Origin: Lysinibacillus sp. B2A1
Lineage (GTDB): Bacteria; Bacillota; Bacilli; Bacillales_A; Planococcaceae
Direction: 5' to 3'
DNA length: 64,000 bases
Assembly (NCBI GenBank): GCA_002973635.1
Contig: CP027224.1
Location: forward strand, 4,412,501-4,476,500
This document shows positions 1 through 64,000 of this stretch, piece by piece (the stretch's first letter is position 1; the number at the start of each line of letters is the position of its first letter). A program made the position numbers and the translations under genes. The notes beneath the pieces were generated by a model that saw nothing but the letters and a program-made list of their open reading frames with translations, was not told the origin of the DNA and did not search any database.

Positions 1-1
1 G

Positions 2-400
2 GCTAGGATGATGAGGGCCGAGGCTGAAGGTGAAGGACAGCAAGGCATGTTATACGTGGGCAATGTCATTGTAAATCGAGCTGTTGCATCTTGTTTAGAC
101 TTCAACGATGTCAGAACCATCGAACAAGTCATTTACCAGGTACAAGGAGGAAACTATTCGTTTGAAGCCGTACAAAAGGGCAATATGTTTTACCAAAGAG
201 CGAGAGAAACGGAAAAAAGATTAGCGAAACAGAACTTAGACTACTGGCGACAACATCCAGCAAAATATGCACTTTGGTACTTCAATCCATATGCCCCATG
301 TCCCCCAACTTGGTACGGCCAACCGTTTACTGGACAATTTAAGAACCATTGTTTCTATGAACCAGCACCAGATACTTGTGAAAGTGTTTATATGGGGTAG
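2..400 (+). CDS. cwlJ: Spore cortex-lytic cell wall hydrolase CwlJ (5' end outside window)
   Basis: Hydrolase of the SleB/CwlJ family that degrades spore-cortex peptidoglycan during germination. The visible 133 codons open in frame at base 2 and read A-R-M-M-R-A-E-A-E-G-E-G, the start of the family domain, so the gene begins upstream; the ATGs at 8 and 11 are internal. Recognisable family blocks are EGEGQQGMLYVGNVIVNR, WYFNPYAPCP and the C-terminal CFYEPAPDTCESVY. B. subtilis CwlJ is about 142 aa, so only some ten residues are missing. There is no signal peptide in what is visible, as expected for CwlJ, which is made in the mother cell. CwlJ is known to work with GerQ, but no gerQ is seen here. 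Confidence 0.93.
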   Translation, partial: ARMMRAEAEGEGQQGMLYVGNVIVNRAVASCLDFNDVRTIEQVIYQVQGGNYSFEAVQKGNMFYQRARETEKRLAKQNLDYWRQHPAKYALWYFNPYAPCPPTWYGQPFTGQFKNHCFYEPAPDTCESVYMG

Positions 401-670
401 GGCCTTATTTTGATTTAAAGTGCCAAATTTTTAGTGGGAACTACCTGAATAATTGGTGTTCCCTTTTTCTTATCTTAAAATTATTTCATTGTTTTTAAAT
501 TTCCTTTCGGAACAAGTGGTATTTTATTCTTCTGCATGAGAAAACACTTTCATTTTGATATGCTCTCCATTAGGTAGACAGATGAAAAATACAATTTATA
601 TAATGGGGAGTATATCACCGAGAAGATGTACTATTTTTTATTTTTCATGCTTACAACGACCATTTTAAAA

Positions 671-706
671 ACCACACATTTCTTACTAATGTCAGAAATG
701 TGTGGT
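671..706. repeat. 36-bp palindrome, copy 1 (identical copy at 1517)
   Basis: Near-perfect inverted repeat with arms ACCACACATTTCT and AGAAATGTGTGGT around a short loop (TACTAATGTC). The same 36 bases recur at 1517-1552 with no difference that I can see. Neither strand has a U-run after the hairpin, so it does not look like an ordinary intrinsic terminator. Confidence 0.8.
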
Positions 707-779
707 CATGTTGTTGAAATACTATTATGTCAATGAAATCAAGGTGACAAATTAAAAAGTATAGCCCTTTTTCAAAACG

Positions 780-978
780 AGAGGTTGATTTCCGTTCCGA
801 CTGAGTGCTTTCCTGGGGGCGTCCGATGAGCCGCTTGGGGCAACAGGAGGTTGGTCACGAAGGCATTATCACAGGACGTGATGCTTTTAGCCTTCGTTCC
901 CCTAATATGCTCGCTCCAGGGTCTCATCTGTGACGCTGAATCCCCGAGGAGTCACTCAGTCTACACTCCAATCAACAT
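780..978 (+). repeat. Dispersed ~200-bp Bacillaceae intergenic repeat, copy A
   Basis: Non-coding repeat bounded by GATTTCCGTTCC at one end and CACTCCAATCAAC at the other, with an inner imperfect palindrome (GTCACGAAGGC ... GCCTTCGTTCC) around TCACAGGACGTGA. Related copies lie at 1264-1455 and 26440-26635. This kind of short GC-richer intergenic repeat is common in Bacillaceae genomes; no ORF is present. The flanking 401-780 and 980-1260 stretches hold no recognisable gene. Confidence 0.7.
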
Positions 979-1263
979 CGCTCATAGTATTTTCATGGCA
1001 TTTCACATAAATGTATAGTGATGAATTGAAGTCTTAACCATTACTATTTTGCACAAAGAAATGGAGCTTTGATAACATTTTTCTATGCGAAAGCAGAGCG
1101 ACAGCAATAAGTGGCTTTATGTAAAGTTACAAAGTAGTTTTATGCATAAAATGTAGGTTAACAGCTGTAGAATTGTACCAATATTTTATCCATTTAATGA
1201 TGGTGAGTAACATGCTTATACTTTACTTTTCTTTTGAGGAAGAAAATATTTAAAGTTCTACAC

Positions 1264-1455
1264 TATTGCTGATTGGAGTGTAAGGCTACTCGACTCCCGT
1301 GGGATAGCGAGACAGACGAGAAACTGAGGCCAACACGATGTTGGTCACGAAGGCATTGTCACAGGACGTGACGCACTTAGCCTTCGTTCCTCCAGCGTAG
1401 GAAGCGGCTCGTCGCTCGCCCACTGGAAAGCGAGTAGCCTGGAACGGAAATCACC
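1264..1455 (-). repeat. Dispersed ~200-bp intergenic repeat, copy B (outer arms inverted)
   Basis: Begins GATTGGAGTGTAAGG and ends TGGAACGGAAATC, the reverse complement of the two ends of copy A. The inner block GTTGGTCACGAAGGCATTGTC nevertheless runs in the same direction as in copy A, so the core is flipped relative to its arms. Confidence 0.65.
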
Positions 1456-1516
1456 TTCATTTGACTTAGTAGTGTTCACAAAGAATCCCTTGACCATTTA
1501 GTTTTTCAACACTATG

Positions 1517-1552
1517 ACCACACATTTCTTACTAATGTCAGAAATGTGTGGT
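1517..1552. repeat. 36-bp palindrome, copy 2
   Basis: Same 36-base inverted repeat as at 671-706. It lies just downstream of the stop of the minus-strand gene 1564-3045 and could cap its transcript, although there is no U-tract on that strand. Confidence 0.75.
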
Positions 1553-1563
1553 GTGGTTATTCA

Positions 1564-3045
1564 CTATTCTTCAAAAAGATCCATCGGCATAGTTTCCATA
1601 AATTCCCTTAATTCTCGAATACCAGGAAGCTCACTTTCTACAAGTTCTACACCTAGAATTTTCGCAAGCGGTTGAAGCATCGGTCTTACCTCTTTAGAGA
1701 CAAATATTTTACTTGGTCTTACCTCTAAGCCTTGTAAATATGCCCATAAAATGCTTTGTGCAATTGGTGGCGTTTTAGGCATAGGGAACATTTCGTGTCC
1801 AATCACCAAATTGCTTCCTCGTTCAACAAGCATGCCAACAATCGGAAAAACAGTGCGGTTGGTTTGTTCCATTTCTACACCAAAAGGCATGTAAAATAAA
1901 TCATATTCTAGTTGTAATGCACTTTTAGGCTTTTTCTTATATTGTGCTTTCTCAAACATTGAAATTTCCTCGTAGCACTCGTACGTTGGTTTTGAGACCT
2001 GAAGCTTCAAAATATAAATTTCTTGTAAATTACCATCCATTTGCACTTTAAACGCTGGATATTCATGTGCAGCTACCTGCGGATATTGCCAGCCAGCCTT
2101 CCGAGCCTCTGTTATATTAATCATCGTATTTACAATATCAATTAAAAGCTCTACCTCAGAATAGTTTGGTATTTCAGGATGCGTCCCCTCCTGGTAGCTA
2201 CGGAATTGAATCCAGTTCTTCTTTCCTCTATACGATAGCCCACAATCTTTAATGAGCTGATAATCTGCTGGTTCTAACTCTTCTCTATCAACATAATTCA
2301 CAGTTAAAGCATTTAAGCTATAAGAAAAATCACTTGATACATTTTTTTCAAAAAGAATTTTTGCTAAGCTAGCATAACCATATTCCATATCAAAAACCAT
2401 TAATCCAAACTCTTCACCGGCAGCTCCCATAACAGAAACAAGTACCTTGAAATCCATATCTACATAGTCAATAACAATAATCTCATCATTTTCTAAGTAT
2501 TGCCACGGCTTTAACTTTTTTAGGTCATTTGTAAGCTCCAATAAAGTAAGATAATCTGGTTCCTGGCTTTCTAGAAAATCTACAAAGTTTTCTACCTCTT
2601 CCCTCACCGTTATCCGTTCATTGATTTCCTCGATATTAATCTTGCTTAATTTTCCTGTATGAATATCACCTGCTCCAGCGATACATATAGCTTTTTCTGA
2701 ATTCATTGGTAATTGAACATAACTATCTAACCGAATAATAAATGATTCATTGGTATCGATAACTTGTGCAATCGCTTCATCACCAGACTTTCGAAACCAT
2801 TTAATGACCAGCTCATCCTCTGAGTCGAAATCCGTGTCATTTTCAGGTAAAAATAATATCTTTTCTTTATTCACAGATACTTGTCCATCTTTTTTAATCA
2901 TTTCAAAATCAACATAATCCGAATCATCCAAACCAAAGCTTAGCAATAAAAGCTCATCTAATAAATCAAATCTACTTTCCTCTGGTAACAAAAGCTTTCG
3001 ATAGATTTTCGGCTTTTTCTTACTTTCTATATGAAGTTGTATCAT
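1564..3045 (-). CDS. Hypothetical protein, 493 aa, acidic
   Basis: Function unknown. Start ATG at 3045 is supported by an AGAGG ribosome site. The N-terminal 40 residues (IQLHIESKKKPKIYRKLLLP) loosely resemble the opening of pRiA4b ORF-3-like domains. The C-terminal half, with conserved-looking stretches such as GHEMFPMPKTPP and LWAYLQGLEVRPSKIFVS, resembles the uncharacterised DUF6930/DUF7309 type of Bacillota proteins; both resemblances are from memory and weak. No signal peptide or membrane segment; probably cytoplasmic. It is preceded by a 28-codon ORF (3068-3154) that may share its mRNA. Not obviously part of the DUF262 cluster upstream, from which it is separated by a hairpin at 3585-3627. 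Confidence 0.75.
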   Translation of the reverse strand: MIQLHIESKKKPKIYRKLLLPEESRFDLLDELLLLSFGLDDSDYVDFEMIKKDGQVSVNKEKILFLPENDTDFDSEDELVIKWFRKSGDEAIAQVIDTNESFIIRLDSYVQLPMNSEKAICIAGAGDIHTGKLSKINIEEINERITVREEVENFVDFLESQEPDYLTLLELTNDLKKLKPWQYLENDEIIVIDYVDMDFKVLVSVMGAAGEEFGLMVFDMEYGYASLAKILFEKNVSSDFSYSLNALTVNYVDREELEPADYQLIKDCGLSYRGKKNWIQFRSYQEGTHPEIPNYSEVELLIDIVNTMINITEARKAGWQYPQVAAHEYPAFKVQMDGNLQEIYILKLQVSKPTYECYEEISMFEKAQYKKKPKSALQLEYDLFYMPFGVEMEQTNRTVFPIVGMLVERGSNLVIGHEMFPMPKTPPIAQSILWAYLQGLEVRPSKIFVSKEVRPMLQPLAKILGVELVESELPGIRELREFMETMPMDLFEE

Positions 3046-3067
3046 TATTTAACCTCTTTTCTATTTG

Positions 3068-3154
3068 TTAAACTGTTGGGATGAAATCATAGCTTAATCT
3101 GCCTTCGTCGTCACCAAAAGAAATAAAACTGCTCTCCATTGGTACCATCCCCAT
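3068..3154 (-). CDS. Small ORF, 28 codons, upstream of the 493-aa gene
   Basis: Reads M-G-M-V-P-M-E-S-S then a Phe/Gly/Asp-rich tail ending FIPTV. An AAGGTGG ribosome site sits six bases before its ATG, and its stop is 22 bases before the next start, so a translated leader or small protein is plausible. No family recognised. The alternative is the degenerate tail of a lost gene. The rest of 3155-3584 shows nothing I can interpret. Confidence 0.35.
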   Translation of the reverse strand: MGMVPMESSFISFGDDEGRLSYDFIPTV

Positions 3155-3584
3155 TGTGAACCACCTTTTAATTATTTCATTGATTATATTTCCGGGCTGC
3201 AAGATTCTATATCCTATCTGTTGCCATGCACCTCTTTATCAGCTTTATAAATTAAATAGCGTGGTTGCAAGAAAGATAGTACTTCTTAAGTATAAATATA
3301 TTACAGTTATACATCTCAACAAATTGCCAGTCAAAAAATACTTTCTTGATAATTAATATATCATGCTTTATTGATAATCAAGAAGGTCTTTGATATTTGC
3401 AAAAACTTCCCTTCAAATAATAATATATAAATTATCCCTATGCACACTACCTAAATGATAATTCTTAAGACTTTGCTACTATATATTTTCTAAAATTCAA
3501 TTCGTTCACCATTTTGATAGATTCGATCTACTTGTAGATTTAATAAAGCTTTGACAACAAGTGAAGATCTCTCAAAAATGTTTA

Positions 3585-3627
3585 GGGGTGTGGGAAAGCA
3601 GAATTGCATCTGTCTTTCCCACACCCC
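3585..3627 (-). terminator. Strong GC hairpin, probable terminator
   Basis: Perfect 14-bp stem (GGGGTGTGGGAAAG / CTTTCCCACACCCC) with a 15-base loop, immediately downstream of the 168-aa minus-strand gene. On the minus strand it is followed by CATTTTTGAG, a modest U-tract. It may act in both directions. Confidence 0.6.
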
Positions 3628-3678
3628 TTCTATTTTGAATCTTACAAATTTCCTATCATTTCATTCTTTCTATATTAA

Positions 3679-4185
3679 TTAATTCTCTTCGATAAACATT
3701 TTATCTGCAATAGATGAATCTTTAGTAAGCCAGAAATTTTTATAAAAATCGCTCAACTCTAATTGAATGTATCCAATTTCATTAATCTCATAATCTTCTC
3801 CTACTAGATATCCCCATTCTATCGTTAGCTTATTGATAAAGAGCTTATATAATCTCAATGACAATTCTTCATATTTTTGCACACCACAAACATGAATTTT
3901 ACCGTGTAAATCCTTTATTGATTTATTTTCTTGTATCCAATGCATACCAAATAACTCTTCTACTTCTTCAATAGGTAATAAATTATAAAAATTATTGAGT
4001 GTTTTATCTTCTATTTGTAACTTCTTTATTAAATCTGAATTGTATATTTTGATATGGTAGCGATAATAACCTCTATGATTGTCTCTCATTCTTTGAAATT
4101 CTGATTTGCCATAACGTTTCTCGTAAAAGGTCAATGAAATTTTAATTCCTCCCTCTTCCCTCAGCTCTTCACTAGTTCTGAACAT
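3679..4185 (-). CDS. Hypothetical protein, 168 aa
   Basis: Unrecognised soluble protein, rich in Tyr, Lys and Glu, with no signal peptide, membrane span or obvious motif. It reads in the same direction as the DUF262 genes upstream, about 100 bases after the 3' end of the split DUF262 gene, and is the last gene before the 3585-3627 hairpin, so it is probably the distal member of that transcription unit. Start at 4185 is taken because it is the first ATG; no strong ribosome site was seen, which leaves the start uncertain. Confidence 0.6.
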   Translation of the reverse strand: MFRTSEELREEGGIKISLTFYEKRYGKSEFQRMRDNHRGYYRYHIKIYNSDLIKKLQIEDKTLNNFYNLLPIEEVEELFGMHWIQENKSIKDLHGKIHVCGVQKYEELSLRLYKLFINKLTIEWGYLVGEDYEINEIGYIQLELSDFYKNFWLTKDSSIADKMFIEEN

Positions 4186-4286
4186 ATGTAAACATGCTCT
4201 ACAATATCCGAATTGATTCGTACCTCAGTTTCCTCTATATAGTTATTTATTTTTATAAAAATAAATAACACTTAATTTACCTGTTT

Positions 4287-5228
4287 TTATACTTTTACAA
4301 GTTGCTTATTTAATTTCTCCAACCAATTAAATACTTCAGCTACAGTTTCTATTTCTTGAACTAACGTCCACTCTTGTTTGACTTCATCATATCGTTCTAT
4401 AACGAATTTCACAGCATTATATGTGATGCCATATTCATCGTTAATGAGCATGTATTTATTTGCATAATCAGCACCAACTGAATGTATATACTCAATATTT
4501 AAATCCCCAAATTTATTAAGGCTTTGTAAGTGTAAAGAATACGTTCTATATTCAGCACAGTAACCATTCGTTGCATTCGTTTTTAACAATAAAATGACAC
4601 CATCATCTAGCTTCCGAATATTTCGATTTTCTCCACAATATTTCTCAATAATTTCTGGGTATAAAATAAAATCTGTTCGCCAATCATCTCCAGTAAAATT
4701 CGCAATAATATCATTTAATGTCTTGTCTACAGGGCTAACATCTAGAGCATCAAGTATCTCCTTCAAATAACATACGTTTTCCTCACGTAAATAGCGTTTC
4801 CAGCTGTAATCACGATCAAAGTTATCTCTTAAAAACGTATGATTCCGCCCGATTTTCAATAAATAATCACCTATGCAAAGCAATGCACGTGATAATAAAG
4901 TAGAGGACACCTTCAAACTTTTCTCTCCAAAAATACGCTTCGCCTTTTCAAAATATTGCAGAAAGCTCTTTTGCCTATCTTGATGATCAATCACACGATA
5001 AATTGTATTGTCAGCAATATCACTAAATTTTAATAAAAAGCTTATTTCTCCTAAGAAATATGGGTAATCCTCAACTTTTTCTATTAATGGCTTCCAATTT
5101 GAATCAAGCGCTTTTAGCATTGCTTTATTTATTTCTTGCTGTATCTGACTTTGATAGAAGCCCTCTAATTTCATATTACCTGAGGCTAAATGCGCATCAA
5201 TATTATTGACATAATCCTTTAAATTATA
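4287..5228 (-). pseudogene. C-terminal half of a stop-interrupted DUF262-family protein
   Basis: A 295-codon ORF begins with ATG at 5174, but the same frame is open back to 5228, directly after the TAA that ends the gene 5229-6434. The two ORFs are therefore one reading frame interrupted by a single TAA; without it the product would be about 715 aa. The residues (KLEGFYQSQIQQEINKA, FRDNFDRDYSWKRYLREE-like stretches) look like the helical C-terminal region of long DUF262 proteins rather than a stand-alone family. A weak CAGGT site precedes ATG 5174, so separate translation as a two-piece protein cannot be excluded. A sequencing error is the trivial alternative. Confidence 0.7.
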
Positions 5229-6434
5229 TTATGCTATAATCGACAAACGATATTCTGATACATTGTTATAAAGCGTGTTTTCAGTTACATTTCGAACATA
5301 GCGAAGCCACTTATTTAATGAATCCACCTGTAATTGCGGTGCATATTTTACATAGATAACTAAGCTGTATAATTGAATTCGCTCTGTATATGTAACCTGG
5401 TCTGATAAATTTCGCTGGAATAAAGCCTCTACATCTATTAATTGGGCATCTGCCAATGAAATAAGCTGCTCAAACTTATTTAAAAAGAATGCCATTTCCT
5501 GCATCCAATCTGAAGCATTTAATTTAGCTGCCTTCAAATCAGTATCTAATAAGGCTATATCATTCTTTTTTAAAAATACATCTAGTATTTCTGTAGATGC
5601 GGATTGGCTTGCTACTTGATTTGCCAACATTGTTTTTATCAATTGATAAAAGGCAATATCATACTCTTTTTTGGCGTAACGCCACAATAAATCCGTCCAT
5701 TTAGTATCTATTTGGATAAAAAAATCCTCTACCTGCTTCATTGGGATTGCTTGTGATTCTTGAATATAGCCTTGTAAACGTGCCTTAAAAATTTCAAATA
5801 TTGTTAATGGCTTTCCACGCGCATTCATTTTAATATAGAGTGAGTCCTCCAAGTTGAATTTATCTAAATCAATAAAATAAAACTGGATTGTATCACTTTC
5901 TAAATGATTTAAAATGGGCTGCTGATATTTTTGATGAATAGCATCAAGCATCACAAGTGACGATTGTACTGTCGGGTCCATTAGCCAACGCTCAAAGAAA
6001 GTTGCTTCATTTTTTAGCTGCTGGCTAATCGTTTCCTTGTTAAAGTCTATTTTTTGAATCGTCGTTAAAAACTCAAAAAACTGCTTACTATGCTGTCTTG
6101 TTTCATAGGAAAATTTCTCAAATATTTGGTGATACTCTTTCATTTTATTTTCACGCAGCACCACATACCAATGTAATAAATATAATGTAGTTAGCCGCTG
6201 TTGCCCATCTAAAGGAGCAAAATGCTGTTCCTCATCTGTTGTGCCATATATAAAATCTAACAAAACAGGTTGGCGCTCATGTAAACTGCTAAACAATTGA
6301 TTTAAAAATTTTTCTCGCACTTCTATAGCTCTCGAATTATCCAAGCCTTGTACATAATCTCTTTGAATAATTGGAATAACAATTTTGTATGTATGAATCA
6401 ATTTCCAAAAAGTATATACTTCTGCTGTATTCAA
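5229..6434 (-). CDS. DUF262 (GmrS-like) protein, N-terminal part before an in-frame stop
   Basis: DUF262 (ParB-like nucleotide-binding, GmrSD N-terminal) domain. IPIIQRDYVQG near residue 20 and PLDGQQRLTTLYLL near residue 75 are the two family signatures; the QR and DGQQR residues bind and hydrolyse nucleotide in GmrSD-type type IV restriction proteins. The ORF can open at GTG 6446, but AGAGG abuts that codon; TTG at 6434 has the same site at nine bases, so I use it. It starts about 20 bases after the stop of the DUF262-DUF1524 gene, clearly one operon. Frame continues past TAA 5229-5231 into 4287-5228 (see that entry). Lacking the C-terminal half, this ~401-aa piece may be non-functional. 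Confidence 0.8.
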   Translation of the reverse strand: MNTAEVYTFWKLIHTYKIVIPIIQRDYVQGLDNSRAIEVREKFLNQLFSSLHERQPVLLDFIYGTTDEEQHFAPLDGQQRLTTLYLLHWYVVLRENKMKEYHQIFEKFSYETRQHSKQFFEFLTTIQKIDFNKETISQQLKNEATFFERWLMDPTVQSSLVMLDAIHQKYQQPILNHLESDTIQFYFIDLDKFNLEDSLYIKMNARGKPLTIFEIFKARLQGYIQESQAIPMKQVEDFFIQIDTKWTDLLWRYAKKEYDIAFYQLIKTMLANQVASQSASTEILDVFLKKNDIALLDTDLKAAKLNASDWMQEMAFFLNKFEQLISLADAQLIDVEALFQRNLSDQVTYTERIQLYSLVIYVKYAPQLQVDSLNKWLRYVRNVTENTLYNNVSEYRLSIIA

Positions 6435-6455
6435 ACTAGATGACACCTCTTTCGT

Positions 6456-8153
6456 TTATAATATCGATTGTAATTCTGTTTCAATTGCTTTTAAATACTC
6501 ATCACGGTCATTTTTAGACCAATAATTCATATTTTGAATGTTACTGCTATAATACTTTAAAAAAACATTCTTCGTACAAGGCGGAATATATGTCCCACTT
6601 CTATCGCGCAAAATAATTTCTTTACGTTTTATTGGGAAAATCGCATTTTTATAAGAGCGATTTGTTTGGCGATCTAACAGCGTTAAATTCGACAGCCCAT
6701 TGATATTAAAATTATCATCACTAAATAAGCTCTCCACTGTTAAAAGTAAGTCCTCAAAGCCAGTCGTTTCCTTCTGGGCAATAAAATCCTTCACCTTTTG
6801 TTGTAATGTCAGGTCTGTAATTAATCCTTCAAACTCTCCTAATAATGCATTTTGTGCTTCCTTTTCATTAGGTAGCTTACTTTGCAACGCATGAATATGT
6901 TCAATATCCCATTCCTCTGTTTTATAGCGTTCAAAATCAAAAAGCTGATTTGACTCTGAATTATTTTGCAATGTAAATATATTGAATAACAATAATGTAT
7001 TAGTAATTTCTTTTTTATTTTTTGTACAATCCAATTTCTCTAAGGTAATATTATGGAAATAACCTGCAATTTTATCTAGTAAAAAATGTTCAAATTGATC
7101 CTTATTCATCTTTAAGAATGCTTGAAATAATATTTTTAGTGATACACCCGTTGTTAATAAATACCCTACATAATGATAAAACATTCTGTTTTCATACCAT
7201 TCCAAAAGGGTCTGATACACATCAAAAATTCGCTTCCAAAGATTTTTAATTATCGTTTCCTTCGAAACGCCCTGTGCTATTTCAGCCTCCATGATTTCAT
7301 TAAAAACATGGAATGTATGATATTGATCCCATTGTCCTTCAATAGTATTTGTTAAGCCAACGACAAGCTCAAAAAGCCATTCAATTCGCGTAGAATATTG
7401 GTGTTTACTATTGTTTTGCAAAAAGAACCAAAATTTATCATTTTGTAGGCTGTATTCTATCTGATCCCATTGGTTCGATATTTCAAGCTGTTTTAACTGA
7501 AGATATTTTTCATCGCTATTGCTGTCAGCTAAATGAGTGCTACTTAAAAATAAAGCCTTAATCAACTCGGCATCATTCAATAGAATCTTTCCACTATTCG
7601 TACGAGAAAACAGCTCAATTGGATCTGTTTTCTCACCAATTTCATACCAGATTACCTTTACATTTGCCTTAAGAATTCCAGCAAATTCAGAAATATCATC
7701 CGCAAGCTTTTCTTCAATCCAAGCGTCAATTGTTTGATATGCCGTAAGCATATAATAATAATCGATATTATCAACATCTGTATCACTTTTCGTTGTAATA
7801 TTCTCTAAAAAATCTGCACTCTCCTCACGTGATTGATAACGCAGCTTATACGGCTCATTTTGTCGCTTCATATATGTTGTAAACACCTTTAATATTAAAT
7901 AAATGGTTGTTAAACGCTGTTGACCGTCGATGAGCTCCCACTGATTTTTCACCTTTTTCACTATCACAGGTTGTAGCCAATATATCTCATCACGTGATTG
8001 TTTTTGCAGCATAAATTCATACAGGTCCTCCAGTAATTCTTTTACCTGAATACTAGTCCATCTGTACCCTCTTTGATATGTTGGTATAAAAAATGAGCCT
8101 TCTAAATTCATTAACTCACGGATATTTTTACTAGTTAATAATACTTGCTGCAT
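6456..8153 (-). CDS. GmrSD-family DUF262-DUF1524 protein, 565 aa
   Basis: Two-domain protein of the GmrSD/BrxU type, which restricts phages with modified DNA. The N-terminal DUF262 domain shows IPTYQRGYRW (about residues 23-32) and LIDGQQRLTTIYLI (about 75-88). The C-terminal DUF1524 (HNH-like) domain shows EWDIEHIHALQ (about 413) and the signature LSNLTLLDRQTNRSYKN (about 488) with a following KRKEI. These are the nucleotidase and nuclease halves that couple NTP hydrolysis to cleavage. Start at 8153 has an ideal GGAGGAGGTG site. It has its own promoter (8220-8248) and follows the terminator of the dynamin operon, so it is transcribed separately. A second DUF262 gene follows directly, giving a tandem pair. 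Confidence 0.9.
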   Translation of the reverse strand: MQQVLLTSKNIRELMNLEGSFFIPTYQRGYRWTSIQVKELLEDLYEFMLQKQSRDEIYWLQPVIVKKVKNQWELIDGQQRLTTIYLILKVFTTYMKRQNEPYKLRYQSREESADFLENITTKSDTDVDNIDYYYMLTAYQTIDAWIEEKLADDISEFAGILKANVKVIWYEIGEKTDPIELFSRTNSGKILLNDAELIKALFLSSTHLADSNSDEKYLQLKQLEISNQWDQIEYSLQNDKFWFFLQNNSKHQYSTRIEWLFELVVGLTNTIEGQWDQYHTFHVFNEIMEAEIAQGVSKETIIKNLWKRIFDVYQTLLEWYENRMFYHYVGYLLTTGVSLKILFQAFLKMNKDQFEHFLLDKIAGYFHNITLEKLDCTKNKKEITNTLLLFNIFTLQNNSESNQLFDFERYKTEEWDIEHIHALQSKLPNEKEAQNALLGEFEGLITDLTLQQKVKDFIAQKETTGFEDLLLTVESLFSDDNFNINGLSNLTLLDRQTNRSYKNAIFPIKRKEIILRDRSGTYIPPCTKNVFLKYYSSNIQNMNYWSKNDRDEYLKAIETELQSIL

Positions 8154-8219
8154 AACGGCACCTCCTCCAATTTCATTAATATATTAAATTCTCCATATGT
8201 ATGAATATTCCTTTTTTTC

Positions 8220-8248
8220 TTATAATAGAAAGAGAGAGAATGTCTCAA
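8220..8248 (-). promoter_or_regulatory. Probable sigma-A promoter for the DUF262 operon
   Basis: On the minus strand TTGAGA is followed after 17 bases by TTATAA (overlapping TATTAT), about 70 bases before the DUF262-DUF1524 start and after the terminator of the preceding operon. Confidence 0.55.
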
Positions 8249-8335
8249 AAAAAGTACCTTCATTTGATATGTCTATCATACCTGTATATGCTTCACTTTT
8301 ATTGACCTAGTTGATTACCAGTGCCTTTTTAAGCG

Positions 8336-8384
8336 AAAAAAAACCCCATAAGATTAACAGATTTAATTCTGTCAATCGTATGGG
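8336..8384 (-). terminator. Intrinsic terminator of the dynamin operon
   Basis: Long imperfect stem (CCCATAAGATTAACAG / CTGTCAATCGTATGGG); on the minus strand it is followed by eight consecutive U. It lies 54 bases after the last gene of the operon (stop at 8438) and separates it from the DUF262 genes. Confidence 0.85.
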
Positions 8385-8437
8385 AATTTCTATAATCTTC
8401 TGTTACGCTTATTATTTCTTTAGTTTTTGTCGAATCA

Positions 8438-9451
8438 CTAACTAGAAAATGATTCCACTAATTTCTTTTGAATTTTTAGTAGCTGTTGGCGTTCTACACT
8501 TTTCGAATCAGCAATTTGAGAAATTCCTTCTAGCAACGCTTTATTCATATTTTTCAGTTCGGTTAATTGCTTACTTAATGAAATTGTTGATTGTTCGCTT
8601 AATTTTCCTAGTTCTGTTTGAAGCTGTTCAACCTTCTCTACCATTGTAGAAGCATTATTCATTTGAGCATAAACTTTTTCATTGTATTTCTCCACTTGTG
8701 CTAACATGTTCGCTATAGAGACATCTAAATTCGTTGAAACAACTCCGAATTCATCAGCAATTTTTGCTACTACATGTTCATGAGTTAACGTAGACGTTTC
8801 AAAATGAGATTGAATAATATCTTGTAAATCCGCTAATTTTTCTAAATGCATTTCTAAATTGCGAGCCGTGTCTAACGCGTCTTGTTGATTAGTAGTAATC
8901 GCATCTTGTAGCATCGAAAGCTCATTTGGCATTGTATTTTGAATCGAAACTAATTCGTCCGTTATTTGCACAATATTTTTCAGCTCTTGAATCATTAAAA
9001 TCGAGACATTTTCTAAAACTTTATTGCCTTCTTCAATTTTTTCTTCCAATTGGCTAAAAGCTTGCTTCATATCTGACTGCTGCTTTGATACTGTTTGTTC
9101 TGTTTTTTCCATTTGTCCTACAATCGTAATCTGCAGTTGAGCAAATTCTTGCTTTAATTGTTGATTTAAAGCTATATTTCCTTCTTTATAAGTCTCTAAT
9201 TGCTGTTGTAGTTTGTTAGTGATTTCGTTGTTTGACACTTTCACCGCATCTTCCATAACTTTTAAACCTTGTTGTAAAGAAGCATTTGTCATTTCTCTTT
9301 GTTTTGTTAATGAATGCAGACCGACAATGCCGACTATAACAGCAAAAGCAAGAATGCCATAAGTAATCGCTGCATTATTGCTTAATGGGGTCCATAATAG
9401 GCCAACACTACCTGCTGCGACAGGTAGTAAATATGTGTGTAATTTATTCAT
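8438..9451 (-). CDS. Membrane-anchored coiled-coil protein, ~337 aa
   Basis: Two hydrophobic segments near the N-terminus (about residues 6-22 and 29-47) are followed by about 280 residues of Gln/Glu/Leu/Lys-rich heptad-like coiled coil, resembling the signalling stalk of chemoreceptors or apolipoprotein-like helices but without a recognisable receptor tip. The open frame begins with TTG at 9466, but AAGGAG lies six bases before the ATG at 9451, which I take as the start. Last gene of the operon containing three dynamins; the stop of the 97-aa gene lies 17 bases upstream of it. Inferred role: a membrane scaffold or partner for the GTPases. The exact function is unknown. Confidence 0.75.
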   Translation of the reverse strand: MNKLHTYLLPVAAGSVGLLWTPLSNNAAITYGILAFAVIVGIVGLHSLTKQREMTNASLQQGLKVMEDAVKVSNNEITNKLQQQLETYKEGNIALNQQLKQEFAQLQITIVGQMEKTEQTVSKQQSDMKQAFSQLEEKIEEGNKVLENVSILMIQELKNIVQITDELVSIQNTMPNELSMLQDAITTNQQDALDTARNLEMHLEKLADLQDIIQSHFETSTLTHEHVVAKIADEFGVVSTNLDVSIANMLAQVEKYNEKVYAQMNNASTMVEKVEQLQTELGKLSEQSTISLSKQLTELKNMNKALLEGISQIADSKSVERQQLLKIQKKLVESFSS

Positions 9452-9468
9452 ACCTAGCTCCTTCAAGG

Positions 9469-9762
9469 CTATTTTAACAAGTGAATATATTGTTTCATCA
9501 ATGAAATAGTCGTATCACTAATTTTTTCTTGCTTTAATGATTTTTCTATCTGTTGTAGTACTTTACTTTGCTCTTTACTTTTTGTTGCCTGTAATAGCTC
9601 AGCTACATAAAGCGTTTTTTCATAAATGGAGTATTTTTCAATTTTGGCTAAATAGCTTTTCGTATCGTCGAAATGCTTTGGTTTGTCTTTCGCAATACGC
9701 TGCAATAGTAAGTGACATAATACAAAATAATTATTTTCAAGCTCAACTAATTCGTTTGTCAC
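9469..9762 (-). CDS. Small helical protein, 97 aa, in dynamin operon
   Basis: No family recognised. Predicted to be all-helical, Lys/Gln/Leu-rich, soluble. It overlaps the end of the 272-aa gene by 20 bases and starts with GTG at 9762 just after a GGGG ribosome site, typical of translational coupling; this makes it a true member of the operon. Possible role as a small adaptor between the GTPases and the coiled-coil membrane protein is only inference. Confidence 0.65.
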   Translation of the reverse strand: MTNELVELENNYFVLCHLLLQRIAKDKPKHFDDTKSYLAKIEKYSIYEKTLYVAELLQATKSKEQSKVLQQIEKSLKQEKISDTTISLMKQYIHLLK

Positions 9763-10549
9763 GGTTTCCCCACACTTTCAATTCTTTAATTATTTCTTCA
9801 ATAGTTGCGTTGTTATGCTTTATTTTTAAAAATGCTGTAATTTCTCTTAATAAAACAGGCATCCATTGGGGGAATGATGGATGATTTTGGAGCCAAAATG
9901 TATTTAACATATGCACTGCGATTTTATCTAAAATAAGGTTCTTTTCCTTTTCTTCATTGGAATCCTTCATCGTCATTAGCTGTAAAATATATTGCTTTGG
10001 TAGCTCAGGAGTTAATTGTTGCTTTGACTGAGCTATTGTCATATTCCTTGTTACCACTACATCATCTAATAAATAATGATAAGAAAAATCATCAACTAAA
10101 AATTGATTAATATTCGGCATGTGCAATAAGGCAAGAATATTTTCAGTAGCCACGACATTGCAAATTTTTTGCTCAATAAAAAGGCTACGCGACCATAATG
10201 GTAAACGGTGCTCTGTAAATAGGGTTAGCATCTTATTTTTTGGCAACATCTGTAATGTATTTGGTGGATAATAGGTAATATCCATCCACTGTAGTACTGG
10301 GTGTGGATATTTTGCACTTGTAAGGGTTACGACATCCTTTAAAAGCTCTACAGATTGGAATAAATCTGTCAGTGTATAAACAACCTGTGGCTCACCAGTA
10401 ATGTAGACGTGACGTTTTGTCGCCACGCTACCATTTACTGCTGAAGTGTTCCCAATTTCTCGCATTGCTTTCCATAAAGAAGGTTCATTGGAAACAGGAA
10501 TTTTATCAATTTGCTTGGCAAGCCATAACAGCTCATTGTGCAACTGCAT
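9743..10549 (-). CDS. Hypothetical protein, ~268 aa, in dynamin operon
   Basis: No recognised domain. The segment HVYITGEPQVVYTLTDLF followed by alternating strands and helices is vaguely like a GTPase fold that lacks a P-loop (no GxxxxGKS/T), so a degenerate pseudo-GTPase is one speculation. The ORF opens at 10561, but GGTGA lies five bases before the fifth codon, so ATG 10549 is preferred. It overlaps the end of the third dynamin gene by 17 bases and the next gene by 20, showing coupled translation of a conserved unit. Confidence 0.7.
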   Translation of the reverse strand: MQLHNELLWLAKQIDKIPVSNEPSLWKAMREIGNTSAVNGSVATKRHVYITGEPQVVYTLTDLFQSVELLKDVVTLTSAKYPHPVLQWMDITYYPPNTLQMLPKNKMLTLFTEHRLPLWSRSLFIEQKICNVVATENILALLHMPNINQFLVDDFSYHYLLDDVVVTRNMTIAQSKQQLTPELPKQYILQLMTMKDSNEEKEKNLILDKIAVHMLNTFWLQNHPSFPQWMPVLLREITAFLKIKHNNATIEEIIKELKVWGNRDKRIS

Positions 10550-12821
10550 ATTGCTCACCATTTACAAGGGATTCAATCGTATTTAAATAAGCACGATTTT
10601 CATCAATCAACTGCTGAATTTTTGCTGTGTCGCTTTCTTTCATTTGTTCGACATCTGTAATTTGCTGCTCCCAATGTTGTAGCTGTTCTTTTAGTTGCCT
10701 TGGTAGCATCTGATCTAAAACGTTTAATAAATTTGCAAATTCTGTTTTAAACCATAGTGTTAAATATTGCTCTTCATCCGTTAACACTTGCTCTAATTGG
10801 CTGTTAATTTCCTTTAGAAGGTGCTCATTTTGTATGCGATTTGTTTCTTCTTCGTAGTTTTCTTCAAGCTTCTTTAGCTTGTGTTTCATCGCTTGTTCTA
10901 CTTGCTCGCGTTTTAATGTTAACTCTTTACGAATCCGTTCATTGTTTGCTGCTTGGTTTTCTAATGCATCTAATTGATGAAGCTTATCATCACGTAGCGT
11001 TTCAAGCTCCTTTTTTCGTTCAAAGAATTGACGACGATGCTGCATATCCTCTTTCTTTGGCTGGCTACGAGTCTCATCTATTTGTTGTCCGATTTTTTTC
11101 GCTATTGTTTGCACTGGACTTGTAAACTGGTCCAATGCTTTCGCTGCCTTTAAGACCGTATTATCTGAGCCATTTCCAGGTTTCTTTGATGCTTCAGCAG
11201 CAATGGAAATACCTGCAATAATCGCCTTTTCTGCAGCCTCTGAAGCTACTTTTTTCGCTGCTGTCTTCGCTGCAGTTTTAGTCGCTTCTTTTGCAACAAC
11301 TTTCCCACCTACTTGAGCAGCTGCGGATGTCCCTGCTGTTGCTACTGCTAAAGCTACTGTCAATGCCATATCACCTACAAATCCAATGGCCGAAGCAATT
11401 TTTTCACTCTTATTTGGATCAAATGTTTCATCTAAAATATATTCTGGCACGAATTTCTCCACTGCCTGCTCAGTTAGGTTTTCAATTTCTAACAATAAGC
11501 GTTCACGTTGTTCATCATTGCCACTACTTTCTGGTAATAACTGTAACTGAGTTTTAACAGCATTGATTTTAGCAAAGGCTCTTTCACGTTCGGCTTCATA
11601 TTGATTTTGAAGAACTGACAAATTAGGAACAGTCATTTTGAAATTAAATGAAATTTCATCAGGAGATTTCAATTCAATTTTACCCTCATCCCCGACAATT
11701 TTTTGAATGCGACCATATAATGTCCCAAACACTTCATTTCTAGTTGTCACAATTTCGTTTTCTATTTTTAAGGTTAATTCATCAATAGATAAATTTTCTT
11801 TCACTAAATTTTTCAGCTTCACTTCAAGCAGCTGATAGCATTTTTGCATATATTGCTTCATTTCTTCTTCCGTTTTAAACATTATTTCAAGTAATGCTTC
11901 CATTTGATTTGACACTTCAATTTGTGCATCTGCATACTGCATTTGAACCGCTTGCTTTTGTAATGCAGAATCACGTTCATCTGAAGATAAAGCTTTTTCA
12001 TAAAACTCAACTTGTTGTACAATACGTTCCTGCTCACGCATTAGAAGTTGCTTTAATGCGTACTGTAGTCGATGTTCTTTGAGCTGAGCTAGTTCATTTT
12101 TTAATGGCAAAATGAATTCTAAATACAACTTATGCATGTTATAGCCTGTTTTTGCACTTACTGCGTAAACGGGGAAATCCCTACCTAGTTGTTCCTTTAA
12201 TTCCGCCGTTACTCGTTGTTGCATTTCTTCAATCGTAATGCCTTGTGCTTCGTCAATGCGATCCACTTTATTAATGACAAAATATAGATTCGGCTGATAG
12301 CGTAAAATATGCTTCAAATATACAATATCTTCTAGTGTTAACCCTTGCCATGGCATCACATATAATGCTGCATCTGATGTAATTAATGCTTGTTCTGATG
12401 CATCAATATGAGCTTTATATTTCGTATTTCGGCCAGGTGTATCAATAAATATAATCTCCTTCAACCAACTTGGAGTTTGCCGTTCAATCACAATGCTCTC
12501 GATATCATTGACAGAAACACCTGCTGTTAATGAATGTAATTTTATGACATTCAACTCTGATATCATGCCATTAAAATGATACGCTTCAATGTGGTCTGTT
12601 TCCCCACCTTTAATATATGTAGGAATAGCTGTCGTTTCATTTGTATGAGTTGGCAATAAATCTTGATGACCGATTAAAGCATTAATTAAAGCCGATTTTC
12701 CAACACTAAATGAACCAAAAACACCTAATGTCATTTGCTTATTATTTGCTTGCTGTTCTAATGCTTCAATAAATTGCATTTCCGTTTTATGTAGTGGAAG
12801 TTGCTTCATTTTTTGTAACAT
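10533..12821 (-). CDS. Dynamin-like GTPase 3, 762 aa
   Basis: Large GTPase of the bacterial dynamin-like family. G1 P-loop GSFSVGKSA (residues 36-44), G2-like threonines in NETTAIPTY, G3 FIDTPGRNT, G4 INKVDRID. Two long coiled-coil regions follow. Between them, about residues 475-560, lies a hydrophobic, Ala/Gly-rich segment (IGFVGDMALTVALAVATAG) that looks like a membrane-inserting paddle or double amphipathic helix, a feature the other two dynamins here lack. Dynamin-like proteins tubulate, fuse or stabilise membranes; relatives DynA and LeoABC are linked to phage tolerance or vesicle traffic. AGGAGGG precedes ATG 12821. It ends overlapping the next gene. Confidence 0.92.
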   Translation of the reverse strand: MLQKMKQLPLHKTEMQFIEALEQQANNKQMTLGVFGSFSVGKSALINALIGHQDLLPTHTNETTAIPTYIKGGETDHIEAYHFNGMISELNVIKLHSLTAGVSVNDIESIVIERQTPSWLKEIIFIDTPGRNTKYKAHIDASEQALITSDAALYVMPWQGLTLEDIVYLKHILRYQPNLYFVINKVDRIDEAQGITIEEMQQRVTAELKEQLGRDFPVYAVSAKTGYNMHKLYLEFILPLKNELAQLKEHRLQYALKQLLMREQERIVQQVEFYEKALSSDERDSALQKQAVQMQYADAQIEVSNQMEALLEIMFKTEEEMKQYMQKCYQLLEVKLKNLVKENLSIDELTLKIENEIVTTRNEVFGTLYGRIQKIVGDEGKIELKSPDEISFNFKMTVPNLSVLQNQYEAERERAFAKINAVKTQLQLLPESSGNDEQRERLLLEIENLTEQAVEKFVPEYILDETFDPNKSEKIASAIGFVGDMALTVALAVATAGTSAAAQVGGKVVAKEATKTAAKTAAKKVASEAAEKAIIAGISIAAEASKKPGNGSDNTVLKAAKALDQFTSPVQTIAKKIGQQIDETRSQPKKEDMQHRRQFFERKKELETLRDDKLHQLDALENQAANNERIRKELTLKREQVEQAMKHKLKKLEENYEEETNRIQNEHLLKEINSQLEQVLTDEEQYLTLWFKTEFANLLNVLDQMLPRQLKEQLQHWEQQITDVEQMKESDTAKIQQLIDENRAYLNTIESLVNGEQYAVAQ

Positions 12822-12833
12822 TTTTGTTCCCTC

Positions 12834-15074
12834 CTAGATCATAGCTGTCATTAATAGAATTTTCTCTTCTTCAATACGGTGACGAATTTCTTCGATTTCT
12901 TTTGCTAAATTTTGGCGAGCTTCTTGAGAATTAGCCATTTGCTCAGAAAGCTGAGTTGCACGCTTCACCACATCTTCTAATAGCCCATCTTGCTTTTTAA
13001 TATGCTCTTCAATTTTTTGCTCCGCTAGCTTTAAAGCATCCAGCTCACGTAAAAATTCACGGTATTCGCGTTTTGTTGTATTTAACAGCATCTCTAATTG
13101 ACGTATCACTTTACGCTTTTCGAGATTTAATTGTTGGTCCGAATTATTTAGTTGCTCATTTAAGCGTTGCATAATAGCCATGTTTTTTTGCTCGCGCATA
13201 TCGCGACGTTCCTCCCGAATTTCTTCATGAGAACTATAAGCTGTTGATACGCCAGCTAAGCTTAATTGCAAGTCTTTTTCTTCGTTTAACTTTTGTGCTG
13301 CTACAGCTTTTTTTTGTTTTGCTAGTTCACGTTTTTGTGCAATTAGTTGGTCGTATTTCTCATTGTTTTCTTGAATAAATCCTTCTTTATCAAAGAAAAA
13401 TCTACGTTTTTTAATAACACCATGTTTTTCAATCATTTGTGGTGTACTTTGAATGAGCATTTCTTGGAAGCGTATATCTTCTTGGAATTCGCGCTCCACC
13501 ATCGCTTTTTCTTCACGCTTATAACGTAGCTCAGTCTCTAATTGAATTTTCTTTTCTAAAACTGCTCGTTCTCCTTTTAAATCCTGCTCTTTTTCTTCAA
13601 ACTGTTTTGTTACTTCCTGTAAAATTTCTTCATAGCTTTTACCAACAGCCTTTTTCATTTCTACTTGTAAATGAATGCCCGATGCTTGATGACTCGCTTC
13701 AACTTTAACGTCAAATTCGTTTAATTCTTTGCGCATCGTCCTATTCAGCTCTTCTGAAAGATCATAAATTTTCGAATCAAACAGCGCTTGGTAGCCTGTA
13801 TTGAAAATTTCCATTTCGTCATTAACTTGATCTTCAAGCTCCTCAATTGTAACAATGCCATTGATTGCTGTTTTCGTCATATCAACTAGACGGTCAAAAT
13901 CTTCATTGAATTGCTTTTCGTTGGCACGAATCGTATCATTAAATAAATTTTTCAAGCGGATAATTTCCTTTTTTAGCTGCATTTTGCGTAGCTCAGCCTC
14001 ATCCTTTGCTAACTTGTGCATACGCTTTAACTCTTCTAAATCCTCACTATTTTCAAGGTTTTTCTGATATTGCTCAAATTCTGCGATTAATTGACTATAA
14101 AATTGATCAATTGCAGTGAATGGCACTTGTAAAAAGTCGTTTGTTTTCTCACCATCAAATAAATACTGCTCTAAACGCTCCTCGAATAATAAAAACTTCG
14201 ATTCCTGTAAAAGCGTTACAGGGTTTATATCCTGCCAATGCTTCGTTATAACATCCTGGTCGCGGGCCTTTAACGCTTGGAGAGCACTTAGTGGATAAAT
14301 GACTGCTCGACTTTCCTCGATTTGTTGATAGTTATTTTCGCGTAATGCCTTTTCCAGTTGGTCTTTTACTTCCTGTACTTGATCCGCTGGTACACCGTCT
14401 AAGCGATTCGCTACGAAGAAAATGCGATCAATGGAATCCGATAAGTCACGTAAAAATTTAATTTCTGTTAGCTTACCTGGCTGTTCCATATTGAACAGTA
14501 AAATACTTGCATTCGATTTTTTTATTTGTGTTTTCGTAATTTTTTCGTGCTCTGGATTTAACGCTTGTAATCCTGGCGTATCCACTAGCACGACCCCATT
14601 TTCTAAATAAGGGGAGTCGACATATAAATCGACGTGATGAATTTGATTACTTACATTTACTTTACTACTCATCTCCGTCACATAGTCTGGTAGCTCTAAA
14701 TAAGGAATTTCAATTTCTTTTCCATCTTTGAAAACTACTTTCGCCACTGGCTCACCAGTGTGATTTGACAGCTCATTTAAATGACGAATGAAATTGACCG
14801 TTGCTGTTGTTGGTGTTACTTTTGACGGTAAAATTTCCCGCTGCAATAAAGCGTTAATAAACGTTGATTTCCCTGTAGAAAACTCCCCTACAACAACAAT
14901 TTCAAAGCGTTCACTTTCCCAATTTTTTTGTAGCGCCTGTAAGTTTTCATTTATTTGATGAATGGATAACACTTCATGATATTTTTCGTTTAGTCGATTT
15001 CCTAGGGCAATAGCATTTTCAAAGCGCCCTTTTAGTTCTTCTTTTTTTTGGATAAATTGCTTTCTAATATCCAT
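12834..15074 (-). CDS. Dynamin-like GTPase 2, 746 aa
   Basis: P-loop GEFSTGKST (residues 63-71), G2 threonines in TPTTATVNF, G3 LVDTPGLQA (about 160), G4 ANRLDGV (about 216). The remaining 450 residues are nearly continuous charged coiled coil (stalk), with no obvious transmembrane segment. The motif set is closest to the DynA/BDLP GEFSxGKST type. Twelve bases separate it from dynamin 3 and from dynamin 1, so the three are co-transcribed. A GGGGG ribosome site precedes ATG 15074. Bacterial dynamins commonly act as unlike pairs, so hetero-oligomers with its neighbours are likely. Confidence 0.92.
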   Translation of the reverse strand: MDIRKQFIQKKEELKGRFENAIALGNRLNEKYHEVLSIHQINENLQALQKNWESERFEIVVVGEFSTGKSTFINALLQREILPSKVTPTTATVNFIRHLNELSNHTGEPVAKVVFKDGKEIEIPYLELPDYVTEMSSKVNVSNQIHHVDLYVDSPYLENGVVLVDTPGLQALNPEHEKITKTQIKKSNASILLFNMEQPGKLTEIKFLRDLSDSIDRIFFVANRLDGVPADQVQEVKDQLEKALRENNYQQIEESRAVIYPLSALQALKARDQDVITKHWQDINPVTLLQESKFLLFEERLEQYLFDGEKTNDFLQVPFTAIDQFYSQLIAEFEQYQKNLENSEDLEELKRMHKLAKDEAELRKMQLKKEIIRLKNLFNDTIRANEKQFNEDFDRLVDMTKTAINGIVTIEELEDQVNDEMEIFNTGYQALFDSKIYDLSEELNRTMRKELNEFDVKVEASHQASGIHLQVEMKKAVGKSYEEILQEVTKQFEEKEQDLKGERAVLEKKIQLETELRYKREEKAMVEREFQEDIRFQEMLIQSTPQMIEKHGVIKKRRFFFDKEGFIQENNEKYDQLIAQKRELAKQKKAVAAQKLNEEKDLQLSLAGVSTAYSSHEEIREERRDMREQKNMAIMQRLNEQLNNSDQQLNLEKRKVIRQLEMLLNTTKREYREFLRELDALKLAEQKIEEHIKKQDGLLEDVVKRATQLSEQMANSQEARQNLAKEIEEIRHRIEEEKILLMTAMI

Positions 15075-15086
15075 TTTGTACCCCCG

Positions 15087-17147
15087 TTATAAAACTTTTA
15101 ATGTTGCAATTGCTTGATTTTTTGATTTTCGGACGAATTGTTTATAGTTTTCTTCAATCGTTTGAATGTGTTCGTAATAACGCTCCTCTTGTGTAGCAGA
15201 CAACAGTCTCCATTCGGATTTAATGTCATTGATGCGCTCACTATGAAGTTTTTTCACAATTTCAGATTGATTGCTTACAGTACTGTATAGCGCACCTAAT
15301 AGCTCTACACTGTACGCTTGCTCTGCATCCTCAAGCACTTCTAGTTGCTTCTCAATGTTTTTCTTTTGTTGCATTTCGCTGTTGAGTCGGCTCGTATACC
15401 TTTGCTCAATTTGTCGTAATTGATTTTTATATCTCATATGGATTTCGCTCATTTTCTTGTCCCAATGCTCTTGCTCAGAATAGTCATAACCGATAAACTC
15501 TTCTTTTTTCCAAAATAGAACCCCTTTTGTTCGATGCATAGCGCGAGGCTCTGGTTTTTTACCAAGTCGATTTTGTTCTCGTTGTTGACTTGAGCGAATC
15601 AGGATTTCTTCGCTATTTTTATCTGAACGTAATCTTTGTAAATCCTGCTCTTTATTTCTAAGCTGGCTTTGATATTGGTTATACTTTTGATCTGCATCGG
15701 CAATTTTGGCATTATACTGTTCAAAATCTTTAAAGTCTACAGAAAAACTTAGTGGCTTTAGTTGAATTTTCTTTAAAATTAAATCAAATTCATCCCAACA
15801 AATAGCCACATTTGTTTCAAGCTTTTTTAGCATGTCACTAAATTGTGTATCTTGCTGCTGCACCTGTTGTTCAACAGCCTTTACAAATCGTTGACCAAAT
15901 AAATCAAGATTTTTATCCCACTGCTTATAAATTTTTTCAACAGCATTTAAATGCTGTACATACGCTGTTTTTAAGGTATCCACTTTGGATAAGCTCGTCA
16001 TTTGCTGGCGAATATAAAGCTGGAATTGCTGATATTGCTGACGAACTGCCTTTAATATGTCATTACCTTGGGCTAGTAGTTGATTTTCATATTGGGTATT
16101 TAGCTGATAGACCGCATTGGTACTTTGCTTTAATAGTGCTATTCCGTATTGCTCAACTTCTAAATATTCTAATTCCGTAATAGCTGTTAGTCGTTCAAGT
16201 CGTCTTAAACGATCAGCTTCAGCTGCTTCTTTAGCTTGCTGTTGCTGCTGCTCGTAGCTTTCAACTTCATTGAGTAACTCTAAAAAATCATGCTCAATAG
16301 AACGAATTTCGGCATTTTGATATTCCTTCGTTACCATGTATGTATGAAGCATTTTTTCTAAAGTGGGCATATTCGACTGCAGTAACAACTGTTCATTTCG
16401 CTGTTGTTTACCTCTTAACGCCTCAATAGATGATATACCAACAATTTCGATGTTTTTAATGGCATCAATTTGTACAATTTTCTTTTTTACTTCTGCTTCA
16501 ACTTCAAGCCATTGTTCCTGCGTAAGTTGATCCACATGGGTACCAACTAAAAATACTTTCTTTTTATAGGCAGCATACTCCTCGATAATCGCATAGTCCT
16601 CAGCATCTAAGCCCTTCGTTCCCATAAACAAATAGATGATAGCTGATGAAGATTTTAACTGCTCTCTTGTTGTCTGGAACGCGTTTGCTGTTAATGAGTT
16701 TGCTCCTGGTGTATCGATTAATATGAGCTCGTTATTTAAAAAATGAGCCGGCCAATACACATCTACATATTGAATGGAATCAGTAATTTCTTCTCCTTGA
16801 AACGTAGTATACTTTTGCAAATCGTTAACAGTTGTTAATGGTAATGAATCTTGTTGTCCGTTCTTTAAAGTTAAAACAACCTTTGCATCCTGCGCTAAGT
16901 CACAATGACGGATGCGCGTTAAAATCTTCGTCGATTCAACTTTTCTTGTTGCTAAAATTTCTTGTCCTAATAGCGCATTTAATAAAGCAGATTTTCCGAC
17001 TGAAAATTGACCGACAACGGCAATACTACTTTCCATTGCCTGTAGTCGTTTTTCAATAAATTTCAGCTCTTCTCCCCAAAAAATATCATCACTGTATTTT
17101 TTTAAATAAGCGCTCACTTTTTGTTGCAGCTTCTGTTTTTGATTCAA
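15087..17147 (-). CDS. Dynamin-like GTPase 1, ~686 aa
   Basis: P-loop GQFSVGKSA (about residues 46-54), G3 LIDTPGANS, G4 THVDQL (Thr-His instead of the usual Asn/Thr-Lys), then a Gln-rich coiled-coil stalk. The frame can open at TTG 17186, adjacent to the stop of the zinc-ribbon gene, but AAGGAAGG lies eight bases before TTG 17147, so that codon is the more likely start. The basic-aromatic block around RTKGVLFWKKEEFIGYDY recalls RRFFFDKEGFI in dynamin 2 at the same place, so the two share a stalk-tip element. First of three tandem dynamins. Confidence 0.9.
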   Translation of the reverse strand: MNQKQKLQQKVSAYLKKYSDDIFWGEELKFIEKRLQAMESSIAVVGQFSVGKSALLNALLGQEILATRKVESTKILTRIRHCDLAQDAKVVLTLKNGQQDSLPLTTVNDLQKYTTFQGEEITDSIQYVDVYWPAHFLNNELILIDTPGANSLTANAFQTTREQLKSSSAIIYLFMGTKGLDAEDYAIIEEYAAYKKKVFLVGTHVDQLTQEQWLEVEAEVKKKIVQIDAIKNIEIVGISSIEALRGKQQRNEQLLLQSNMPTLEKMLHTYMVTKEYQNAEIRSIEHDFLELLNEVESYEQQQQQAKEAAEADRLRRLERLTAITELEYLEVEQYGIALLKQSTNAVYQLNTQYENQLLAQGNDILKAVRQQYQQFQLYIRQQMTSLSKVDTLKTAYVQHLNAVEKIYKQWDKNLDLFGQRFVKAVEQQVQQQDTQFSDMLKKLETNVAICWDEFDLILKKIQLKPLSFSVDFKDFEQYNAKIADADQKYNQYQSQLRNKEQDLQRLRSDKNSEEILIRSSQQREQNRLGKKPEPRAMHRTKGVLFWKKEEFIGYDYSEQEHWDKKMSEIHMRYKNQLRQIEQRYTSRLNSEMQQKKNIEKQLEVLEDAEQAYSVELLGALYSTVSNQSEIVKKLHSERINDIKSEWRLLSATQEERYYEHIQTIEENYKQFVRKSKNQAIATLKVL

Positions 17148-17186
17148 ATGACTAACCTTCCTTATACTCAAATTCGTGCCAAACAA

Positions 17187-17360
17187 TTAGTCCTTAAATG
17201 TTTTAATAATTCGATGCAAAAGCGATCCTCTACATTTTCTACAAATGGAATGCTGGAGCTTTATTAAATCTTCTGATGTTAAAGCATCCCCAAAGAACTC
17301 AGTTTTAATATAACCCTTACAGTTTTTGCAATAAATTGCTCGGCTCATTGAAATTGGCAT
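17187..17360 (-). CDS. Mini zinc-ribbon protein, 57 aa
   Basis: Two CxxC knuckles, C11-x2-C14 and C40-x2-C43, predict one zinc site; no other domain. The ORF could start at GTG 17369, but AGGGGTGG sits five bases before ATG 17360, which is preferred. It lies between the WYL regulator and the first dynamin gene. Such small ribbons often bind nucleic acid or act as adaptors; which applies is unknown. Confidence 0.7.
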   Translation of the reverse strand: MPISMSRAIYCKNCKGYIKTEFFGDALTSEDLIKLQHSICRKCRGSLLHRIIKTFKD

Positions 17361-17409
17361 TCTGTCCACCCCTTAAAATATTCTTATCTTTAGTATAAAG
17401 ATCTTGATG

Positions 17410-17422
17410 GACAGAATCTGTC
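17410..17422. promoter_or_regulatory. 13-bp palindrome, candidate operator
   Basis: GACAGA-A-TCTGTC, a perfect inverted repeat in the 77-base gap between the WYL regulator and the zinc-ribbon gene. A half-site-like CTGTCC recurs at 17362-17367 by the zinc-ribbon start, and a TATACT -10-like box lies at 17392-17397 on the minus strand. WYL regulators such as BrxR and CapW bind inverted repeats near defence operons; that this is the site is inference. Confidence 0.35.
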
Positions 17423-17437
17423 TTTCATATGGTTAAA

Positions 17438-18415
17438 TTAAGAGTAACGCATAAGCATTTTTTCTAATGTTTCCTTCATTGATTGACGGAATAATATTGG
17501 ACTAATCACCTCAATTGCTTCCTTTTGGCTTAGCAACCACATTTGAATCCCTTCCCCATAAACTTCAGCACTAATAAGGTAACCCTTTTGTGGATGTTGC
17601 TTAATAACGGTAGCTGTTGGAAGTCGATCAAGGACAGCCTGAATTGATGCCCCATTAAAATAAAATTGAATGTGCAATAAATTGCCTGTATACATAAATT
17701 GAACACGTTTACGAAACTCGCCTTCCTCAAAACGGTCACTATATTTCACCTTAAATCGAATATTGAGTGATTTCATAGCAGTTATACGATCGATTCGATA
17801 GATTATAGGAAAATCAATATCTGTATTCACTTGATATGCAATTAAGTAAAAATAATACTCAGAAAAAAGAATCCCTACTGGCTGTAGTTGGTGTCTTTTT
17901 GCTATAGCGTCCATCTCTTTTTTATAATAAATCTCTATTTCTTGTTGTTGATGAATCGCCATTGCAACTTCCCATAATAGTGGCAATACGGATTGATTAT
18001 TATGTAAATTAACATAAAGCTGCTTTTCATTATATATAATCGATTCGATTAAAGCTTTGTTATCTTCTGATGCAAAGGATACTAATTTATTTAGTAACTG
18101 ATTGATCTCTTCTTTTGGAACAGCCCTTGCTTCTAATAGTATCTTTGAAATAGCTAATATCTCCTCAGCCAACAAATAGGTAGGTTGATTTTGCTGCAGG
18201 TAATATACATTATGCTTTTTGTCATATAGTAATTTTTGTTCATCACCTAGTGTATGTAGGAAATTTTTTATTTCATTAAAATCACGCTGAATCGTTCTAT
18301 CTGAAACGTGAAACTGTAAAGCTAGCTCATTTTTAGCAAGCTTTTTGCCATTTAACAATAGATTATAAATCATAAGTATCCGATAATTTTGTGTTGTGGC
18401 AGGTATTTTATTCAT
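17438..18415 (-). CDS. WYL-domain transcriptional regulator, 325 aa
   Basis: N-terminal winged HTH of the DeoR/HTH_11 type (about residues 9-55, SDRTIQRDFNEIKNFL), then a WYL domain (about 145-215, with the variant FYLIAYQV in place of the W-Y-L core) and a C-terminal WCX-like region. WYL proteins sense ligands, probably nucleotides or nucleic acid, and many repress phage-defence operons. The frame opens at ATG 18430, but GGTGA lies four bases before ATG 18415, so the shorter start is used. Same strand and immediately upstream of the dynamin genes, so it is likely the autoregulated controller of the operon. Confidence 0.88.
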   Translation of the reverse strand: MNKIPATTQNYRILMIYNLLLNGKKLAKNELALQFHVSDRTIQRDFNEIKNFLHTLGDEQKLLYDKKHNVYYLQQNQPTYLLAEEILAISKILLEARAVPKEEINQLLNKLVSFASEDNKALIESIIYNEKQLYVNLHNNQSVLPLLWEVAMAIHQQQEIEIYYKKEMDAIAKRHQLQPVGILFSEYYFYLIAYQVNTDIDFPIIYRIDRITAMKSLNIRFKVKYSDRFEEGEFRKRVQFMYTGNLLHIQFYFNGASIQAVLDRLPTATVIKQHPQKGYLISAEVYGEGIQMWLLSQKEAIEVISPILFRQSMKETLEKMLMRYS

Positions 18416-18774
18416 AATGTCACCAACCATTTTTTGTTCTTAAATCACTATTATTCTACCATATTTTTCCCTATAAAAACTTTGTTAATTTATTGTTTCC
18501 TCACAACAACTTCCTTCGATTAATATTCACCCAAAGTTAATTCTCACTAGCATTTATTCATCATTCATATCCGACAAAGCATAGCCTTAGAAGCATTTTC
18601 GTATTAGAATAACCAGATACAGAAACTATTAAAGCCTATTTTCTAAGTGCCCCACTCAAATTATGCTCAAAATTTATACATGCGAAGAAGGAAGACTAAA
18701 GAACAAACCATGGTTAATAGTGGCTACTGCTGGAAATTGAAATCTGATGTAAAATAACAGTTGGAATCTCATAA
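18416..18774. other. Intergenic stretch upstream of WYL operon
   Basis: AT-rich, no ORF of note. It must hold the promoter of the minus-strand WYL operon; TAGAATAATA about 40 bases upstream of the start is a possible -10, but no convincing -35 pairs with it. Confidence 0.4.
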
Positions 18775-19068
18775 ATGATATTTGGGGCAGTCAGTGAAGA
18801 AACTGTATATGTATATGAAACAGGTTGTATTCATACATGTCAAGGGCTTGTATTTGATTACGTAGGTGTCATCAATGGCGATGATTTATGCTTTGAAATT
18901 GATAGTGTAATAACGGATTATACAAAACGTGTAAAAGCAGATCATTCCATCAAAGGAATTAAAAAGAAAATAAAGAAATATCCTAAAGAAGCTCCTAAAC
19001 AAGTAAACGTGGAAGTAACAACCTCATTATTGTCACTTGAACGACATAGTAAAACAAAGAAAATGTAA
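18775..19068 (+). CDS. Hypothetical protein, 97 aa (doubtful)
   Basis: Plus-strand ORF opposite to all neighbours. Its product has a plausible N-terminal beta-rich half (VYVYETGCIHTCQGLVFDYVG) and a Lys-rich tail. There is no good ribosome site before ATG 18775, and no family is recognised. It may be the remnant of a longer gene. It does not overlap another coding region, which is the main reason to keep it. Confidence 0.35.
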   Translation: MIFGAVSEETVYVYETGCIHTCQGLVFDYVGVINGDDLCFEIDSVITDYTKRVKADHSIKGIKKKIKKYPKEAPKQVNVEVTTSLLSLERHSKTKKM

Positions 19069-19078
19069 CACACAGATT

Positions 19079-19139
19079 ATTAGTGTTTACTAATCCTAAT
19101 GGATATACGAAAGTTTTCACACATTACTATACCTCAAAT
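19079..19139. repeat. ~60-bp direct repeat downstream of SLH pseudogene (copy 1)
   Basis: About 80% identical to 20637-20697: both read ATTAGTGTT...CTAATGGATATAC...TTTTCA and end CCT..CAAAT/CCTTAAAT. Each copy lies on the 3' side of an SLH-protein gene, pointing to an old tandem duplication. Confidence 0.6.
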
Positions 19140-19152
19140 CTAGGCAAACGTA

Positions 19153-19189
19153 AGGACTATAGGAATATTAAAAAATTCCCCTATAGTCC
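19153..19189 (-). terminator. Hairpin after SLH pseudogene
   Basis: Stem GGACTATAGG / CCCTATAGTCC with an AT-rich loop, 23 bases beyond the pseudogene stop; probable terminator of the former minus-strand gene. Confidence 0.5.
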
Positions 19190-19211
19190 CAACTAATACT
19201 ACTATATTTTA

Positions 19212-20535
19212 TTATTTCAAAAAGTGCTCATTGTCATTTGCATCAATAACATACGAATGTGATTTTGCTGCCTCTTCAATTTCTTTGAATGCCCAGTGCA
19301 TTGCGTTTACATCAGAGAAACTTGGTGTTGTCACGCCATGTAGCGGTCCTTGCTCAAACATGCGATTCATCATTGTCCCGATTGCGCACGTGTTACATAC
19401 TCATTTGGCGCAAAAATCCCATCTTGATGCCCATTAATAATGCCTGCCTTGCGATTTGCTTCGATCATCCATTGTGCCCAATGACCTTTTGTATCGTTGA
19501 ATGTAATTGCTATATTTTCATCAATAGGAAGCTGCTTATAATTCGCTACGATGGCTGCCATTTGGGCACGTGTTACATACTCGCTTGCTCGGAAGTTTCC
19601 ATTTGCATCCCCATTCATAATGCCACGCTCTTTGGCAAAGGCAATGGCACCTGCCGCATAAAGATTACTTGAAATATCTTTGAATGGTGCCGTTTCGACT
19701 GTGCCCTCATAAAAACGCACTAGTATCGATTAAAGCCCTGAAACGATTTTATATACGGGAGGGTCAACTTGCCAATATAGACTACCGCTGCTGTTAGTTG
19801 CTTATCGCCCAATGTGCCATAGCCACCTATATCAAAGGTAACAGACTTCAACGCATCATAATCTAGCGAAGCAGAAGACGAAATTTCTAGAGCTGGACGA
19901 AAACCAACATTATTCGCAACCTCACCAGCGGGGGCTGTCCGTACAGGGCGAGGTGTCGTATAGCTAAATCCTCGCATTACCCGAGTATCTCCACTCAGAA
20001 GAGGTGATTTCACAGTATCCTGTCCCCAAGAAAACAGTCCGCTGAAATTTTTGATATAATCCCGATTTTTATCAAAAATGGCGTCCCATTCATTGTATTC
20101 TGGAACGCCGCGTTCCTCATCATACAGTCCATCATTCAAGAGTCCCAAAGATAAGGCCATTCTCATGCAAACTATTCTAAGAAACAAAACGGTTGACTGT
20201 ATAATCCGCAACGAACAGGCTGCGCTTTGACCTTGCTACCCCAGACGAGGTGACACCTGACTCTGTACGAGAATAGGCATCAATCGTCCCGACATAAGTG
20301 AATGGCACCCATTGCAAGCTCGTATCTGGTAAGTTGTTGTTCAGCGTTCCTTTGCCAGGCATAACTAATGGTGCCAAGTTGAAATAATAAGTTTTACCCG
20401 TCTCAAGGCTAAACTGTTCGGCGGTATCATTTTGTGCCACAGTCAAGCCGTTCTCGGCATAGCCCATCCTGGCAATTGAGTTAGAATCATTGCCATGCAT
20501 ATGAGAAGACTAAAGATTTTCTTCCCTTCTACCAT
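19212..20535 (-). pseudogene. Degraded SLH-domain surface protein (about four frameshifts)
   Basis: One former gene now scattered over three frames. AGGGAGGAA precedes ATG 20535; the first 30 codons (MVEGKKIFSLLICMAMILTQ...) form a signal peptide, then the frame shifts near 20450 to a body segment (FSLETGKTYYFNLAPL), again near 20185 to a segment containing FSWGQDTVKSPLLSGDTRVM and VGFRPALEI, again near 19720 to SLH motifs (GIMNGDANGNFRASEYVTRAQM and a second repeat), and finally near 19380 to the family's usual tail (MNRMFEQGPLHGV ... SYVIDANDNEHFLK) ending at 19212. Intact relatives are cell-surface proteins held to wall polymers by SLH domains. Four independent lesions indicate a dead gene, not a sequencing slip. 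Confidence 0.85.
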
Positions 20536-20636
20536 CCAAGTTCCTCCCTTTTTAGTTTTGATATTGTCATAAGTTTCGGAACAGTTTCTGAAAGAATCCC
20601 CGTCCTACGCTAGATTGAGGTTAACACGACGTTTAT

Positions 20637-20697
20637 TATTAGTGTTAATAATACTAATGGATATACCAAAATTTTCATACATACCTTCACCTTAAAT
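20637..20697. repeat. ~60-bp direct repeat downstream of intact SLH gene (copy 2)
   Basis: Counterpart of 19079-19139; it overlaps the last few bases of the 1040-aa gene. Confidence 0.55.
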
Positions 20698-23600
20698 TGC
20701 TGTTCTTGCTACTAATAATACGATGTAAAAATGCCACAAACTGCGCGCGTGTCACAGGTGTATTTGGATGGAAATATCCATTATCTCCAAGCGCAATTTT
20801 TTCACGCTCTAGTACTGCAATATAGCCAGTACTCCAATGTGTACTATCTACATCGGTAAATGAACTCGTACCTTCAGGCTTTAGTCCAAGCACACCAACA
20901 AGCACTTTAGCTAATTGTGCGCGTGTCATATTTTCTGTGGGTAAGAAAGCCCCATTTGAACCATCCACAATCCCTGCCTGCTGTAATGCCTGTATCGCAT
21001 TATAGTAAGGATGTGTTGGCGGAACATCTGAAAAATCATCTGCTGTTCGCACTGCTTCAAACGAAAAAGCTTTTGCTAATAGTGCAGCTACATGCATACG
21101 GCTAATGGATTCGTCCGGACGGAAAGTACCATCTTCAAAACCTCGAATAATGCCTTGTGTCGCTAATTCCTCAATCAAGTCCTTCGCCCAATGCTGCCTT
21201 ATATCATCGAACGTCACTACTGATGGCTTAGGCTGGTATGGCTCTTTTGGTGGTTCTTCCACTTGCAATGGTATCCATTTTGCATAGAGTACTAGATTTT
21301 CCTTTTCAAGCGCTTCACCAGCCCATTGCTCCGTTAACGCTTTATCTTGATACCAGCCAACAAAACGATAGCCCGCTCTTGTCGGCACTGGTAAATCACT
21401 AACTGTGCCACCATTTGTATGAAACGTAATTTTTACAGGTGCTAGTAAAGAAAAGTCATTCCCATTCGATGTTAGTGGTGCATCATTGTTACTTGGTGCG
21501 GATGGCGGTGTAGTGTTGCCCCCTGTTGTTGGTGGGTTTGCAGTCCACTGAGCATATAGTGTGATATTGACTTTGCCCATTGGGAATGTTGCCTTTTCAG
21601 CATAGTATGTGCCTTTGCCATCTGCCTGTGTATTCCAGCCCTTGAAAGTATATCCTATTCTTACAAGTTGGCCTCTATTTTCTTGTACGCTTACTGTTTC
21701 ATTTTCTTCAAATTGCCTACTATTTGGTACTTGCCCACCTGTTGCACCATTTGCATTATATTGAACTTGATAGGTTGGATTCGTTGTCCACTGGGCATAC
21801 AGGGTGACATTCGCTTTACCCATTTTGAAAGTATCATTCGGCATATAGGCTATACCTGCTCCATCTGCTTGTAGGTTCCAGCCTTTGAAAGTATGTCCCG
21901 TTCTTACGAGTTTGCCATTATTTTCTTGTACGGTCACTATTTCGTTTTCTTCATATTGATTACTGTTTGGCACTTGCCCACCTGTTGCGCCATTTGCATC
22001 ATATTGGACTGCATAGGTCGGATTTTTTGTCCACTGTGCATATAAGGTGACATTCGCTGTGCCCATTAGAAAAGTTGAATTTTCTGCATAGTGCGTGCCC
22101 TTGCCATCTGCTTGTAGATTCCAGCCTGCAAATATATAGCCTGGTTTTACTAGAATACCGCTATTATTTTGTACGGTTACTAGATTGTTCTCCTCATAAA
22201 TGCCAATATCTTCTGGTACATCTCCGTCTGTAGCACCATTTTTATCGTAAGTTACTGTATAAAATCCTGCTTCATATGCCCCTAAGTCAATTGTCCCCCC
22301 TTGGATACGAGCGTTGCCAGCAAGGTCAGTTGGCGAACTATTATATTTATTGTCCCCCTTGTCAATTACTGGTGATTTAGCTTTTAGTCGATAATTGGAC
22401 TTACTTGGATCGATAAATATATCTTCGTACTTATAAATGTTCGTCTCTATATTTGTTTTTGTTTTGTGGAATTTAGCTAGTACAGCCCCATTTTCCTCTA
22501 CGTCCAATAAACTACTTTCAATCTTGCCAGTATAGTCAGAAAGAGCAGGTTCATTATGGTTATCCACGATAATGCTATTCCGAATCACACCACTCTCACC
22601 GTAAATAGCACCTCTTATTCCTTGTCCTGATCTATCTTCTGATTTATTTCCGCTAATAGTTACATTAGTTAATATTGGGCTACTATCGGCATTGACTATG
22701 CCTCCTCCAGCCTGTTGTGCTACATTAGCAAGAAACTCTACATTTGTTAGGTTTGGATTACTACCTCCTATATTGCCCATACCGCCCCCATAAAGTTGTG
22801 CCGTATTGGTAGTGAACTTTACATTCAATAGAGCTGGACTACTGCCACCTACATTAACCATCCCGCCTCCAATCTGTGCTTCATTGGCTTGGAACTCTAC
22901 ATTCACTAGAGTTGGGTCACTACTATTCATATTGGTCATGCCGCCTCCACCCTCTGCTCTATTGGTGCTGAATGTTACATTCACAAGTTTCGGGCTACTA
23001 CCGTCATTAAACATGCCACCTCCCAAATTATGAAGGGCACCATTATTAGCATTTCCATCTTTAATAGTTACCCCATCTAAAATAGCAGTTTCGTCTAACT
23101 GCAAGCTGGCTGGATGATAAAATACATGGTAAGTATTATCTGTATAATCATCCTTTACGCTAATATCACCGCTTAAAATGGTTGGATTCGCCTTACAATC
23201 GCGCTCTACTAAATCAGCCTCTGTACCGTTAAATCCTCCATAAATGGCCACATTATTTTTTAGCTGAAAGGTAGCTGAACGGTCATCTGCCGGGTCTATT
23301 TTAGCTGTTGGCTTATATGTACCGGTCGCTAGCCAAATTTGTTGCCCACTTTGTGCTACCTCTAGTGCTGATTGCAAATTATCGAAAGCGTCCTCCCAGC
23401 TTGTGCCATCACGTTGCCCTGCTGCACCTTCCCTCACATAAATCACATGATTCGCAATGGTCGTTTGTAGCAATGGTGGAGCAATACGAATTGTGTATTT
23501 TTGCTCATTTGTCCCTGCTAGACGAAACCATAGAAAATGTTCCCCAGCCTTCTCTACGATAAAGGGTTTTGCAACATTAAAGGGTTGCCACGTTGTCCCG

Positions 23601-23809
23601 TTTTGTGAAAATTCTACATTGGCACTATCTGCGGAAGTTGTTGTTACCTGAACCTCTACAGGACTTTGAGCACTTTCGCCTTCTATATAAGGCTGCCCAT
23701 TTGAAGTCATCGTGACTTTTAGGTCGCTTGTCGCCAATGCTGGTAAGCTGCCGAATACGGTTTGTATTAGCAATACAACAATTGCAAAAGGCACTAATGT
23801 TTGTCGCAT
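20687..23809 (-). CDS. SLH-anchored surface protein with beta-helix and Listeria-Bacteroides repeats, 1040 aa
   Basis: Secreted and wall-bound. Domains in order: signal peptide (about 1-27, ending near ALA); a short Ig-like segment; a right-handed parallel beta-helix (about 120-500; YVREGAAGQRDGTSWEDAF start and many repeats of the type NPNLTNVEFLANVAQQAGGG); three ~75-aa Listeria-Bacteroides (InlB B) repeats, each with a ...YDANGATGGQVP... opening and a ...VTLYAQW ending; a fourth divergent repeat (ITFHTNGGTV); a Pro-rich hinge; three SLH domains (about 864-1040) that bind pyruvylated wall polymer. AAGGAG lies nine bases before ATG 23809. The fold suggests adhesion or polysaccharide binding; no catalytic residues are evident. 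Tandem to a dead SLH gene. Confidence 0.9.
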   Translation of the reverse strand: MRQTLVPFAIVVLLIQTVFGSLPALATSDLKVTMTSNGQPYIEGESAQSPVEVQVTTTSADSANVEFSQNGTTWQPFNVAKPFIVEKAGEHFLWFRLAGTNEQKYTIRIAPPLLQTTIANHVIYVREGAAGQRDGTSWEDAFDNLQSALEVAQSGQQIWLATGTYKPTAKIDPADDRSATFQLKNNVAIYGGFNGTEADLVERDCKANPTILSGDISVKDDYTDNTYHVFYHPASLQLDETAILDGVTIKDGNANNGALHNLGGGMFNDGSSPKLVNVTFSTNRAEGGGGMTNMNSSDPTLVNVEFQANEAQIGGGMVNVGGSSPALLNVKFTTNTAQLYGGGMGNIGGSNPNLTNVEFLANVAQQAGGGIVNADSSPILTNVTISGNKSEDRSGQGIRGAIYGESGVIRNSIIVDNHNEPALSDYTGKIESSLLDVEENGAVLAKFHKTKTNIETNIYKYEDIFIDPSKSNYRLKAKSPVIDKGDNKYNSSPTDLAGNARIQGGTIDLGAYEAGFYTVTYDKNGATDGDVPEDIGIYEENNLVTVQNNSGILVKPGYIFAGWNLQADGKGTHYAENSTFLMGTANVTLYAQWTKNPTYAVQYDANGATGGQVPNSNQYEENEIVTVQENNGKLVRTGHTFKGWNLQADGAGIAYMPNDTFKMGKANVTLYAQWTTNPTYQVQYNANGATGGQVPNSRQFEENETVSVQENRGQLVRIGYTFKGWNTQADGKGTYYAEKATFPMGKVNITLYAQWTANPPTTGGNTTPPSAPSNNDAPLTSNGNDFSLLAPVKITFHTNGGTVSDLPVPTRAGYRFVGWYQDKALTEQWAGEALEKENLVLYAKWIPLQVEEPPKEPYQPKPSVVTFDDIRQHWAKDLIEELATQGIIRGFEDGTFRPDESISRMHVAALLAKAFSFEAVRTADDFSDVPPTHPYYNAIQALQQAGIVDGSNGAFLPTENMTRAQLAKVLVGVLGLKPEGTSSFTDVDSTHWSTGYIAVLEREKIALGDNGYFHPNTPVTRAQFVAFLHRIISSKNSNLR

Positions 23810-23892
23810 TCCATTTTTCTCCTTTTTATTATTCGTACTTGTTCAAGCACAAAAGACTTATTCCCACCTACAAGATTAATTATCAATATAGA

Positions 23893-24081
23893 CTAGCTCA
23901 TAAAATAAACGCTAATTCCAACTATGCATACAATAATAGCTAGAATGCCCAAAAAATATTTGGTAAATTTCCAAGTGATACCGTTACCATCCCACCACCA
24001 CTTCATATAAAAAATTGCACCAAGAACTACCGTAAAAATACAACTGTACATTGCCGTTTCCACATTGCTCCACTGCGCCAT
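23893..24081 (-). CDS. Small membrane protein, 62 aa, two TM helices
   Basis: Two hydrophobic helices (about CIFTVVLGAIFYM and YFLGILAIIVCIVGISVYF) around a basic-aromatic loop (KWWWDGNGITWKF). A longer frame reaches 24189, but that part would read through the terminator hairpin of the upstream gene; ATG 24081, preceded by GAGGAA and GGGGAGG, is the sensible start. No family recognised. Confidence 0.6.
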   Translation of the reverse strand: MAQWSNVETAMYSCIFTVVLGAIFYMKWWWDGNGITWKFTKYFLGILAIIVCIVGISVYFMS

Positions 24082-24121
24082 TTCCTCGCTCGACCTCCCC
24101 TCATGCACAAAATGAGGAATC

Positions 24122-24158
24122 AAAAAACCCCTATGACGGTGTATACTCATCATAGGGG
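24122..24158 (-). terminator. Intrinsic terminator of regulator gene
   Basis: Stem CCCCTATGA / TCATAGGGG; on the minus strand six U follow. It lies 42 bases past the stop of the 394-aa regulator. Confidence 0.85.
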
Positions 24159-24199
24159 CAAAGGCTTGCTTTTTGTAGTGACTTTTCATTTAAAAAAAG

Positions 24200-25384
24200 T
24201 CACTTTTTTTTGTTCCACAAAACATATTTTGCTAATTCATCTCGATTAAAAACGTATAGTTTTTCGTAAATTTCATGCACAATATTCTTCAATCTTCCCA
24301 CTGAAATCCCATGCTGCTCTGCAATCTTAGCATAGGGGACCCGGAGCGCAACAAGCTGGGAAATATGGTATTCTCGTGGAGACAAAATAAGTGTGTAATT
24401 GTCCTTTGCGAGTCGATTGTGGAAGGCGACCCAGTTTTTCCATGCACTGTTCCATTGTTCAATAACTGCATCATAATAGTCAGGAAACTCTCGTAACAAA
24501 CATCGCTCTAGTAGTCCCCCTAATGCAGTCACCCTATCTGCAAATGGTGTAATAAAACCATGAGGCAGAGCGATATGCATAGCCCCCACCAACCACTGTA
24601 TGGCATCCTCTTCTCTCTTCAATTCATAGCATGCGATTGCACAGGCTAACCGCAAATAGATATCCATAAAGGTAATTCCCTGCGCTGAAGCATTTAGTGT
24701 CAAAGTGGTTTGTGCTAAAGCTAGCATGGCATCAAACTGGCCAATCGAATAAAAATACCTTGCTCGCAAATAAAGGGCAGCAATTCTAAGTCCAGAAGGA
24801 AGAGTATCGAATGCTCCTTCCTTAATCCAGTTAGGTACCATATTTGAAGTAATCAAACTGGCACCTAGCGAAAGCTCCGCAACAGCAACGGCATCCGTAT
24901 TATTGCTGTCTCTTATATAACCCTTGAGAAAGGTATCAATCTCTGTGTAAGCTGAATAATCTCCTAAACTAATAGCCGCAGAAATGGCAGTTAAGGAGAT
25001 ACATAACCTCGCCACGTCATCCCCCTTGGTTTGATAATAACACGCCATCGTTCGCTGGAAGTCTCCTCGTAAAAAAGCAAGCTGGGCTTCATAGATATGC
25101 CTTACTCTGTCCTCATTTACGGTATCTAGAATAGCATCAGGGTTATCAGCAGGCATAGGTATGGAGGTAGAGGCAATCACATGGAGTAAATCAGAAGAAA
25201 GCGCATTTTGAGACAGCTTTTTCCCTCTCCCCAGATTAGTGGGCTTTTCTGCATTATACGGAATCATCCATGATCTCCCATATTTCTTCACATTCGGTAT
25301 CCGTCCCTCCGCCAGCAATCGTTGCACTTGCCTAATCGAAACTCCCCATTTTTTAGCAATCTCTACGGTGGATATATATTGCAT
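24200..25384 (-). CDS. Regulator with N-terminal MerR/Xis-like HTH and C-terminal LuxR-type HTH, 394 aa
   Basis: Residues 1-45 (STVEIAKKWGVSIRQVQRLL, then AEGRIPNVKKYGRSWMIP) form a HTH_17/MerR-like DNA-binding domain. The middle 240 residues are helical and TPR-like. The last 60 residues (LSPREYHISQLVALRVPYAKIAE, then HGISVGRLKNIVHEIYEKL) are a LuxR/GerE HTH. AAGGGAGGG precedes ATG 25384. Two DNA-binding heads around a TPR-like sensor is an uncommon layout, though known in some Bacillota. It lies next to SLH-protein genes on the same strand, with its own terminator, so its target is unknown. Confidence 0.8.
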   Translation of the reverse strand: MQYISTVEIAKKWGVSIRQVQRLLAEGRIPNVKKYGRSWMIPYNAEKPTNLGRGKKLSQNALSSDLLHVIASTSIPMPADNPDAILDTVNEDRVRHIYEAQLAFLRGDFQRTMACYYQTKGDDVARLCISLTAISAAISLGDYSAYTEIDTFLKGYIRDSNNTDAVAVAELSLGASLITSNMVPNWIKEGAFDTLPSGLRIAALYLRARYFYSIGQFDAMLALAQTTLTLNASAQGITFMDIYLRLACAIACYELKREEDAIQWLVGAMHIALPHGFITPFADRVTALGGLLERCLLREFPDYYDAVIEQWNSAWKNWVAFHNRLAKDNYTLILSPREYHISQLVALRVPYAKIAEQHGISVGRLKNIVHEIYEKLYVFNRDELAKYVLWNKKK

Positions 25385-25561
25385 TCAATACCCTCCCTTA
25401 TTGAAAAATTATAATATCATTGTAGTCGCTTGAACGACGTCTTACAATGAATGTTGTGAATTATAGTGGAGGGGTTTTCTTATCTAATGAAATACCACAC
25501 AATAGGGTCTGAGATAACATGCAGTATTTAGAAAGAAACTCAAATATTCACAGCCAGCAAA

Positions 25562-25726
25562 ATGGACATTGTATGTTCAAAAGAAATATTAGTTTGGCGC
25601 AATTTCTACACATGGTTTACAGCATACACATTATTCGTTGTTATTGACGAAGACAACGTAGCAAATTACACGAAAAAACCTTGTAGTAATGTATGGACTT
25701 ATGTCTTAGCCCAAGTTAAAGGTTAA
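25562..25726 (+). CDS. Possible small ORF or gene remnant, 54 codons
   Basis: Open frame reading MDIVCSKEILVWRNFYTWF and further aromatic residues, without a clear ribosome site. The next 180 bases hold another short ORF (ATG 25734) broken by a TAG. The surroundings, 25385-25910, are otherwise empty. Together they look like a decayed gene or genes ahead of the 165-aa protein. Confidence 0.3.
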   Translation: MDIVCSKEILVWRNFYTWFTAYTLFVVIDEDNVANYTKKPCSNVWTYVLAQVKG

Positions 25727-25910
25727 TGAAATGAGCAATCAAAACGATTATCCATTATTACAATTTTTTTTATCTAGCTGTAAAATTAGAGCTAATCCCA
25801 AAAAAGTAAAGGACAATGCAGTTGTTGGAGTCATCTAGAAAGAAAATATGACTGTATTCAAAAACCTGACAAGGTCTGAGCAATATGTCTCATTACTAAA
25901 CTGTTTTTGA

Positions 25911-26408
25911 GTGAAAGTGGATTGGTCTGAAATAAAGGGTAGTCATTATCATCAAGAACCTTATAATGTCCCTTTTCTAATAAGCTATTTAGAAGAGCTT
26001 CATATACAGAAAGAACTGAAGTTACATAAAGACCGTGAGTTAAATAAATTATTGTATGACTATGGATACTTCTTATTGTATTTTAGTTACTTTGGATTTT
26101 GGCATGTCGAGTTGGATGAAGAACAGAGAAAGGATAATCGCTATAGAGCTAAATCAATTATATGCATGCCATTATTTAAACAATTAGCAGCTGCCTTAAT
26201 TGAAGGGTGGGAGCAGAAGCAGCAGAATGATGATGGAAGCATATATACTATTGAAAAGCTATTTGCCTTCGACATGATAGAAGTTGAAAAAGTAGAACGG
26301 CTTCTAACAAATGAGACTATGTCTCAAGCATCGTTCTTCTATTTATTACAGCCATTATTTGAAGAGGGGGAATTGACAAAAATCTTACACGATATAAAAA
26401 AACAATAG
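25911..26408 (+). CDS. Hypothetical protein, 165 aa
   Basis: Soluble, aromatic-rich acidic protein (YGYFLLYFSYFGFWHVELDE). No family recognised. GTG start at 25911 with no convincing ribosome site, so the true start may be further down. Size and charge are compatible with an immunity-type protein, and it is followed by an ankyrin gene, but no toxin gene is visible, so that remains a guess. Confidence 0.55.
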   Translation: MKVDWSEIKGSHYHQEPYNVPFLISYLEELHIQKELKLHKDRELNKLLYDYGYFLLYFSYFGFWHVELDEEQRKDNRYRAKSIICMPLFKQLAAALIEGWEQKQQNDDGSIYTIEKLFAFDMIEVEKVERLLTNETMSQASFFYLLQPLFEEGELTKILHDIKKQ

Positions 26409-26439
26409 TGGCAGTAGAATATTTACTAAAGGAGGGGAT

Positions 26440-26635
26440 TAAGCGTCCAAGATGAGACCCCTGAAGCAAGCAAATCTGAGAAACAAAGGCTAAATGCATC
26501 ACGTTCTGTGATAACGCCTTCGTGACTCCCCTCCTACTGCTGCCGCTTCACTTTTGCGCAAATAACATCTGTTGCCCCAAAAGCAGCTCATCGGACACCC
26601 CGGTAAAGCACACTGGTGGAGCAGAAGTCAATCAC
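26440..26635 (-). repeat. Dispersed ~200-bp intergenic repeat, copy C
   Basis: Carries AAAGGCTAAATGCATCACG, then TTCTGTGATAACGCCTTCGT, the reverse complement of the inner block of copies A and B, within arms containing GATGAGACCCC and GCTCATCGGACACCCC. It fills most of the gap between the 165-aa and ankyrin genes. Confidence 0.65.
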
Positions 26636-26718
26636 AAGTTATGGTGAAGAGCCAAATATAATCTAATACGAAATTTGTATCTATATGAAATTTTAGTAAT
26701 GTTATAGGGGGATATAAT

Positions 26719-27605
26719 ATGGAAATAAAAACGAATGAAATGGAGATTGTAAAAAAATCTTTTTGGAAAAGTAAAGCCTTTTGGATTGTATCTATCATTG
26801 TCTTCTTAATTTCAGCTTATTATATAGGGAAATCTAATAATGTACCTAAAGGAATAGATTCTAATTTTTATAATGAATCTGTACATGCATTTGAGAAATA
26901 TAACGAAATATTTGATGATGGAAAATTTCCTAGTAACGGATTTATTCCTGATGATAAAGATGTTAAAACGTGGTTAGCTACTAATACCATGAATTATTCT
27001 ATAAATCCTAATGACTATACAAAAAAGGAAGCTCGTATAATAGTTCTATTTAATACAATAAGGGAAAATTTAAAAATGCTACAACAATTAGGTGAAGGAG
27101 AAGGTTTTAAAATTCAGATTTCAGAAGCGTGGAGTGAGTTAGCTGATATTTTAGAAATTTATAGTAATTCCCCACTTAATAATGCTGCAATAAATCAAGA
27201 AGAAAGTATAGTAACTGAGGAAGCTACTTTGGATTCTACAAACGCAGATTTGGAAAATGAAACTAATAATTTTCTCGATAATAATGAAGATATTAATACT
27301 ACTAATGAATTTGGAATTACTAAACTTGCAAAAGCATCTGGTGAGGGTAATATAACTTTAGTAAAAAACTTATTAAGTCAAGGTGCCGATCCAAACTTAT
27401 GTAGAGATATGGGCGAACCCCCCTATTATGGGCTATTCGAGCAAATAATGATGAAATAGTAAAAATCTTACTAGATGCTGGTGCTAACCCAAATTATAAA
27501 TCAAATGAGGGGATGACACCTTTAATAATTGCCCAAGAAAACGGTGCCAACGTAATACTTAAATATTTAGAAGAATTCCGCGCAAAACAGTTCTCGGGAG
27601 AATAA
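26719..27605 (+). pseudogene. Membrane-anchored ankyrin-repeat protein, frameshifted in a C-run
   Basis: ATG 26719 follows an AGGGGG site. The product has one N-terminal TM helix (FWIVSIIVFLISAYYIG), about 140 residues of extracellular or cytoplasmic helical region, then ankyrin repeats (LAKASGEGNITLVKNLLSQG, then ADPN). The frame breaks at six Cs (27418-27423); with a seventh C it continues G-E-P-P-L-L-W-A-I-R-A-N-N-D-E-I-V-K and a second repeat (LLDAGANPNYKSNEGMTPL) to a stop at 27605. The conserved repeat on the other side shows the frame was recently intact. Ankyrin proteins bind other proteins. Either a pseudogene, a homopolymer-driven phase switch, or a sequencing error. Confidence 0.75.
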
Positions 27606-27663
27606 ATTTAAGATATCATTAAACTACTTTTCCCTTTCAAATAACCCACAAACGATGAAACAC

Positions 27664-27876
27664 TTAGTTTGGGGGAATACTCACCAACATATGAATATGA
27701 TCAGGGCAGGCGGTTGCTTCTATAATTTCTACTCCTTTTCTTTCACATAAATGGCGTAAAATTTTACCTATGTTTGCTTTGATTTGTCCATAAATAATCT
27801 GTCTTCTATATTTGGGCGCAAAGACGATATGATACTTACAATTCCATGTTGTGTGTGCTAAACTTTTATTATCCAT
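27664..27876 (-). pseudogene. IS200/IS605 TnpA remnant (N-terminal ~67 aa)
   Basis: Y1 HUH-transposase start: MDNKSLAHTTWNCKYHIVFA, then PKYRR, and the metal-binding HUH motif in ACPDHIHMLVSIPP. A full TnpA is about 130-155 aa; the frame stops soon after the HUH motif, so the catalytic Tyr half is missing. The bases beyond 27876, with a CGTACGAAGTCGG...CCGTACG-like inverted pair and CCCTCGAATAGCGAGGG hairpin up to about 27990, look like the element's subterminal structures. Confidence 0.85.
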
Positions 27877-28567
27877 TTGGATCCCCTTTCGTACGAAGTC
27901 GGTTGACCAGACCTGAATTCATTGTACGGCTGGGGTTTTTTCTTGTTCATAGCTAGAAGCTCTTCCCCCCTCGAATAGCGAGGGTTTTCAAAAGATACAA
28001 TAAAGCATAACATTTTTTGGAACTATTCTGTCTCCAATGTATGGAGATGGGGGGTCTACCTACTAATTCGAGAAACTTTATTATAGCAACGTTCATAAAG
28101 TCATTTTCACATTCAAAAAATGTTCTTACAAAGAAATTAATAAGGTTTACTAAAATTGCTTACGGAGATAAGACTTTTTTATTATCCAGTTCCTGTTAAA
28201 TTATGTCTATCTTTAGTACAACAAACTGATTCAATGTTTTTATTGTAATAAACTAGTTTTATGTAGTTTCAATGTTTCATGACTAATCTGATTTTCTATC
28301 GATTCCTTCAGTCACAATTTTTTCATAGACTTCCATATATTTTTCTAATACCTCCAGTAAATTGTAACAAAATAATAATTACTATACTCTGTATCAAACT
28401 TATAGGATTCACACAATCCTTATTAATATAATTGCTATTAAAAGAATAGATGTCATAAAAATTCCAATTTTCTCTATTCGTTTGTAAGCCCGAAATATAA
28501 AAAAAGCGCACCTTTCGGTACGCACAACGAATAGCCGTTTATTTGAAAATAATTTCAGATAAACGGC

Positions 28568-30152
28568 TATTTTGCACATGTCACTTGGATATTTTTCGAC
28601 CAAGGCATGTAATCGTTTAAAATCTCTGGTTGCTGATGGAGCGGTAAATTTGGCAACTCTGTCAATAACGTCACTAGATATTGATAAAAATCGATACCAT
28701 TTGCTTTTGCTGTTTAGCTAAACTTAAACAGATCGCATTCGCTTTAGCACCAGCTTCACTAACAGAAAAAAGCCAGTTCTTGCGACCAATCACATTTGGG
28801 CGAATCGCATTTTCAGCTGGATTATTATCCATCTCAATTCGGCCATCGAACAGAAAAGCTTTTAATCCTTGTAGATGATTTAATGTGTATTCGGCAGCTT
28901 TAGCTAAGGCATTTTTTCCAAAGAAAGGCGATTCATCCACCCATTTTAAGAATTTCTCTACAATCGGCTTTGAATATTTTTGCCGTGATTTTCGGCGTTT
29001 ACCTGGTGAAAGATGCTTAAATTGACGTTCTAGGCGATACAGTTGGTCACAGAAATCCACGCCAATTTGCCCATTTTTGCTATCAGCTTTCAGCAAATAT
29101 CGTCGCACATGCGCCCAACAGTTTGCAAACGTGACATCAGGAAGATTACCGTATGCCGAGTAACCATCACAAATCACCGTTCCTTTAAAGCCTTTTGTAA
29201 ATTCTCCTAGTACAGAACGACTTCTCGATAATGCACTATGAAAAAGAACGATGATTGGTCCTTGGCTTGGCACGCTGCGGAACACCCAATTGTAGGCATT
29301 CGATTGACCGGATTTTCCGTCTGAACGTTTGATTATTTGCGCATAGGTTTCATCCACATGTAGAACAGATTTTGCTGTTAATGTCTGCTTCATCTGTTCA
29401 TAAACCGGTAGAAGCCAATCTTCAGCTGATCGGATCACCCATTTTCATAAGTTCTTATCATTCGTAAGCAGGCCGTATCGTTCCCACTCCTTTACCTGAC
29501 GGTAAAGAGGCAAGTATTGGATGAACTTATCATAGATGAGTTTTGCTAGAACGGTAGGTCCCGCAATGCTTCGCTGAATGGCAGCTTGTGAGGCTTTTCC
29601 ACGTTTCATTTGTGCTTTTTGTGTGGCATCCATTTTACAGTGCTTTCACTCGTAGGCATGTTCAATATGCTGGATGCGCATCATTATTGCTGGAATGAAT
29701 TTTGCTTCTTCACGCGCTATAGTTGTACCGGCTTCAGTCATTTGGCCAAGGCAACAGTCGCATTGTGTGTTTTCAGGATGATGGTGAATTTCTTCGATTT
29801 CCATTCCATCACGAAACGAATCATTTCGTTTTTTATGTAGTTTACGAACAACTGTATACGTAACAGTTGACGTGCTTTGTTCTTCTGTGTGCTCAGATTC
29901 GCTAAAAGACGGGTCGTCTTCGAATAAAGAGCCTTGCCCATCCGGTGCTTGATACTTTGATTTTTCCGATTTAGAACCGTATAACGCCTTTGTTAATTGG
30001 CGAATTTGTTCAGCTAAGGCCTTGTTTTGGGACAACGAATAATCTAGCTTTATTGAAAGCTCTTCATTTTGTTTTTTCATGTATGCTAATTGTTCTTCAA
30101 GTAATTGGATTACTTTTTCTGTTGTCGAAGAGTTTTCCAAATCATTCACCAC
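28568..30152 (-). pseudogene. IS66 transposase TnpC, broken
   Basis: Homologous end to end with the intact 531-aa TnpC at 30857-32452, but split into three ORFs: N-terminal part 29646-30152, a middle part 29445-29633, and the DDE-containing part 28674-29438, with stops at 29643-29645 and around 29442, and a further frameshift near 28715 that separates the last ~50 codons (ending at 28568). Leucine-zipper start, zinc-binding CDCC motif and the NNPAENAIRP motif are all still recognisable. Not functional on its own. Confidence 0.9.
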
Positions 30153-30202
30153 ATTTCATTCAGTATAAGTTATGGATGATTATACCACTTAGGTGAATCG
30201 AT

Positions 30203-30556
30203 TTAAAAGACACCTGTTGCAGATTTTGAAATTGCTTTTGGCTGCTGGAGCGATAATCCTTCTAAGAGCCAGCGAAGCTCCTGTTGTGAAAGGTTACGCA
30301 CTTCCTTTTCATCTTTTGGCCATTGCAGTTTCCCATTTTCTAGCCGTTTATAGAGAATGGCAAAGCCATCCCCATCGAAGTACAAACATTTATAGCGATC
30401 CTTGCTCGTTCCAGAAAATAAGAAAATGGAATCGCTATAGGGGTCCAGTTCAAAAGAATCCTGAATAAGTGTAGCGAGACCATCAATGCCTTTTCGCATA
30501 TCCGTCTTTCCACAAATAATATAGATGTTCTGCACATTCGTAAAATCATGCTTCAT
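30203..30556 (-). CDS. tnpB: IS66 accessory protein TnpB (copy 1), 117 aa
   Basis: Typical TnpB: IYIICGKTDMRKGIDGLATL near the N-terminus and LFSGTSKDRYKCLYFDGDGF in the middle. Function in transposition is required but biochemically unclear. It overlaps tnpA by four bases (ATGA). Intact although the partner tnpC is broken; about 85% identical by eye to the copy-2 protein. Confidence 0.92.
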   Translation of the reverse strand: MKHDFTNVQNIYIICGKTDMRKGIDGLATLIQDSFELDPYSDSIFLFSGTSKDRYKCLYFDGDGFAILYKRLENGKLQWPKDEKEVRNLSQQELRWLLEGLSLQQPKAISKSATGVF

Positions 30557-30747
30557 TGTTTATTCAGCTCCTTCATGATCATTTGGATGATGCGCTCATC
30601 TACGCCATTGAAGAAGGAGATTTCAACATTAGTTGATTTTATGATACAGTTTGGCCCAGGAGAATTATGTTGCGGAATTGTTGATGAAGACTCGTCAGTG
30701 ATAAGATCTAGTGTCACGGGGACAATTGTTAGTTTGTTCGTTAGCAT
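30553..30747 (-). CDS. tnpA: IS66 accessory protein TnpA (copy 1), 64 aa
   Basis: Short IS66 first ORF ending VEISFFNGVDERIIQ, then MIMKELNKQ, a shape typical of the family's TnpA. First gene of the IS operon; a GGAGGTG site lies upstream of ATG 30747. Confidence 0.75.
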   Translation of the reverse strand: MLTNKLTIVPVTLDLITDESSSTIPQHNSPGPNCIIKSTNVEISFFNGVDERIIQMIMKELNKQ

Positions 30748-30856
30748 AAGGAAGCACCTCCTTCAATTGATAGTAAGCCCGAAATACAAAAATAAGCGCA
30801 CCTTCTCGGTACGCACGACGAATGGTCAGCTATCTGAGTTTTTTTCAGATAGCTGG

Positions 30857-32452
30857 CTATTTTGAACATGTGGCTTGGATATTTTTTGACCAAGGCATGT
30901 AATCTTGTAAGATCTCTGGCTGTTGTTGAATCGGTAAATTTGGTAGCTCCGTTAATAGCTTCACAAGGTACTGATAAAAATCAATGCCGTTTGTTTTGGC
31001 TGTTTCTGCTACACTCAAACAGATGGCATTTGCTTTCGCACCAGCTTCACTAACCGAAAAAAGCCAGTTCTTGCGACCAATCACATTTGGGCGAATCGCA
31101 TTTTCAGCTGGATTATTATCCATCTCAATTCGACCATCGAACAGAAAAGCTTTTAATCCATGTATTCGATTTAATGTGTATTCGGCAGCTTTAGCTAAGG
31201 CATTTTTTCCGAAGAAAGGCGATTCATCCACCCATTTTAAGAATTTATCTACAATCGGCTTTGAATATTTTTGCCTTGATTTTCGGCGTTTACCTGGTGA
31301 AAGATGCTTAAATTGACGTTCTAGGCGATACAGTTGGTCACAGAAATCCACGCCAATTTGCCCATTTTTGCTATCGACTTTTAGCCAATATCGTCGCACA
31401 TGTGCCCAACAGTTAGCGAACGTGACATCAGGTAGATTGCCGTATGCCGAGTAGCCATCACAAATCACCGTTCCTTTAAAGCCTTTTGTAAATTCTACTA
31501 GTACAGAACGACTTCTCGATAATGCACTATGAAAAAGAACGATGATTGGTCCTTGGCTTGGCACGCTTCGGAACACCCAATTGTAGGCATTCGATTGTCC
31601 TGATCTTCCGTCTGACCGATTGATAATTTGCGCATACGTTTCGTCCACATGCAGTACTGATTTCATCGTTAACATCTGTTTCATCTGTTCATAAATCGGT
31701 AAAAGCCAATCTTCTGCAGCACGAATAACCCAGTTTGATAGATTCTTATCATTCGTAAGTAGGCCATATCGTTCCCACTCCTTTACCTGACGATAAAGAG
31801 GTAAATACTGAATAAACTTATCATAAATAAGCTTTGCTAAAACAGTTGGTCCTGCAATGCTTCGCTGAATAGTAGCTTGTGGGGCTTTTCCACGTCTCAT
31901 TTGTGCTTTTTTTGCGGCATCCATTTTACAGTGCTTACACTCATAGGCATGTTCAATATGCTGGATGCGCATCATTATTGCTGGAATGAATTTTGCTTCT
32001 TCACGCGCAATCGTTGTACCAGCTTCAGTCATTTGACCAAGGCAACAGTCACATTGTGTGTTGGCGGGATGATGGTGAATTTCTTCTACTTCAATCCCGT
32101 CACGAAAAGAATCATTCCGTTTCTTCTTATGTAGTTTACGGACAACGGTGTACGTAATCGTCGCCGTGCTTTGTTCTTCTGTGTGCTCAGAATCACTAAA
32201 AGACTGATCATCATCAAATAATGATCCTTGTCCATCTGGTGCAGTGTATTTTGATTTCTCGGTTTTTGATCCGTATAAAAGTTTTGTTAAATAGCGTACT
32301 TGTTCAGTTAGCGCTTCAATCTGTTTAGATAAATCTTTGTTTTGTTGTTTCATATAATCAAGCTGTTCTTCAAGAAGTTTAATTAATTTCTCGTTGTTAA
32401 AAGAAGCGTTCACCAAAACATTCACCACTTTCCGTTCGTATAAGATTCTCAT
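30857..32452 (-). CDS. tnpC: IS66 transposase TnpC, ~531 aa
   Basis: DDE transposase. N-terminal coiled coil (NNEKLIKLLEEQLDYMKQQN), zinc-binding segment (NTQCDCCLGQM and CKHCKMD), then the catalytic core with VDETYAQ (first Asp), VICDGYSAYGNL, CWAHVRRYW and MDNNPAENAIRPNVIGR with the last acid. The open frame starts at ATG 32452, but the first 8-14 residues are not shared with copy 1, so a downstream GTG near a GGAAAGTGG site may be the true start. Confidence 0.93.
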   Translation of the reverse strand: MRILYERKVVNVLVNASFNNEKLIKLLEEQLDYMKQQNKDLSKQIEALTEQVRYLTKLLYGSKTEKSKYTAPDGQGSLFDDDQSFSDSEHTEEQSTATITYTVVRKLHKKKRNDSFRDGIEVEEIHHHPANTQCDCCLGQMTEAGTTIAREEAKFIPAIMMRIQHIEHAYECKHCKMDAAKKAQMRRGKAPQATIQRSIAGPTVLAKLIYDKFIQYLPLYRQVKEWERYGLLTNDKNLSNWVIRAAEDWLLPIYEQMKQMLTMKSVLHVDETYAQIINRSDGRSGQSNAYNWVFRSVPSQGPIIVLFHSALSRSRSVLVEFTKGFKGTVICDGYSAYGNLPDVTFANCWAHVRRYWLKVDSKNGQIGVDFCDQLYRLERQFKHLSPGKRRKSRQKYSKPIVDKFLKWVDESPFFGKNALAKAAEYTLNRIHGLKAFLFDGRIEMDNNPAENAIRPNVIGRKNWLFSVSEAGAKANAICLSVAETAKTNGIDFYQYLVKLLTELPNLPIQQQPEILQDYMPWSKNIQATCSK

Positions 32453-32476
32453 ATTATACCATTTAAGAAAGTGAAT

Positions 32477-32830
32477 TTAGAATGCGCCTTTTGGTGTTTT
32501 TTGAATTGCCTTTGGCTGCTGTAGTGATAAACCTTCTAGAAGCCAGCGAAGCTCTTGTTGCGAAAGGTTCCGTACTTCATTTTCATCTTTCGGCCATTGG
32601 AGTTGTCCGCCATCTAAGCGTTTATAGAGTAAAGCGAATCCATCCCCATCAAAATACAAACATTTGTATCGATCTTTACTCAGGCCGCAAAACAGGAAAA
32701 TCGAATCGCCATAAGGATCCAGTTCGAAAGAATCTTGAATCAGTGTAGCTAAGCCATCAATGCCTTTACGCATATCCGTCTTTCCACAAACGATGTAGAT
32801 ATTTTTCACGTTAGTAAAATCGTGTTTCAC
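32477..32830 (-). CDS. tnpB: IS66 accessory protein TnpB (copy 2), 117 aa
   Basis: Near-identical to the copy-1 TnpB (IYIVCGKTDMRKGIDGLATL ... DRYKCLYFDGDGF). Start ATG 32830 overlaps the tnpA stop by four bases, so translation is coupled. Confidence 0.93.
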   Translation of the reverse strand: MKHDFTNVKNIYIVCGKTDMRKGIDGLATLIQDSFELDPYGDSIFLFCGLSKDRYKCLYFDGDGFALLYKRLDGGQLQWPKDENEVRNLSQQELRWLLEGLSLQQPKAIQKTPKGAF

Positions 32831-33021
32831 AGTAGTTTCAACTCCCTCATCACACTTTGGATAATGTGCTCATCTACGCCATTACAGAAAGAAATTTCTA
32901 CCTTTGCTGTTTTAATCGTACATGTATTAATGTATGAGTCTTGTGTTGAGTTGGCTACAGGGGAATTATTAAGTTCGGGATATAATGTGACGGGGATAAT
33001 CGTTAATTTTTGCTGTGGCAA
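32827..33021 (-). CDS. tnpA: IS66 accessory protein TnpA (copy 2), 64 aa
   Basis: Small first ORF of the element, ending KVEISFCNGVDEHIIQ, then SVMRELKLL; matches the copy-1 TnpA in length and C-terminal half while the middle is diverged. GGAGGTG lies just upstream of the start. Confidence 0.75.
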   Translation of the reverse strand: MPQQKLTIIPVTLYPELNNSPVANSTQDSYINTCTIKTAKVEISFCNGVDEHIIQSVMRELKLL

Positions 33022-33242
33022 TGAAAGGCACCTCCTTTAATTGATACCTTTATAGTACCGAGAGGTGCTACGTGATTATATGCGTTATTTGAATACGGGC
33101 TTACTTTCTATATTAAATTCTCCCCCAAAAAAGGAAGTTTATTTATTTGGAAACCGTTTTTTATAAGCTATACTTACAATATAGTTAATCGCATCATTAA
33201 CTGTACCCCTAGTTTCCCTGTATGGTTCTAGGAGGAATTTTA

Positions 33243-34379
33243 ATGAAAGACCCAATTAAATCATATACAAAAAAAGATGGTAAGACCTACTACATGTTTA
33301 AGCTTTATTTAGGAATAGATAGTCAAACAGGCAAACAAATTCATGTTACTAGACGCGGCTTTCTAACAAAAAAAGAGGCTAGTCTCATTTTAGCTCAATT
33401 AAGAGTCGAAGTTAGTAAAGGGGAATATAAGAAGCCTATAACTGAAACATACGAGGACCTATATAATGTCTGGATTCAGCACTACGAAAAAACTGTCGAA
33501 GAAAGCACCTTTGTCAAAACACTAGGAATTTTCAGGAATCATATTCTACCTGCACTAGGTCACTACCGAATTGAGAAATTGAGTATAGCAACCTGCCAAA
33601 GCTTTGTTGATGACTGTTCCTTGAAACTAAAAAGATTTCGAATGGTTAAAACTTACGCATCTAAAGTAATTGATTTCTCTATTAAGCGTGAGTACATCAG
33701 TTCTAATCCATTCAAGCTAGTGGATCTTCCAAAAATCAAAAACTCTGCTGTATTAGATACCGAGGTCAACTACTATTCAAAAGAGCAGCTAATTAACTTT
33801 CTTCAATGCTTAAAGCAATATGGTAACGCTCAAATAACCGCATTTTTCTACCTACTTGCTTTTTCAGGCATCCGTAAAGGGGAGGCACTTGCATTAACCT
33901 GGGCGGATTTAAATTTCGATACAAAGGAACTAATCATTACAAAAGCTCTTTCAAGAGGTAAAAATAACAAGCTTTATATCAAATCAACGAAAACCGATAC
34001 GATACGTCAGCTTTTAATCGATGATGAAACATGCAGCATCTTATCCGAATGGAAAACGATTCAGCAAGTTAAATTTCCAAATGTGAATGACAAAAGCCAA
34101 TTAATGTTTACAAACGAACAAAATGGCTTATTGCAGCAAACAATCCCTAGAAGATGGCTTATGAAAATTATAGATAAATATAACTTACCTTACACACATG
34201 TTCACTCATTTCGTCATGTCCATTGCTCTTTACTTTTCGAAGCGGGTGCAAGTGTCAAAGAAGTACAAGAACGATTAGGTCACACAGATGTGCAAACAAC
34301 GCTCAACATTTATACGCACCTATCAAAGCGAGCAAAAAACGATACAATTAATAAGTTTGTGACGTACTTAAACTCATAA
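33243..34379 (+). CDS. int: Tyrosine integrase 1, 378 aa
   Basis: Phage/ICE-type tyrosine recombinase. N-terminal AP2-like arm-binding region (GKTYYMFKLYLGIDSQTGKQ), a SAM-like core-binding region (ESTFVKTLGIFRNHILPALG), and a catalytic domain with Arg in SGIRKGEALALTW, Lys in KSTKTDT, HSFRH, LGHTD and the nucleophile Tyr in NIYTHLS. AGGAGG sits nine bases before ATG 33243; the earlier ATG 33222 only encodes that site. It is clearly paralogous to integrase 2 (54679-55848) and, like it, stands just inside a copy of the ssrA 3' end (34514), showing an earlier insertion at ssrA. Confidence 0.93.
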   Translation: MKDPIKSYTKKDGKTYYMFKLYLGIDSQTGKQIHVTRRGFLTKKEASLILAQLRVEVSKGEYKKPITETYEDLYNVWIQHYEKTVEESTFVKTLGIFRNHILPALGHYRIEKLSIATCQSFVDDCSLKLKRFRMVKTYASKVIDFSIKREYISSNPFKLVDLPKIKNSAVLDTEVNYYSKEQLINFLQCLKQYGNAQITAFFYLLAFSGIRKGEALALTWADLNFDTKELIITKALSRGKNNKLYIKSTKTDTIRQLLIDDETCSILSEWKTIQQVKFPNVNDKSQLMFTNEQNGLLQQTIPRRWLMKIIDKYNLPYTHVHSFRHVHCSLLFEAGASVKEVQERLGHTDVQTTLNIYTHLSKRAKNDTINKFVTYLNS

Positions 34380-34455
34380 ATTCGACCCAAAAGTGACCAG
34401 TTTTTTAGCCAGTTTCTGCTGAAAAGCCCAGAAAACTCAGTACAATAAAAACAGA

Positions 34456-34482
34456 AAAAACCCTTGATATACAAGGGTTTTG
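34456..34482 (+). terminator. Terminator after integrase 1
   Basis: AAAACCCTTG / CAAGGGTTTT hairpin followed by TGACC; the same hairpin type follows integrase 2. Confidence 0.75.
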
Positions 34483-34513
34483 ACCACTCTAGACAACTCT
34501 AGAAAATATATGT

Positions 34514-34536
34514 ATGGAGACGGCGGGAGTCGAACC
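34514..34536. other. Attachment site: 23-bp copy of the ssrA 3' end
   Basis: ATGGAGACGGCGGGAGTCGA followed by ACC is identical to 55964-55986, the last bases of ssrA (T-arm and acceptor stem). It marks the junction of integrase 1's element with the left end of the 21.45-kb island. Of the rest of 34380-35311, only the features listed separately are recognisable. Confidence 0.88.
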
Positions 34537-34584
34537 AAACGTCTCGGAATGTTATTTTATCAAGGCTTGCGGGGGCATAGATTA

Positions 34585-34608
34585 TTTTTGACTACGTTTT
34601 TGACTACG
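34585..34608. repeat. Direct repeats TTTTTGACTACG near left end (candidate Int arm sites)
   Basis: Two back-to-back copies here, one more (TTTTGACTACG) at 34802-34812, and two at the right end (55844-55865). Such repeats just inside both ends are typical of integrase arm-type binding sites. Confidence 0.5.
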
Positions 34609-34662
34609 AGATATAAAAAATTGTTGGGTAAAGATTAGTAAAAGAATAATCATTGAAAAACA

Positions 34663-34755
34663 GGCTAAGGGTTTCCCCTAGCCAGCCTTTGCTATGTTTT
34701 ATTTTGAAGCTGCTCATTATCATTTTCATCGATTACTTACGAATGTGATTTTGCT
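34663..34755 (-). pseudogene. 3' fragment of an SLH-protein gene plus its terminator
   Basis: 34701-34755 matches the 3' end of the SLH pseudogene at 19212 (minus strand: AKSHS, stop, VIDENDNEQLQ against AKSHSYVIDANDNEHFLK). It is followed on the minus strand by the hairpin GGCTAGGGG / CCCTTAGCC (34663-34683) and a U-tract, i.e. the end of a former gene with its terminator. Only ~55 bases of coding sequence are left. Confidence 0.6.
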
Positions 34756-35311
34756 GAATCTCCAGTCGTGCTGGAATTAATAAAGATATACGCGCCCATA
34801 ATTTTGACTACGTTTGATGAAAATTGAGTTGCGGGAGAAGATTTTCTAATTTATAGTTTTTTTAACAACAAAGTAATTTTGAATTTACTAAAATCCGTTA
34901 TATTTAGCACTACATCATAAGCCTTATCAATATTTTAAGAATTTAGATTTCACTTGTTATTCACTGGCTTCCATTTCTTTCTAACCCTTTTACTGGGGAT
35001 AATTGATAATATTTCTGTAATTTTTCTATTAGTGATAATACTACTTAAATGGTGTTGTTTTATGAATAAGTATTCTATTAATTTCAATTAGTTGATTCAT
35101 ATATCTCTCCGATGCAGTAGTGCATATTACTTTTGTTTTAATATGGAAGTGCTTTAAATATTAATTAAATACCCAATCAAGTAATTATTATTGATTAGGT
35201 ATCTATATTATATCATCTCATTTTTAATTATTGCGGTATCTAAATAGTGATTCTTTTAATATTTTATCACTCGCTTTAGTTCCTCTTACTAAATTTCTAT
35301 AATAATAAAGC

Positions 35312-37144
35312 TTACATACCTTGACCATTTTGTTCTAATATTAAATATTTCAGTCTCTCGCGTAAATATTCATTTTTCATACCAGGCTTTAATGTTGCAA
35401 TAGTAACTAAATGATTATTGTCCATCTCTAATAATTTGTCATCTTTAATATTAGTCGGACAAAGTGCTATAACCTCATCAACAACATGATCATTTCTCGT
35501 GTTAACTTTAATAATCATATTTACATACATTTTCAATTGCTCGACCACTTTACTTTGATTAGAGCTGTTAATAGATTTTTTGTTCCATACACGATTTGCT
35601 GGACTATACTTTGAATCTAATATTATCGTTTTCATAAAAGTATTATTCTCGTATATATCTAATCGAAAATCGGGTTTATTTCTACTGGATCTAGTCCAAT
35701 AGGGAGAGCCGAGCTTTTCAGCCTTCTCAGGTGACTTTCCTATAGCTGAATTGAAAATCAATTTTAATTTTATATTATCTTTTTCAAAGACAACAAATGT
35801 ATCATCTGGAATTGCCGGGATAGAGATTCCTATGCTTTCAGAGGAAACACTAAATATCCAACCTTCTATAGGCTTAAATTCTAACTCCATCAACATTTCA
35901 ATGATTTTAATGAAGCACCAATATTCATAAAGGACTTCTGATGACTTCCATGTATAATCATATAAATCTTCTACTTGGTTATCTATTTTCCCACTTATCA
36001 GCCTATACACTCTATAAAAATTATTGTATCCTGGTGTCTTTATAAATTGCTGCGAGAGCATAACTTTTGGCGGGATTTTCAAATTTTTTAAAAATGAATT
36101 ATTCTTAACGCCAATCAACATCCGATTAAAGGAATCGATTTCTTTACCAAACTCTTCAACTTTAACCAATTGTTTTTCCCTATTAGAAATTTTAATATTT
36201 TCACCAATATTATGATTTTTTTTATATCTCTTCAACTGGACTAACTCTGCCTCTAAATACTTCTTTAGCTCAACAATATCAAGTTTGGCCAAGTTTAAAA
36301 CTCGTTGGAATTCTTTAATAACCTTCAACAAATAATAATTTACATTGTTATCATACATATCATTCATTGAATAAGAATAGATTTCCCCGTCATTGACGGA
36401 TCTAAGATTATATAATGAAGAGCTATTTTTAATTTGGCTTAGTCGCAGAGATTTGTTATCAATTTTTCTACTTTTTGTGACAGGTATTAATGCATATTTT
36501 TTTTCTAAATCTGTATAAGTACTATTGAGCACAACATGCAACGCCTTTTTTATGATTAATTCCTTTTTAAGCAATATCGTAGCAAAATCAAGATATGTAG
36601 GATCAATTGAATTAACATCCTTTAGAATATCTAGCGAACTATTTTTCTTAATCCAATCTCTTGCTAACCCTTTAGCATGTAATTCTATTTCATGAATCAT
36701 TTGATTATGCTCTTCAATTTCTAAGTTATTTGGCTTAATCAAGATCTGACTATAGTACTCTGTACCCTCCCATTCTACTTTGATTTTGTAGACACCAGGA
36801 ATTAGTGGAAAGCCCACATCATTATTAAAGTGGCGATGAATCATCGTCTCATTATTAGATCTTATATATTCAAAGCCACTTTCATCAATTTCAATTGATT
36901 CCTGAATTTCATCAATATAATCAAAGCAATCCATATACAGCTTAGCTGTACTATTTTCTACATTACTTATACTAGAAAATCGAACTGCAAGGCTGTCATA
37001 CTCAAGTATATTAAAATCTTCTATAAAACCTACATCGGAAATTAACGAAAATCTATTGAGTTGATTGATATACTTTATTTCTTTATTGGATTTATAAGCA
37101 ATAAACTCCACCTTAAAAGGTATATTATTAGTAAGTATATCCAT
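35312..37144 (-). CDS. McrC-like nuclease subunit (DUF2357 + PD-(D/E)XK), 610 aa
   Basis: Partner of the McrB-like GTPase. The N-terminal ~270 residues form a DUF2357-like region. The C-terminal ~200 residues hold a PD-(D/E)XK nuclease (DUF524 type): KPDFRLDIY then ILDSKYS (about residues 490-510), i.e. Asp ... Asp-x-Lys. In McrBC systems this subunit cuts DNA when the AAA+ ring translocates from modified cytosines. Overlaps the mcrB-like gene by 17 bases, so translation is coupled. No terminator was spotted downstream. Confidence 0.85.
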   Translation of the reverse strand: MDILTNNIPFKVEFIAYKSNKEIKYINQLNRFSLISDVGFIEDFNILEYDSLAVRFSSISNVENSTAKLYMDCFDYIDEIQESIEIDESGFEYIRSNNETMIHRHFNNDVGFPLIPGVYKIKVEWEGTEYYSQILIKPNNLEIEEHNQMIHEIELHAKGLARDWIKKNSSLDILKDVNSIDPTYLDFATILLKKELIIKKALHVVLNSTYTDLEKKYALIPVTKSRKIDNKSLRLSQIKNSSSLYNLRSVNDGEIYSYSMNDMYDNNVNYYLLKVIKEFQRVLNLAKLDIVELKKYLEAELVQLKRYKKNHNIGENIKISNREKQLVKVEEFGKEIDSFNRMLIGVKNNSFLKNLKIPPKVMLSQQFIKTPGYNNFYRVYRLISGKIDNQVEDLYDYTWKSSEVLYEYWCFIKIIEMLMELEFKPIEGWIFSVSSESIGISIPAIPDDTFVVFEKDNIKLKLIFNSAIGKSPEKAEKLGSPYWTRSSRNKPDFRLDIYENNTFMKTIILDSKYSPANRVWNKKSINSSNQSKVVEQLKMYVNMIIKVNTRNDHVVDEVIALCPTNIKDDKLLEMDNNHLVTIATLKPGMKNEYLRERLKYLILEQNGQGM

Positions 37145-39038
37145 ATAAGTTCAACTCTCTTATTTTACGTTTTAAGGAGGTTGTAGTAACTTTAAACTTT
37201 TCTTCATCAAGAACACTTAAAATGTCTTCCTCTGGATTTTGCAACACTAGCTCCAGTTCTTCAACAGTTCCTCTGATTTTAGGAATAATTTTTTGTGAAA
37301 TTTGCAAATCAAACGCTTCCTCTCTTTTAAGCGAATGTTTCATAGGTAAATTTAACATATACGAGTTGATATGATCTAACACCCTAAAGCCAATTCCTTT
37401 AGAGGAATCAATTTTTATCAATAAACGATTGATGTTATTTAATACTTCAATTTCTTCATTAAGTAATTTAATTTCTTTTTTATTGTTTGACCAATTATCA
37501 AAATGATAATAATCTACAATTTTTTTTTCATTTTTATTTTCTCTAATGACTGTTTCAACCGATACTGCGTTTAATGTGTTAATCCAATTATTAATATGAT
37601 TTTCTGGGATATTAAACTCAATATAATTACTTCGGTCTAAAACTTTATCTGATAATGTTTGAGTTGTTTCATCAATATTAATCGTTCCCACAAATAAAAC
37701 ATTTGAATAAATAGGAATTTCATATGGATACTGTTCACCATTCAACACTCGACCTACCAATTTTTTACTATATAAAGCAATCTTCCTTTCGGTTCCTTCT
37801 AACTCTAGAACACTTAAAAACTGAGAAAAATAATGCTCTACTTTTGCTAGGTTCATTTCATCGAAGCAAATTAAATATAATTTATCACGATTATTTTTCG
37901 CCTCTAATAGCGTATCTACTAGTCCGGATTCTGAAGGTCTATAGATATTATTAATAGTATCTAAAAATCCAACTAAATCTGTATCTTCCTTCCAGTTCGG
38001 CTTAACTGGAATCATTTTAAACTGTTGCATATCCTTATTAATAAGACCTAAAGATTGGGCGTAATTGTACACTAATTGAGACTTTCCTGTACCAGAAGCA
38101 CCACTTAAAATCACTAACCTTCTTGTTTTTAAAGCTGTATGGAAATTAACAACCTGCTTCTCCTCAAAAATTAAGCCTTTTTGCTTCAAGTTAGCAAATA
38201 AACTTTCCAAGAAATCATTTTCTGAATAAAGATCTTCCTCATATTCTTCGATTGGATCTTCTATAATCTCCTTTAATTTGATTTTTTTATCGAGACTAAC
38301 TGTTTGACCAAGCTTGGACAATCCTTCCCCTAGAATAATTTCATGGAAGTAATCATAGTCAATATAAATCGCATGTGGTTCTATAATCATTAAATCCCTG
38401 TATTCTTCAAAATCTAACGGAATCTTTTTGATTGTATCTTCTGGTGTAACATGCCACCCGTCATTTAACTTTTCAAAGTCCTTAAATTCACCATATAAGA
38501 AATCTCCAGAAATTAAACAAGAAGTTGTAATCTTTTCTAAATAGTCATAATTACCAATTGCGTTTGACTCTAATAATCTCTTTTCAAACGCGAATCGATT
38601 GTAATCACTGAAGATTGGAATCGTAACTAAGCTACCAATTGCATTTTCAGAAATTCCTGTTGGACGATCAATGATTTTTAAAGTGTTTTTAGAAATCTTA
38701 ATGTTCTTTTCACCATAATTGTTTTCATCAATATACGGTTTAAATATGAACAATTTTTTTGAAGCAAATTCACTGAAGATATCTTCTTTAAAAAATGTTT
38801 TGCTTTCTGAAAACCTTTCCCATTGTGAATCTTTAATGTTGTTCTCATAACCTGCTACAAATTTATTTTTAAATAATTTTTGATATTCTAAAGGAATATC
38901 ATCAATATTTAATATATCTAAAAAGAATTGAAACTGATTAAATTGAAGCGTTTGTTTAACTGGCAATAAATTAGGATGGATCTCTTTTAATTTTTCTTCG
39001 TCTGCCAAAGTCCCAACTAAATAAACATTTAATTCCAT
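37128..39038 (-). CDS. McrB-like AAA+ GTPase, 636 aa
   Basis: Motor of a type IV McrBC restriction system. The first ~290 residues form an unrecognised specificity domain. AAA+ core: Walker A LSGASGTGKSQLVYNYA (about 309-325), Walker B LYLICFDEMNLAKVEHYFSQ (about 385-404), and VGTINIDETTQTLSDKVLDR, with the N-x-x-D that marks GTP-using McrB proteins, followed by the arginine finger region. AAGAGGAG lies nine bases before ATG 39038. The N-terminal domain does not look like the EcoK McrB 5mC-binding fold, so the recognised modification is unknown. Confidence 0.88.
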   Translation of the reverse strand: MELNVYLVGTLADEEKLKEIHPNLLPVKQTLQFNQFQFFLDILNIDDIPLEYQKLFKNKFVAGYENNIKDSQWERFSESKTFFKEDIFSEFASKKLFIFKPYIDENNYGEKNIKISKNTLKIIDRPTGISENAIGSLVTIPIFSDYNRFAFEKRLLESNAIGNYDYLEKITTSCLISGDFLYGEFKDFEKLNDGWHVTPEDTIKKIPLDFEEYRDLMIIEPHAIYIDYDYFHEIILGEGLSKLGQTVSLDKKIKLKEIIEDPIEEYEEDLYSENDFLESLFANLKQKGLIFEEKQVVNFHTALKTRRLVILSGASGTGKSQLVYNYAQSLGLINKDMQQFKMIPVKPNWKEDTDLVGFLDTINNIYRPSESGLVDTLLEAKNNRDKLYLICFDEMNLAKVEHYFSQFLSVLELEGTERKIALYSKKLVGRVLNGEQYPYEIPIYSNVLFVGTINIDETTQTLSDKVLDRSNYIEFNIPENHINNWINTLNAVSVETVIRENKNEKKIVDYYHFDNWSNNKKEIKLLNEEIEVLNNINRLLIKIDSSKGIGFRVLDHINSYMLNLPMKHSLKREEAFDLQISQKIIPKIRGTVEELELVLQNPEEDILSVLDEEKFKVTTTSLKRKIRELNLYGYTY

Positions 39039-39399
39039 TAATAAAACTCCTCTTAAAGTTATATCTATTTATAAAATCATTTAAGTTTATACGAATGAAA
39101 AAATATAAACTTATTATAACAAAAATATAGCCAATAGTTTTATGTTATTGGGTGATGATGGAATATTTGTCTAACATTACGTTCAGAATTGTTTATGAGT
39201 GTTCCTTTTAAGATACTGACCTTTTTCATGGCTAATAAAAATTTAAAATCTACACTTGGCAGACAAATGCTTCTAATTTTGATGAATTATTAAAATACCA
39301 CTCTCCGATTGTTGAATCATTCTCTCACTTGGAGATAATAAAGATCATTCATCATTTGCCTCAAATCAAACTGTACTTTCTTCTACATAAGATATAATT

Positions 39400-40025
39400 T
39401 TTATTAACTTTCTAAATCGATTGCTTCTTACGCAGGGGGGATGTGTAGTGTAATAGTCATGTAATTGTTTAAAGGCTTCATTATCCAATTTACGGTATCA
39501 TCACACGGAATAAAAGAGCTCGAAGTTTTCTTCTACCATGCTTAGAAATCCGTTTTTATCCTTTATGCTGTCCAGAAGAGTTTTCACTCAATGTGAGTCC
39601 CACTAGCTTCATTAATTGACATGGATGTCCAAATTGTAGAGAGAACCGACTTCTGAAAGCAGCTCGACAATCGTTACGTCGCAGATGCTTGGAACAAAAC
39701 TTAACTATTCATAGTGTGTCATTTTTTCGATAGTTCGATTAACTGTTCAGTGAGGGGGTCTTATTGGTGTTACATCAATTTGTACTGATCTAGGAGTGTC
39801 GATTTCTATTCGTGCCATTACTATTCCCTCTGTCAGTCCGATCGAGTGTTTTGTCACTTCGACTAATTGTTTGGCTTTTGGTAGCTGAGGCGATTTCAAG
39901 CCCTCACCTGCCGGTATAAAAACAATAGTTCTTCGGGAGATTTCCCTTAAAAATCGTCCATCACGCATTAAACGTGCAATGACGAGCGCATCCTTTTGAA
40001 GGTGTGTTAATCCTGATAATAGCTA
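39400..40025 (-). pseudogene. Degenerate IS110-family transposase
   Basis: Reading the minus strand across frames gives IS110 landmarks in order: KDALVIARLMRDGRF (40000-39955), KAKQLVEVTKHSIGL and EGIVMARIEI (about 39880-39790), PSICDVTIVELLSEVGSL (about 39690-39640), LVGLTLSENSSGQHKG and ISKHGRRKLRALLFRVMIP (about 39610-39495), and a tail FKQLHDYYTTHPP. Frameshifts, stops and a missing N-terminal DEDD half make it dead. It overlaps the end of the HNH gene. 39040-39400 holds nothing else recognisable. Confidence 0.8.
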
Positions 40026-40768
40026 TAAAGCTGGTTAATATCTATAATTATTCCTCCATCTACTAGCCTCTCTCTTCTGCTATTGAATAACTTATCTAGT
40101 ATCTCCTTTTTATCCCTAAACAATCCAAAATGAATTTTCTTATGACAAACTAAACAAATTGAAACTATATTAGCATAGATGTCTAGGCTATGATCAAACT
40201 GCTCCTGATACTGCATAGGGATAAGATGATGAGCCTCCACATAATTCTTTCCATTAAACTTAGAAATAAATTGCTTGTGTTGATTATCGAACTCACACAA
40301 ATAGTTTGCATCAGTCACAGCCTCACTAGCATATCTAGGATTTCTACACCACACCTTTTTGCTATTTAAGGGGTTATATTTAGGTTTATCTAATGGTTTA
40401 TCTTCAATTTTCAACCTACTGCCATCTAAATGATTTTCTGTAAGGTACTTTTCAAATTCTCGTTCCTCTCTAAATAGCTCAGCTTGTAACTCCGAGTCAT
40501 GGTGAAACTTAATGTATTTTTTAAAATGCTTTAAAGCTGTACTATACATTCTATTTCCTTTGTCATTCTTCTTTTTAAATTCAGGATTATTAAGGATTGT
40601 ATCAATAAAATCTGTATTAGTTTGATTAAACAAATCCATTCTCTCTAATCCATAATTACCTAACTCAGATGATATTGTATTAATTGCTTTTGAATATCTC
40701 CCAATGGAGTAAGGTTTTAATTCAGCATGGTTTTCTAACCACTTAGCAAAAGTTTCTATATTTATCAA
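40007..40768 (-). CDS. HNH endonuclease, 253 aa
   Basis: The N-terminal ~120 residues are helical and unrecognised. The C-terminal HNH domain has C158, the first His pair in YVEAHHLIPMQYQ (H180-H181), N200 in DIYANIVSICLVCHKKIHFG, then C208, H209 and H213, completing the beta-beta-alpha-metal site. McrA-like or DUF3427-associated HNH enzymes of this build often restrict modified DNA. It lies between McrBC and the type II nuclease, on the same strand. Its last 19 bases overlap the IS110 remnant, so the original C-terminus may have been altered by that insertion. Confidence 0.85.
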   Translation of the reverse strand: MINIETFAKWLENHAELKPYSIGRYSKAINTISSELGNYGLERMDLFNQTNTDFIDTILNNPEFKKKNDKGNRMYSTALKHFKKYIKFHHDSELQAELFREEREFEKYLTENHLDGSRLKIEDKPLDKPKYNPLNSKKVWCRNPRYASEAVTDANYLCEFDNQHKQFISKFNGKNYVEAHHLIPMQYQEQFDHSLDIYANIVSICLVCHKKIHFGLFRDKKEILDKLFNSRRERLVDGGIIIDINQLYSYYQD

Positions 40769-41183
40769 TGTTACTTAACACCACTCTTTCATTTATTATA
40801 TAAATAAATATAAAAATAACTCACAAATAATCAGAAGCATTAATATGTCTTCCTCTTCATTGAATCTGAAATAATAGACGTATCATAATAGCAAATAACA
40901 CTAGAATTGTTCCATTATAATGTAAGAAACTCATACAGATAATCTTACTTTACTAATTTACTGATATAAGCTAGTACATGAAAGGAATATACTCCTCATC
41001 TTTACTTGTTCATAAGTTCTATTGACTCATATCGCACACTTTCATTATTCCTATCTCTAGAATGAACAAAAAAGAGCGCTTGTCCTGCGCTCCTTGGCAT
41101 TAAAAGGTCTTTAGTTCATTTCATCCAAAATTTATAATTACATTATTTAATAAAACTGGAATTCAACTATGATCTAATCTTTT
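40769..41183. other. Intergenic, terminator at 41074-41092
   Basis: Only the hairpin GAGCGC / GCGCTC (41074-41092), followed on the minus strand by six U, can be interpreted: terminator of the restriction endonuclease gene. Confidence 0.7.
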
Positions 41184-41993
41184 TTAATTATATCTATCTA
41201 CAATCAAACTATCCCAATAGGAATTATTTGCTCTCCATTGAGAATAAGGTCTTTTATTCCCTTCATACATGCCACTATCAAAAAAAACAGTCCCTTTTTC
41301 AACAAGTTTAATCCAAGAATTATAATTAAATGGTTCACCAAAGCATATTTCATTATAAGCCCCATTTAAACCTTTTTTACATGTAAACCAGCCCTTATCA
41401 TTAAATTTATCTTCAAGTTTGGCTTTCAAACATTTATCATTTCGCTTTGAACTCGGTGATATTTCACCAAACCATGTAGCCAATATTACTTTTCCATTTC
41501 GAAATTGATCTGGAACAATATTAAACTTATCTTCTCTTCCATCTTTACTAAAATCATAAATAGCAATTACATCATTTGTCGGAGTAATTTCTAATTTTTG
41601 ACCAAATTTATTAAATTTATCGATTTTAGGACATGGCTCTCCTGACCAGGAGTGACGACCATTTTTTTCTATATTAGGTTTCCCAAATATTCTTAAAAAA
41701 TGATCTCTTCTTTCTATTGCACTTTTTTCTTTAAACACATGTGAAAAATTAGGTTCATTAAAAATATATCTATTTGCTGACCAATCACCAAAAGTGGTTT
41801 TAGAAGTAGTTTCATTTTTAAGCTCATATCCATAGAGGTCTGCACGGTTATCACCATTGGCACTAATTCCAAATTGTTTTTCCAGCCAATGACCTTTACT
41901 TCCATCATGATTAATATTTGCCCCAGTTACATCAGGAGATTTCCCCTTTACATTTGATCTAAATATTTCGATTATGCGTTCCTTACTTGTCAT
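41184..41993 (-). CDS. Type II restriction endonuclease, MvaI/BcnI/LlaMI-like, 269 aa
   Basis: Cleaves unmodified DNA. D52 ... E57-x-K59 in NRADLYGYELKNE is the PD-(D/E)XK-type active site. The layout of GANINHDGSKGHWLEKQFGI, then the active site, then NEPNFSHVFKEK matches my recollection of LlaMI-type enzymes and the monomeric MvaI/BcnI group, which cut CC(N/S/W)GG. The exact site cannot be told from sequence. The matching m5C methyltransferase is not adjacent but 3.3 kb away (45340-46545). Terminated by the hairpin at 41074-41092. Confidence 0.78.
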   Translation of the reverse strand: MTSKERIIEIFRSNVKGKSPDVTGANINHDGSKGHWLEKQFGISANGDNRADLYGYELKNETTSKTTFGDWSANRYIFNEPNFSHVFKEKSAIERRDHFLRIFGKPNIEKNGRHSWSGEPCPKIDKFNKFGQKLEITPTNDVIAIYDFSKDGREDKFNIVPDQFRNGKVILATWFGEISPSSKRNDKCLKAKLEDKFNDKGWFTCKKGLNGAYNEICFGEPFNYNSWIKLVEKGTVFFDSGMYEGNKRPYSQWRANNSYWDSLIVDRYN

Positions 41994-42366
41994 ATTATTC
42001 TCACCCTTTGTTCATTTTAAATAACACATCAAAGTATTTATTGTTTAAATAGTTTTAGCGTTAATCTATTTTTGAAATTGTATACATAATACTATTTACA
42101 ATTATTATTAATAATACCATATTACCATATTTTATCCAAAGTAATTATCCGTAAATTCTATTACTATAAATTATTTTAATTTTCTATTAGTCATACTAAT
42201 ATGAAATACTAGATAAGTAACGAAAGAAAAGCAAAGCTAACGACTAAAAAGAAAATAAGAGAGAGAAATTCAACTTAATTTTAATAAAAATGAGCGCTTA
42301 AGGGGATTTTTATTTTTTCGTTCGATAGGTAACCGTTCATAATAACTCTTTTTCTACCTTTTCAAA
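41994..42366. other. AT-rich intergenic stretch
   Basis: No gene, repeat or clear hairpin seen; presumably holds the promoter of the endonuclease gene. Confidence 0.4.
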
Positions 42367-43038
42367 CTATTTTATATCTGTTGTTTTTAATACCTCATCA
42401 ATATCTTTAAATTTATCTACAAATCCATAATCAATAGCATCCCACAAATATAAAGAAGCTATTGAACAGTAAGGTTTCCAATTTTCCCCTTTTTCTTGTA
42501 AAATTAGTTTATTATCATTATTATTAGTGCCATAAAGCCATCTGCTTGCTCTCTGTAAACCAACATCACCAAGTGATAATATATTTTTTCTTCCAAGAGA
42601 AAAAATTAAAAACATTTCAGCAGTCCATAATCCTATTCCTTTCACATTTGTCAAAGTTTGTATTACTTCGGAATCTGGTAACTTATCTAGAATTAAAAGG
42701 TTAACTTCTTGAGATTGTACTTTTAAACAAAGATCTCTAATATATGAAATTTTTTGTTTTGAAATACCTACTTCGCGTAAAGCCTCATCAGTAACTTTTT
42801 CTATAGTAAAAGGATTAACTTGGTTATTTACTAAGTTACATAATCTCGATGAAATAGTGGATGCCGCTTTAACAGATAACTGTTGTCCAATAATCGAACG
42901 TATTAATGCAGAAAATCTGTCTTCCTTTAAATCAAAACTATTTTCTCCAATTAGCAATATTAACTTTGCCAATTGAGGGTCAACTTCTTTAAGTGCTATT
43001 AATTCTTTACTTTCAAGATCAAATTTTATTTTTTTCAT
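42367..43038 (-). CDS. AlkA-like HhH-GPD DNA glycosylase, 223 aa
   Basis: Removes damaged or modified bases. HhH motif LTNVKGIGLWTAEMFLIFSLG (residues 129-149) followed by the catalytic D158 in LGDVGLQRA; SIIGQQLSVKAAS near residue 48 is the other family signature. Length fits bacterial 3-methyladenine glycosylase II. No cysteines for an Fe-S cluster. The start is ATG 43038, one base after the stop of the MazG-like gene (43040), so the two are coupled. Lying inside an R-M locus it could repair T:G mismatches from m5C deamination, as the HhH enzyme Mig-Mth does for its R-M system, or attack alkylated or hypermodified phage bases. Confidence 0.9.
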   Translation of the reverse strand: MKKIKFDLESKELIALKEVDPQLAKLILLIGENSFDLKEDRFSALIRSIIGQQLSVKAASTISSRLCNLVNNQVNPFTIEKVTDEALREVGISKQKISYIRDLCLKVQSQEVNLLILDKLPDSEVIQTLTNVKGIGLWTAEMFLIFSLGRKNILSLGDVGLQRASRWLYGTNNNDNKLILQEKGENWKPYCSIASLYLWDAIDYGFVDKFKDIDEVLKTTDIK

Positions 43039-43039
43039 T

Positions 43040-43447
43040 TTAATTAGGTCCCTTTTTATTTTCTTGGTAGGAAATATCTTTATTTTTCCGATATTTTATC
43101 TCGTTCATTTTTTTATAAAAGCTATCTTCAAGATCTATCTCAAAAAAGTTAGCAAATTTACAAATATACGCGATACAATCCGCCAGCTCTTTTCCAATGT
43201 CTTCTTTAACAATATTCTTTGCTATTTTAAATGCTTGGTCCTCTTCCATCCCATCATTTTTATATTTATGAGTAATATTAAACGCTTTTCGAAATTCTTC
43301 TGCTACCTCAGACACCTCAGTTGTTAATAACATGTAGTTATTAAGTAGAGAGGACCTGCTTTTTTCATATTCTGAAGTTTGTATTTCCCAATTCATTTCT
43401 TTTTGAAATCCTGCTGCAAATTCTTGAATTTTTTTCATTGTTTTCAC
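43040..43447 (-). CDS. MazG-like nucleotide pyrophosphohydrolase, 135 aa
   Basis: All-alpha NTP-PPase fold. Metal-binding acids are visible in LTTEVSEVAEEFRKAF (E-x2-E-E) and in DIGKELADCIAYICKFAN (E-x2-D), the E-E-x-x-E ... E-x-x-D pattern of MazG. Such enzymes hydrolyse non-canonical dNTPs or alarmones. Coupled to the AlkA-like glycosylase gene, so one protein would clean the nucleotide pool and the other the DNA. ATG 43447 is the only reasonable start. Confidence 0.85.
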   Translation of the reverse strand: MKTMKKIQEFAAGFQKEMNWEIQTSEYEKSRSSLLNNYMLLTTEVSEVAEEFRKAFNITHKYKNDGMEEDQAFKIAKNIVKEDIGKELADCIAYICKFANFFEIDLEDSFYKKMNEIKYRKNKDISYQENKKGPN

Positions 43448-43626
43448 TCCAATACTTATATAACATACTATCTTAAATTTATTTATCTGCTTAATATAAA
43501 TTATTAAAAATTCCCTTATCTACAAAATTTCCGAACTAAATTAACAAGTTAATATGTACTTTAACTATGATATTATTATAACCATAATTCACTAATATTT
43601 TAGTAAGAATCTGGAGGGATTTATAA

Positions 43627-45153
43627 ATGTTTGAATTATTATATGAAGGAAAAATCACTATTGAGGGAATCCCAATACAATGGATTCCGAAAATAGAGAT
43701 ATATTATCCAGATTTACCACAATTCCCTATTATGTATATACATACCGAATATAAAGATGAAAGAATAATAGCATGTCCAGTAAGTGTGAATTTTTTTATT
43801 TCAGGGAAATATTGTAACGCAGAGTTTACTGTTCTTTCAAATCGTACTTTCAATGCTATAACGAATGAAATATTAGAAAAAGAAATAATGGAGAGAATAG
43901 GATTTTCGAAGAAGATTTCTAAAAATGATATAATAGAATGCTGCAAATCAAATAAACAATTCGAAAATATAATGGCTGACCTATGGCAATATATTGAAAA
44001 ATCATATGGGGAATCAATTCCTTTTGGAAGATATTATGAAGAGATATATTCAATAGTACGTTTTGTTTCTGCGTGGCAACCTAAAACTGGAAGACAAAGT
44101 GAAATGAGAATGCTCTATAATTTTATGAGTGCTTTCGGTGAAGAAGCTGTATTTCCTCAAGAATGGAGTCATTTAGAATACTACATTATTCCTAATTATG
44201 ATGATGCTCTAAGGTCAGACTTTTCTGATTTTAAAAAATTCAACAAGTTATATATTGCAATGAATAAAGTGTTTGAGATGGAATTTTCTAAGACCTATAC
44301 AATTCAAAATGTTACATTTAAAGTAATGTCTAAAGCTTGGAAACAAAATAAAAATGATTTTATTAACAGTGTTTCTAGGAGATTATTAAGTCAAGAAAAA
44401 ATTAACCTTGAAGATAAGTATTATATTGAATTACTAGTTGACGCATTCAATAGACATGCATGGAGAGCCGCTTTTTTTATAAGTGCATATTTAAATATAA
44501 AAAATACTGATTACCGTTCTTGGACAAAAGAATTCTTTATGGAATTCTATGATAGAGGAAGTAACTTAAAAGGGTATTCTGAAAAAGTGATGGCTTGTTT
44601 TTTGCAACAAGGTTTTGGAAAAGAAGAAATAATACCAGTGGATACTTGGATTGAAACATTTTATAAATTTCCATTAGGAATTAATTCAAGAACTGATTTT
44701 TATACATTGTTTGATGGGTTAGGAAAAATGGAAAGGGTTATATGGCTTGCCAGTCAATCAAATAAAACAAACATGAGAGACTTCTTTGACATATTATGGT
44801 GCCAAAGGTATGGTGTAATTGGTAATAAGACACTCAGAGGAATAAATCCACTTGCTTGCTATGGTTGTAAACTAAAAAACACCTGTGTGGGATTAGCTAA
44901 CTCAAAGAATTTGAATGTATATATCGATAATGATATTTCAACGGAAGATTTTGACAAGTTGATACATTTATATAATATACAGTTTATTTGCATTCTCGAA
45001 TATGATGTTCCCAAAAAAATTTATAAAATAAATTCAAATAAATGGACTTTAGTCGATGAATTTTCTGGTTATATTTTAATTGAAAATGACAAATTAAACA
45101 CGGACTTAATAAAAAAGAAAATAATAACTTTTGATGAATTTGTTTCCAAATAA
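43627..45153 (+). CDS. Divergent endonuclease III-superfamily protein with Fe-S-type cysteines, 508 aa
   Basis: Not an annotated family that I know. Residues ~315-420 align with endonuclease III: LKGYSEKVMACFLQQGFG matches the HhH LPGVGRKTANVVLNTAFG with K320 at the place of catalytic K120, and D339 in IPVDTWIETF matches D138 (spacing 19 against 18). C392-x18-C411-x2-C414-x5-C420 resembles the 4Fe-4S loop (C-x6-C-x2-C-x5-C) with a longer first gap. The first ~310 residues and the last ~85 are unrecognised and could supply recognition. GGAGGG precedes ATG 43627. It is transcribed divergently from the MazG/AlkA pair across a 179-base gap. Predicted glycosylase/AP lyase; activity untested. Confidence 0.7.
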   Translation: MFELLYEGKITIEGIPIQWIPKIEIYYPDLPQFPIMYIHTEYKDERIIACPVSVNFFISGKYCNAEFTVLSNRTFNAITNEILEKEIMERIGFSKKISKNDIIECCKSNKQFENIMADLWQYIEKSYGESIPFGRYYEEIYSIVRFVSAWQPKTGRQSEMRMLYNFMSAFGEEAVFPQEWSHLEYYIIPNYDDALRSDFSDFKKFNKLYIAMNKVFEMEFSKTYTIQNVTFKVMSKAWKQNKNDFINSVSRRLLSQEKINLEDKYYIELLVDAFNRHAWRAAFFISAYLNIKNTDYRSWTKEFFMEFYDRGSNLKGYSEKVMACFLQQGFGKEEIIPVDTWIETFYKFPLGINSRTDFYTLFDGLGKMERVIWLASQSNKTNMRDFFDILWCQRYGVIGNKTLRGINPLACYGCKLKNTCVGLANSKNLNVYIDNDISTEDFDKLIHLYNIQFICILEYDVPKKIYKINSNKWTLVDEFSGYILIENDKLNTDLIKKKIITFDEFVSK

Positions 45154-45154
45154 A

Positions 45155-45191
45155 ATAAACAGAAAATGACTACCAAGTCATTTTCTGTTTA
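45155..45191. terminator. Perfect 17-bp hairpin between convergent genes
   Basis: ATAAACAGAAAATGACT / AGTCATTTTCTGTTTAT, loop ACCA. It begins right at the stop of the 508-aa gene and can end transcripts from both sides; the U-tract is weak. Confidence 0.65.
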
Positions 45192-45339
45192 TCAGAGTAT
45201 ATTTTTTGAAGGTATTCTATTCATTAAAAATTTCAAGTGAAATAAAGATTTACGCAAATATTCCCTATAAACCTACTATAAATGTCTAAAATCCCCTTGT
45301 TTAAATCATCTTCTATTCTAGAATAAACTTTTCTTTAAT

Positions 45340-46545
45340 TTAAGCATTAACAAAATCCATTTTTTCATCAAATGTATTTTTTAATGTAATGATATTTAAT
45401 AGCTCCATTGCTGTAAGCATATTTTTAGCAATGGCTTCTATAACTGGTACAGTAACTGAATTTCCAAACTGCTTATAAGCCTGAGAATTTGAAACTGGAA
45501 TTACAAAGTTATCAGGATATCCTTGTAAACGCGCACACTCTCTTGGAGTTAATTTTCTAGGATTTTTTCTAGGTCCTTGATCAATAAGAATTTCACTACC
45601 ATCTTTATAATATCGAGCACTTATTGTATTTGTATATACACTATCTTTATTAAATAAAGAAAAGCCAAAACCATTTCCCTTTTTCTTATGCATTTCTTTT
45701 CGTCGTAAATGACCTTCATAGAGTTTATCTGAAATAGTATATTTTTCATCTATAAACTGTTCAAGAATATCCCCCACCCTAGTCTCTATTCCAGATGGCT
45801 GCGGAAACTCAAATGGTACCAGAGTACCACCTCTTTTGTTATCAAATCCAACAATAAAAATTCTTTCTCTATTTTGGGGTACTCCAAAATCTCTTGCAGC
45901 CAAGACTTCAATATGAACTGTGTACTCAAGTTCATGTAAGGTGTTTCTAATTACTTCTATTGTCCTACCTTTATCATGTCCTCTTAATTGTTTAACATTT
46001 TCAAGTAAAAATGCAGCTGGTCTTTTTTCTTTTATTATCCTTGCTATATCAAAAAACAAAGTTCCTCTGGTATCATCAAATCCTTGTTTCAATCCAGCCT
46101 GTGAAAACGGTTGACATGGAAATCCGCCTAAAAGTATATCATGATCAGGTATATCCTTTTCATCAATTAATGTGATATCACCATGAGGTGTCTCACCGTA
46201 ATTAGCTTTATATGTTTTTTGCGCAAACTTATCCCATTCAGATGAAAATACTGTGTATCCCCCAAATTTTTGAAAAGCCAGACGGATACCACCAATACCA
46301 GCAAAAAGATCAATTATTTTAAAATTCGCTTGAGATAACTCAGGATTTGGGAAAGGCGGCTGTTCTGAAAATTCTACTATTTTTTTAAAATATTTTTCTT
46401 CGGGCTCAAGCTCTCCTTTCTCCCAACTTCGTAACATTTTATCTCCATTTACAGGAAAATCGAGTGCATCAGCAAACTCCTTTAATGTCATATCCAGCCG
46501 AATTCTTTTATCTTTAATAAATTTACTATGGTCTACATTAATCAA
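45340..46545 (-). CDS. DNA (cytosine-5) methyltransferase with N-terminal HTH, 401 aa
   Basis: Modification half of the type II R-M system. Residues ~5-65 form an XRE-like HTH (DMTLKEFADALDFPVNGDKM, then LRSWEKGELEP). The Dcm core follows: motif I DLFAGIGGIRLAF, motif IV GGFPCQPFSQAG with catalytic Cys, motif VI LLENVKQL, motif VIII QNRERIFIVGF, motif IX RKLTPRECARLQGYPD, motif X QFGNSVTVPV. HTH-fused m5C enzymes such as M.SsoII/M.EcoRII-like and M.ScrFIA repress their own gene, which would replace a C-protein. The family fit to CCNGG/CCWGG agrees with the BcnI/MvaI-like nuclease. A free-standing XRE gene also exists at 48597. Confidence 0.93.
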   Translation of the reverse strand: MINVDHSKFIKDKRIRLDMTLKEFADALDFPVNGDKMLRSWEKGELEPEEKYFKKIVEFSEQPPFPNPELSQANFKIIDLFAGIGGIRLAFQKFGGYTVFSSEWDKFAQKTYKANYGETPHGDITLIDEKDIPDHDILLGGFPCQPFSQAGLKQGFDDTRGTLFFDIARIIKEKRPAAFLLENVKQLRGHDKGRTIEVIRNTLHELEYTVHIEVLAARDFGVPQNRERIFIVGFDNKRGGTLVPFEFPQPSGIETRVGDILEQFIDEKYTISDKLYEGHLRRKEMHKKKGNGFGFSLFNKDSVYTNTISARYYKDGSEILIDQGPRKNPRKLTPRECARLQGYPDNFVIPVSNSQAYKQFGNSVTVPVIEAIAKNMLTAMELLNIITLKNTFDEKMDFVNA

Positions 46546-46605
46546 AATACTACCTCCTACTAAAAGCTCATTTTAACATATATTAAAGGATAGTAGCATA
46601 AATTC

Positions 46606-47019
46606 TTATCTTATAAATTCGCTCCAATTTTTCCCTGTAATAGATGTTGGAACAATAAAGAATTTGGTGCTTTCTAACTTTAATAATAAGAAGGAACAAG
46701 AGTCTTCACTAGTCTCTACCAAATAATGAATTCCTTTATCATAGATATTGTTATCCCATTCAAAAATATACTGTTGACTCAAGGGAATACTGAATTCTTT
46801 AAGAAGAAATTGTTTCATTATAAACAAAGAGTCACCTTTTTCTTTAGTATTGATTTCTTCATTTAAAGTAACTAAAAAAGCAAATTGATAATTTTCATAA
46901 ATTAGATGTGAGAAAGATGTAGCTTCTTTAACATAAAAATTATTTTCTTTTAAATAATTATTAAATCCGTTAGGTGTGGGATAAAGTAATTTTGCTTTCT
47001 TAATTTCTATACCATACAA
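46606..47019 (-). CDS. Hypothetical protein, 137 aa
   Basis: Unrecognised soluble alpha/beta-looking protein with many aromatic residues. TTG start at 47019 behind GGGTGA. It lies directly upstream of the methyltransferase gene on the same strand with 60 bases between, so the two may share an mRNA. No catalytic motif is visible. Confidence 0.6.
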   Translation of the reverse strand: MYGIEIKKAKLLYPTPNGFNNYLKENNFYVKEATSFSHLIYENYQFAFLVTLNEEINTKEKGDSLFIMKQFLLKEFSIPLSQQYIFEWDNNIYDKGIHYLVETSEDSCSFLLLKLESTKFFIVPTSITGKNWSEFIR

Positions 47020-47554
47020 ATTATTTCACCCGCCTATCTTAGAGAAATATCATGTCCATTATATAATAAATTTCTAAGGAAAATTAATAATTAGATCGAA
47101 ATAGATTTTAATTTTAAAATGTCATTTATGAATTGAACTATAAAAAACAAACCGAAACCAAAATAAATATTTTAATCTATCCCAAAATAATTCATTGCAA
47201 CCTCTATTGATTTAGAATTTTTCTATGAATTAAATAAAACGTCTTCCTTATCACACTGCCCCCCTATTTATTTTCAAATAAAAACCTCACTTCATTGAAG
47301 TAAGGTTTTTTATATTTCATTATAATAATATAGATTTAAATTTTTGTGAAAAACAGTTCCTAATATTAATAAAAGCTAAAATAGTGCCTTAAAAAAGGCA
47401 AATAAATCTTTAATTTAACATTTAAATTAGGTATATCAATTTTCAAGGTTCATGCTTGCCTCTCCAATTAAAGTTAATATATTGGTCAAAACCAAAACTT
47501 AGTAGTTGTGTTTTGTTAGTCTAACAACAGCCAATTCCATTTAAAATGGTCATA
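47020..47554. other. Intergenic, bidirectional terminator at 47281-47309
   Basis: AAAACCTCACTTC / GAAGTAAGGTTTT hairpin followed by U-runs in both directions; likely terminator of the 222-aa gene. Nothing else recognisable. Confidence 0.75.
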
Positions 47555-48223
47555 TTACATGTTTCCCAAAATTTTCTGTGCTTGCTGATAATATACAGAT
47601 CCCTCAGTTAAAGATTCAAATATTTTAACTGCTTCTTCGTAATTACCATCATTCCACAAAATAACTGCCTTATTATAAATTAAATAATCTTCTGCATCTT
47701 TAATCAATTTTTGCGCTTTTTTATATTGTCCTGAATCTTTTGATATTTTTTTTGCCACTTCAAAAGCTTCTTCTATTTTATCTTCATTCCATAATTCTAC
47801 CGCCCTATTATAAAGCAAATGGTCATCTGCATCTTTAATTAGTTTTTGCGCTTTTTTATATTGTCTCGAGTTTTCTGGTATTTTTTTTGCAACTTTAAAT
47901 GCTTCCTCTATTTCACCTTCGTTCCATAGTTTAACTGCTTCATTATATGTATCAACATCTTTATTTAAATAAATGTAACCTCCTATTGGGAAACTAAGTA
48001 CTATCAATATCACTAAAATCCCACCAAAAAAACTTAAAATCTTTGAACCGTTAGTAGTTTTTTTATGACGTTCCATTTCATTTGTTTTAATATTTGTTAA
48101 TGGATCATCCTTCTCATTATAATATCTTTTTCTAACAGCCATATCTTTGAAACTTAGCTTACACTTTTCACAATATTTATTTTCCTCGGGATTCGGATGT
48201 TTACAAAGCCTACAAATTTTCAT
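47555..48223 (-). CDS. Zinc-ribbon, single-TM protein with three TPR-like repeats, 222 aa
   Basis: Residues 1-25 hold a zinc ribbon (C4-x2-C7 ... C18-x2-C21), about 65-85 a transmembrane helix (FFGGILVILIVLSFPIGGYIY). The rest is three ~42-aa repeats, each with a YN.AV.LWN...(I)EEA core and the first two ending QYKKAQKLIKDA. The repeats are strikingly alike, indicating recent internal duplication. This is the general build of small stress- or surface-sensing proteins of Bacillota; no enzyme motif. Its place among R-M genes gives no clear clue. Confidence 0.7.
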   Translation of the reverse strand: MKICRLCKHPNPEENKYCEKCKLSFKDMAVRKRYYNEKDDPLTNIKTNEMERHKKTTNGSKILSFFGGILVILIVLSFPIGGYIYLNKDVDTYNEAVKLWNEGEIEEAFKVAKKIPENSRQYKKAQKLIKDADDHLLYNRAVELWNEDKIEEAFEVAKKISKDSGQYKKAQKLIKDAEDYLIYNKAVILWNDGNYEEAVKIFESLTEGSVYYQQAQKILGNM

Positions 48224-48596
48224 AAAAACACCTCACACATTATATCCTTCAATTATAGAAACAAAACCTTTGATTCTCATTAAAGAATTATCATACTTAA
48301 ATTAACACTTTACTCCAACAATCGAATATTTAATATAAATACATTTATTTGTATATACAAAAACATTGCTTTTTTGAGAATTTTAAATATTGAATTGCAA
48401 TTGTTCCATTTACCTAGCTGCCAATAAAACAAACAACTCTCCAATTTTTCTTCTATAAAACTTCTACTATTTTCTCTGTCAGTAATCTAATTATACACAA
48501 TATATATAAATAGTATACATTATCATTAAATAAATATTAATAGTATATAGAATTAATTAAACCATCCTACTAGGGTTATCTTAGAGGAGGGATTGA
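48224..48596. other. Divergent regulatory gap with repeated TAATAGTATAT boxes
   Basis: Very AT-rich. AAATAGTATACATTA (about 48508) and TTAATAGTATATAGA (about 48538) are similar boxes ahead of the XRE gene and could be its operators. No ORF. Confidence 0.4.
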
Positions 48597-48938
48597 ATGG
48601 ATAGTTTAGTTAAGTCTGTCGGATTACAAATTCGTATATTAAGAAAAAGTAAGAAATTTAGTCAAGAAGAGCTTGCTTTTAAAGCCAATGTTCACCCAAC
48701 GTATATTGGTCAAATTGAACGTGGAGAAAAAAACTTAACTATCTCTAGCCTTCATCAAATTACTAATGCATTAGATATTAATCTTGCAGATTTTTTTACA
48801 TTTACTCAAACAAATTATGATTCTACAGAAAAATTTCCTTATCAATTGATCATTGAAATATTACAAGAAATAAATATAAATGAACAAAAACAGTTATTTG
48901 ATATTCTAAAACAACTTATTGATTGGAAAAAAAATTAA
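48597..48938 (+). CDS. XRE-family HTH regulator, 113 aa
   Basis: N-terminal lambda-repressor-like HTH (about residues 8-65: QIRILRKSKKFSQEELAFKA, VHPTYIGQIERGEKNLTIS), then a short helical tail for dimerisation. GAGGAGGG precedes ATG 48597. It resembles controller proteins of R-M systems or immunity repressors of integrative elements in size and fold. It faces the replication-module genes; which promoter it controls cannot be said. AT-rich boxes ahead of it may be its own operators. Confidence 0.85.
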   Translation: MDSLVKSVGLQIRILRKSKKFSQEELAFKANVHPTYIGQIERGEKNLTISSLHQITNALDINLADFFTFTQTNYDSTEKFPYQLIIEILQEININEQKQLFDILKQLIDWKKN

Positions 48939-49002
48939 GAAACTCTATGTTATATGTTAATAGATCTTCCAGACTAAAAAACCAAAAATTCCGATAAATT
49001 GT

Positions 49003-49157
49003 AAAGAGGCTGGGACAAAACTCGATTATATTGAAAAACAACAAAAATGGATATTAGCTTTTTCACTTCACGAAGTTAAATATGCCTTCCTAAATCAATA
49101 AAATGTTAGACCGATTGTATCTTGGTCTAACATTTTTTCTTTTTGTCCCAGCCTCTT
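49003..49157. repeat. ~155-bp palindromic element with GAGGCTGGGACAAAA ends
   Basis: Ends AAAGAGGCTGGGACAAAA and TTTTGTCCCAGCCTCTT are inverted repeats. Inside lies a second hairpin (AATGTTAGACC / GGTCTAACATT, 49102-49134) followed by TTTTTTCTTTTTG, a good plus-strand terminator. Elements with this end sequence are widespread in Firmicutes intergenic regions. Confidence 0.75.
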
Positions 49158-49644
49158 CATTTTTGCTTATATCGTATGATTTTTCGAAAAAAGTCTTCAT
49201 CATTATTGATTCTTACTTCTAATCCGACTAACACTACGTTTTTTTCTATATGATGATGAGTCAAATTCCCGTTGACACTCATGCATCATACAAGAGGGCT
49301 TTTTTAAGCCCCTGAAAATCCTTTAACAGGAATGTGCCTCTAGTTATATTTCAGAGTGTAATTACTTTTATCCATAAAACGCTTCTAAACTATCTTGAAT
49401 TTTAATGACAATCCATTAAACCCTTTATTTGTATAATGTTTACTATAAAACAGATTGCATCATCAATCCAATAAAACAGCAAAATCTCATCTATCCGAAG
49501 AATTAGATACATATCGTCCTATGATATACCCTAATTACTATTCTGTGTATTTTAAAATAAATTGCCCATTAATCATTAGTCTAATCACCTAAATCCTATT
49601 TTTTATAGTAAGATCTCTTTTTTAAAATATATATTATTAACTTG

Positions 49645-49688
49645 AATAAGCCATAGTAACTTTTGAGGTAAAGTTACTATGGCTTATT
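49645..49688 (+). terminator. Perfect 19-bp hairpin upstream of radC-like gene
   Basis: AATAAGCCATAGTAACTTT / AAAGTTACTATGGCTTATT, 6-base loop, then TATTTTAC. It lies 30 bases before the RadC-like start, so it could be an attenuator or the binding site of a regulator as well as a terminator. Confidence 0.5.
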
Positions 49689-49718
49689 TATTTTACAATT
49701 ATTAGGAGTTGATATCTA

Positions 49719-50174
49719 ATGTCTAAATCAGTATCTGCAAAGCGGGTAAGCATTGTGCAAATCAAATTAGTACGTGAAAAAACTATGCTTTATAAAGATC
49801 GTAAAATTCGTTCACCTCATTCAGCATATGAATTATTGCGTGATTTTTTAGGTGACGTTGATCGTGAACATTTCATTGTAATGTGCTTAGATACTAAAAA
49901 TCAGCCAACATGCATTCAAACAGTTCATATCGGAAGCTTAAACTCTAGCATCGTTCACCCACGAGAAGTTTTGAAGTCCGCATTATTAAGTAATTCTGCT
50001 TCAATAATTGTTGCACACAATCACCCAAGCAATATTTGTGATCCCAGTCCAGAAGACATATCTGTAACTGAACGCTTAAAGAAAGCTTGTGAAATTGTCG
50101 GTGTAGAGTTACTAGACCATTTAATTATATGTTCCGATTCTTTTAAATCTTTAAAAGAATCAGGTTATATTTAG
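49719..50174 (+). CDS. RadC-like JAB/MPN-domain protein, 151 aa
   Basis: JAB1/MPN metalloprotease fold of the RadC family: VAHNHPSNICDPSPEDI carries H100-x-H102 and D113, the zinc ligands, with S110-P-x-x-D. Full-length RadC has an extra N-terminal HhH region (about 220 aa); this short form lacks it and is the version usual on mobile elements and near defence genes. Its role (anti-restriction, DNA processing or peptidase) is unknown. AGGAG precedes ATG 49719. The next gene downstream is a 25-residue hydrophobic peptide. Confidence 0.88.
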   Translation: MSKSVSAKRVSIVQIKLVREKTMLYKDRKIRSPHSAYELLRDFLGDVDREHFIVMCLDTKNQPTCIQTVHIGSLNSSIVHPREVLKSALLSNSASIIVAHNHPSNICDPSPEDISVTERLKKACEIVGVELLDHLIICSDSFKSLKESGYI

Positions 50175-50334
50175 ATTGATAGGAGAATAGATCAATAATA
50201 AAAATATATCTGGTTATAAACTATCCCCAATTGGAATTATGCGAATTCACACCTTCAACAAAATCAAAAAGAGAATAAATAATACTAAACTGAAAAAATT
50301 TCACAGGAAATAAATAGAACAAAGGAGAATGTAA

Positions 50335-50412
50335 ATGTTGAAAAAACTCATTATTCCAATAGTTATTGCTGTTGCAACAGAATTACTAAAAGGTAATCAG
50401 CAAAAACGTTAA
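50335..50412 (+). CDS. Hydrophobic 25-residue peptide
   Basis: Opens M-L-K-K-L-I-I-P-I-V-I-A-V-A and ends in a polar K-G-N-Q-Q-K-R tail: a single short membrane helix with a basic end. AAAGGAG sits six bases before ATG 50335, and a terminator (50450-50476) follows its stop by 38 bases, so it has the parts of a true gene. Size and build match type I toxin or small membrane peptides; an antisense RNA was not identified. Confidence 0.5.
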   Translation: MLKKLIIPIVIAVATELLKGNQQKR

Positions 50413-50449
50413 GATTATGGTTAAAATAAGTGACAATTAAGAAACGTTT

Positions 50450-50476
50450 ATAGGGGCTTTAAATTAAAGCCTCTAT
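50450..50476 (+). terminator. Terminator after small peptide gene
   Basis: TAGGGGCTTTAA / TTAAAGCCTCTA hairpin followed by TTTATTTTTTA. Confidence 0.8.
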
Positions 50477-50538
50477 TTATTTTTTATAGGTAGATTTAAT
50501 GCTCAACGCTGATTAGAAAAATCCTAAATGCTACAATA

Positions 50539-51969
50539 TTATTCGATATTCCTCATATTTTTATAAATGCCTACATAATTATCTAACTTCACTGATTTTC
50601 TCTTACGCTCCTTACTGGTATCATTTGTATTTTCTTCTAAAATATCCGAGGGTTTTTCGAAATTCTTTTGCTCTTTATTAAATTCATTTACAAAAATCCC
50701 CTTATAAGGGTCTATACCAGCCAATTTTTCCAATACTATATATTCATTTTTATATTGATCTTTATCATTCTTATTACTTTCATAATTTTGGATTAGATAT
50801 TTTGTAAGACTTTCTTTAACTCTAGAAAAAATAATATTATAGATGTCGTTTATATTAACATCAACTGCTGATAATATAAAATTATATCTATTTTTCATAA
50901 GGTAATATTTTATACCCAATCCCTTAAATTTACTAATATTACTAATATGAAGATATATATTATTTTTAATACTTTGATTCATTCTCTTAAATACTTCTAA
51001 CCTATTTTTATTTCCATTAATTACATTTTTATAATAATATCTTTCTAATAAATTAAAATCAAATAATGAAGAATATTTATTAAATGCATACAAATTCAAT
51101 GAAAAATTTATACCTTTCAAATTTTGCAAATCTAGTATTGACAAAATATCATTTGATTCTTTACTCAATTCACTACCCTTACTTGATATTAACAATACAT
51201 CAACAATTTTAAAAAAAATAGTGTATTGAGATCTGTAATTAATTACAATTTTTCTTATATCTGTTAAGGATTTATTTTTAATGCTAAAGAAAAAGTCCTT
51301 TTTACTTCTTTCAAAATTTAAATAACTTCTGTTTTTTTTACCTATCGTTTTATAAATTAAATTTAAATTAAATATATTTATTAATTTAGAGAATTTCCAC
51401 GAAATTTTAACAGCATTTTTTTCTATATCATCTAGATTTTCATAATAGCTCTCTTTATCACAAGCGCTGTTTTTAACTAATAGAGTCTCGTCCAATATAG
51501 AAATGTTTTTTTTTAGTTTTTTTTGTTTTAAATAATATGGTTTTTTTAACTCATTTACTTGATCTAATACTTCTATTGAATCTAATAATAAATCTAAAAT
51601 CACATCGTTTATTAGATATTTTATACCCTCACTTTTTTTATAATCTTCCCCTAAAATTAATTCTAAACTACGGTCAATATTTTCATTTAAAATATCCAAG
51701 CTAACTTTAGTTTGATCATTTGAAATATCCCATTTAAAATCATTAATATCTATTTTTAACATTTCCTTTATTTCTTCAATTGTATAATTGCTAATTTCAC
51801 TTTCACTTTTACTTTCTTCGAAATCTAAATAACCCATATTAGGCATCATTACGCTTTCGATATTCTTTATAAATATAATATTATTATAATTATATTTATA
51901 GTTACCTCTTTTCAGAAATTTCCTATTACATATTTTCTTTTTAATATATGCTTTTTTTCTAGTTTTCAT
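50539..51969 (-). CDS. Hypothetical protein, 476 aa, Asn/Lys/Ile-rich
   Basis: No family recognised. The sequence is extremely AT-rich, giving long Ile/Asn/Lys/Tyr stretches. The N-terminal 35 residues are very basic (KTRKKAYIKKKICNRKFLKR), the middle is helical, and the C-terminal ~50 are acidic then basic (EENTNDTSKERKRKSVKL). No signal peptide. It stands alone on the minus strand between the RadC-like unit and the replication genes; composition suggests a distant origin. A DNA-binding or toxin-like role is possible but unsupported. Confidence 0.6.
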   Translation of the reverse strand: MKTRKKAYIKKKICNRKFLKRGNYKYNYNNIIFIKNIESVMMPNMGYLDFEESKSESEISNYTIEEIKEMLKIDINDFKWDISNDQTKVSLDILNENIDRSLELILGEDYKKSEGIKYLINDVILDLLLDSIEVLDQVNELKKPYYLKQKKLKKNISILDETLLVKNSACDKESYYENLDDIEKNAVKISWKFSKLINIFNLNLIYKTIGKKNRSYLNFERSKKDFFFSIKNKSLTDIRKIVINYRSQYTIFFKIVDVLLISSKGSELSKESNDILSILDLQNLKGINFSLNLYAFNKYSSLFDFNLLERYYYKNVINGNKNRLEVFKRMNQSIKNNIYLHISNISKFKGLGIKYYLMKNRYNFILSAVDVNINDIYNIIFSRVKESLTKYLIQNYESNKNDKDQYKNEYIVLEKLAGIDPYKGIFVNEFNKEQKNFEKPSDILEENTNDTSKERKRKSVKLDNYVGIYKNMRNIE

Positions 51970-52253
51970 TTAATTCCCTCATTTCTATTTGTTCCATAAA
52001 ATAATGAATTTTATTTAATTTATAAGAAAAGTAAATCTAAAATCGGGGTTTTTTTATCTATTAATAAAAAAACATAGAATTTTTGGAACAAACATCTTAG
52101 TTCACTTTAATTTACAAATCATTTGAAATATCAAGAGCAACAGAATCTATCACACACTTTATTATTTCGATATAGTTATATTCCTATTTATTAAATTTCC
52201 CTTTACTATACTTATAAACGCGCGTTTGAAAAATTTTTTAGGAGAGTGTTATT

Positions 52254-52817
52254 TTGAAAAATAAAAGGGAAAAAAAATTACAGAAAAAATTCGCAAAAAT
52301 TATTGATTTAGCTGAGAAACAAGAAATTAATCAATGTACCATTGATATCAAGGGTAATTTTTCGCACCTTAGGGGTTTAGGTCATGCTCAACTGACCCTC
52401 CCAACTTGTATTTATGTATCTAATTTAGGAGATTCTCAATCTATTTCAGGTCATATTTTGAATCAACCATTAGACTTGATTAATAAATCGATTGATCCAA
52501 ACATTCATTTAGGAATCGACTTAAGTGAAAAAAGTTGTATAGAGTTAATTGCTTTTATAAATAAGAAAATTCACTCTTCAAAACATAAAGAATCTCCTTC
52601 AAGCCTTTTATATTTTGAAATTGAATTTTATTCATTTCTTTTTATTACAATAAATGGAATGGGTAATTTTAAGCCCATTACTATGTTACACAATACAAAT
52701 TCACTAGAAGTTTTACATTATCAACGAGGATTATTATTAAAATTAGTTCCTATTGAGGTTGAGGAAAAACTGAAATCCTATTTCTATCCAGAAGACGAAC
52801 AGGAGGTGGAACACTAA
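52254..52817 (+). CDS. Hypothetical protein, 187 aa, before primase
   Basis: First gene of the replication-integration unit. Basic N-terminus (KNKREKKLQKKFAKII), then a mixed alpha/beta body; no domain recognised. TTG start behind TAGGAGAG. It ends directly against the ATG of the primase-helicase gene (52818), so translation is coupled, and it may be the primase-polymerase-side partner or a replication initiator. 51970-52253 upstream holds only AT-rich sequence with the presumed promoter. Confidence 0.65.
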   Translation: MKNKREKKLQKKFAKIIDLAEKQEINQCTIDIKGNFSHLRGLGHAQLTLPTCIYVSNLGDSQSISGHILNQPLDLINKSIDPNIHLGIDLSEKSCIELIAFINKKIHSSKHKESPSSLLYFEIEFYSFLFITINGMGNFKPITMLHNTNSLEVLHYQRGLLLKLVPIEVEEKLKSYFYPEDEQEVEH

Positions 52818-54341
52818 ATGAAAAAAAAGAACAAATCAAATAAAGTATTGTTTTCAAAGATATTATTTGAAATTCCACCTATTGTTAATATACCTTTGTA
52901 TAATTTTGATCCAGAAATATTTGAAGAATCTCCTTCAAATATTTCTGATTTCGTAAACTATAAATTCGAAAATTCAATCAAAGATAAGGAAAACCATCAT
53001 TCTACTTCAGGTATTGAAGGTCAAAGAATAAAAAGAACTTCATCTACAGCAAATAAAATGTCTGCTAAATCCATAACTAACTCAGACTTAGCAAATATTT
53101 TAACAACAAATTACAATTTTAGAATACACCAAGAAATATTATATATTTGGAGTAAAACTAATTCGCATTATATTCCATTCGAAAAAATTGCTGATAAATT
53201 TATCAGGCAAAATATCCCCCATGACTTTAAAGGGAAAATCACTAAAAATAGTATAAATGAAATTGTCGAATGGATTAAATCTTTTCCTAATTTGGAAATT
53301 GACGATTCTGTAAATAAAGTTAATCAGAATTATGTATCCTTTAAAAACTGTATCTTTGATTTCAATAATAATATTACTTTAGAACATACCCCAATACAAT
53401 TTATGACATCAAAGATTAACGCTAGTCTATTTAAGGGCTCTAAATATGGTACTTATTTTGAAAAGTTTTTAAATGATATTACTAACGGTGATAGGAGTAT
53501 ATATTATAGAATTCAAGAACTTTTTGGCTATATCATTTCAGAAATAAGAAATGTTAAATATATACCTATATTATACGGACCAAAAGATACTGGTAAATCA
53601 ATTATTTTAAAAGTACTAGAATTTCTAGTAGGAAAAAATTATGTCTCCAATCTAAGCTTTGATCAATTAAGTAAGCCTGACTATTTATCGAATATGGTGG
53701 GCAAAAGACTAAATAGTTGTGGAGAAACGTCAGAGCTTACCTTAAGCCGATTGGATATTTTAAAAAAATTAAGTGGCGGCGATAGAGTAACAATTAGGGC
53801 TTTATATAGTCAACCGTTCGACTTTGTTAACACTGCTGTTCTTTTATTCGCTGGGAATAATTTGCCTTATATAAAAAATCATTATGAAGCAAGAGCATTT
53901 ATTGATAGATTAATAATAATTCCTTTTTTAAACCAGATCCCTAAAAATAATCAAGATAAGGATTTATATGAGAAGTTAATTTCTGAGATTGATTATATTG
54001 CGCAATGGGCAATTGTTGGTTTACAAAGATGGCAACAAAATAATTTTCAATTTACTGAAACTAAATTTCACAAAGAAATATTGGAAAGATACTATCCGGA
54101 CAAAAATAGCGTATTAGAATTTATTGAAGATGAATGTATTATCAACTCTAATTTCAGGATCCACAAATATAAATTAGAAAATGCTTATCATCACTACTGC
54201 TCGATTAATAAAAAACAACGTGTTTCCAAAAAAGAGTTTAATGAGACTTTAATTAAACAAGCATTCACTCCTAGCAAATTTAGAATTAATGATGAAAATC
54301 GTCATGGTTACTATGGGATAAATCTAAAAGATGAATATTAA
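52818..54341 (+). CDS. D5-type primase-associated SF3 helicase, 507 aa
   Basis: Replication helicase of the phage/plasmid P4 alpha-D5 family. Walker A LYGPKDTGKSIILK (about 252-265), then DYLSNMVGKRLNSCGET with the Walker B-like region, then the SF3 sensor-like VLLFAGNNLPYI and the conserved ARAFIDRLIIIPF. The N-terminal ~200 residues carry a D5_N-like segment; no separate primase motif is obvious. It would allow the excised island to replicate. Ends 15 bases before the excisionase gene, forming one unit hypothetical-helicase-xis-int. Confidence 0.88.
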   Translation: MKKKNKSNKVLFSKILFEIPPIVNIPLYNFDPEIFEESPSNISDFVNYKFENSIKDKENHHSTSGIEGQRIKRTSSTANKMSAKSITNSDLANILTTNYNFRIHQEILYIWSKTNSHYIPFEKIADKFIRQNIPHDFKGKITKNSINEIVEWIKSFPNLEIDDSVNKVNQNYVSFKNCIFDFNNNITLEHTPIQFMTSKINASLFKGSKYGTYFEKFLNDITNGDRSIYYRIQELFGYIISEIRNVKYIPILYGPKDTGKSIILKVLEFLVGKNYVSNLSFDQLSKPDYLSNMVGKRLNSCGETSELTLSRLDILKKLSGGDRVTIRALYSQPFDFVNTAVLLFAGNNLPYIKNHYEARAFIDRLIIIPFLNQIPKNNQDKDLYEKLISEIDYIAQWAIVGLQRWQQNNFQFTETKFHKEILERYYPDKNSVLEFIEDECIINSNFRIHKYKLENAYHHYCSINKKQRVSKKEFNETLIKQAFTPSKFRINDENRHGYYGINLKDEY

Positions 54342-54356
54342 AAGGGGATAAAAACT

Positions 54357-54572
54357 ATGCATAATCAAGCAAATGAATATATTTCAAGTTCTTTAATCAA
54401 TATCTCGACAAAAAAATGGTTGAATATTTCTGAGGCAGCTAAATACGCGGGTGTCTCATACAATACCTTCATGAAGTTTCGAACTATGGGCTTAAAGATT
54501 TGCGAGATTGATGGTATTAAACGTGTATCCCGCAAGGAAATCGATCGCTTTTTAGAAAATCACAGCTTCTAA
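54357..54572 (+). CDS. xis: Excisionase/AlpA-like HTH protein, 71 aa
   Basis: HTH_17 (MerR-like) fold: WLNISEAAKYAGVSYNTFMK then RVSRKEIDRFLENH. Placed between the helicase and the integrase, the standard position for the recombination directionality factor. AAGGGG lies before ATG 54357. Expected to bend DNA at the island end and favour excision. Confidence 0.8.
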   Translation: MHNQANEYISSSLINISTKKWLNISEAAKYAGVSYNTFMKFRTMGLKICEIDGIKRVSRKEIDRFLENHSF

Positions 54573-54678
54573 AAACCATTAGAGGGGAATATCGCCAAAT
54601 AAGATTATATATTATTACTTAGAGGTGTATTCCTCTCCTTTTATATCTTGCCCCCGCAATTATATAGGAGGTATTTAT

Positions 54679-55848
54679 ATGGTAAAGAAAAAAACTTCAA
54701 TTATAGAAAGCTACAAACTCAAAAATGGACAAACAAGATATATGTTTCAAATTTACATTGGAACAGATCCATTAACAGGTAAACAGCAACGTACTACGCG
54801 TAGAAATTTCAAGACAAAAAAAGAAGCGGAATTAGCTCTTGCCAGAATCAAACTTGAAATTGATAAGGGTACTTTTCGTAAAATACAAGCTGAAACCTAT
54901 AGTGATATTTATCAACTTTGGGTGAAGCACTATGAAAAAACAGTCGAAGAAAGCACTTTTATTAAAACTGAAGGGATTTTTCGAAATCATATTCTACCTG
55001 CATTAGGATCATATAAAATAGAAAAAATGAATGTTGATATTTGCCAACGTCATGTAGATGAATGGGCTACGAAACTTAAAAAGTATCGTACAGTTAAATC
55101 CTATGCAGCGAAGGTTTTGGATTTTGCTATTAAGCGAGGCTTTCTTCTTACTAACCCTTTTACATTAATCGAAATGCCTACTAAAAGGCGAAAATCAACT
55201 GAAGTAATTGATGAAGTAGAAGAAAATTTTTATACTCGTGATGAACTTGTAAAATTTCTTTCTTTTCTAGAAAAAGAAACTAATTTCAAAGCATACGTTT
55301 TCTTTAGATTACTTTCATATTCTGGTATGCGTAAAGGCGAAGCATTAGCTTTAACATGGAAAGATCTTAACTTTACAGCTAACGAAATTCGAATCCACAA
55401 AGCTCTTTCGCTTGGTAAGGATAATCAGCTTTATATCAAATCAACAAAAACAGGTATCGCCCGCACTATTAAAATGGATGAAAAAACGATGCAAATTTTA
55501 AAAGAATGGAAAAAGAAACAAAAGCAAGATTACTTGATATTAGGCTTCAATACACTCAAGAAAGAACAGCTTGTTTTTAGTAATACTAACAATGAGTTTT
55601 TACAGCCTACGAAAACACGTAAATGGCTTATCTATATACAAGAGAAATACAATCTAAAAAAAATCTCTACACATGGTTTACGACATACCCATTGTTCACT
55701 ATTGTTCGAAGCTGGCGCAAGTATTAAGGAAGTACAAGATCGACTTGGACATTCAGACATTAAAACTACTATGGATATCTACACACATGTAACTCAAAAA
55801 GCAAAAGAAGAAGCCATTCAAAAATTCGAAAGTTACTTAAAAATTTGA
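54679..55848 (+). CDS. int: Tyrosine integrase 2, 389 aa
   Basis: Catalyses insertion of the island into the ssrA 3' end. N-terminal arm-binding region (GQTRYMFQIYIGTDPLTGKQ), core-binding ESTFIKTEGIFRNHILPALG, catalytic Arg in SGMRKGEALALTW, Lys in KSTKTGI, HGLRHTH, LGHSD and Tyr in DIYTHVT. AGGAGG lies eight bases before ATG 54679; the longer frame from 54625 has no such site. Clearly paralogous to integrase 1 (many identical blocks). Stop codon lies within the first GACTACG repeat. Confidence 0.95.
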   Translation: MVKKKTSIIESYKLKNGQTRYMFQIYIGTDPLTGKQQRTTRRNFKTKKEAELALARIKLEIDKGTFRKIQAETYSDIYQLWVKHYEKTVEESTFIKTEGIFRNHILPALGSYKIEKMNVDICQRHVDEWATKLKKYRTVKSYAAKVLDFAIKRGFLLTNPFTLIEMPTKRRKSTEVIDEVEENFYTRDELVKFLSFLEKETNFKAYVFFRLLSYSGMRKGEALALTWKDLNFTANEIRIHKALSLGKDNQLYIKSTKTGIARTIKMDEKTMQILKEWKKKQKQDYLILGFNTLKKEQLVFSNTNNEFLQPTKTRKWLIYIQEKYNLKKISTHGLRHTHCSLLFEAGASIKEVQDRLGHSDIKTTMDIYTHVTQKAKEEAIQKFESYLKI

Positions 55849-55865
55849 CTACGTTTTTGACTACG
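55844..55865. repeat. Direct repeats (TT)TTTGACTACG near right end
   Basis: Two copies, the first overlapping the integrase stop codon; the same motif is repeated three times inside the left end (34585-34812). Confidence 0.5.
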
Positions 55866-55904
55866 TTTGAATACAATCAGTTGAAATTAGATGAAAATAA
55901 AAAA

Positions 55905-55937
55905 TGTCAAAACCCTTGATAAATAAGGGTTTTGACA
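55905..55937. terminator. Terminator after integrase 2
   Basis: TGTCAAAACCCTT / AAGGGTTTTGACA, a 13-bp perfect stem between the integrase and the 3' end of ssrA, able to stop transcription from both. Confidence 0.85.
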
Positions 55938-55963
55938 TTTGTTGAAATCATTTGATTTCTTAA

Positions 55964-55986
55964 AATGGAGACGGCGGGAGTCGAAC
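55964..55986. other. Attachment site at the ssrA 3' end
   Basis: Right junction of the island; 23 bases identical with 34514-34536. It covers the 3' acceptor strand and part of the T-arm of tmRNA, which stays functional after insertion. Confidence 0.88.
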
Positions 55987-56318
55987 CCGCGTCCAGAAAC
56001 TCCAATACTTCAGCTTCTACGCGTGTAGTTTGCCTATTTACGATTCACGTAGCATTATGCCGACAAACAGGCGTCCTGTACGCTAACCTGGAAATCTCTT
56101 GTCGGTGACTCAGGTGGCACCATCGACCGTATCCCACTAAAGTTGGGCCCCACGTTCTCTACATGGGCGATAGAGAGGCAGAGCGCTTACGAGCTTACGC
56201 TGCGAAAGCTAAGTTTTGTTGTTTGCCAGTTATTATATAACTTCCGTTGATGACGGAGCCGAGACCTCCGACGCGCGACCAAAGCTTGAACCATCCCTGT
56301 CGAATCCGTAACGTCCCC
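55965..56318 (-). ncRNA. ssrA: tmRNA (ssrA)
   Basis: Rescues stalled ribosomes together with SmpB. The 5' end GGGGACGTTACGGATTCGAC (56318 downward) pairs with the 3' end CGTCTCC to form the acceptor stem; GGTTCGACTCCCG forms the T-arm. The tag frame (56227-56195) reads GKQQNLAFAA then TAA, so with the alanine on tmRNA the tag is AGKQQNLAFAA, with the expected protease-recognised C-terminus. Pseudoknot-forming segments lie downstream of it. The 3' CCA is not encoded: after TCTCCA the sequence goes on TTTTAAG, probably because island insertion replaced it. The promoter TTGAAC-17-TATAAT lies at 56430-56458. Confidence 0.95.
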
Positions 56319-56429
56319 TTGAATATGAATCGAAGCGCTTGGCCTCGTTCAAACAAAGAGCTAGAATTGCTTCTAGTACGGTGGGAGCTTAACGTACGCT
56401 TCCATGAAATCTGGCAATCAGTAATACTT

Positions 56430-56458
56430 ATTATAAAACAAAACTAACGATAGTTCAA
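56430..56458 (-). promoter_or_regulatory. Sigma-A promoter for ssrA
   Basis: On the minus strand TTGAAC, 17 bases, TATAAT. Transcription would begin about 105 bases before the mature tmRNA 5' end, leaving a leader to be removed by RNase P, as known for tmRNA. Confidence 0.7.
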
Positions 56459-56499
56459 GTATCCCGATAACTTAGAAAAAATTGGCGCAAACATCATAG

Positions 56500-56625
56500 C
56501 CTATCCATTTCACCATTCTATCCATCACTCTCGCAGTTCTATCCGTCACTCTCGCAGTTCTATCCGTCACATTTCAACCTCTATCCGTCGCTTTCCCCAA
56601 TCTATCCGCCTCACCACGCACTACG
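56500..56625. repeat. Degenerate ~21-bp tandem repeats (CTATCCgTCaC...)
   Basis: Five or six units starting (T)CTATCC(G/A)TC..., two of them near-identical (ATCACTCTCGCAGTTCTATC / GTCACTCTCGCAGTTCTATC). Similar CTATCC motifs occur at 60620-60690. Non-coding, between the ssrA promoter and smpB. Confidence 0.6.
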
Positions 56626-56654
56626 CTCTCACCCGCTCCACCACACCCAAAGCA

Positions 56655-56682
56655 AAAAGCTCACCAGCAACAGTGAGCTTTC
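56655..56682 (-). terminator. Terminator of smpB
   Basis: AAGCTCAC / GTGAGCTT hairpin, followed on the minus strand by TTTTTGCTTT, 10 bases past the smpB stop. Confidence 0.85.
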
Positions 56683-56692
56683 TCCCAATCTA

Positions 56693-57160
56693 TTAATATT
56701 GATTTTTCGCTTTAAAGGCACGTTCCATTTCGCGTTTTGATTCTTTTTTGCGCATGTCGTCGCGTTTGTCGTAATCTTTTTTCCCTTTACCTACGCCGAT
56801 TAGGAGTTTGGCGTAGCCGTCCTTAATGTACATTTTTAATGGGACGATTGTGTAGCCGTCACGTTTAACGGCACCAACTAGCTCGCCGATTTGCTTTTTA
56901 TGAAGCAGTAGCTTGCGGGCGCGCAGTGGGTCATGGTTAAAGCGGTTGCCTTGTTCGAATGAGCTGACATGCATATTGCTGATCCATGCTTCACCGTTGC
57001 GGATTTGGACATAGGATTCTTTTAGTTGAACCCTTCCTGCACGGATGGATTTTATTTCTGTGCCTGTTAGCACCATGCCTGCTTCAATTGTGTCTTCAAT
57101 GAAGTAGTCATGCCCGGCTTTTTTATTTTGTGCTAATACTTTCCCAGTACCTTTTGCCAT
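56693..57160 (-). CDS. smpB: SsrA-binding protein SmpB, 155 aa
   Basis: OB-fold partner of tmRNA in trans-translation. Family blocks: [71 protein letters not shown] (the basic tail that enters the decoding site). The frame opens at GTG 57169, but GAGGGTGA five bases before ATG 57160 sets the start. Downstream of rnr, with two GC hairpins (57186-57204 and one around 57215-57265) in the 118-base gap, which may process or attenuate the shared transcript. Confidence 0.97.
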
Positions 57161-57278
57161 ATTATTCACCCTCTACTTAAAGGTTGAGCAGGATCAACCT
57201 GCTCTTATTGATAAAGTGAAAGCACCCGCTTCAAATTGCTTTAAAGCGCTTATTGGTACTTTCACCTATACTTTTACT

Positions 57279-59735
57279 TTATTTACGTTTTGATTTTTTC
57301 TTTTTGCCTTTTTTAGCAATGCCCTCATAGAACTTTTGCTTTTGCTTTACGCGTTTTTTAGGACCTGGGCTTGAGCTATCTTTGCGGCTGCCTCTTGGAT
57401 CACGGTCATTTTCACGGCGCTCTCCTCGTTTGCCTCTTTCCTCTTCGCTGCGACCGCCTCTACGACCACCACGGCCACCTCGATCGTCCTCATTACGACC
57501 ACCTCTACGGCTGTTGCTTCCGCCTTTGTTGTCGCTGTAATTTTTACGGGCGTGAATAACAGTCGGAGCTGCTTTGCGTGTTCGTCCATATGACGTTACC
57601 ATTCCGACGATTTCAAAGTCAATGGATGACTCCTCAATAATAACATTTGCTACACGAACCATGACCTCATCACCAATACGGAATTGACGATTTGTTCGTT
57701 CACCAATCATGATCATTTGTCGGTCGTCAAAATGATAGTAGTCATCTGTCATATTGCTAATATGGACAAGTCCTTCAATCGTATTTGGCAGCTCCACGAA
57801 AATTCCAAAGTTTGTGATGGATGAGACGATTCCTTCGAACTCCTCGCCAATTTTATCGGACATATATTGGGCCTTTTTCAGTGAATCGGTATCACGCTCT
57901 GCATCGACAGCACGACGTTCACGCTCTGATGTATGGTCAGCAATTTCATCCATTGCCATACTCCATTGTGCAACCGTTTCTCTCGATGTATCTTTATTAA
58001 TTAAATACGTTCGGATTAAACGATGCACGATTAAGTCTGGGTAACGACGAATTGGTGATGTAAAGTGTGTATAGAAATCTGTCGATAAGCCAAAGTGACC
58101 AAGGCTTTCAGGATAATATTTTGCCTGCTGCATAGAGCGTAGGAGCATTGTTGAAATTACTGGCTCCTCTGGCATACCATCAATTGCCTTTAAAACATCT
58201 TGTAAAGCCTTAGGATGAACGGTATTGCCAGTACCTTTAATTAAAATACCGAAATTCGTGACAAATTCAAAGAAGCGTTGGAGCTTTTCTGGCTTTGGAT
58301 CTTCGTGAATACGGTATAGGAATGGTACATTCATCCAGTGGAAATGCTCTGCTACGGTTTCATTGGCAGCTAGCATAAAATCTTCAATTAATTTCTCTGC
58401 TACTGTACGTTCGCGTAATTCAATATCTACTGGCCAGCCATCCTCGTTGACAATAACTTTGGATTCTTTAAAGTCAAAGTCAATTGCTCCACGCATTTCA
58501 CGTTTATGACGTAAAATTGATGATAGCTCTTTCATGTTTTTAAACATTGGTACAAGAGGCTCATAACGGGCAATTAGCTCCTCGTCCTGCTCTTCTAATA
58601 TTTTGTAAACGTCCTTATACGTCATACGCTCTGTTGTTTTAATGACACTTTGGAAAATTTCGTGTGAAATCACATTCCCACTGGCATCAATTATCATTTC
58701 ACAGGACAATGTTAAACGATCGACCTGAGGATTTAAGGAACAAATACCATTCGATAAACGATGTGGAATCATTGGGATTACACGGTCTGTTAAATACACA
58801 CTTGTCGCACGATCATAGGCTTCAATGTCAATGACAGAGCCTTGCGTTACATAATAACTAACGTCTGCAATATGTACGCCAAGCTTATAAGTGCCATCAC
58901 CATTTTTTGTTACAGTAACTGCATCATCCAAATCCTTTGCATCTGCTCCATCAATTGTGACAATCGTTTCATGACGTAAATCACGGCGGTCCTCTAAATC
59001 AGCCTCAGTGATTTCATCTGGCACTCGTTGTGCAGCAGCAATCACCTCATCTGGAAATTCTGGTGGAATATCGTGCTTATATAATATAGAAAGAATATCT
59101 ACACCTGGATCATTTTTATGGCCTAAAATCTTTGTAATATAGCCTGTAGCTGATTTTAAATCCTCTGGCCAAGTAGCGACCTCAACAACAACTTTGTGTC
59201 CGTCAACAGCACCCAATGTATCACCTTTGGCAATAAAAATATCCATTGGTAGCTTTTTATCGTCTAAGACAACAAAGCCAAAGCCACGATTTGCCTGGAA
59301 TGTACCAACAAAGCTTGTTTGTCCACGTTCAACTACCTTTGTCACAGTTCCTTCACGACGATCACCGAATGATTCCTTTAACACTCGAATCAGGACGATA
59401 TCGCCGTTAATGGCACCATTTACTTCATGCGGTGGAATGAAAACATCATCCATCCCCTCAATATCAGGTGTCACAAAGCCGAAGCCCTTTGCATGACCGA
59501 TAAATTTACCTCTTAGTAAATTCATACGCTCTGGCAAGCCATAACGATTAGAACGTGAACGGACAACTAAGCCCTGTCCCTCCATACGCACTAAAGTTTT
59601 TACAAGCTCTTTAAACTCGTCAGCATCCTCAAAGCCAAATACGTCCTCGATTTCGCCAACGGTTAATGGTTTATAATCTTCTTCACCGAAAAAATCGAGT
59701 AAACGACTTTGTAGTGAATCCTTTTGGTCTTTCAT
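57279..59735 (-). CDS. rnr: Ribonuclease R, 818 aa
   Basis: 3'-5' exoribonuclease that degrades structured RNA and tmRNA-tagged mRNA. N-terminal HTH (about 1-70), two cold-shock domains ([19 protein letters not shown] and a second), the RNB catalytic domain with [16 protein letters not shown] (metal-binding aspartates) and [19 protein letters not shown]1 domain ([20 protein letters not shown], about 625-705), and an Arg/Gly-rich basic tail of about 90 residues ([19 protein letters not shown]) longer than in many relatives. AAGGAGGGA precedes ATG 59735. Confidence 0.97.
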
Positions 59736-59768
59736 AATTTCCCTCCTTCATGAGAAAATCCTATTTGT

Positions 59769-60515
59769 TTATTGTGCCCAATTTAGGCCTTCTAAAAAGT
59801 GATAAATATCTTCATGTAACTGATCTTTTTCTTGATCTAATGTAATAACATGCTTTGAGTTTTCATACCACTTGATGTGCTTTTCAAGTGACTCAGTTTG
59901 ATTATATATAATGTTGGCAGATTCTGTCTCAATTACCTCATCATTTGTTGCTTGAACGACAAAAATTGGGGCATAAATCATGTCAATTTCTTGACGAGTA
60001 TGGGCAATAAATTCCCGTAGCTCCTGTAAAGATGGCATACCTTTTTTAGCAATGCTTAAAACCTCTGCTTCGATTTGCTCATCCTGTTTGCCTTGGAATT
60101 TTTTATAGTCTCTTGCATATTTCAGGACTCCCTCAAACATGACGTCGGTTGTACGCATGGTCATCGGGGCACACATTGTAACGATTCCTTTTACTGGGTT
60201 ATTTAATGCCACATTAAGTGCCATCACACCGCCTAATGAAAGACCTGCAACTGCGATTTCCTGATAACCAGCATCCTGTAACTGCTTATAGGCAGCTACG
60301 ACATCCTGCCACCAATCAGCAGGTCCTGTTGTGATAAGTTCTTCTGGTTCCACACCGTGACCTTTATAGTGAGGCGCTAATGTAGTATACCCTTTTTTCT
60401 CTAAAAATCTACCAAGCATTCGGACATCTGCGGAGCTTCCTGTAAAACCATGCAACAGTAATACTGCTCGTGGTCCTGCTTGAAAGAAAAATGGCTGAGA
60501 TAAAGTTTTGTTCAT
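59769..60515 (-). CDS. est: Carboxylesterase, 248 aa
   Basis: Alpha/beta hydrolase acting on small esters. [13 protein letters not shown] oxyanion segment, nucleophile Ser in [12 protein letters not shown], Asp in QATNDEVIE and His in NSKHVITLD complete the triad. Matches the family of Geobacillus Est30 / B. subtilis YvaK, which always stands between secG and rnr. The frame reaches 60542, but GAAGGAGAG lies six bases before ATG 60515. Confidence 0.94.
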
Positions 60516-60697
60516 TGCAAGCTCTCCTTCATACCAATACATACTATCACCATTATAGCCATTTACTAGAGATTCTACATCAGTGATGATGCACTATCCT
60601 GCTGTTTAATGGTCCTATTCAACAATTTCGGCTTTCTATCCTTCTGTTCAATGGTTCAATCCGCCACTTACGCTTTTCTACCTTGGATAAAAGAAAA

Positions 60698-60720
60698 CGC
60701 CCAACCAATTCGGTTAGGCG
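60698..60720 (-). terminator. Terminator after secG
   Basis: CGCCTAACC / GGTTGGGCG hairpin and TTTTCTTTT on the minus strand; separates secG from est-rnr-smpB. The 60540-60690 stretch otherwise holds CTATCC-type repeats. Confidence 0.85.
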
Positions 60721-60735
60721 ATATATCTTCAACTA

Positions 60736-60963
60736 TTAGATTTTTGTAATAGCGATTGCTAAAATAAAGAATAAAATTGCTAACACAATTGTTGCGCGGT
60801 GAAGGATAAGATCCATACCACGTGCTTTTTGTTTTCCAAATAGTTGTTCAGCTCCACCCGAGATGGCACCTGACAAGCCTGCACTTTTACTAGATTGAAG
60901 TAATACGACTACAATCAACGCTAATGATATGATAATTAATGAAACTAATACTACTGTATGCAT
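60736..60963 (-). CDS. secG: Preprotein translocase subunit SecG, 75 aa
   Basis: Two transmembrane helices ([20 protein letters not shown] and [15 protein letters not shown]) around the conserved loop [20 protein letters not shown]. Accessory subunit of SecYEG. GGGAGG lies eight bases before ATG 60963; the earlier GTG at 60972 overlaps that site. The Bacilli order secG-est-rnr-smpB is kept. Confidence 0.96.
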
Positions 60964-61157
60964 ACACTGCACCTCCCGAACTTTGAAACATCACAACACA
61001 CCACATTATAACAAAAAAAGGTTGCCATGACAAACTTAGATTGAAAATAATCTGTAAATTGCCCAATTTCGCTTATTGTCCTTATCACAGGAAAATTACA
61101 ATGCACTTACACATCCTCCTCGCTTATAATGGAAAAAATATTGCTTGGAGGAACTTT

Positions 61158-62402
61158 ATGATAAGAAAAATCATTTCTATGCTTTGTATATTGTGCTTAT
61201 CTGTCTTGCTAATTGCCTGCTCCGAAACACTAGATACATACCTTGAAGAAGCTACGGATTCTTCCATAAAAGAGACCAACACAATGGACGACATTAAAAA
61301 GCCAGAGAGCAAAGTTATCTCTGCCTCTTTTTCCGATTCAGACCTTTTTTCTACTTCTTTATTTAAAAAGGACCCTGCCTTATTACAATTTACAAAGAAA
61401 GTAGAAAAACATATCGCTAATTTCGATAAAACATTTGAGGTTGCTTATACAGGAAAACTGGATTGGAATGAATTCGAGGTTCAGCTAAACGACATGAATA
61501 GCTTACTTTCCTATGTGAATCCTTATACGGCTGGTTATTTCCTGAATTTTGAATGGACCTCCTGGGATCAAGACAATGGATATTTAATTGAATTTACGAT
61601 TACCTATTTGACAGATGCTAAAAAAGAGAAAAAAATTGATACCTTTGTCAATCAATTTGTAGCACAGTATATTACCGATGATATGGATGACTTCCATCGT
61701 GCCAAGGCTATTAACGATATGATTGTACAATTAGCCACTTATACCGAGCAGGGATCTACGGAGGGTCAGACAGTATATGAGTTAATTCAAGAGAACACGG
61801 CTGTTTGTCAGGCCTATGCTTTACTCGCCTATCGTTTATTGGTAGCCTCAGATCTTGATGCTCAATATGTATATGGTTATAGCGACAATGAACTGCATGC
61901 ATGGAATTTAGTAAGCATTAACGATAATTGGTATCATCTCGATACAACATGGAATGATGTTGATCCAAATGAACCTTATGCAATTTCCTACGAATATTTT
62001 TTAGTGAATGATGAAAAACTAAGTCAAGATCATCTATGGGTCAAAGAAAACTATTTTGCGGCAACAAGCAAGAACTATGATTTTATGCATGATATGTGGT
62101 ATGCCGATACAGACAAAGATATTATTTACTATAATAGCATTCGTGACAACATGGTATACGCCTATGATTTAGCAACACAGCAAAATAAGCAAATCTCAGA
62201 AACAGCCTGCTACTACTTGGCTACCTATGAGGATGTGCTTTATTGCAGTGATTATGACAATGCAGGCTATCTAACAAAAATTAATGTTAGCAATGGCTCA
62301 GAGGAAGTGTTACTAGAAGAAGAGGTATTGAATCTCTTTATTGCTGATGGCATTTTATATTATCAAACAGTAGACGGTGAGGAGTATGAACAAGATCTTT
62401 AA
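61158..62402 (+). CDS. Transglutaminase-like lipoprotein, 414 aa
   Basis: Lipoprotein signal peptide with lipobox LLIAC (residues 17-21), so anchored outside the cell membrane. A transglutaminase/cysteine-protease-like domain follows: Cys in ENTAVCQAYALLAYRLL, His in NELHAWNLVSI, Asp in WYHLDTTWNDVD. The last ~130 residues look like a beta-propeller or DUF5050-type segment (DIIYYNSIRDNMVYAYDL). GGAGG sits six bases before ATG 61158; the longer frame from 61041 would destroy the signal peptide. Substrate unknown; likely wall-associated peptide processing. Confidence 0.88.
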   Translation: MIRKIISMLCILCLSVLLIACSETLDTYLEEATDSSIKETNTMDDIKKPESKVISASFSDSDLFSTSLFKKDPALLQFTKKVEKHIANFDKTFEVAYTGKLDWNEFEVQLNDMNSLLSYVNPYTAGYFLNFEWTSWDQDNGYLIEFTITYLTDAKKEKKIDTFVNQFVAQYITDDMDDFHRAKAINDMIVQLATYTEQGSTEGQTVYELIQENTAVCQAYALLAYRLLVASDLDAQYVYGYSDNELHAWNLVSINDNWYHLDTTWNDVDPNEPYAISYEYFLVNDEKLSQDHLWVKENYFAATSKNYDFMHDMWYADTDKDIIYYNSIRDNMVYAYDLATQQNKQISETACYYLATYEDVLYCSDYDNAGYLTKINVSNGSEEVLLEEEVLNLFIADGILYYQTVDGEEYEQDL

Positions 62403-62501
62403 TGTAAGAATTTGCACTATAATTTAACGCTTCAACACAGCTGATGAAGATTGTCACTTTCGTTACACTACTTTTGAAATAAACCTAAAGGAGACTACAT
62501 C

Positions 62502-64000
62502 ATGAAATACTTACAAAAATGGCGTTCATGGGTTATAGCTAGTGCAATGATTTTTTCGGCGACAAATATTGCCCTACCACAAGTACAAGCTGCGAAAAAC
62601 ACTCAGCCGTCAAATGTTATTATGATGGTGATGGATGGAAGTAGTAATAATGCTGTCACACTCTCTCGATGGTATAAGGGTGGAAATTTGGCATTAGACG
62701 CGATTTTAACTGGTGCAGTTCGTACTTACTCTGCAGAATCTGCCCTTACCGATTCTGCGCCTGCTGCTACTGCATTAGCCACAGGGCATAAATCAAATCG
62801 TAAATTTGTTGGTGTGCTACCAGCGGTTATTAATTCTCCAGGATTAGCGCAATTAGCCAAAGGTGATACTATGCGCCCTGTAGCCAATGTTTTAGAAGGA
62901 GCGAAACAGCAGGGCATGGCAACTGGGCTGATTTCTACTTCTGAAATTCAACATGCAACACCTGCAGGCTTTTCAGCACATGTTAAAAATAGAAGTCAAT
63001 ATGATGACATAGCTGAGCAGCAGGTCTATCAAGACATTGATGTCGTGTTAGGCGGCGGCTTCGCATCTCTCATTCCTGGTGCTGCTAATAATGCTCGTAA
63101 AGATGGCGAGAACTTAGTGAATGTCCTAAAAGAAAAAAATTATGACATTGTCAAAACACGTGATGAGCTTTTAAAAAGTACCTCATCGAAAATTTGGGGA
63201 AGCTTTGCTCTTAATGCCCTTGCTTACAATATAGATCGCCCTATCACTAGAGCATCTGAGCCGACGCTTGCTGAAATGACAAGCAAAGCCATTCAAACGC
63301 TTAAACAGAATGACAAAGGTTTCTTCTTATTTGTAGAGGGCAGTAAGGTAGATTGGGCTGCACACGCCAACGACACAATTGGTATCATCAGTGAAATTTT
63401 AGCGTTTGATGGGGCTGTCCAAAAAGCACTTGATTTTGCTAAAGAGGATGGGCATACAACGGTTATTGCCGTAACAGATCATGGTAATAGCGGTATTACC
63501 ATGGGCAATATGAATACAACAAAGACTTATGCCAGTATACCTGTTTCTGCCTTTGTTAATCCATTAAAGAAAGCGAAAATGACCCTTGAAGGTGCCTTAA
63601 GCCAATTGAAGCAAGACCAATCCAATATGATTGAGGTAGCAGCACTATATGGTTTATCAGACTTATCTAAAGACGAGCGGACAACCTTAACAGCTTCTAG
63701 GAATCTTAGCAAAGATATGGGACAGATGCTTGCCAAACGAGCAAATATTGGTTTTACAACGGGCGGACATACTGGTGAGGATGTATTTCTTTATACATTT
63801 GGTCCTTCCGCAATAACTGGCCTTGTTGAAAACACGGAAATAGCACATGCAATGGCACAATCTATGAGCTTTGATTTAAATAAGCTGACCAAGGATTTAT
63901 ATATCCCTGCAACAAAGGCCTTTACTGAAAAGGGCTATACGACAAAGATAGATCGAACAGATCATGAAAACCCAAAATTTATTGCACAAAAAAAAGATGT
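62502..64000 (+). CDS. Alkaline phosphatase (3' end outside window)
   Basis: Secreted phosphomonoesterase. Signal peptide of about 30 residues ending PQVQA. Metal-binding MVMDGSSNN near residue 45, nucleophile S85 in LTDSAPAATALATG, FVEGSKVDWAAHAND with metal ligands, AVTDHGNSG and TTGGHTGEDVFLYTFGP near the end. AAAGGAG lies eight bases before ATG 62502. At least 499 codons are present and the frame is still open at the window edge. No Pho box was recognised in the 100-base gap upstream. Confidence 0.95.
   Translation, partial: MKYLQKWRSWVIASAMIFSATNIALPQVQAAKNTQPSNVIMMVMDGSSNNAVTLSRWYKGGNLALDAILTGAVRTYSAESALTDSAPAATALATGHKSNRKFVGVLPAVINSPGLAQLAKGDTMRPVANVLEGAKQQGMATGLISTSEIQHATPAGFSAHVKNRSQYDDIAEQQVYQDIDVVLGGGFASLIPGAANNARKDGENLVNVLKEKNYDIVKTRDELLKSTSSKIWGSFALNALAYNIDRPITRASEPTLAEMTSKAIQTLKQNDKGFFLFVEGSKVDWAAHANDTIGIISEILAFDGAVQKALDFAKEDGHTTVIAVTDHGNSGITMGNMNTTKTYASIPVSAFVNPLKKAKMTLEGALSQLKQDQSNMIEVAALYGLSDLSKDERTTLTASRNLSKDMGQMLAKRANIGFTTGGHTGEDVFLYTFGPSAITGLVENTEIAHAMAQSMSFDLNKLTKDLYIPATKAFTEKGYTTKIDRTDHENPKFIAQKKD

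What the first reader, a model, noticed from the sequence alone, without database searches (positions are those of the whole stretch)
8336..18415. WYL-controlled operon with three different dynamin-like GTPases and accessory proteins
Seen: eight tightly packed minus-strand genes with overlaps or gaps mostly under 20 bases, bounded by a WYL regulator and a strong terminator. Three encode full dynamin-type GTPases (P-loops GQFSVGKSA, GEFSTGKST, GSFSVGKSA) whose sequences differ strongly; one has a membrane-inserting segment, and the last gene encodes a two-TM coiled-coil protein. Known: DynA and LeoABC dynamins are linked to membrane protection or vesicles, and WYL proteins (BrxR, CapW) control phage defence. 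Inference: a membrane-remodelling or membrane-repair anti-phage or stress system with a hetero-trimeric dynamin and dedicated scaffold. The combination with the mini zinc ribbon, 268-aa and 97-aa proteins is not a system I know by name.
Basis: partly seen in the sequence, partly recalled or inferred. Interest (0 to 1): 0.85.

Follow-up and report, generated by a model that had tools for sequence, protein, structure and literature searches.

The report
Three-dynamin membrane operon in defence hotspot
A rare, mobile six-gene bacterial operon encodes three different membrane-shaping GTPases plus three helper proteins, one of which may be a dead GTPase; it sits among anti-virus genes and is probably a new, untested variant of dynamin-based defence.

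The parts
17438..18430 (-). HTH-WYL transcriptional regulator (330 aa; a later ATG at 18415 is possible); not part of the conserved type I core
   Evidence: Pfam WYL 34.6 bits over cut-off 21.8, WCX 20.8 bits just under 23.9; 46-47% identical to WYL-type proteins upstream of two type II triple-dynamin operons
17187..17369 (-). Zn60, mini zinc-ribbon-like protein (two CxxC pairs by eye, 60 aa); not conserved in other loci
   Evidence: ORF; no Pfam match over cut-off; no homologue in the six other type I loci apart from an 18-residue match at E 0.094 in L021
15087..17186 (-). Dyn1, dynamin-like GTPase, 699 aa, no hydrophobic paddle; predicted beta-hairpin tip
   Evidence: Dynamin_N 73.6 bits; model mean pLDDT 79, pTM 0.48; Foldseek best 2j69 BDLP E 8.8e-17; G1 and G3 residues and the G4 Asp invariant in 51 of 51 aligned
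12834..15074 (-). Dyn2, dynamin-like GTPase, 746 aa, no hydrophobic paddle; aromatic/basic tip segment
   Evidence: Dynamin_N 95.3 bits; PDB profile search best 2j68 BDLP E 4.8e-17; tip aromatic cluster in 6 of 7 loci
10533..12821 (-). Dyn3, dynamin-like GTPase, 762 aa, Gly/Ala-rich hydrophobic paddle around residues 475-505
   Evidence: Dynamin_N 56.1 bits; hydropathy maximum 1.60-2.03 at that place in 7 of 7 type I loci, alignment
9743..10561 (-). p272 (268-272 aa), candidate pseudo-GTPase: alpha/beta domain 48-172 without P-loop or DxPG, then a helical bundle 189-265
9469..9762 (-). p97, small accessory protein, 97 aa
   Evidence: Same position in 7 of 7 type I loci; in the three loci outside the profile E 3.2e-15, 5.9e-19 and 2.2e-6
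8438..9466 (-). CC342, N-terminal hydrophobic hairpin (two TM by eye) plus long coiled coil, conserved ERxxx(L/M)xxQ tail
   Evidence: Hydropathy 1.76-2.61 and tail motif in 7 of 7; in the three loci outside the profile E 2.9e-20, 8.5e-29 and 4.7e-6
8333..8386 (-). Rho-independent terminator of the operon
   Evidence: Fold -21.9 kcal/mol, z -7.0, run of eight U
5229..8153 (-). Neighbouring GmrSD/DUF262-type gene pair (defence context, separate unit)
   Evidence: Pfam GmrSD_N 106.7 and 74.7 bits, cut-off 33.2
54625..56318 (.). Tyrosine integrase (+) beside tmRNA (-), right edge of the variable hotspot that holds the operon
   Evidence: Phage_integrase 105.8 bits; tmRNA 55966-56318; this end is the main part shared with relatives

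Best explanation
The core Dyn1-Dyn2-Dyn3-p272-p97-CC342 is a horizontally moving, defence-island membrane machine, most likely anti-phage. Shown by sequence: three GTPases with intact nucleotide motifs, one membrane-paddle subunit, one hydrophobic-hairpin coiled-coil protein, one motif-less protein with a G-domain-like model, all inherited together. Inferred: CC342 sits in the inner membrane as anchor or sensor; p272 acts as a GTP-independent pseudo-GTPase that docks on or caps the dynamin G domains; p97 is an adaptor; on membrane damage or depolarisation by phage, Dyn3 inserts its paddle and recruits Dyn1 and Dyn2, whose aromatic/basic tips bind lipid, building a heterotypic coat that stiffens, seals or excises membrane, so that infection is blocked or lysis and phage release are delayed (the DynA outcome), or, less likely, kills the cell. 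In the window a WYL regulator probably keeps it repressed.
For: Six genes in the same order and strand in 7 of 7 type I loci; protein distances correlate between genes, r 0.31-0.90 over 15 gene pairs; Dyn3 occurs in exactly the same 4 of 261 family genomes as p272. Dyn1, Dyn2 and Dyn3 form separate clades for the seven loci. Patchy distribution: 4 of 261 family genomes, 3 of 398 class genomes at E <= 1e-60 (two of them are the 2 of 19). Hotspot: pdxK-to-rnr interval about 58 kb here and 27-59 kb in the 12 relatives that have both on one contig, with Gabija in G001 and type II restriction in G018. Neighbours: GmrSD pair, CRISPR array of 21 repeats ending 0.4 kb upstream of Dyn1 in Kurthia, type I restriction in L037 and a PDC-S26-type nuclease in L038. 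Foldseek puts Dyn1 with BDLP and the Campylobacter DLP pair. DynA of B. subtilis delays phage lysis and needs its GTPase motifs for it (PMC8844932, abstract and Discussion read). Recurrence: type II operons with three dynamins plus a hydrophobic-hairpin coiled coil in 3 of 3 loci.
Against: No phenotype is known. Three of 7 loci (L019, L020, L021) have no convincing defence neighbour; L019's strong hit (DinG, E 8.6e-89) I take as housekeeping. Raw PADLOC hits are noisy: 4 of 10 control proteins also hit at E <= 1e-5, one a plausible AbiL protein. hhalign finds no sequence link of p272 to Dyn1 or Dyn3, and Foldseek is not significant for p272. In L038 the Dyn3 paddle (1.60) is no more hydrophobic than the G-domain core of one Dyn1 (1.59). 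The WYL subfamily is common in the genus. No core protein has a full-length match to a PADLOC model. In another study dynamin genes of an island were not active against the phages tested (PMC12595487 passages).
Confidence: 0.58

Rival explanations
1. Envelope-stress system: the machine repairs or shields the membrane against antimicrobial peptides, antibiotics or other pore-formers of competitors, as proposed for IniA and for DynA against antibiotics; its presence in islands reflects general horizontal transfer, not phage defence.
For: Dynamin fold and paddle; DynA has membrane surveillance roles beyond phages and IniA is found at antibiotic-induced lesions (PMC8844932 abstract and Discussion); three of 7 loci lack convincing defence neighbours.
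Against: Four of 7 loci have restriction, CRISPR or nuclease neighbours; very patchy distribution.
Confidence: 0.22
2. Abortive infection: on phage sensing the dynamins deform or rupture the cell's own membrane and kill the infected cell.
For: Regulation by a WYL protein would fit a system that must be kept off (CapW precedent, PMC9122588, search listing only); multi-gene membrane effectors are common in defence (recalled).
Against: No toxin-like domain was matched by Pfam in the core proteins; the solved Campylobacter pair tethers and tubulates membranes and DynA is thought to stabilise them (PMC6104087 passages; PMC8844932).
Confidence: 0.13
3. Mobile-element service function: vesicle release, plasmid or element transfer or partition aided by dynamins, with no role in immunity.
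For: LeoA and LeoB deletions lowered vesicle release by about half in E. coli (PMC4159319 passages); type II and a third kind are on two plasmids of one Lysinibacillus capsici strain; integrase next to the hotspot.
Against: The same core also sits in loci where no mobility gene was seen by eye in the stretch read (L020, L021).
Confidence: 0.07

Closest known systems
LeoABC / Eleos dynamin systems
   Same: Operon of different dynamin-like GTPases; PADLOC LeoBC matches Dyn2 (E 3.5e-18) and LeoA matches Dyn3 (E 3e-15) over part of their length.
   Different: LeoA plus split LeoBC, that is two dynamins (PMC4159319 passages), instead of three; no p272, p97 or CC342 known there; NCBIfam LeoA model scores 17.6 bits against a cut-off of 325 for Dyn2 and is not reported for Dyn1 or Dyn3.
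DynA of Bacillus (tandem dynamin)
   Same: Dynamin-type GTPases in Bacilli; phage-lysis delay is the nearest demonstrated function (PMC8844932).
   Different: DynA is one fused two-dynamin protein, and a separate gene with a 1226-residue open frame and two dynamin domains exists in this genome; the three proteins score 40-64 bits against NCBIfam's DynA cut-off of 1600.
Cj-DLP1/DLP2 and BDLP
   Same: Same fold for Dyn1: Foldseek E 8.8e-17 (BDLP) and 1.4e-15 (Cj-DLP pair); heterotypic pairing as working principle (PMC6104087 passages).
   Different: Pairs or single proteins: two, not three, dynamins, and another accessory gene.
BrxR / CapW WYL regulators of defence systems
   Same: HTH-WYL protein upstream of an island operon; 48% of BrxR homologues lie by known defence systems (PMC9122601 passages).
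   Different: Here a subfamily common in the window's genus, and not shown to control anything; the word dynamin does not occur in that paper's main text.

Membership tests
Dynamin superfamily (Dyn1, Dyn2, Dyn3) | Dynamin-type G domain with G1, G3 and G4 motifs | tested here: met
   Dynamin_N over cut-off in all three; G1 and DTPG in 7 of 7 type I loci; G4-like motif found by regular expression in 7 of 7 for Dyn2 and Dyn3 and 6 of 7 for Dyn1; in 51 Dyn1 sequences the G4 Asp is invariant
Dynamin superfamily (Dyn1, Dyn2, Dyn3) | Neck and long helical stalk after the G domain | tested here: met
   Dyn1 model, Foldseek to BDLP; Dyn2 and Dyn3 were not modelled
Dynamin superfamily (Dyn1, Dyn2, Dyn3) | GTP hydrolysis and membrane remodelling | not testable with these tools
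   Biochemistry needed
LeoABC / Eleos | Composition LeoA plus LeoBC (two dynamins) | tested here: not met
   Three dynamins plus three accessory genes in 7 of 7 loci
LeoABC / Eleos | Match over the cut-off of the LeoA family model | tested here: not met
   NCBIfam NF041922 17.6 bits for Dyn2, cut-off 325; PADLOC LeoA and LeoBC matches partial
DynA | Match over the cut-off of NCBIfam NF052648; fused two-dynamin chain | tested here: not met
   40.5, 59.1 and 64.3 bits against 1600; single-dynamin chains
TRAFAC GTPase fold, inactive (p272) | G-domain fold | tested here: inconclusive
TRAFAC GTPase fold, inactive (p272) | Walker A P-loop and DxPG for nucleotide binding | tested here: not met
   No GxxxxGK[ST] or [DE]xPG in 7 of 7 loci; this is why it is called a pseudo-GTPase candidate
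Anti-phage defence system | Lies in a defence island / integration hotspot | tested here: met
   For the window's locus. Over loci: defence neighbours in 4 of 7; enrichment not established, control of 10 proteins only
Anti-phage defence system | Reduces phage plating or spread | not testable with these tools
   Experiment needed
BrxR / CapW-type WYL regulators | HTH and WYL domains | tested here: met
   WYL 34.6 (cut-off 21.8) and HTH_DeoR 22.9 (cut-off 21) bits; WCX 20.8, under its cut-off 23.9
BrxR / CapW-type WYL regulators | Represses the neighbouring operon | not testable with these tools
   Reporter assay needed

The most novel reading that the evidence does not exclude
Triple-dynamin operons are a so far unnamed class of bacterial immune machine: three obligately different dynamins, a degenerate fourth GTPase that regulates them and a membrane-anchored coiled-coil scaffold assemble a layered heterotypic coat on membranes breached by phage, functionally like GBP or Mx coats of animal cells (recalled analogy). 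At least three architectures (type I here, type II on pFN9A and two chromosomes, a third on pFN9B) arose or diverged, and a WYL regulator subfamily is repeatedly recruited to switch dynamin GTPases.
Probability: 0.3. Interest if true: 0.87.

Novelty: new variant of a known kind. Interest (0 to 1): 0.74.

Why it matters
Bacterial dynamins are described as acting mostly in pairs (PMC4159319 and PMC6104087 passages); why GTPase heterotypy is needed is open. A compact, conserved operon with three dynamins with intact motifs, a likely pseudo-GTPase and a fixed membrane scaffold makes that question directly testable, and would add a multi-subunit dynamin coat to bacterial immunity, with a parallel to the multi-GTPase coats of animal innate immunity (recalled). 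PADLOC's models hit it only partly, as LeoBC and LeoA.

Tried and rejected
Led nowhere: the first genome-contig scan and a viral-contig scan with p272, and a viral-contig scan with Dyn1, returned no relatives; a sample of the order of G429 gave 0 of 397, although named proteins show that the family exists in the Bacillus cereus group, so that sample only says it is rare. Fold search of p272 against viral proteins gave nothing significant. Profile comparison of p272 with Dyn1, with Dyn3 and with the type II 390-aa protein gave nothing, so p272 as a pseudo-GTPase rests on the model alone. The type II 390-aa protein has a degenerate P-loop-like stretch near its start, seen by eye only, and no profile match to Dyn1. 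CC342 against the type II coiled-coil protein gave P 2e-5, but over coiled coil, which can inflate such scores.

Considered and rejected: phage-borne operon (one match, over a third of Dyn1, among 50,697 phage records at E <= 1e-8); housekeeping operon (4 of 261); fusion or split copy of DynA; dependence on the Zn60 gene; a WYL regulator specific to dynamins (24 of 32 genus genomes, the window's own included, match at E <= 1e-50, the others at 36-45% identity; of five neighbourhoods of WYL homologues reached by WYL searches and read, two have a dynamin-type GTPase and three do not, and two of these three are orthologous). The Bacillus velezensis plasmid hit is a single long DynA-like gene.

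Counting caveats: the genes of L037 and L038 given to PADLOC were picked because they looked like defence genes; searches took near neighbours. The control had 10 proteins from 5 stretches. One search scored only the 7,995 candidates sharing most words. A10 used 47 of the 84 family rows. The Dyn2 search at E <= 1e-40 hit 8 of 261 family genomes: the 4 type I ones, 2 type II ones and 2 that match in the G domain only. Dyn2 and Dyn3 were not modelled (two structure jobs per session). Literature: 10 searches of an open-access library, of which I saw the listed rows only; the original Eleos paper (recalled) was not seen. Papers opened: PMC8844932 (abstract, Discussion), PMC4159319, PMC6104087, PMC9122601, PMC11811056, PMC12595487, PMC10482375 (passages), PMC7159879 (searched for two terms, none found).
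Full report
What is there. The region holds eight minus-strand genes from a WYL regulator (17438-18430) to a coiled-coil gene with a hydrophobic N-terminal hairpin (8438-9466), followed by a strong terminator. The three large genes encode dynamin-type GTPases over Pfam's cut-off, each with its own form of the G1 motif and all with DTPG. Dyn1 folds, in a model of mean pLDDT 79 and pTM 0.48, as a bacterial dynamin whose nearest solved relatives are BDLP and the Campylobacter DLP pair. Dyn2's profile finds the same solved proteins by sequence. Dyn3 has the hydrophobic, Gly/Ala-rich paddle expected of a membrane-inserting dynamin in 7 of 7 loci, hydropathy maximum 1.60-2.03; the weakest, L038, is no higher than the G-domain core of one Dyn1, 1.59. 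Dyn1 and Dyn2 instead have tip segments with aromatic and basic residues. In Dyn1 the tip is 18% aromatic against 8% in the stalk and 19% against 16% basic, over 51 sequences, and it is a beta hairpin in the model; in Dyn2 the aromatic cluster is seen in 6 of 7 loci, not in L038. That these tips bind lipid is inference.

The conserved unit is six genes. Searches with p272 and Dyn1 gave seven distinct loci, and all carry Dyn1-Dyn2-Dyn3-p272-p97-CC342 in this order on one strand: the window, Kurthia huakuii (L012/L018), Lysinibacillus antri (L013/L021), Metalysinibacillus jejuensis (L014/L019), Bacillus sp. V3B (L020) and two genomes of one genus, G325 (L037) and G339 (L038), unnamed but by the names probably Exiguobacterium. 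For the three loci outside the profiles (L020, L037, L038) the accessory genes still match: p97 at E 3.2e-15, 5.9e-19 and 2.2e-6, CC342 at 2.9e-20, 8.5e-29 and 4.7e-6, p272 at 1.2e-20, 8.2e-83 and 1.9e-20. Gene junctions run from 61 bases of overlap to 19 bases of gap. Pairwise identities are 25-45% for Dyn1, 34-59% for Dyn2, 29-47% for Dyn3, 15-41% for p272, 13-34% for p97 and 14-27% for CC342, with distances that correlate between genes (r 0.31-0.90 over 15 gene pairs, 21 distances each). In a G-domain tree the seven Dyn1, seven Dyn2 and seven Dyn3 each fall together, support 100/99, 99/92 and 100/100, so the triplication is older than these loci. Dyn1 is a discrete family among the 7,995 candidates scored: 84 protein clusters at E <= 7.3e-170, then a gap to 5e-28. 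The WYL and Zn60 genes do not recur in the other six type I loci.

Distribution and place. p272 is in 4 of 261 genomes of the family, and Dyn3 in exactly those 4. Dyn1 at E <= 1e-60 is in 3 of 398 sampled genomes of the class, the window's own included, in 2 of 19 of G325's genus, the same two as, and in 0 of 397 sampled from one order. Of 136 pattern hits in the contigs of one genome for each of 84,980 species, 9 encoded a relative of Dyn1, and 4 of these are type I loci; the pattern step misses diverged members. In the window's genome the operon lies between a pdxK-like gene (named by eye) and the ssrA/rnr end of a hotspot. Of 25 genus genomes, 17 match the pdxK-like protein and 24 match RNase R. 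Besides the window's own genome, where the distance is about 58 kb, 12 of the other 16 have both on one contig, 27-59 kb apart; in 4 they are on different contigs. Of 10 relatives compared at the DNA level over about 20 kb, 9 share the tmRNA, the integrase beside it or both, one of them (L045) also two stretches of about 0.5 kb at 49.7-54.1 kb of the window; matches at 33.4-34.5 kb are the second integrase. The tenth, G001, shares nothing, but its stretch does not include the tmRNA. None shares any DNA with the operon. In the same interval G001 carries Gabija, G018 a type II restriction enzyme with a methyltransferase, G020 a methyltransferase with a HerA-like ATPase. The window's own interval holds a LlaMI-like restriction enzyme, a C5 methyltransferase, a PDC-M26A-like gene and a GmrSD pair.

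Defence neighbours of the seven type I loci: GmrSD pair (window), a 21-repeat CRISPR array ending 0.4 kb before Dyn1 (Kurthia), HsdS/HsdR and an Mrr-type PDC-S02 gene (L037), a PDC-S26/PDDEXK_4 gene (L038). In L019, L020 and L021 the near genes gave nothing convincing: L019 has a DinG-type helicase (E 8.6e-89) that I take as housekeeping, a protein with a weak mad2 hit and a TnpB-like protein that hits Cas12f; L021 a response regulator with a weak CARF hit. In the control 4 of 10 proteins hit PADLOC at E <= 1e-5, none below 1e-60. So the association is 4 of 7 with a weak control.

Related kinds. A plasmid of Lysinibacillus capsici (pFN9A) has three adjacent dynamin genes followed by 389-, 581- and 89-aa proteins; two unnamed family genomes (L071, L072), found with the Dyn2 profile, carry the same six with 54-73% dynamin identity. 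The 581-aa protein is again a coiled coil with a hydrophobic N-terminal hairpin. Between type I and type II the dynamins are very distant, so this is a second kind rather than a copy. Plasmid pFN9B of the same strain has a third kind: dynamins of 999, 641 and 574 aa plus a 93-aa protein. In 2 of 3 type II loci, the chromosomal ones, a WYL-type gene lies directly upstream (L071) or two small genes upstream (L072), 46-47% identical to the window's WYL (E 8.7e-102 and 6.4e-108; another WYL-like protein of the genus, chosen by eye, gives 25%, E 1e-9); pFN9A has a transposase there. Against specificity, 24 of 32 genomes of the genus match the WYL protein at E <= 1e-50, apart from the window's own gene at 36-45% identity, and the orthologous pair in G000 and G001 (L086, L085) has no dynamin beside it. 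But the best genus homologue, in G016 (L087), precedes an operon whose 702-aa protein matches BDLP at E 8.3e-17, and in Eubacterium eligens the WYL gene precedes a 608-aa 'dynamin family protein'; on the lactococcal plasmid pNP40 it precedes a 406-aa protein resembling the E. eligens 394-aa partner by eye, and a 486-aa protein without a P-loop.

How it most likely works. See Best explanation. Steps shown: gene content, motifs, co-inheritance, patchy distribution, island context of the window's copy. Steps inferred: complex formation, membrane anchoring by CC342, p272 as regulator, WYL repression, phage trigger and outcome. A DynA variant with both G1 lysines changed is as phage-sensitive as the deletion (PMC8844932, Discussion); the LeoABC and Cj-DLP1/2 papers argue that bacterial dynamins work as pairs (passages). 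On the other side, dynamin genes of a Pseudomonas island were not active against the phages tested (PMC12595487 passages). A survey of the Bacillus cereus group merged 'Dynamins' and 'Eleos' calls because they were often found as couples (PMC11811056 passages); some of those could be type I operons, since PADLOC's LeoBC and LeoA models hit Dyn2 and Dyn3 here, but I did not test that.

Novelty. In the rows listed by ten searches of the open-access library I saw no description of a three-dynamin operon or of a WYL-dynamin link (0 papers hold both 'dynamin' and 'WYL domain'). Papers outside that library, and rows not listed, were not seen. I file it as a new variant of a known kind (bacterial dynamin systems), not as a member of Eleos or DynA.

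Noticed in passing
window 17345-17425 (-): Inverted repeat/hairpin with a 12-bp outer stem spanning the WYL-Zn60 gap and the Zn60 ribosome-binding site and start (-19.8 kcal/mol, z -2.45, 6 of 200 shuffles as good); possible WYL operator or translational switch.
   Followed up: partly
window 5229-8153 (-): Two adjacent GmrSD_N (DUF262) proteins; no GmrSD_C match was reported for the 405-aa one.
   Followed up: partly
window 35312-39038 (-): Overlapping pair: DUF2357/PDDEXK_7 nuclease and a protein matching PADLOC PDC-M26A at E 1.4e-49; candidate two-gene defence unit.
   Followed up: no
window 40007-46545: LlaMI-like type II restriction enzyme (41184-41993), C5 methyltransferase (45340-46545), HNH and HhH-GPD genes.
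   Followed up: no
window 54625-56318 and the same site in relatives: ssrA integration hotspot: integrase beside tmRNA, different cargo in relatives, including Gabija beside Tn7-like genes (the latter by eye) in G001 (L046). In some relatives (for example G002, G007) the tmRNA lies 13-14 kb from rnr, so cargo may sit on that side too.
   Followed up: partly
window 19370-23809 (-): SLH protein with Listeria-Bacteroides repeats (20687-23809), followed by short in-line ORFs, one SLH-like by eye (19370-20500), that look like remains of another such gene.
   Followed up: no
L018:8182-9584: CRISPR array of 21 repeats directly upstream of the Kurthia operon; by eye no cas gene in the stretch read.
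   Followed up: no
L069:1948-8896 (plasmid pFN9B): Third kind of triple-dynamin operon (999, 641 and 574 aa plus 93 aa); a phenicol efflux gene is annotated 1.8 kb downstream of it.
   Followed up: partly
L087:6147-13201: WYL-led operon with 451-, 328-, 702- (dynamin-type, BDLP E 8.3e-17), 261- and 264-aa ORFs in another genome of the genus; the last one reaches the end of the stretch.
   Followed up: partly
L084:5932-10786 and L083:5908-9495: WYL followed by a 394/406-aa protein and then a dynamin-type GTPase (E. eligens) or a 486-aa protein without P-loop (plasmid pNP40, known from recall for phage resistance); possible related systems.
   Followed up: partly
L055:4648-6521: An arbitrarily chosen control stretch of the same genome holds a likely AbiL-type pair (AbiLii hit E 1.1e-25 for the second gene; the first by eye).
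   Followed up: no
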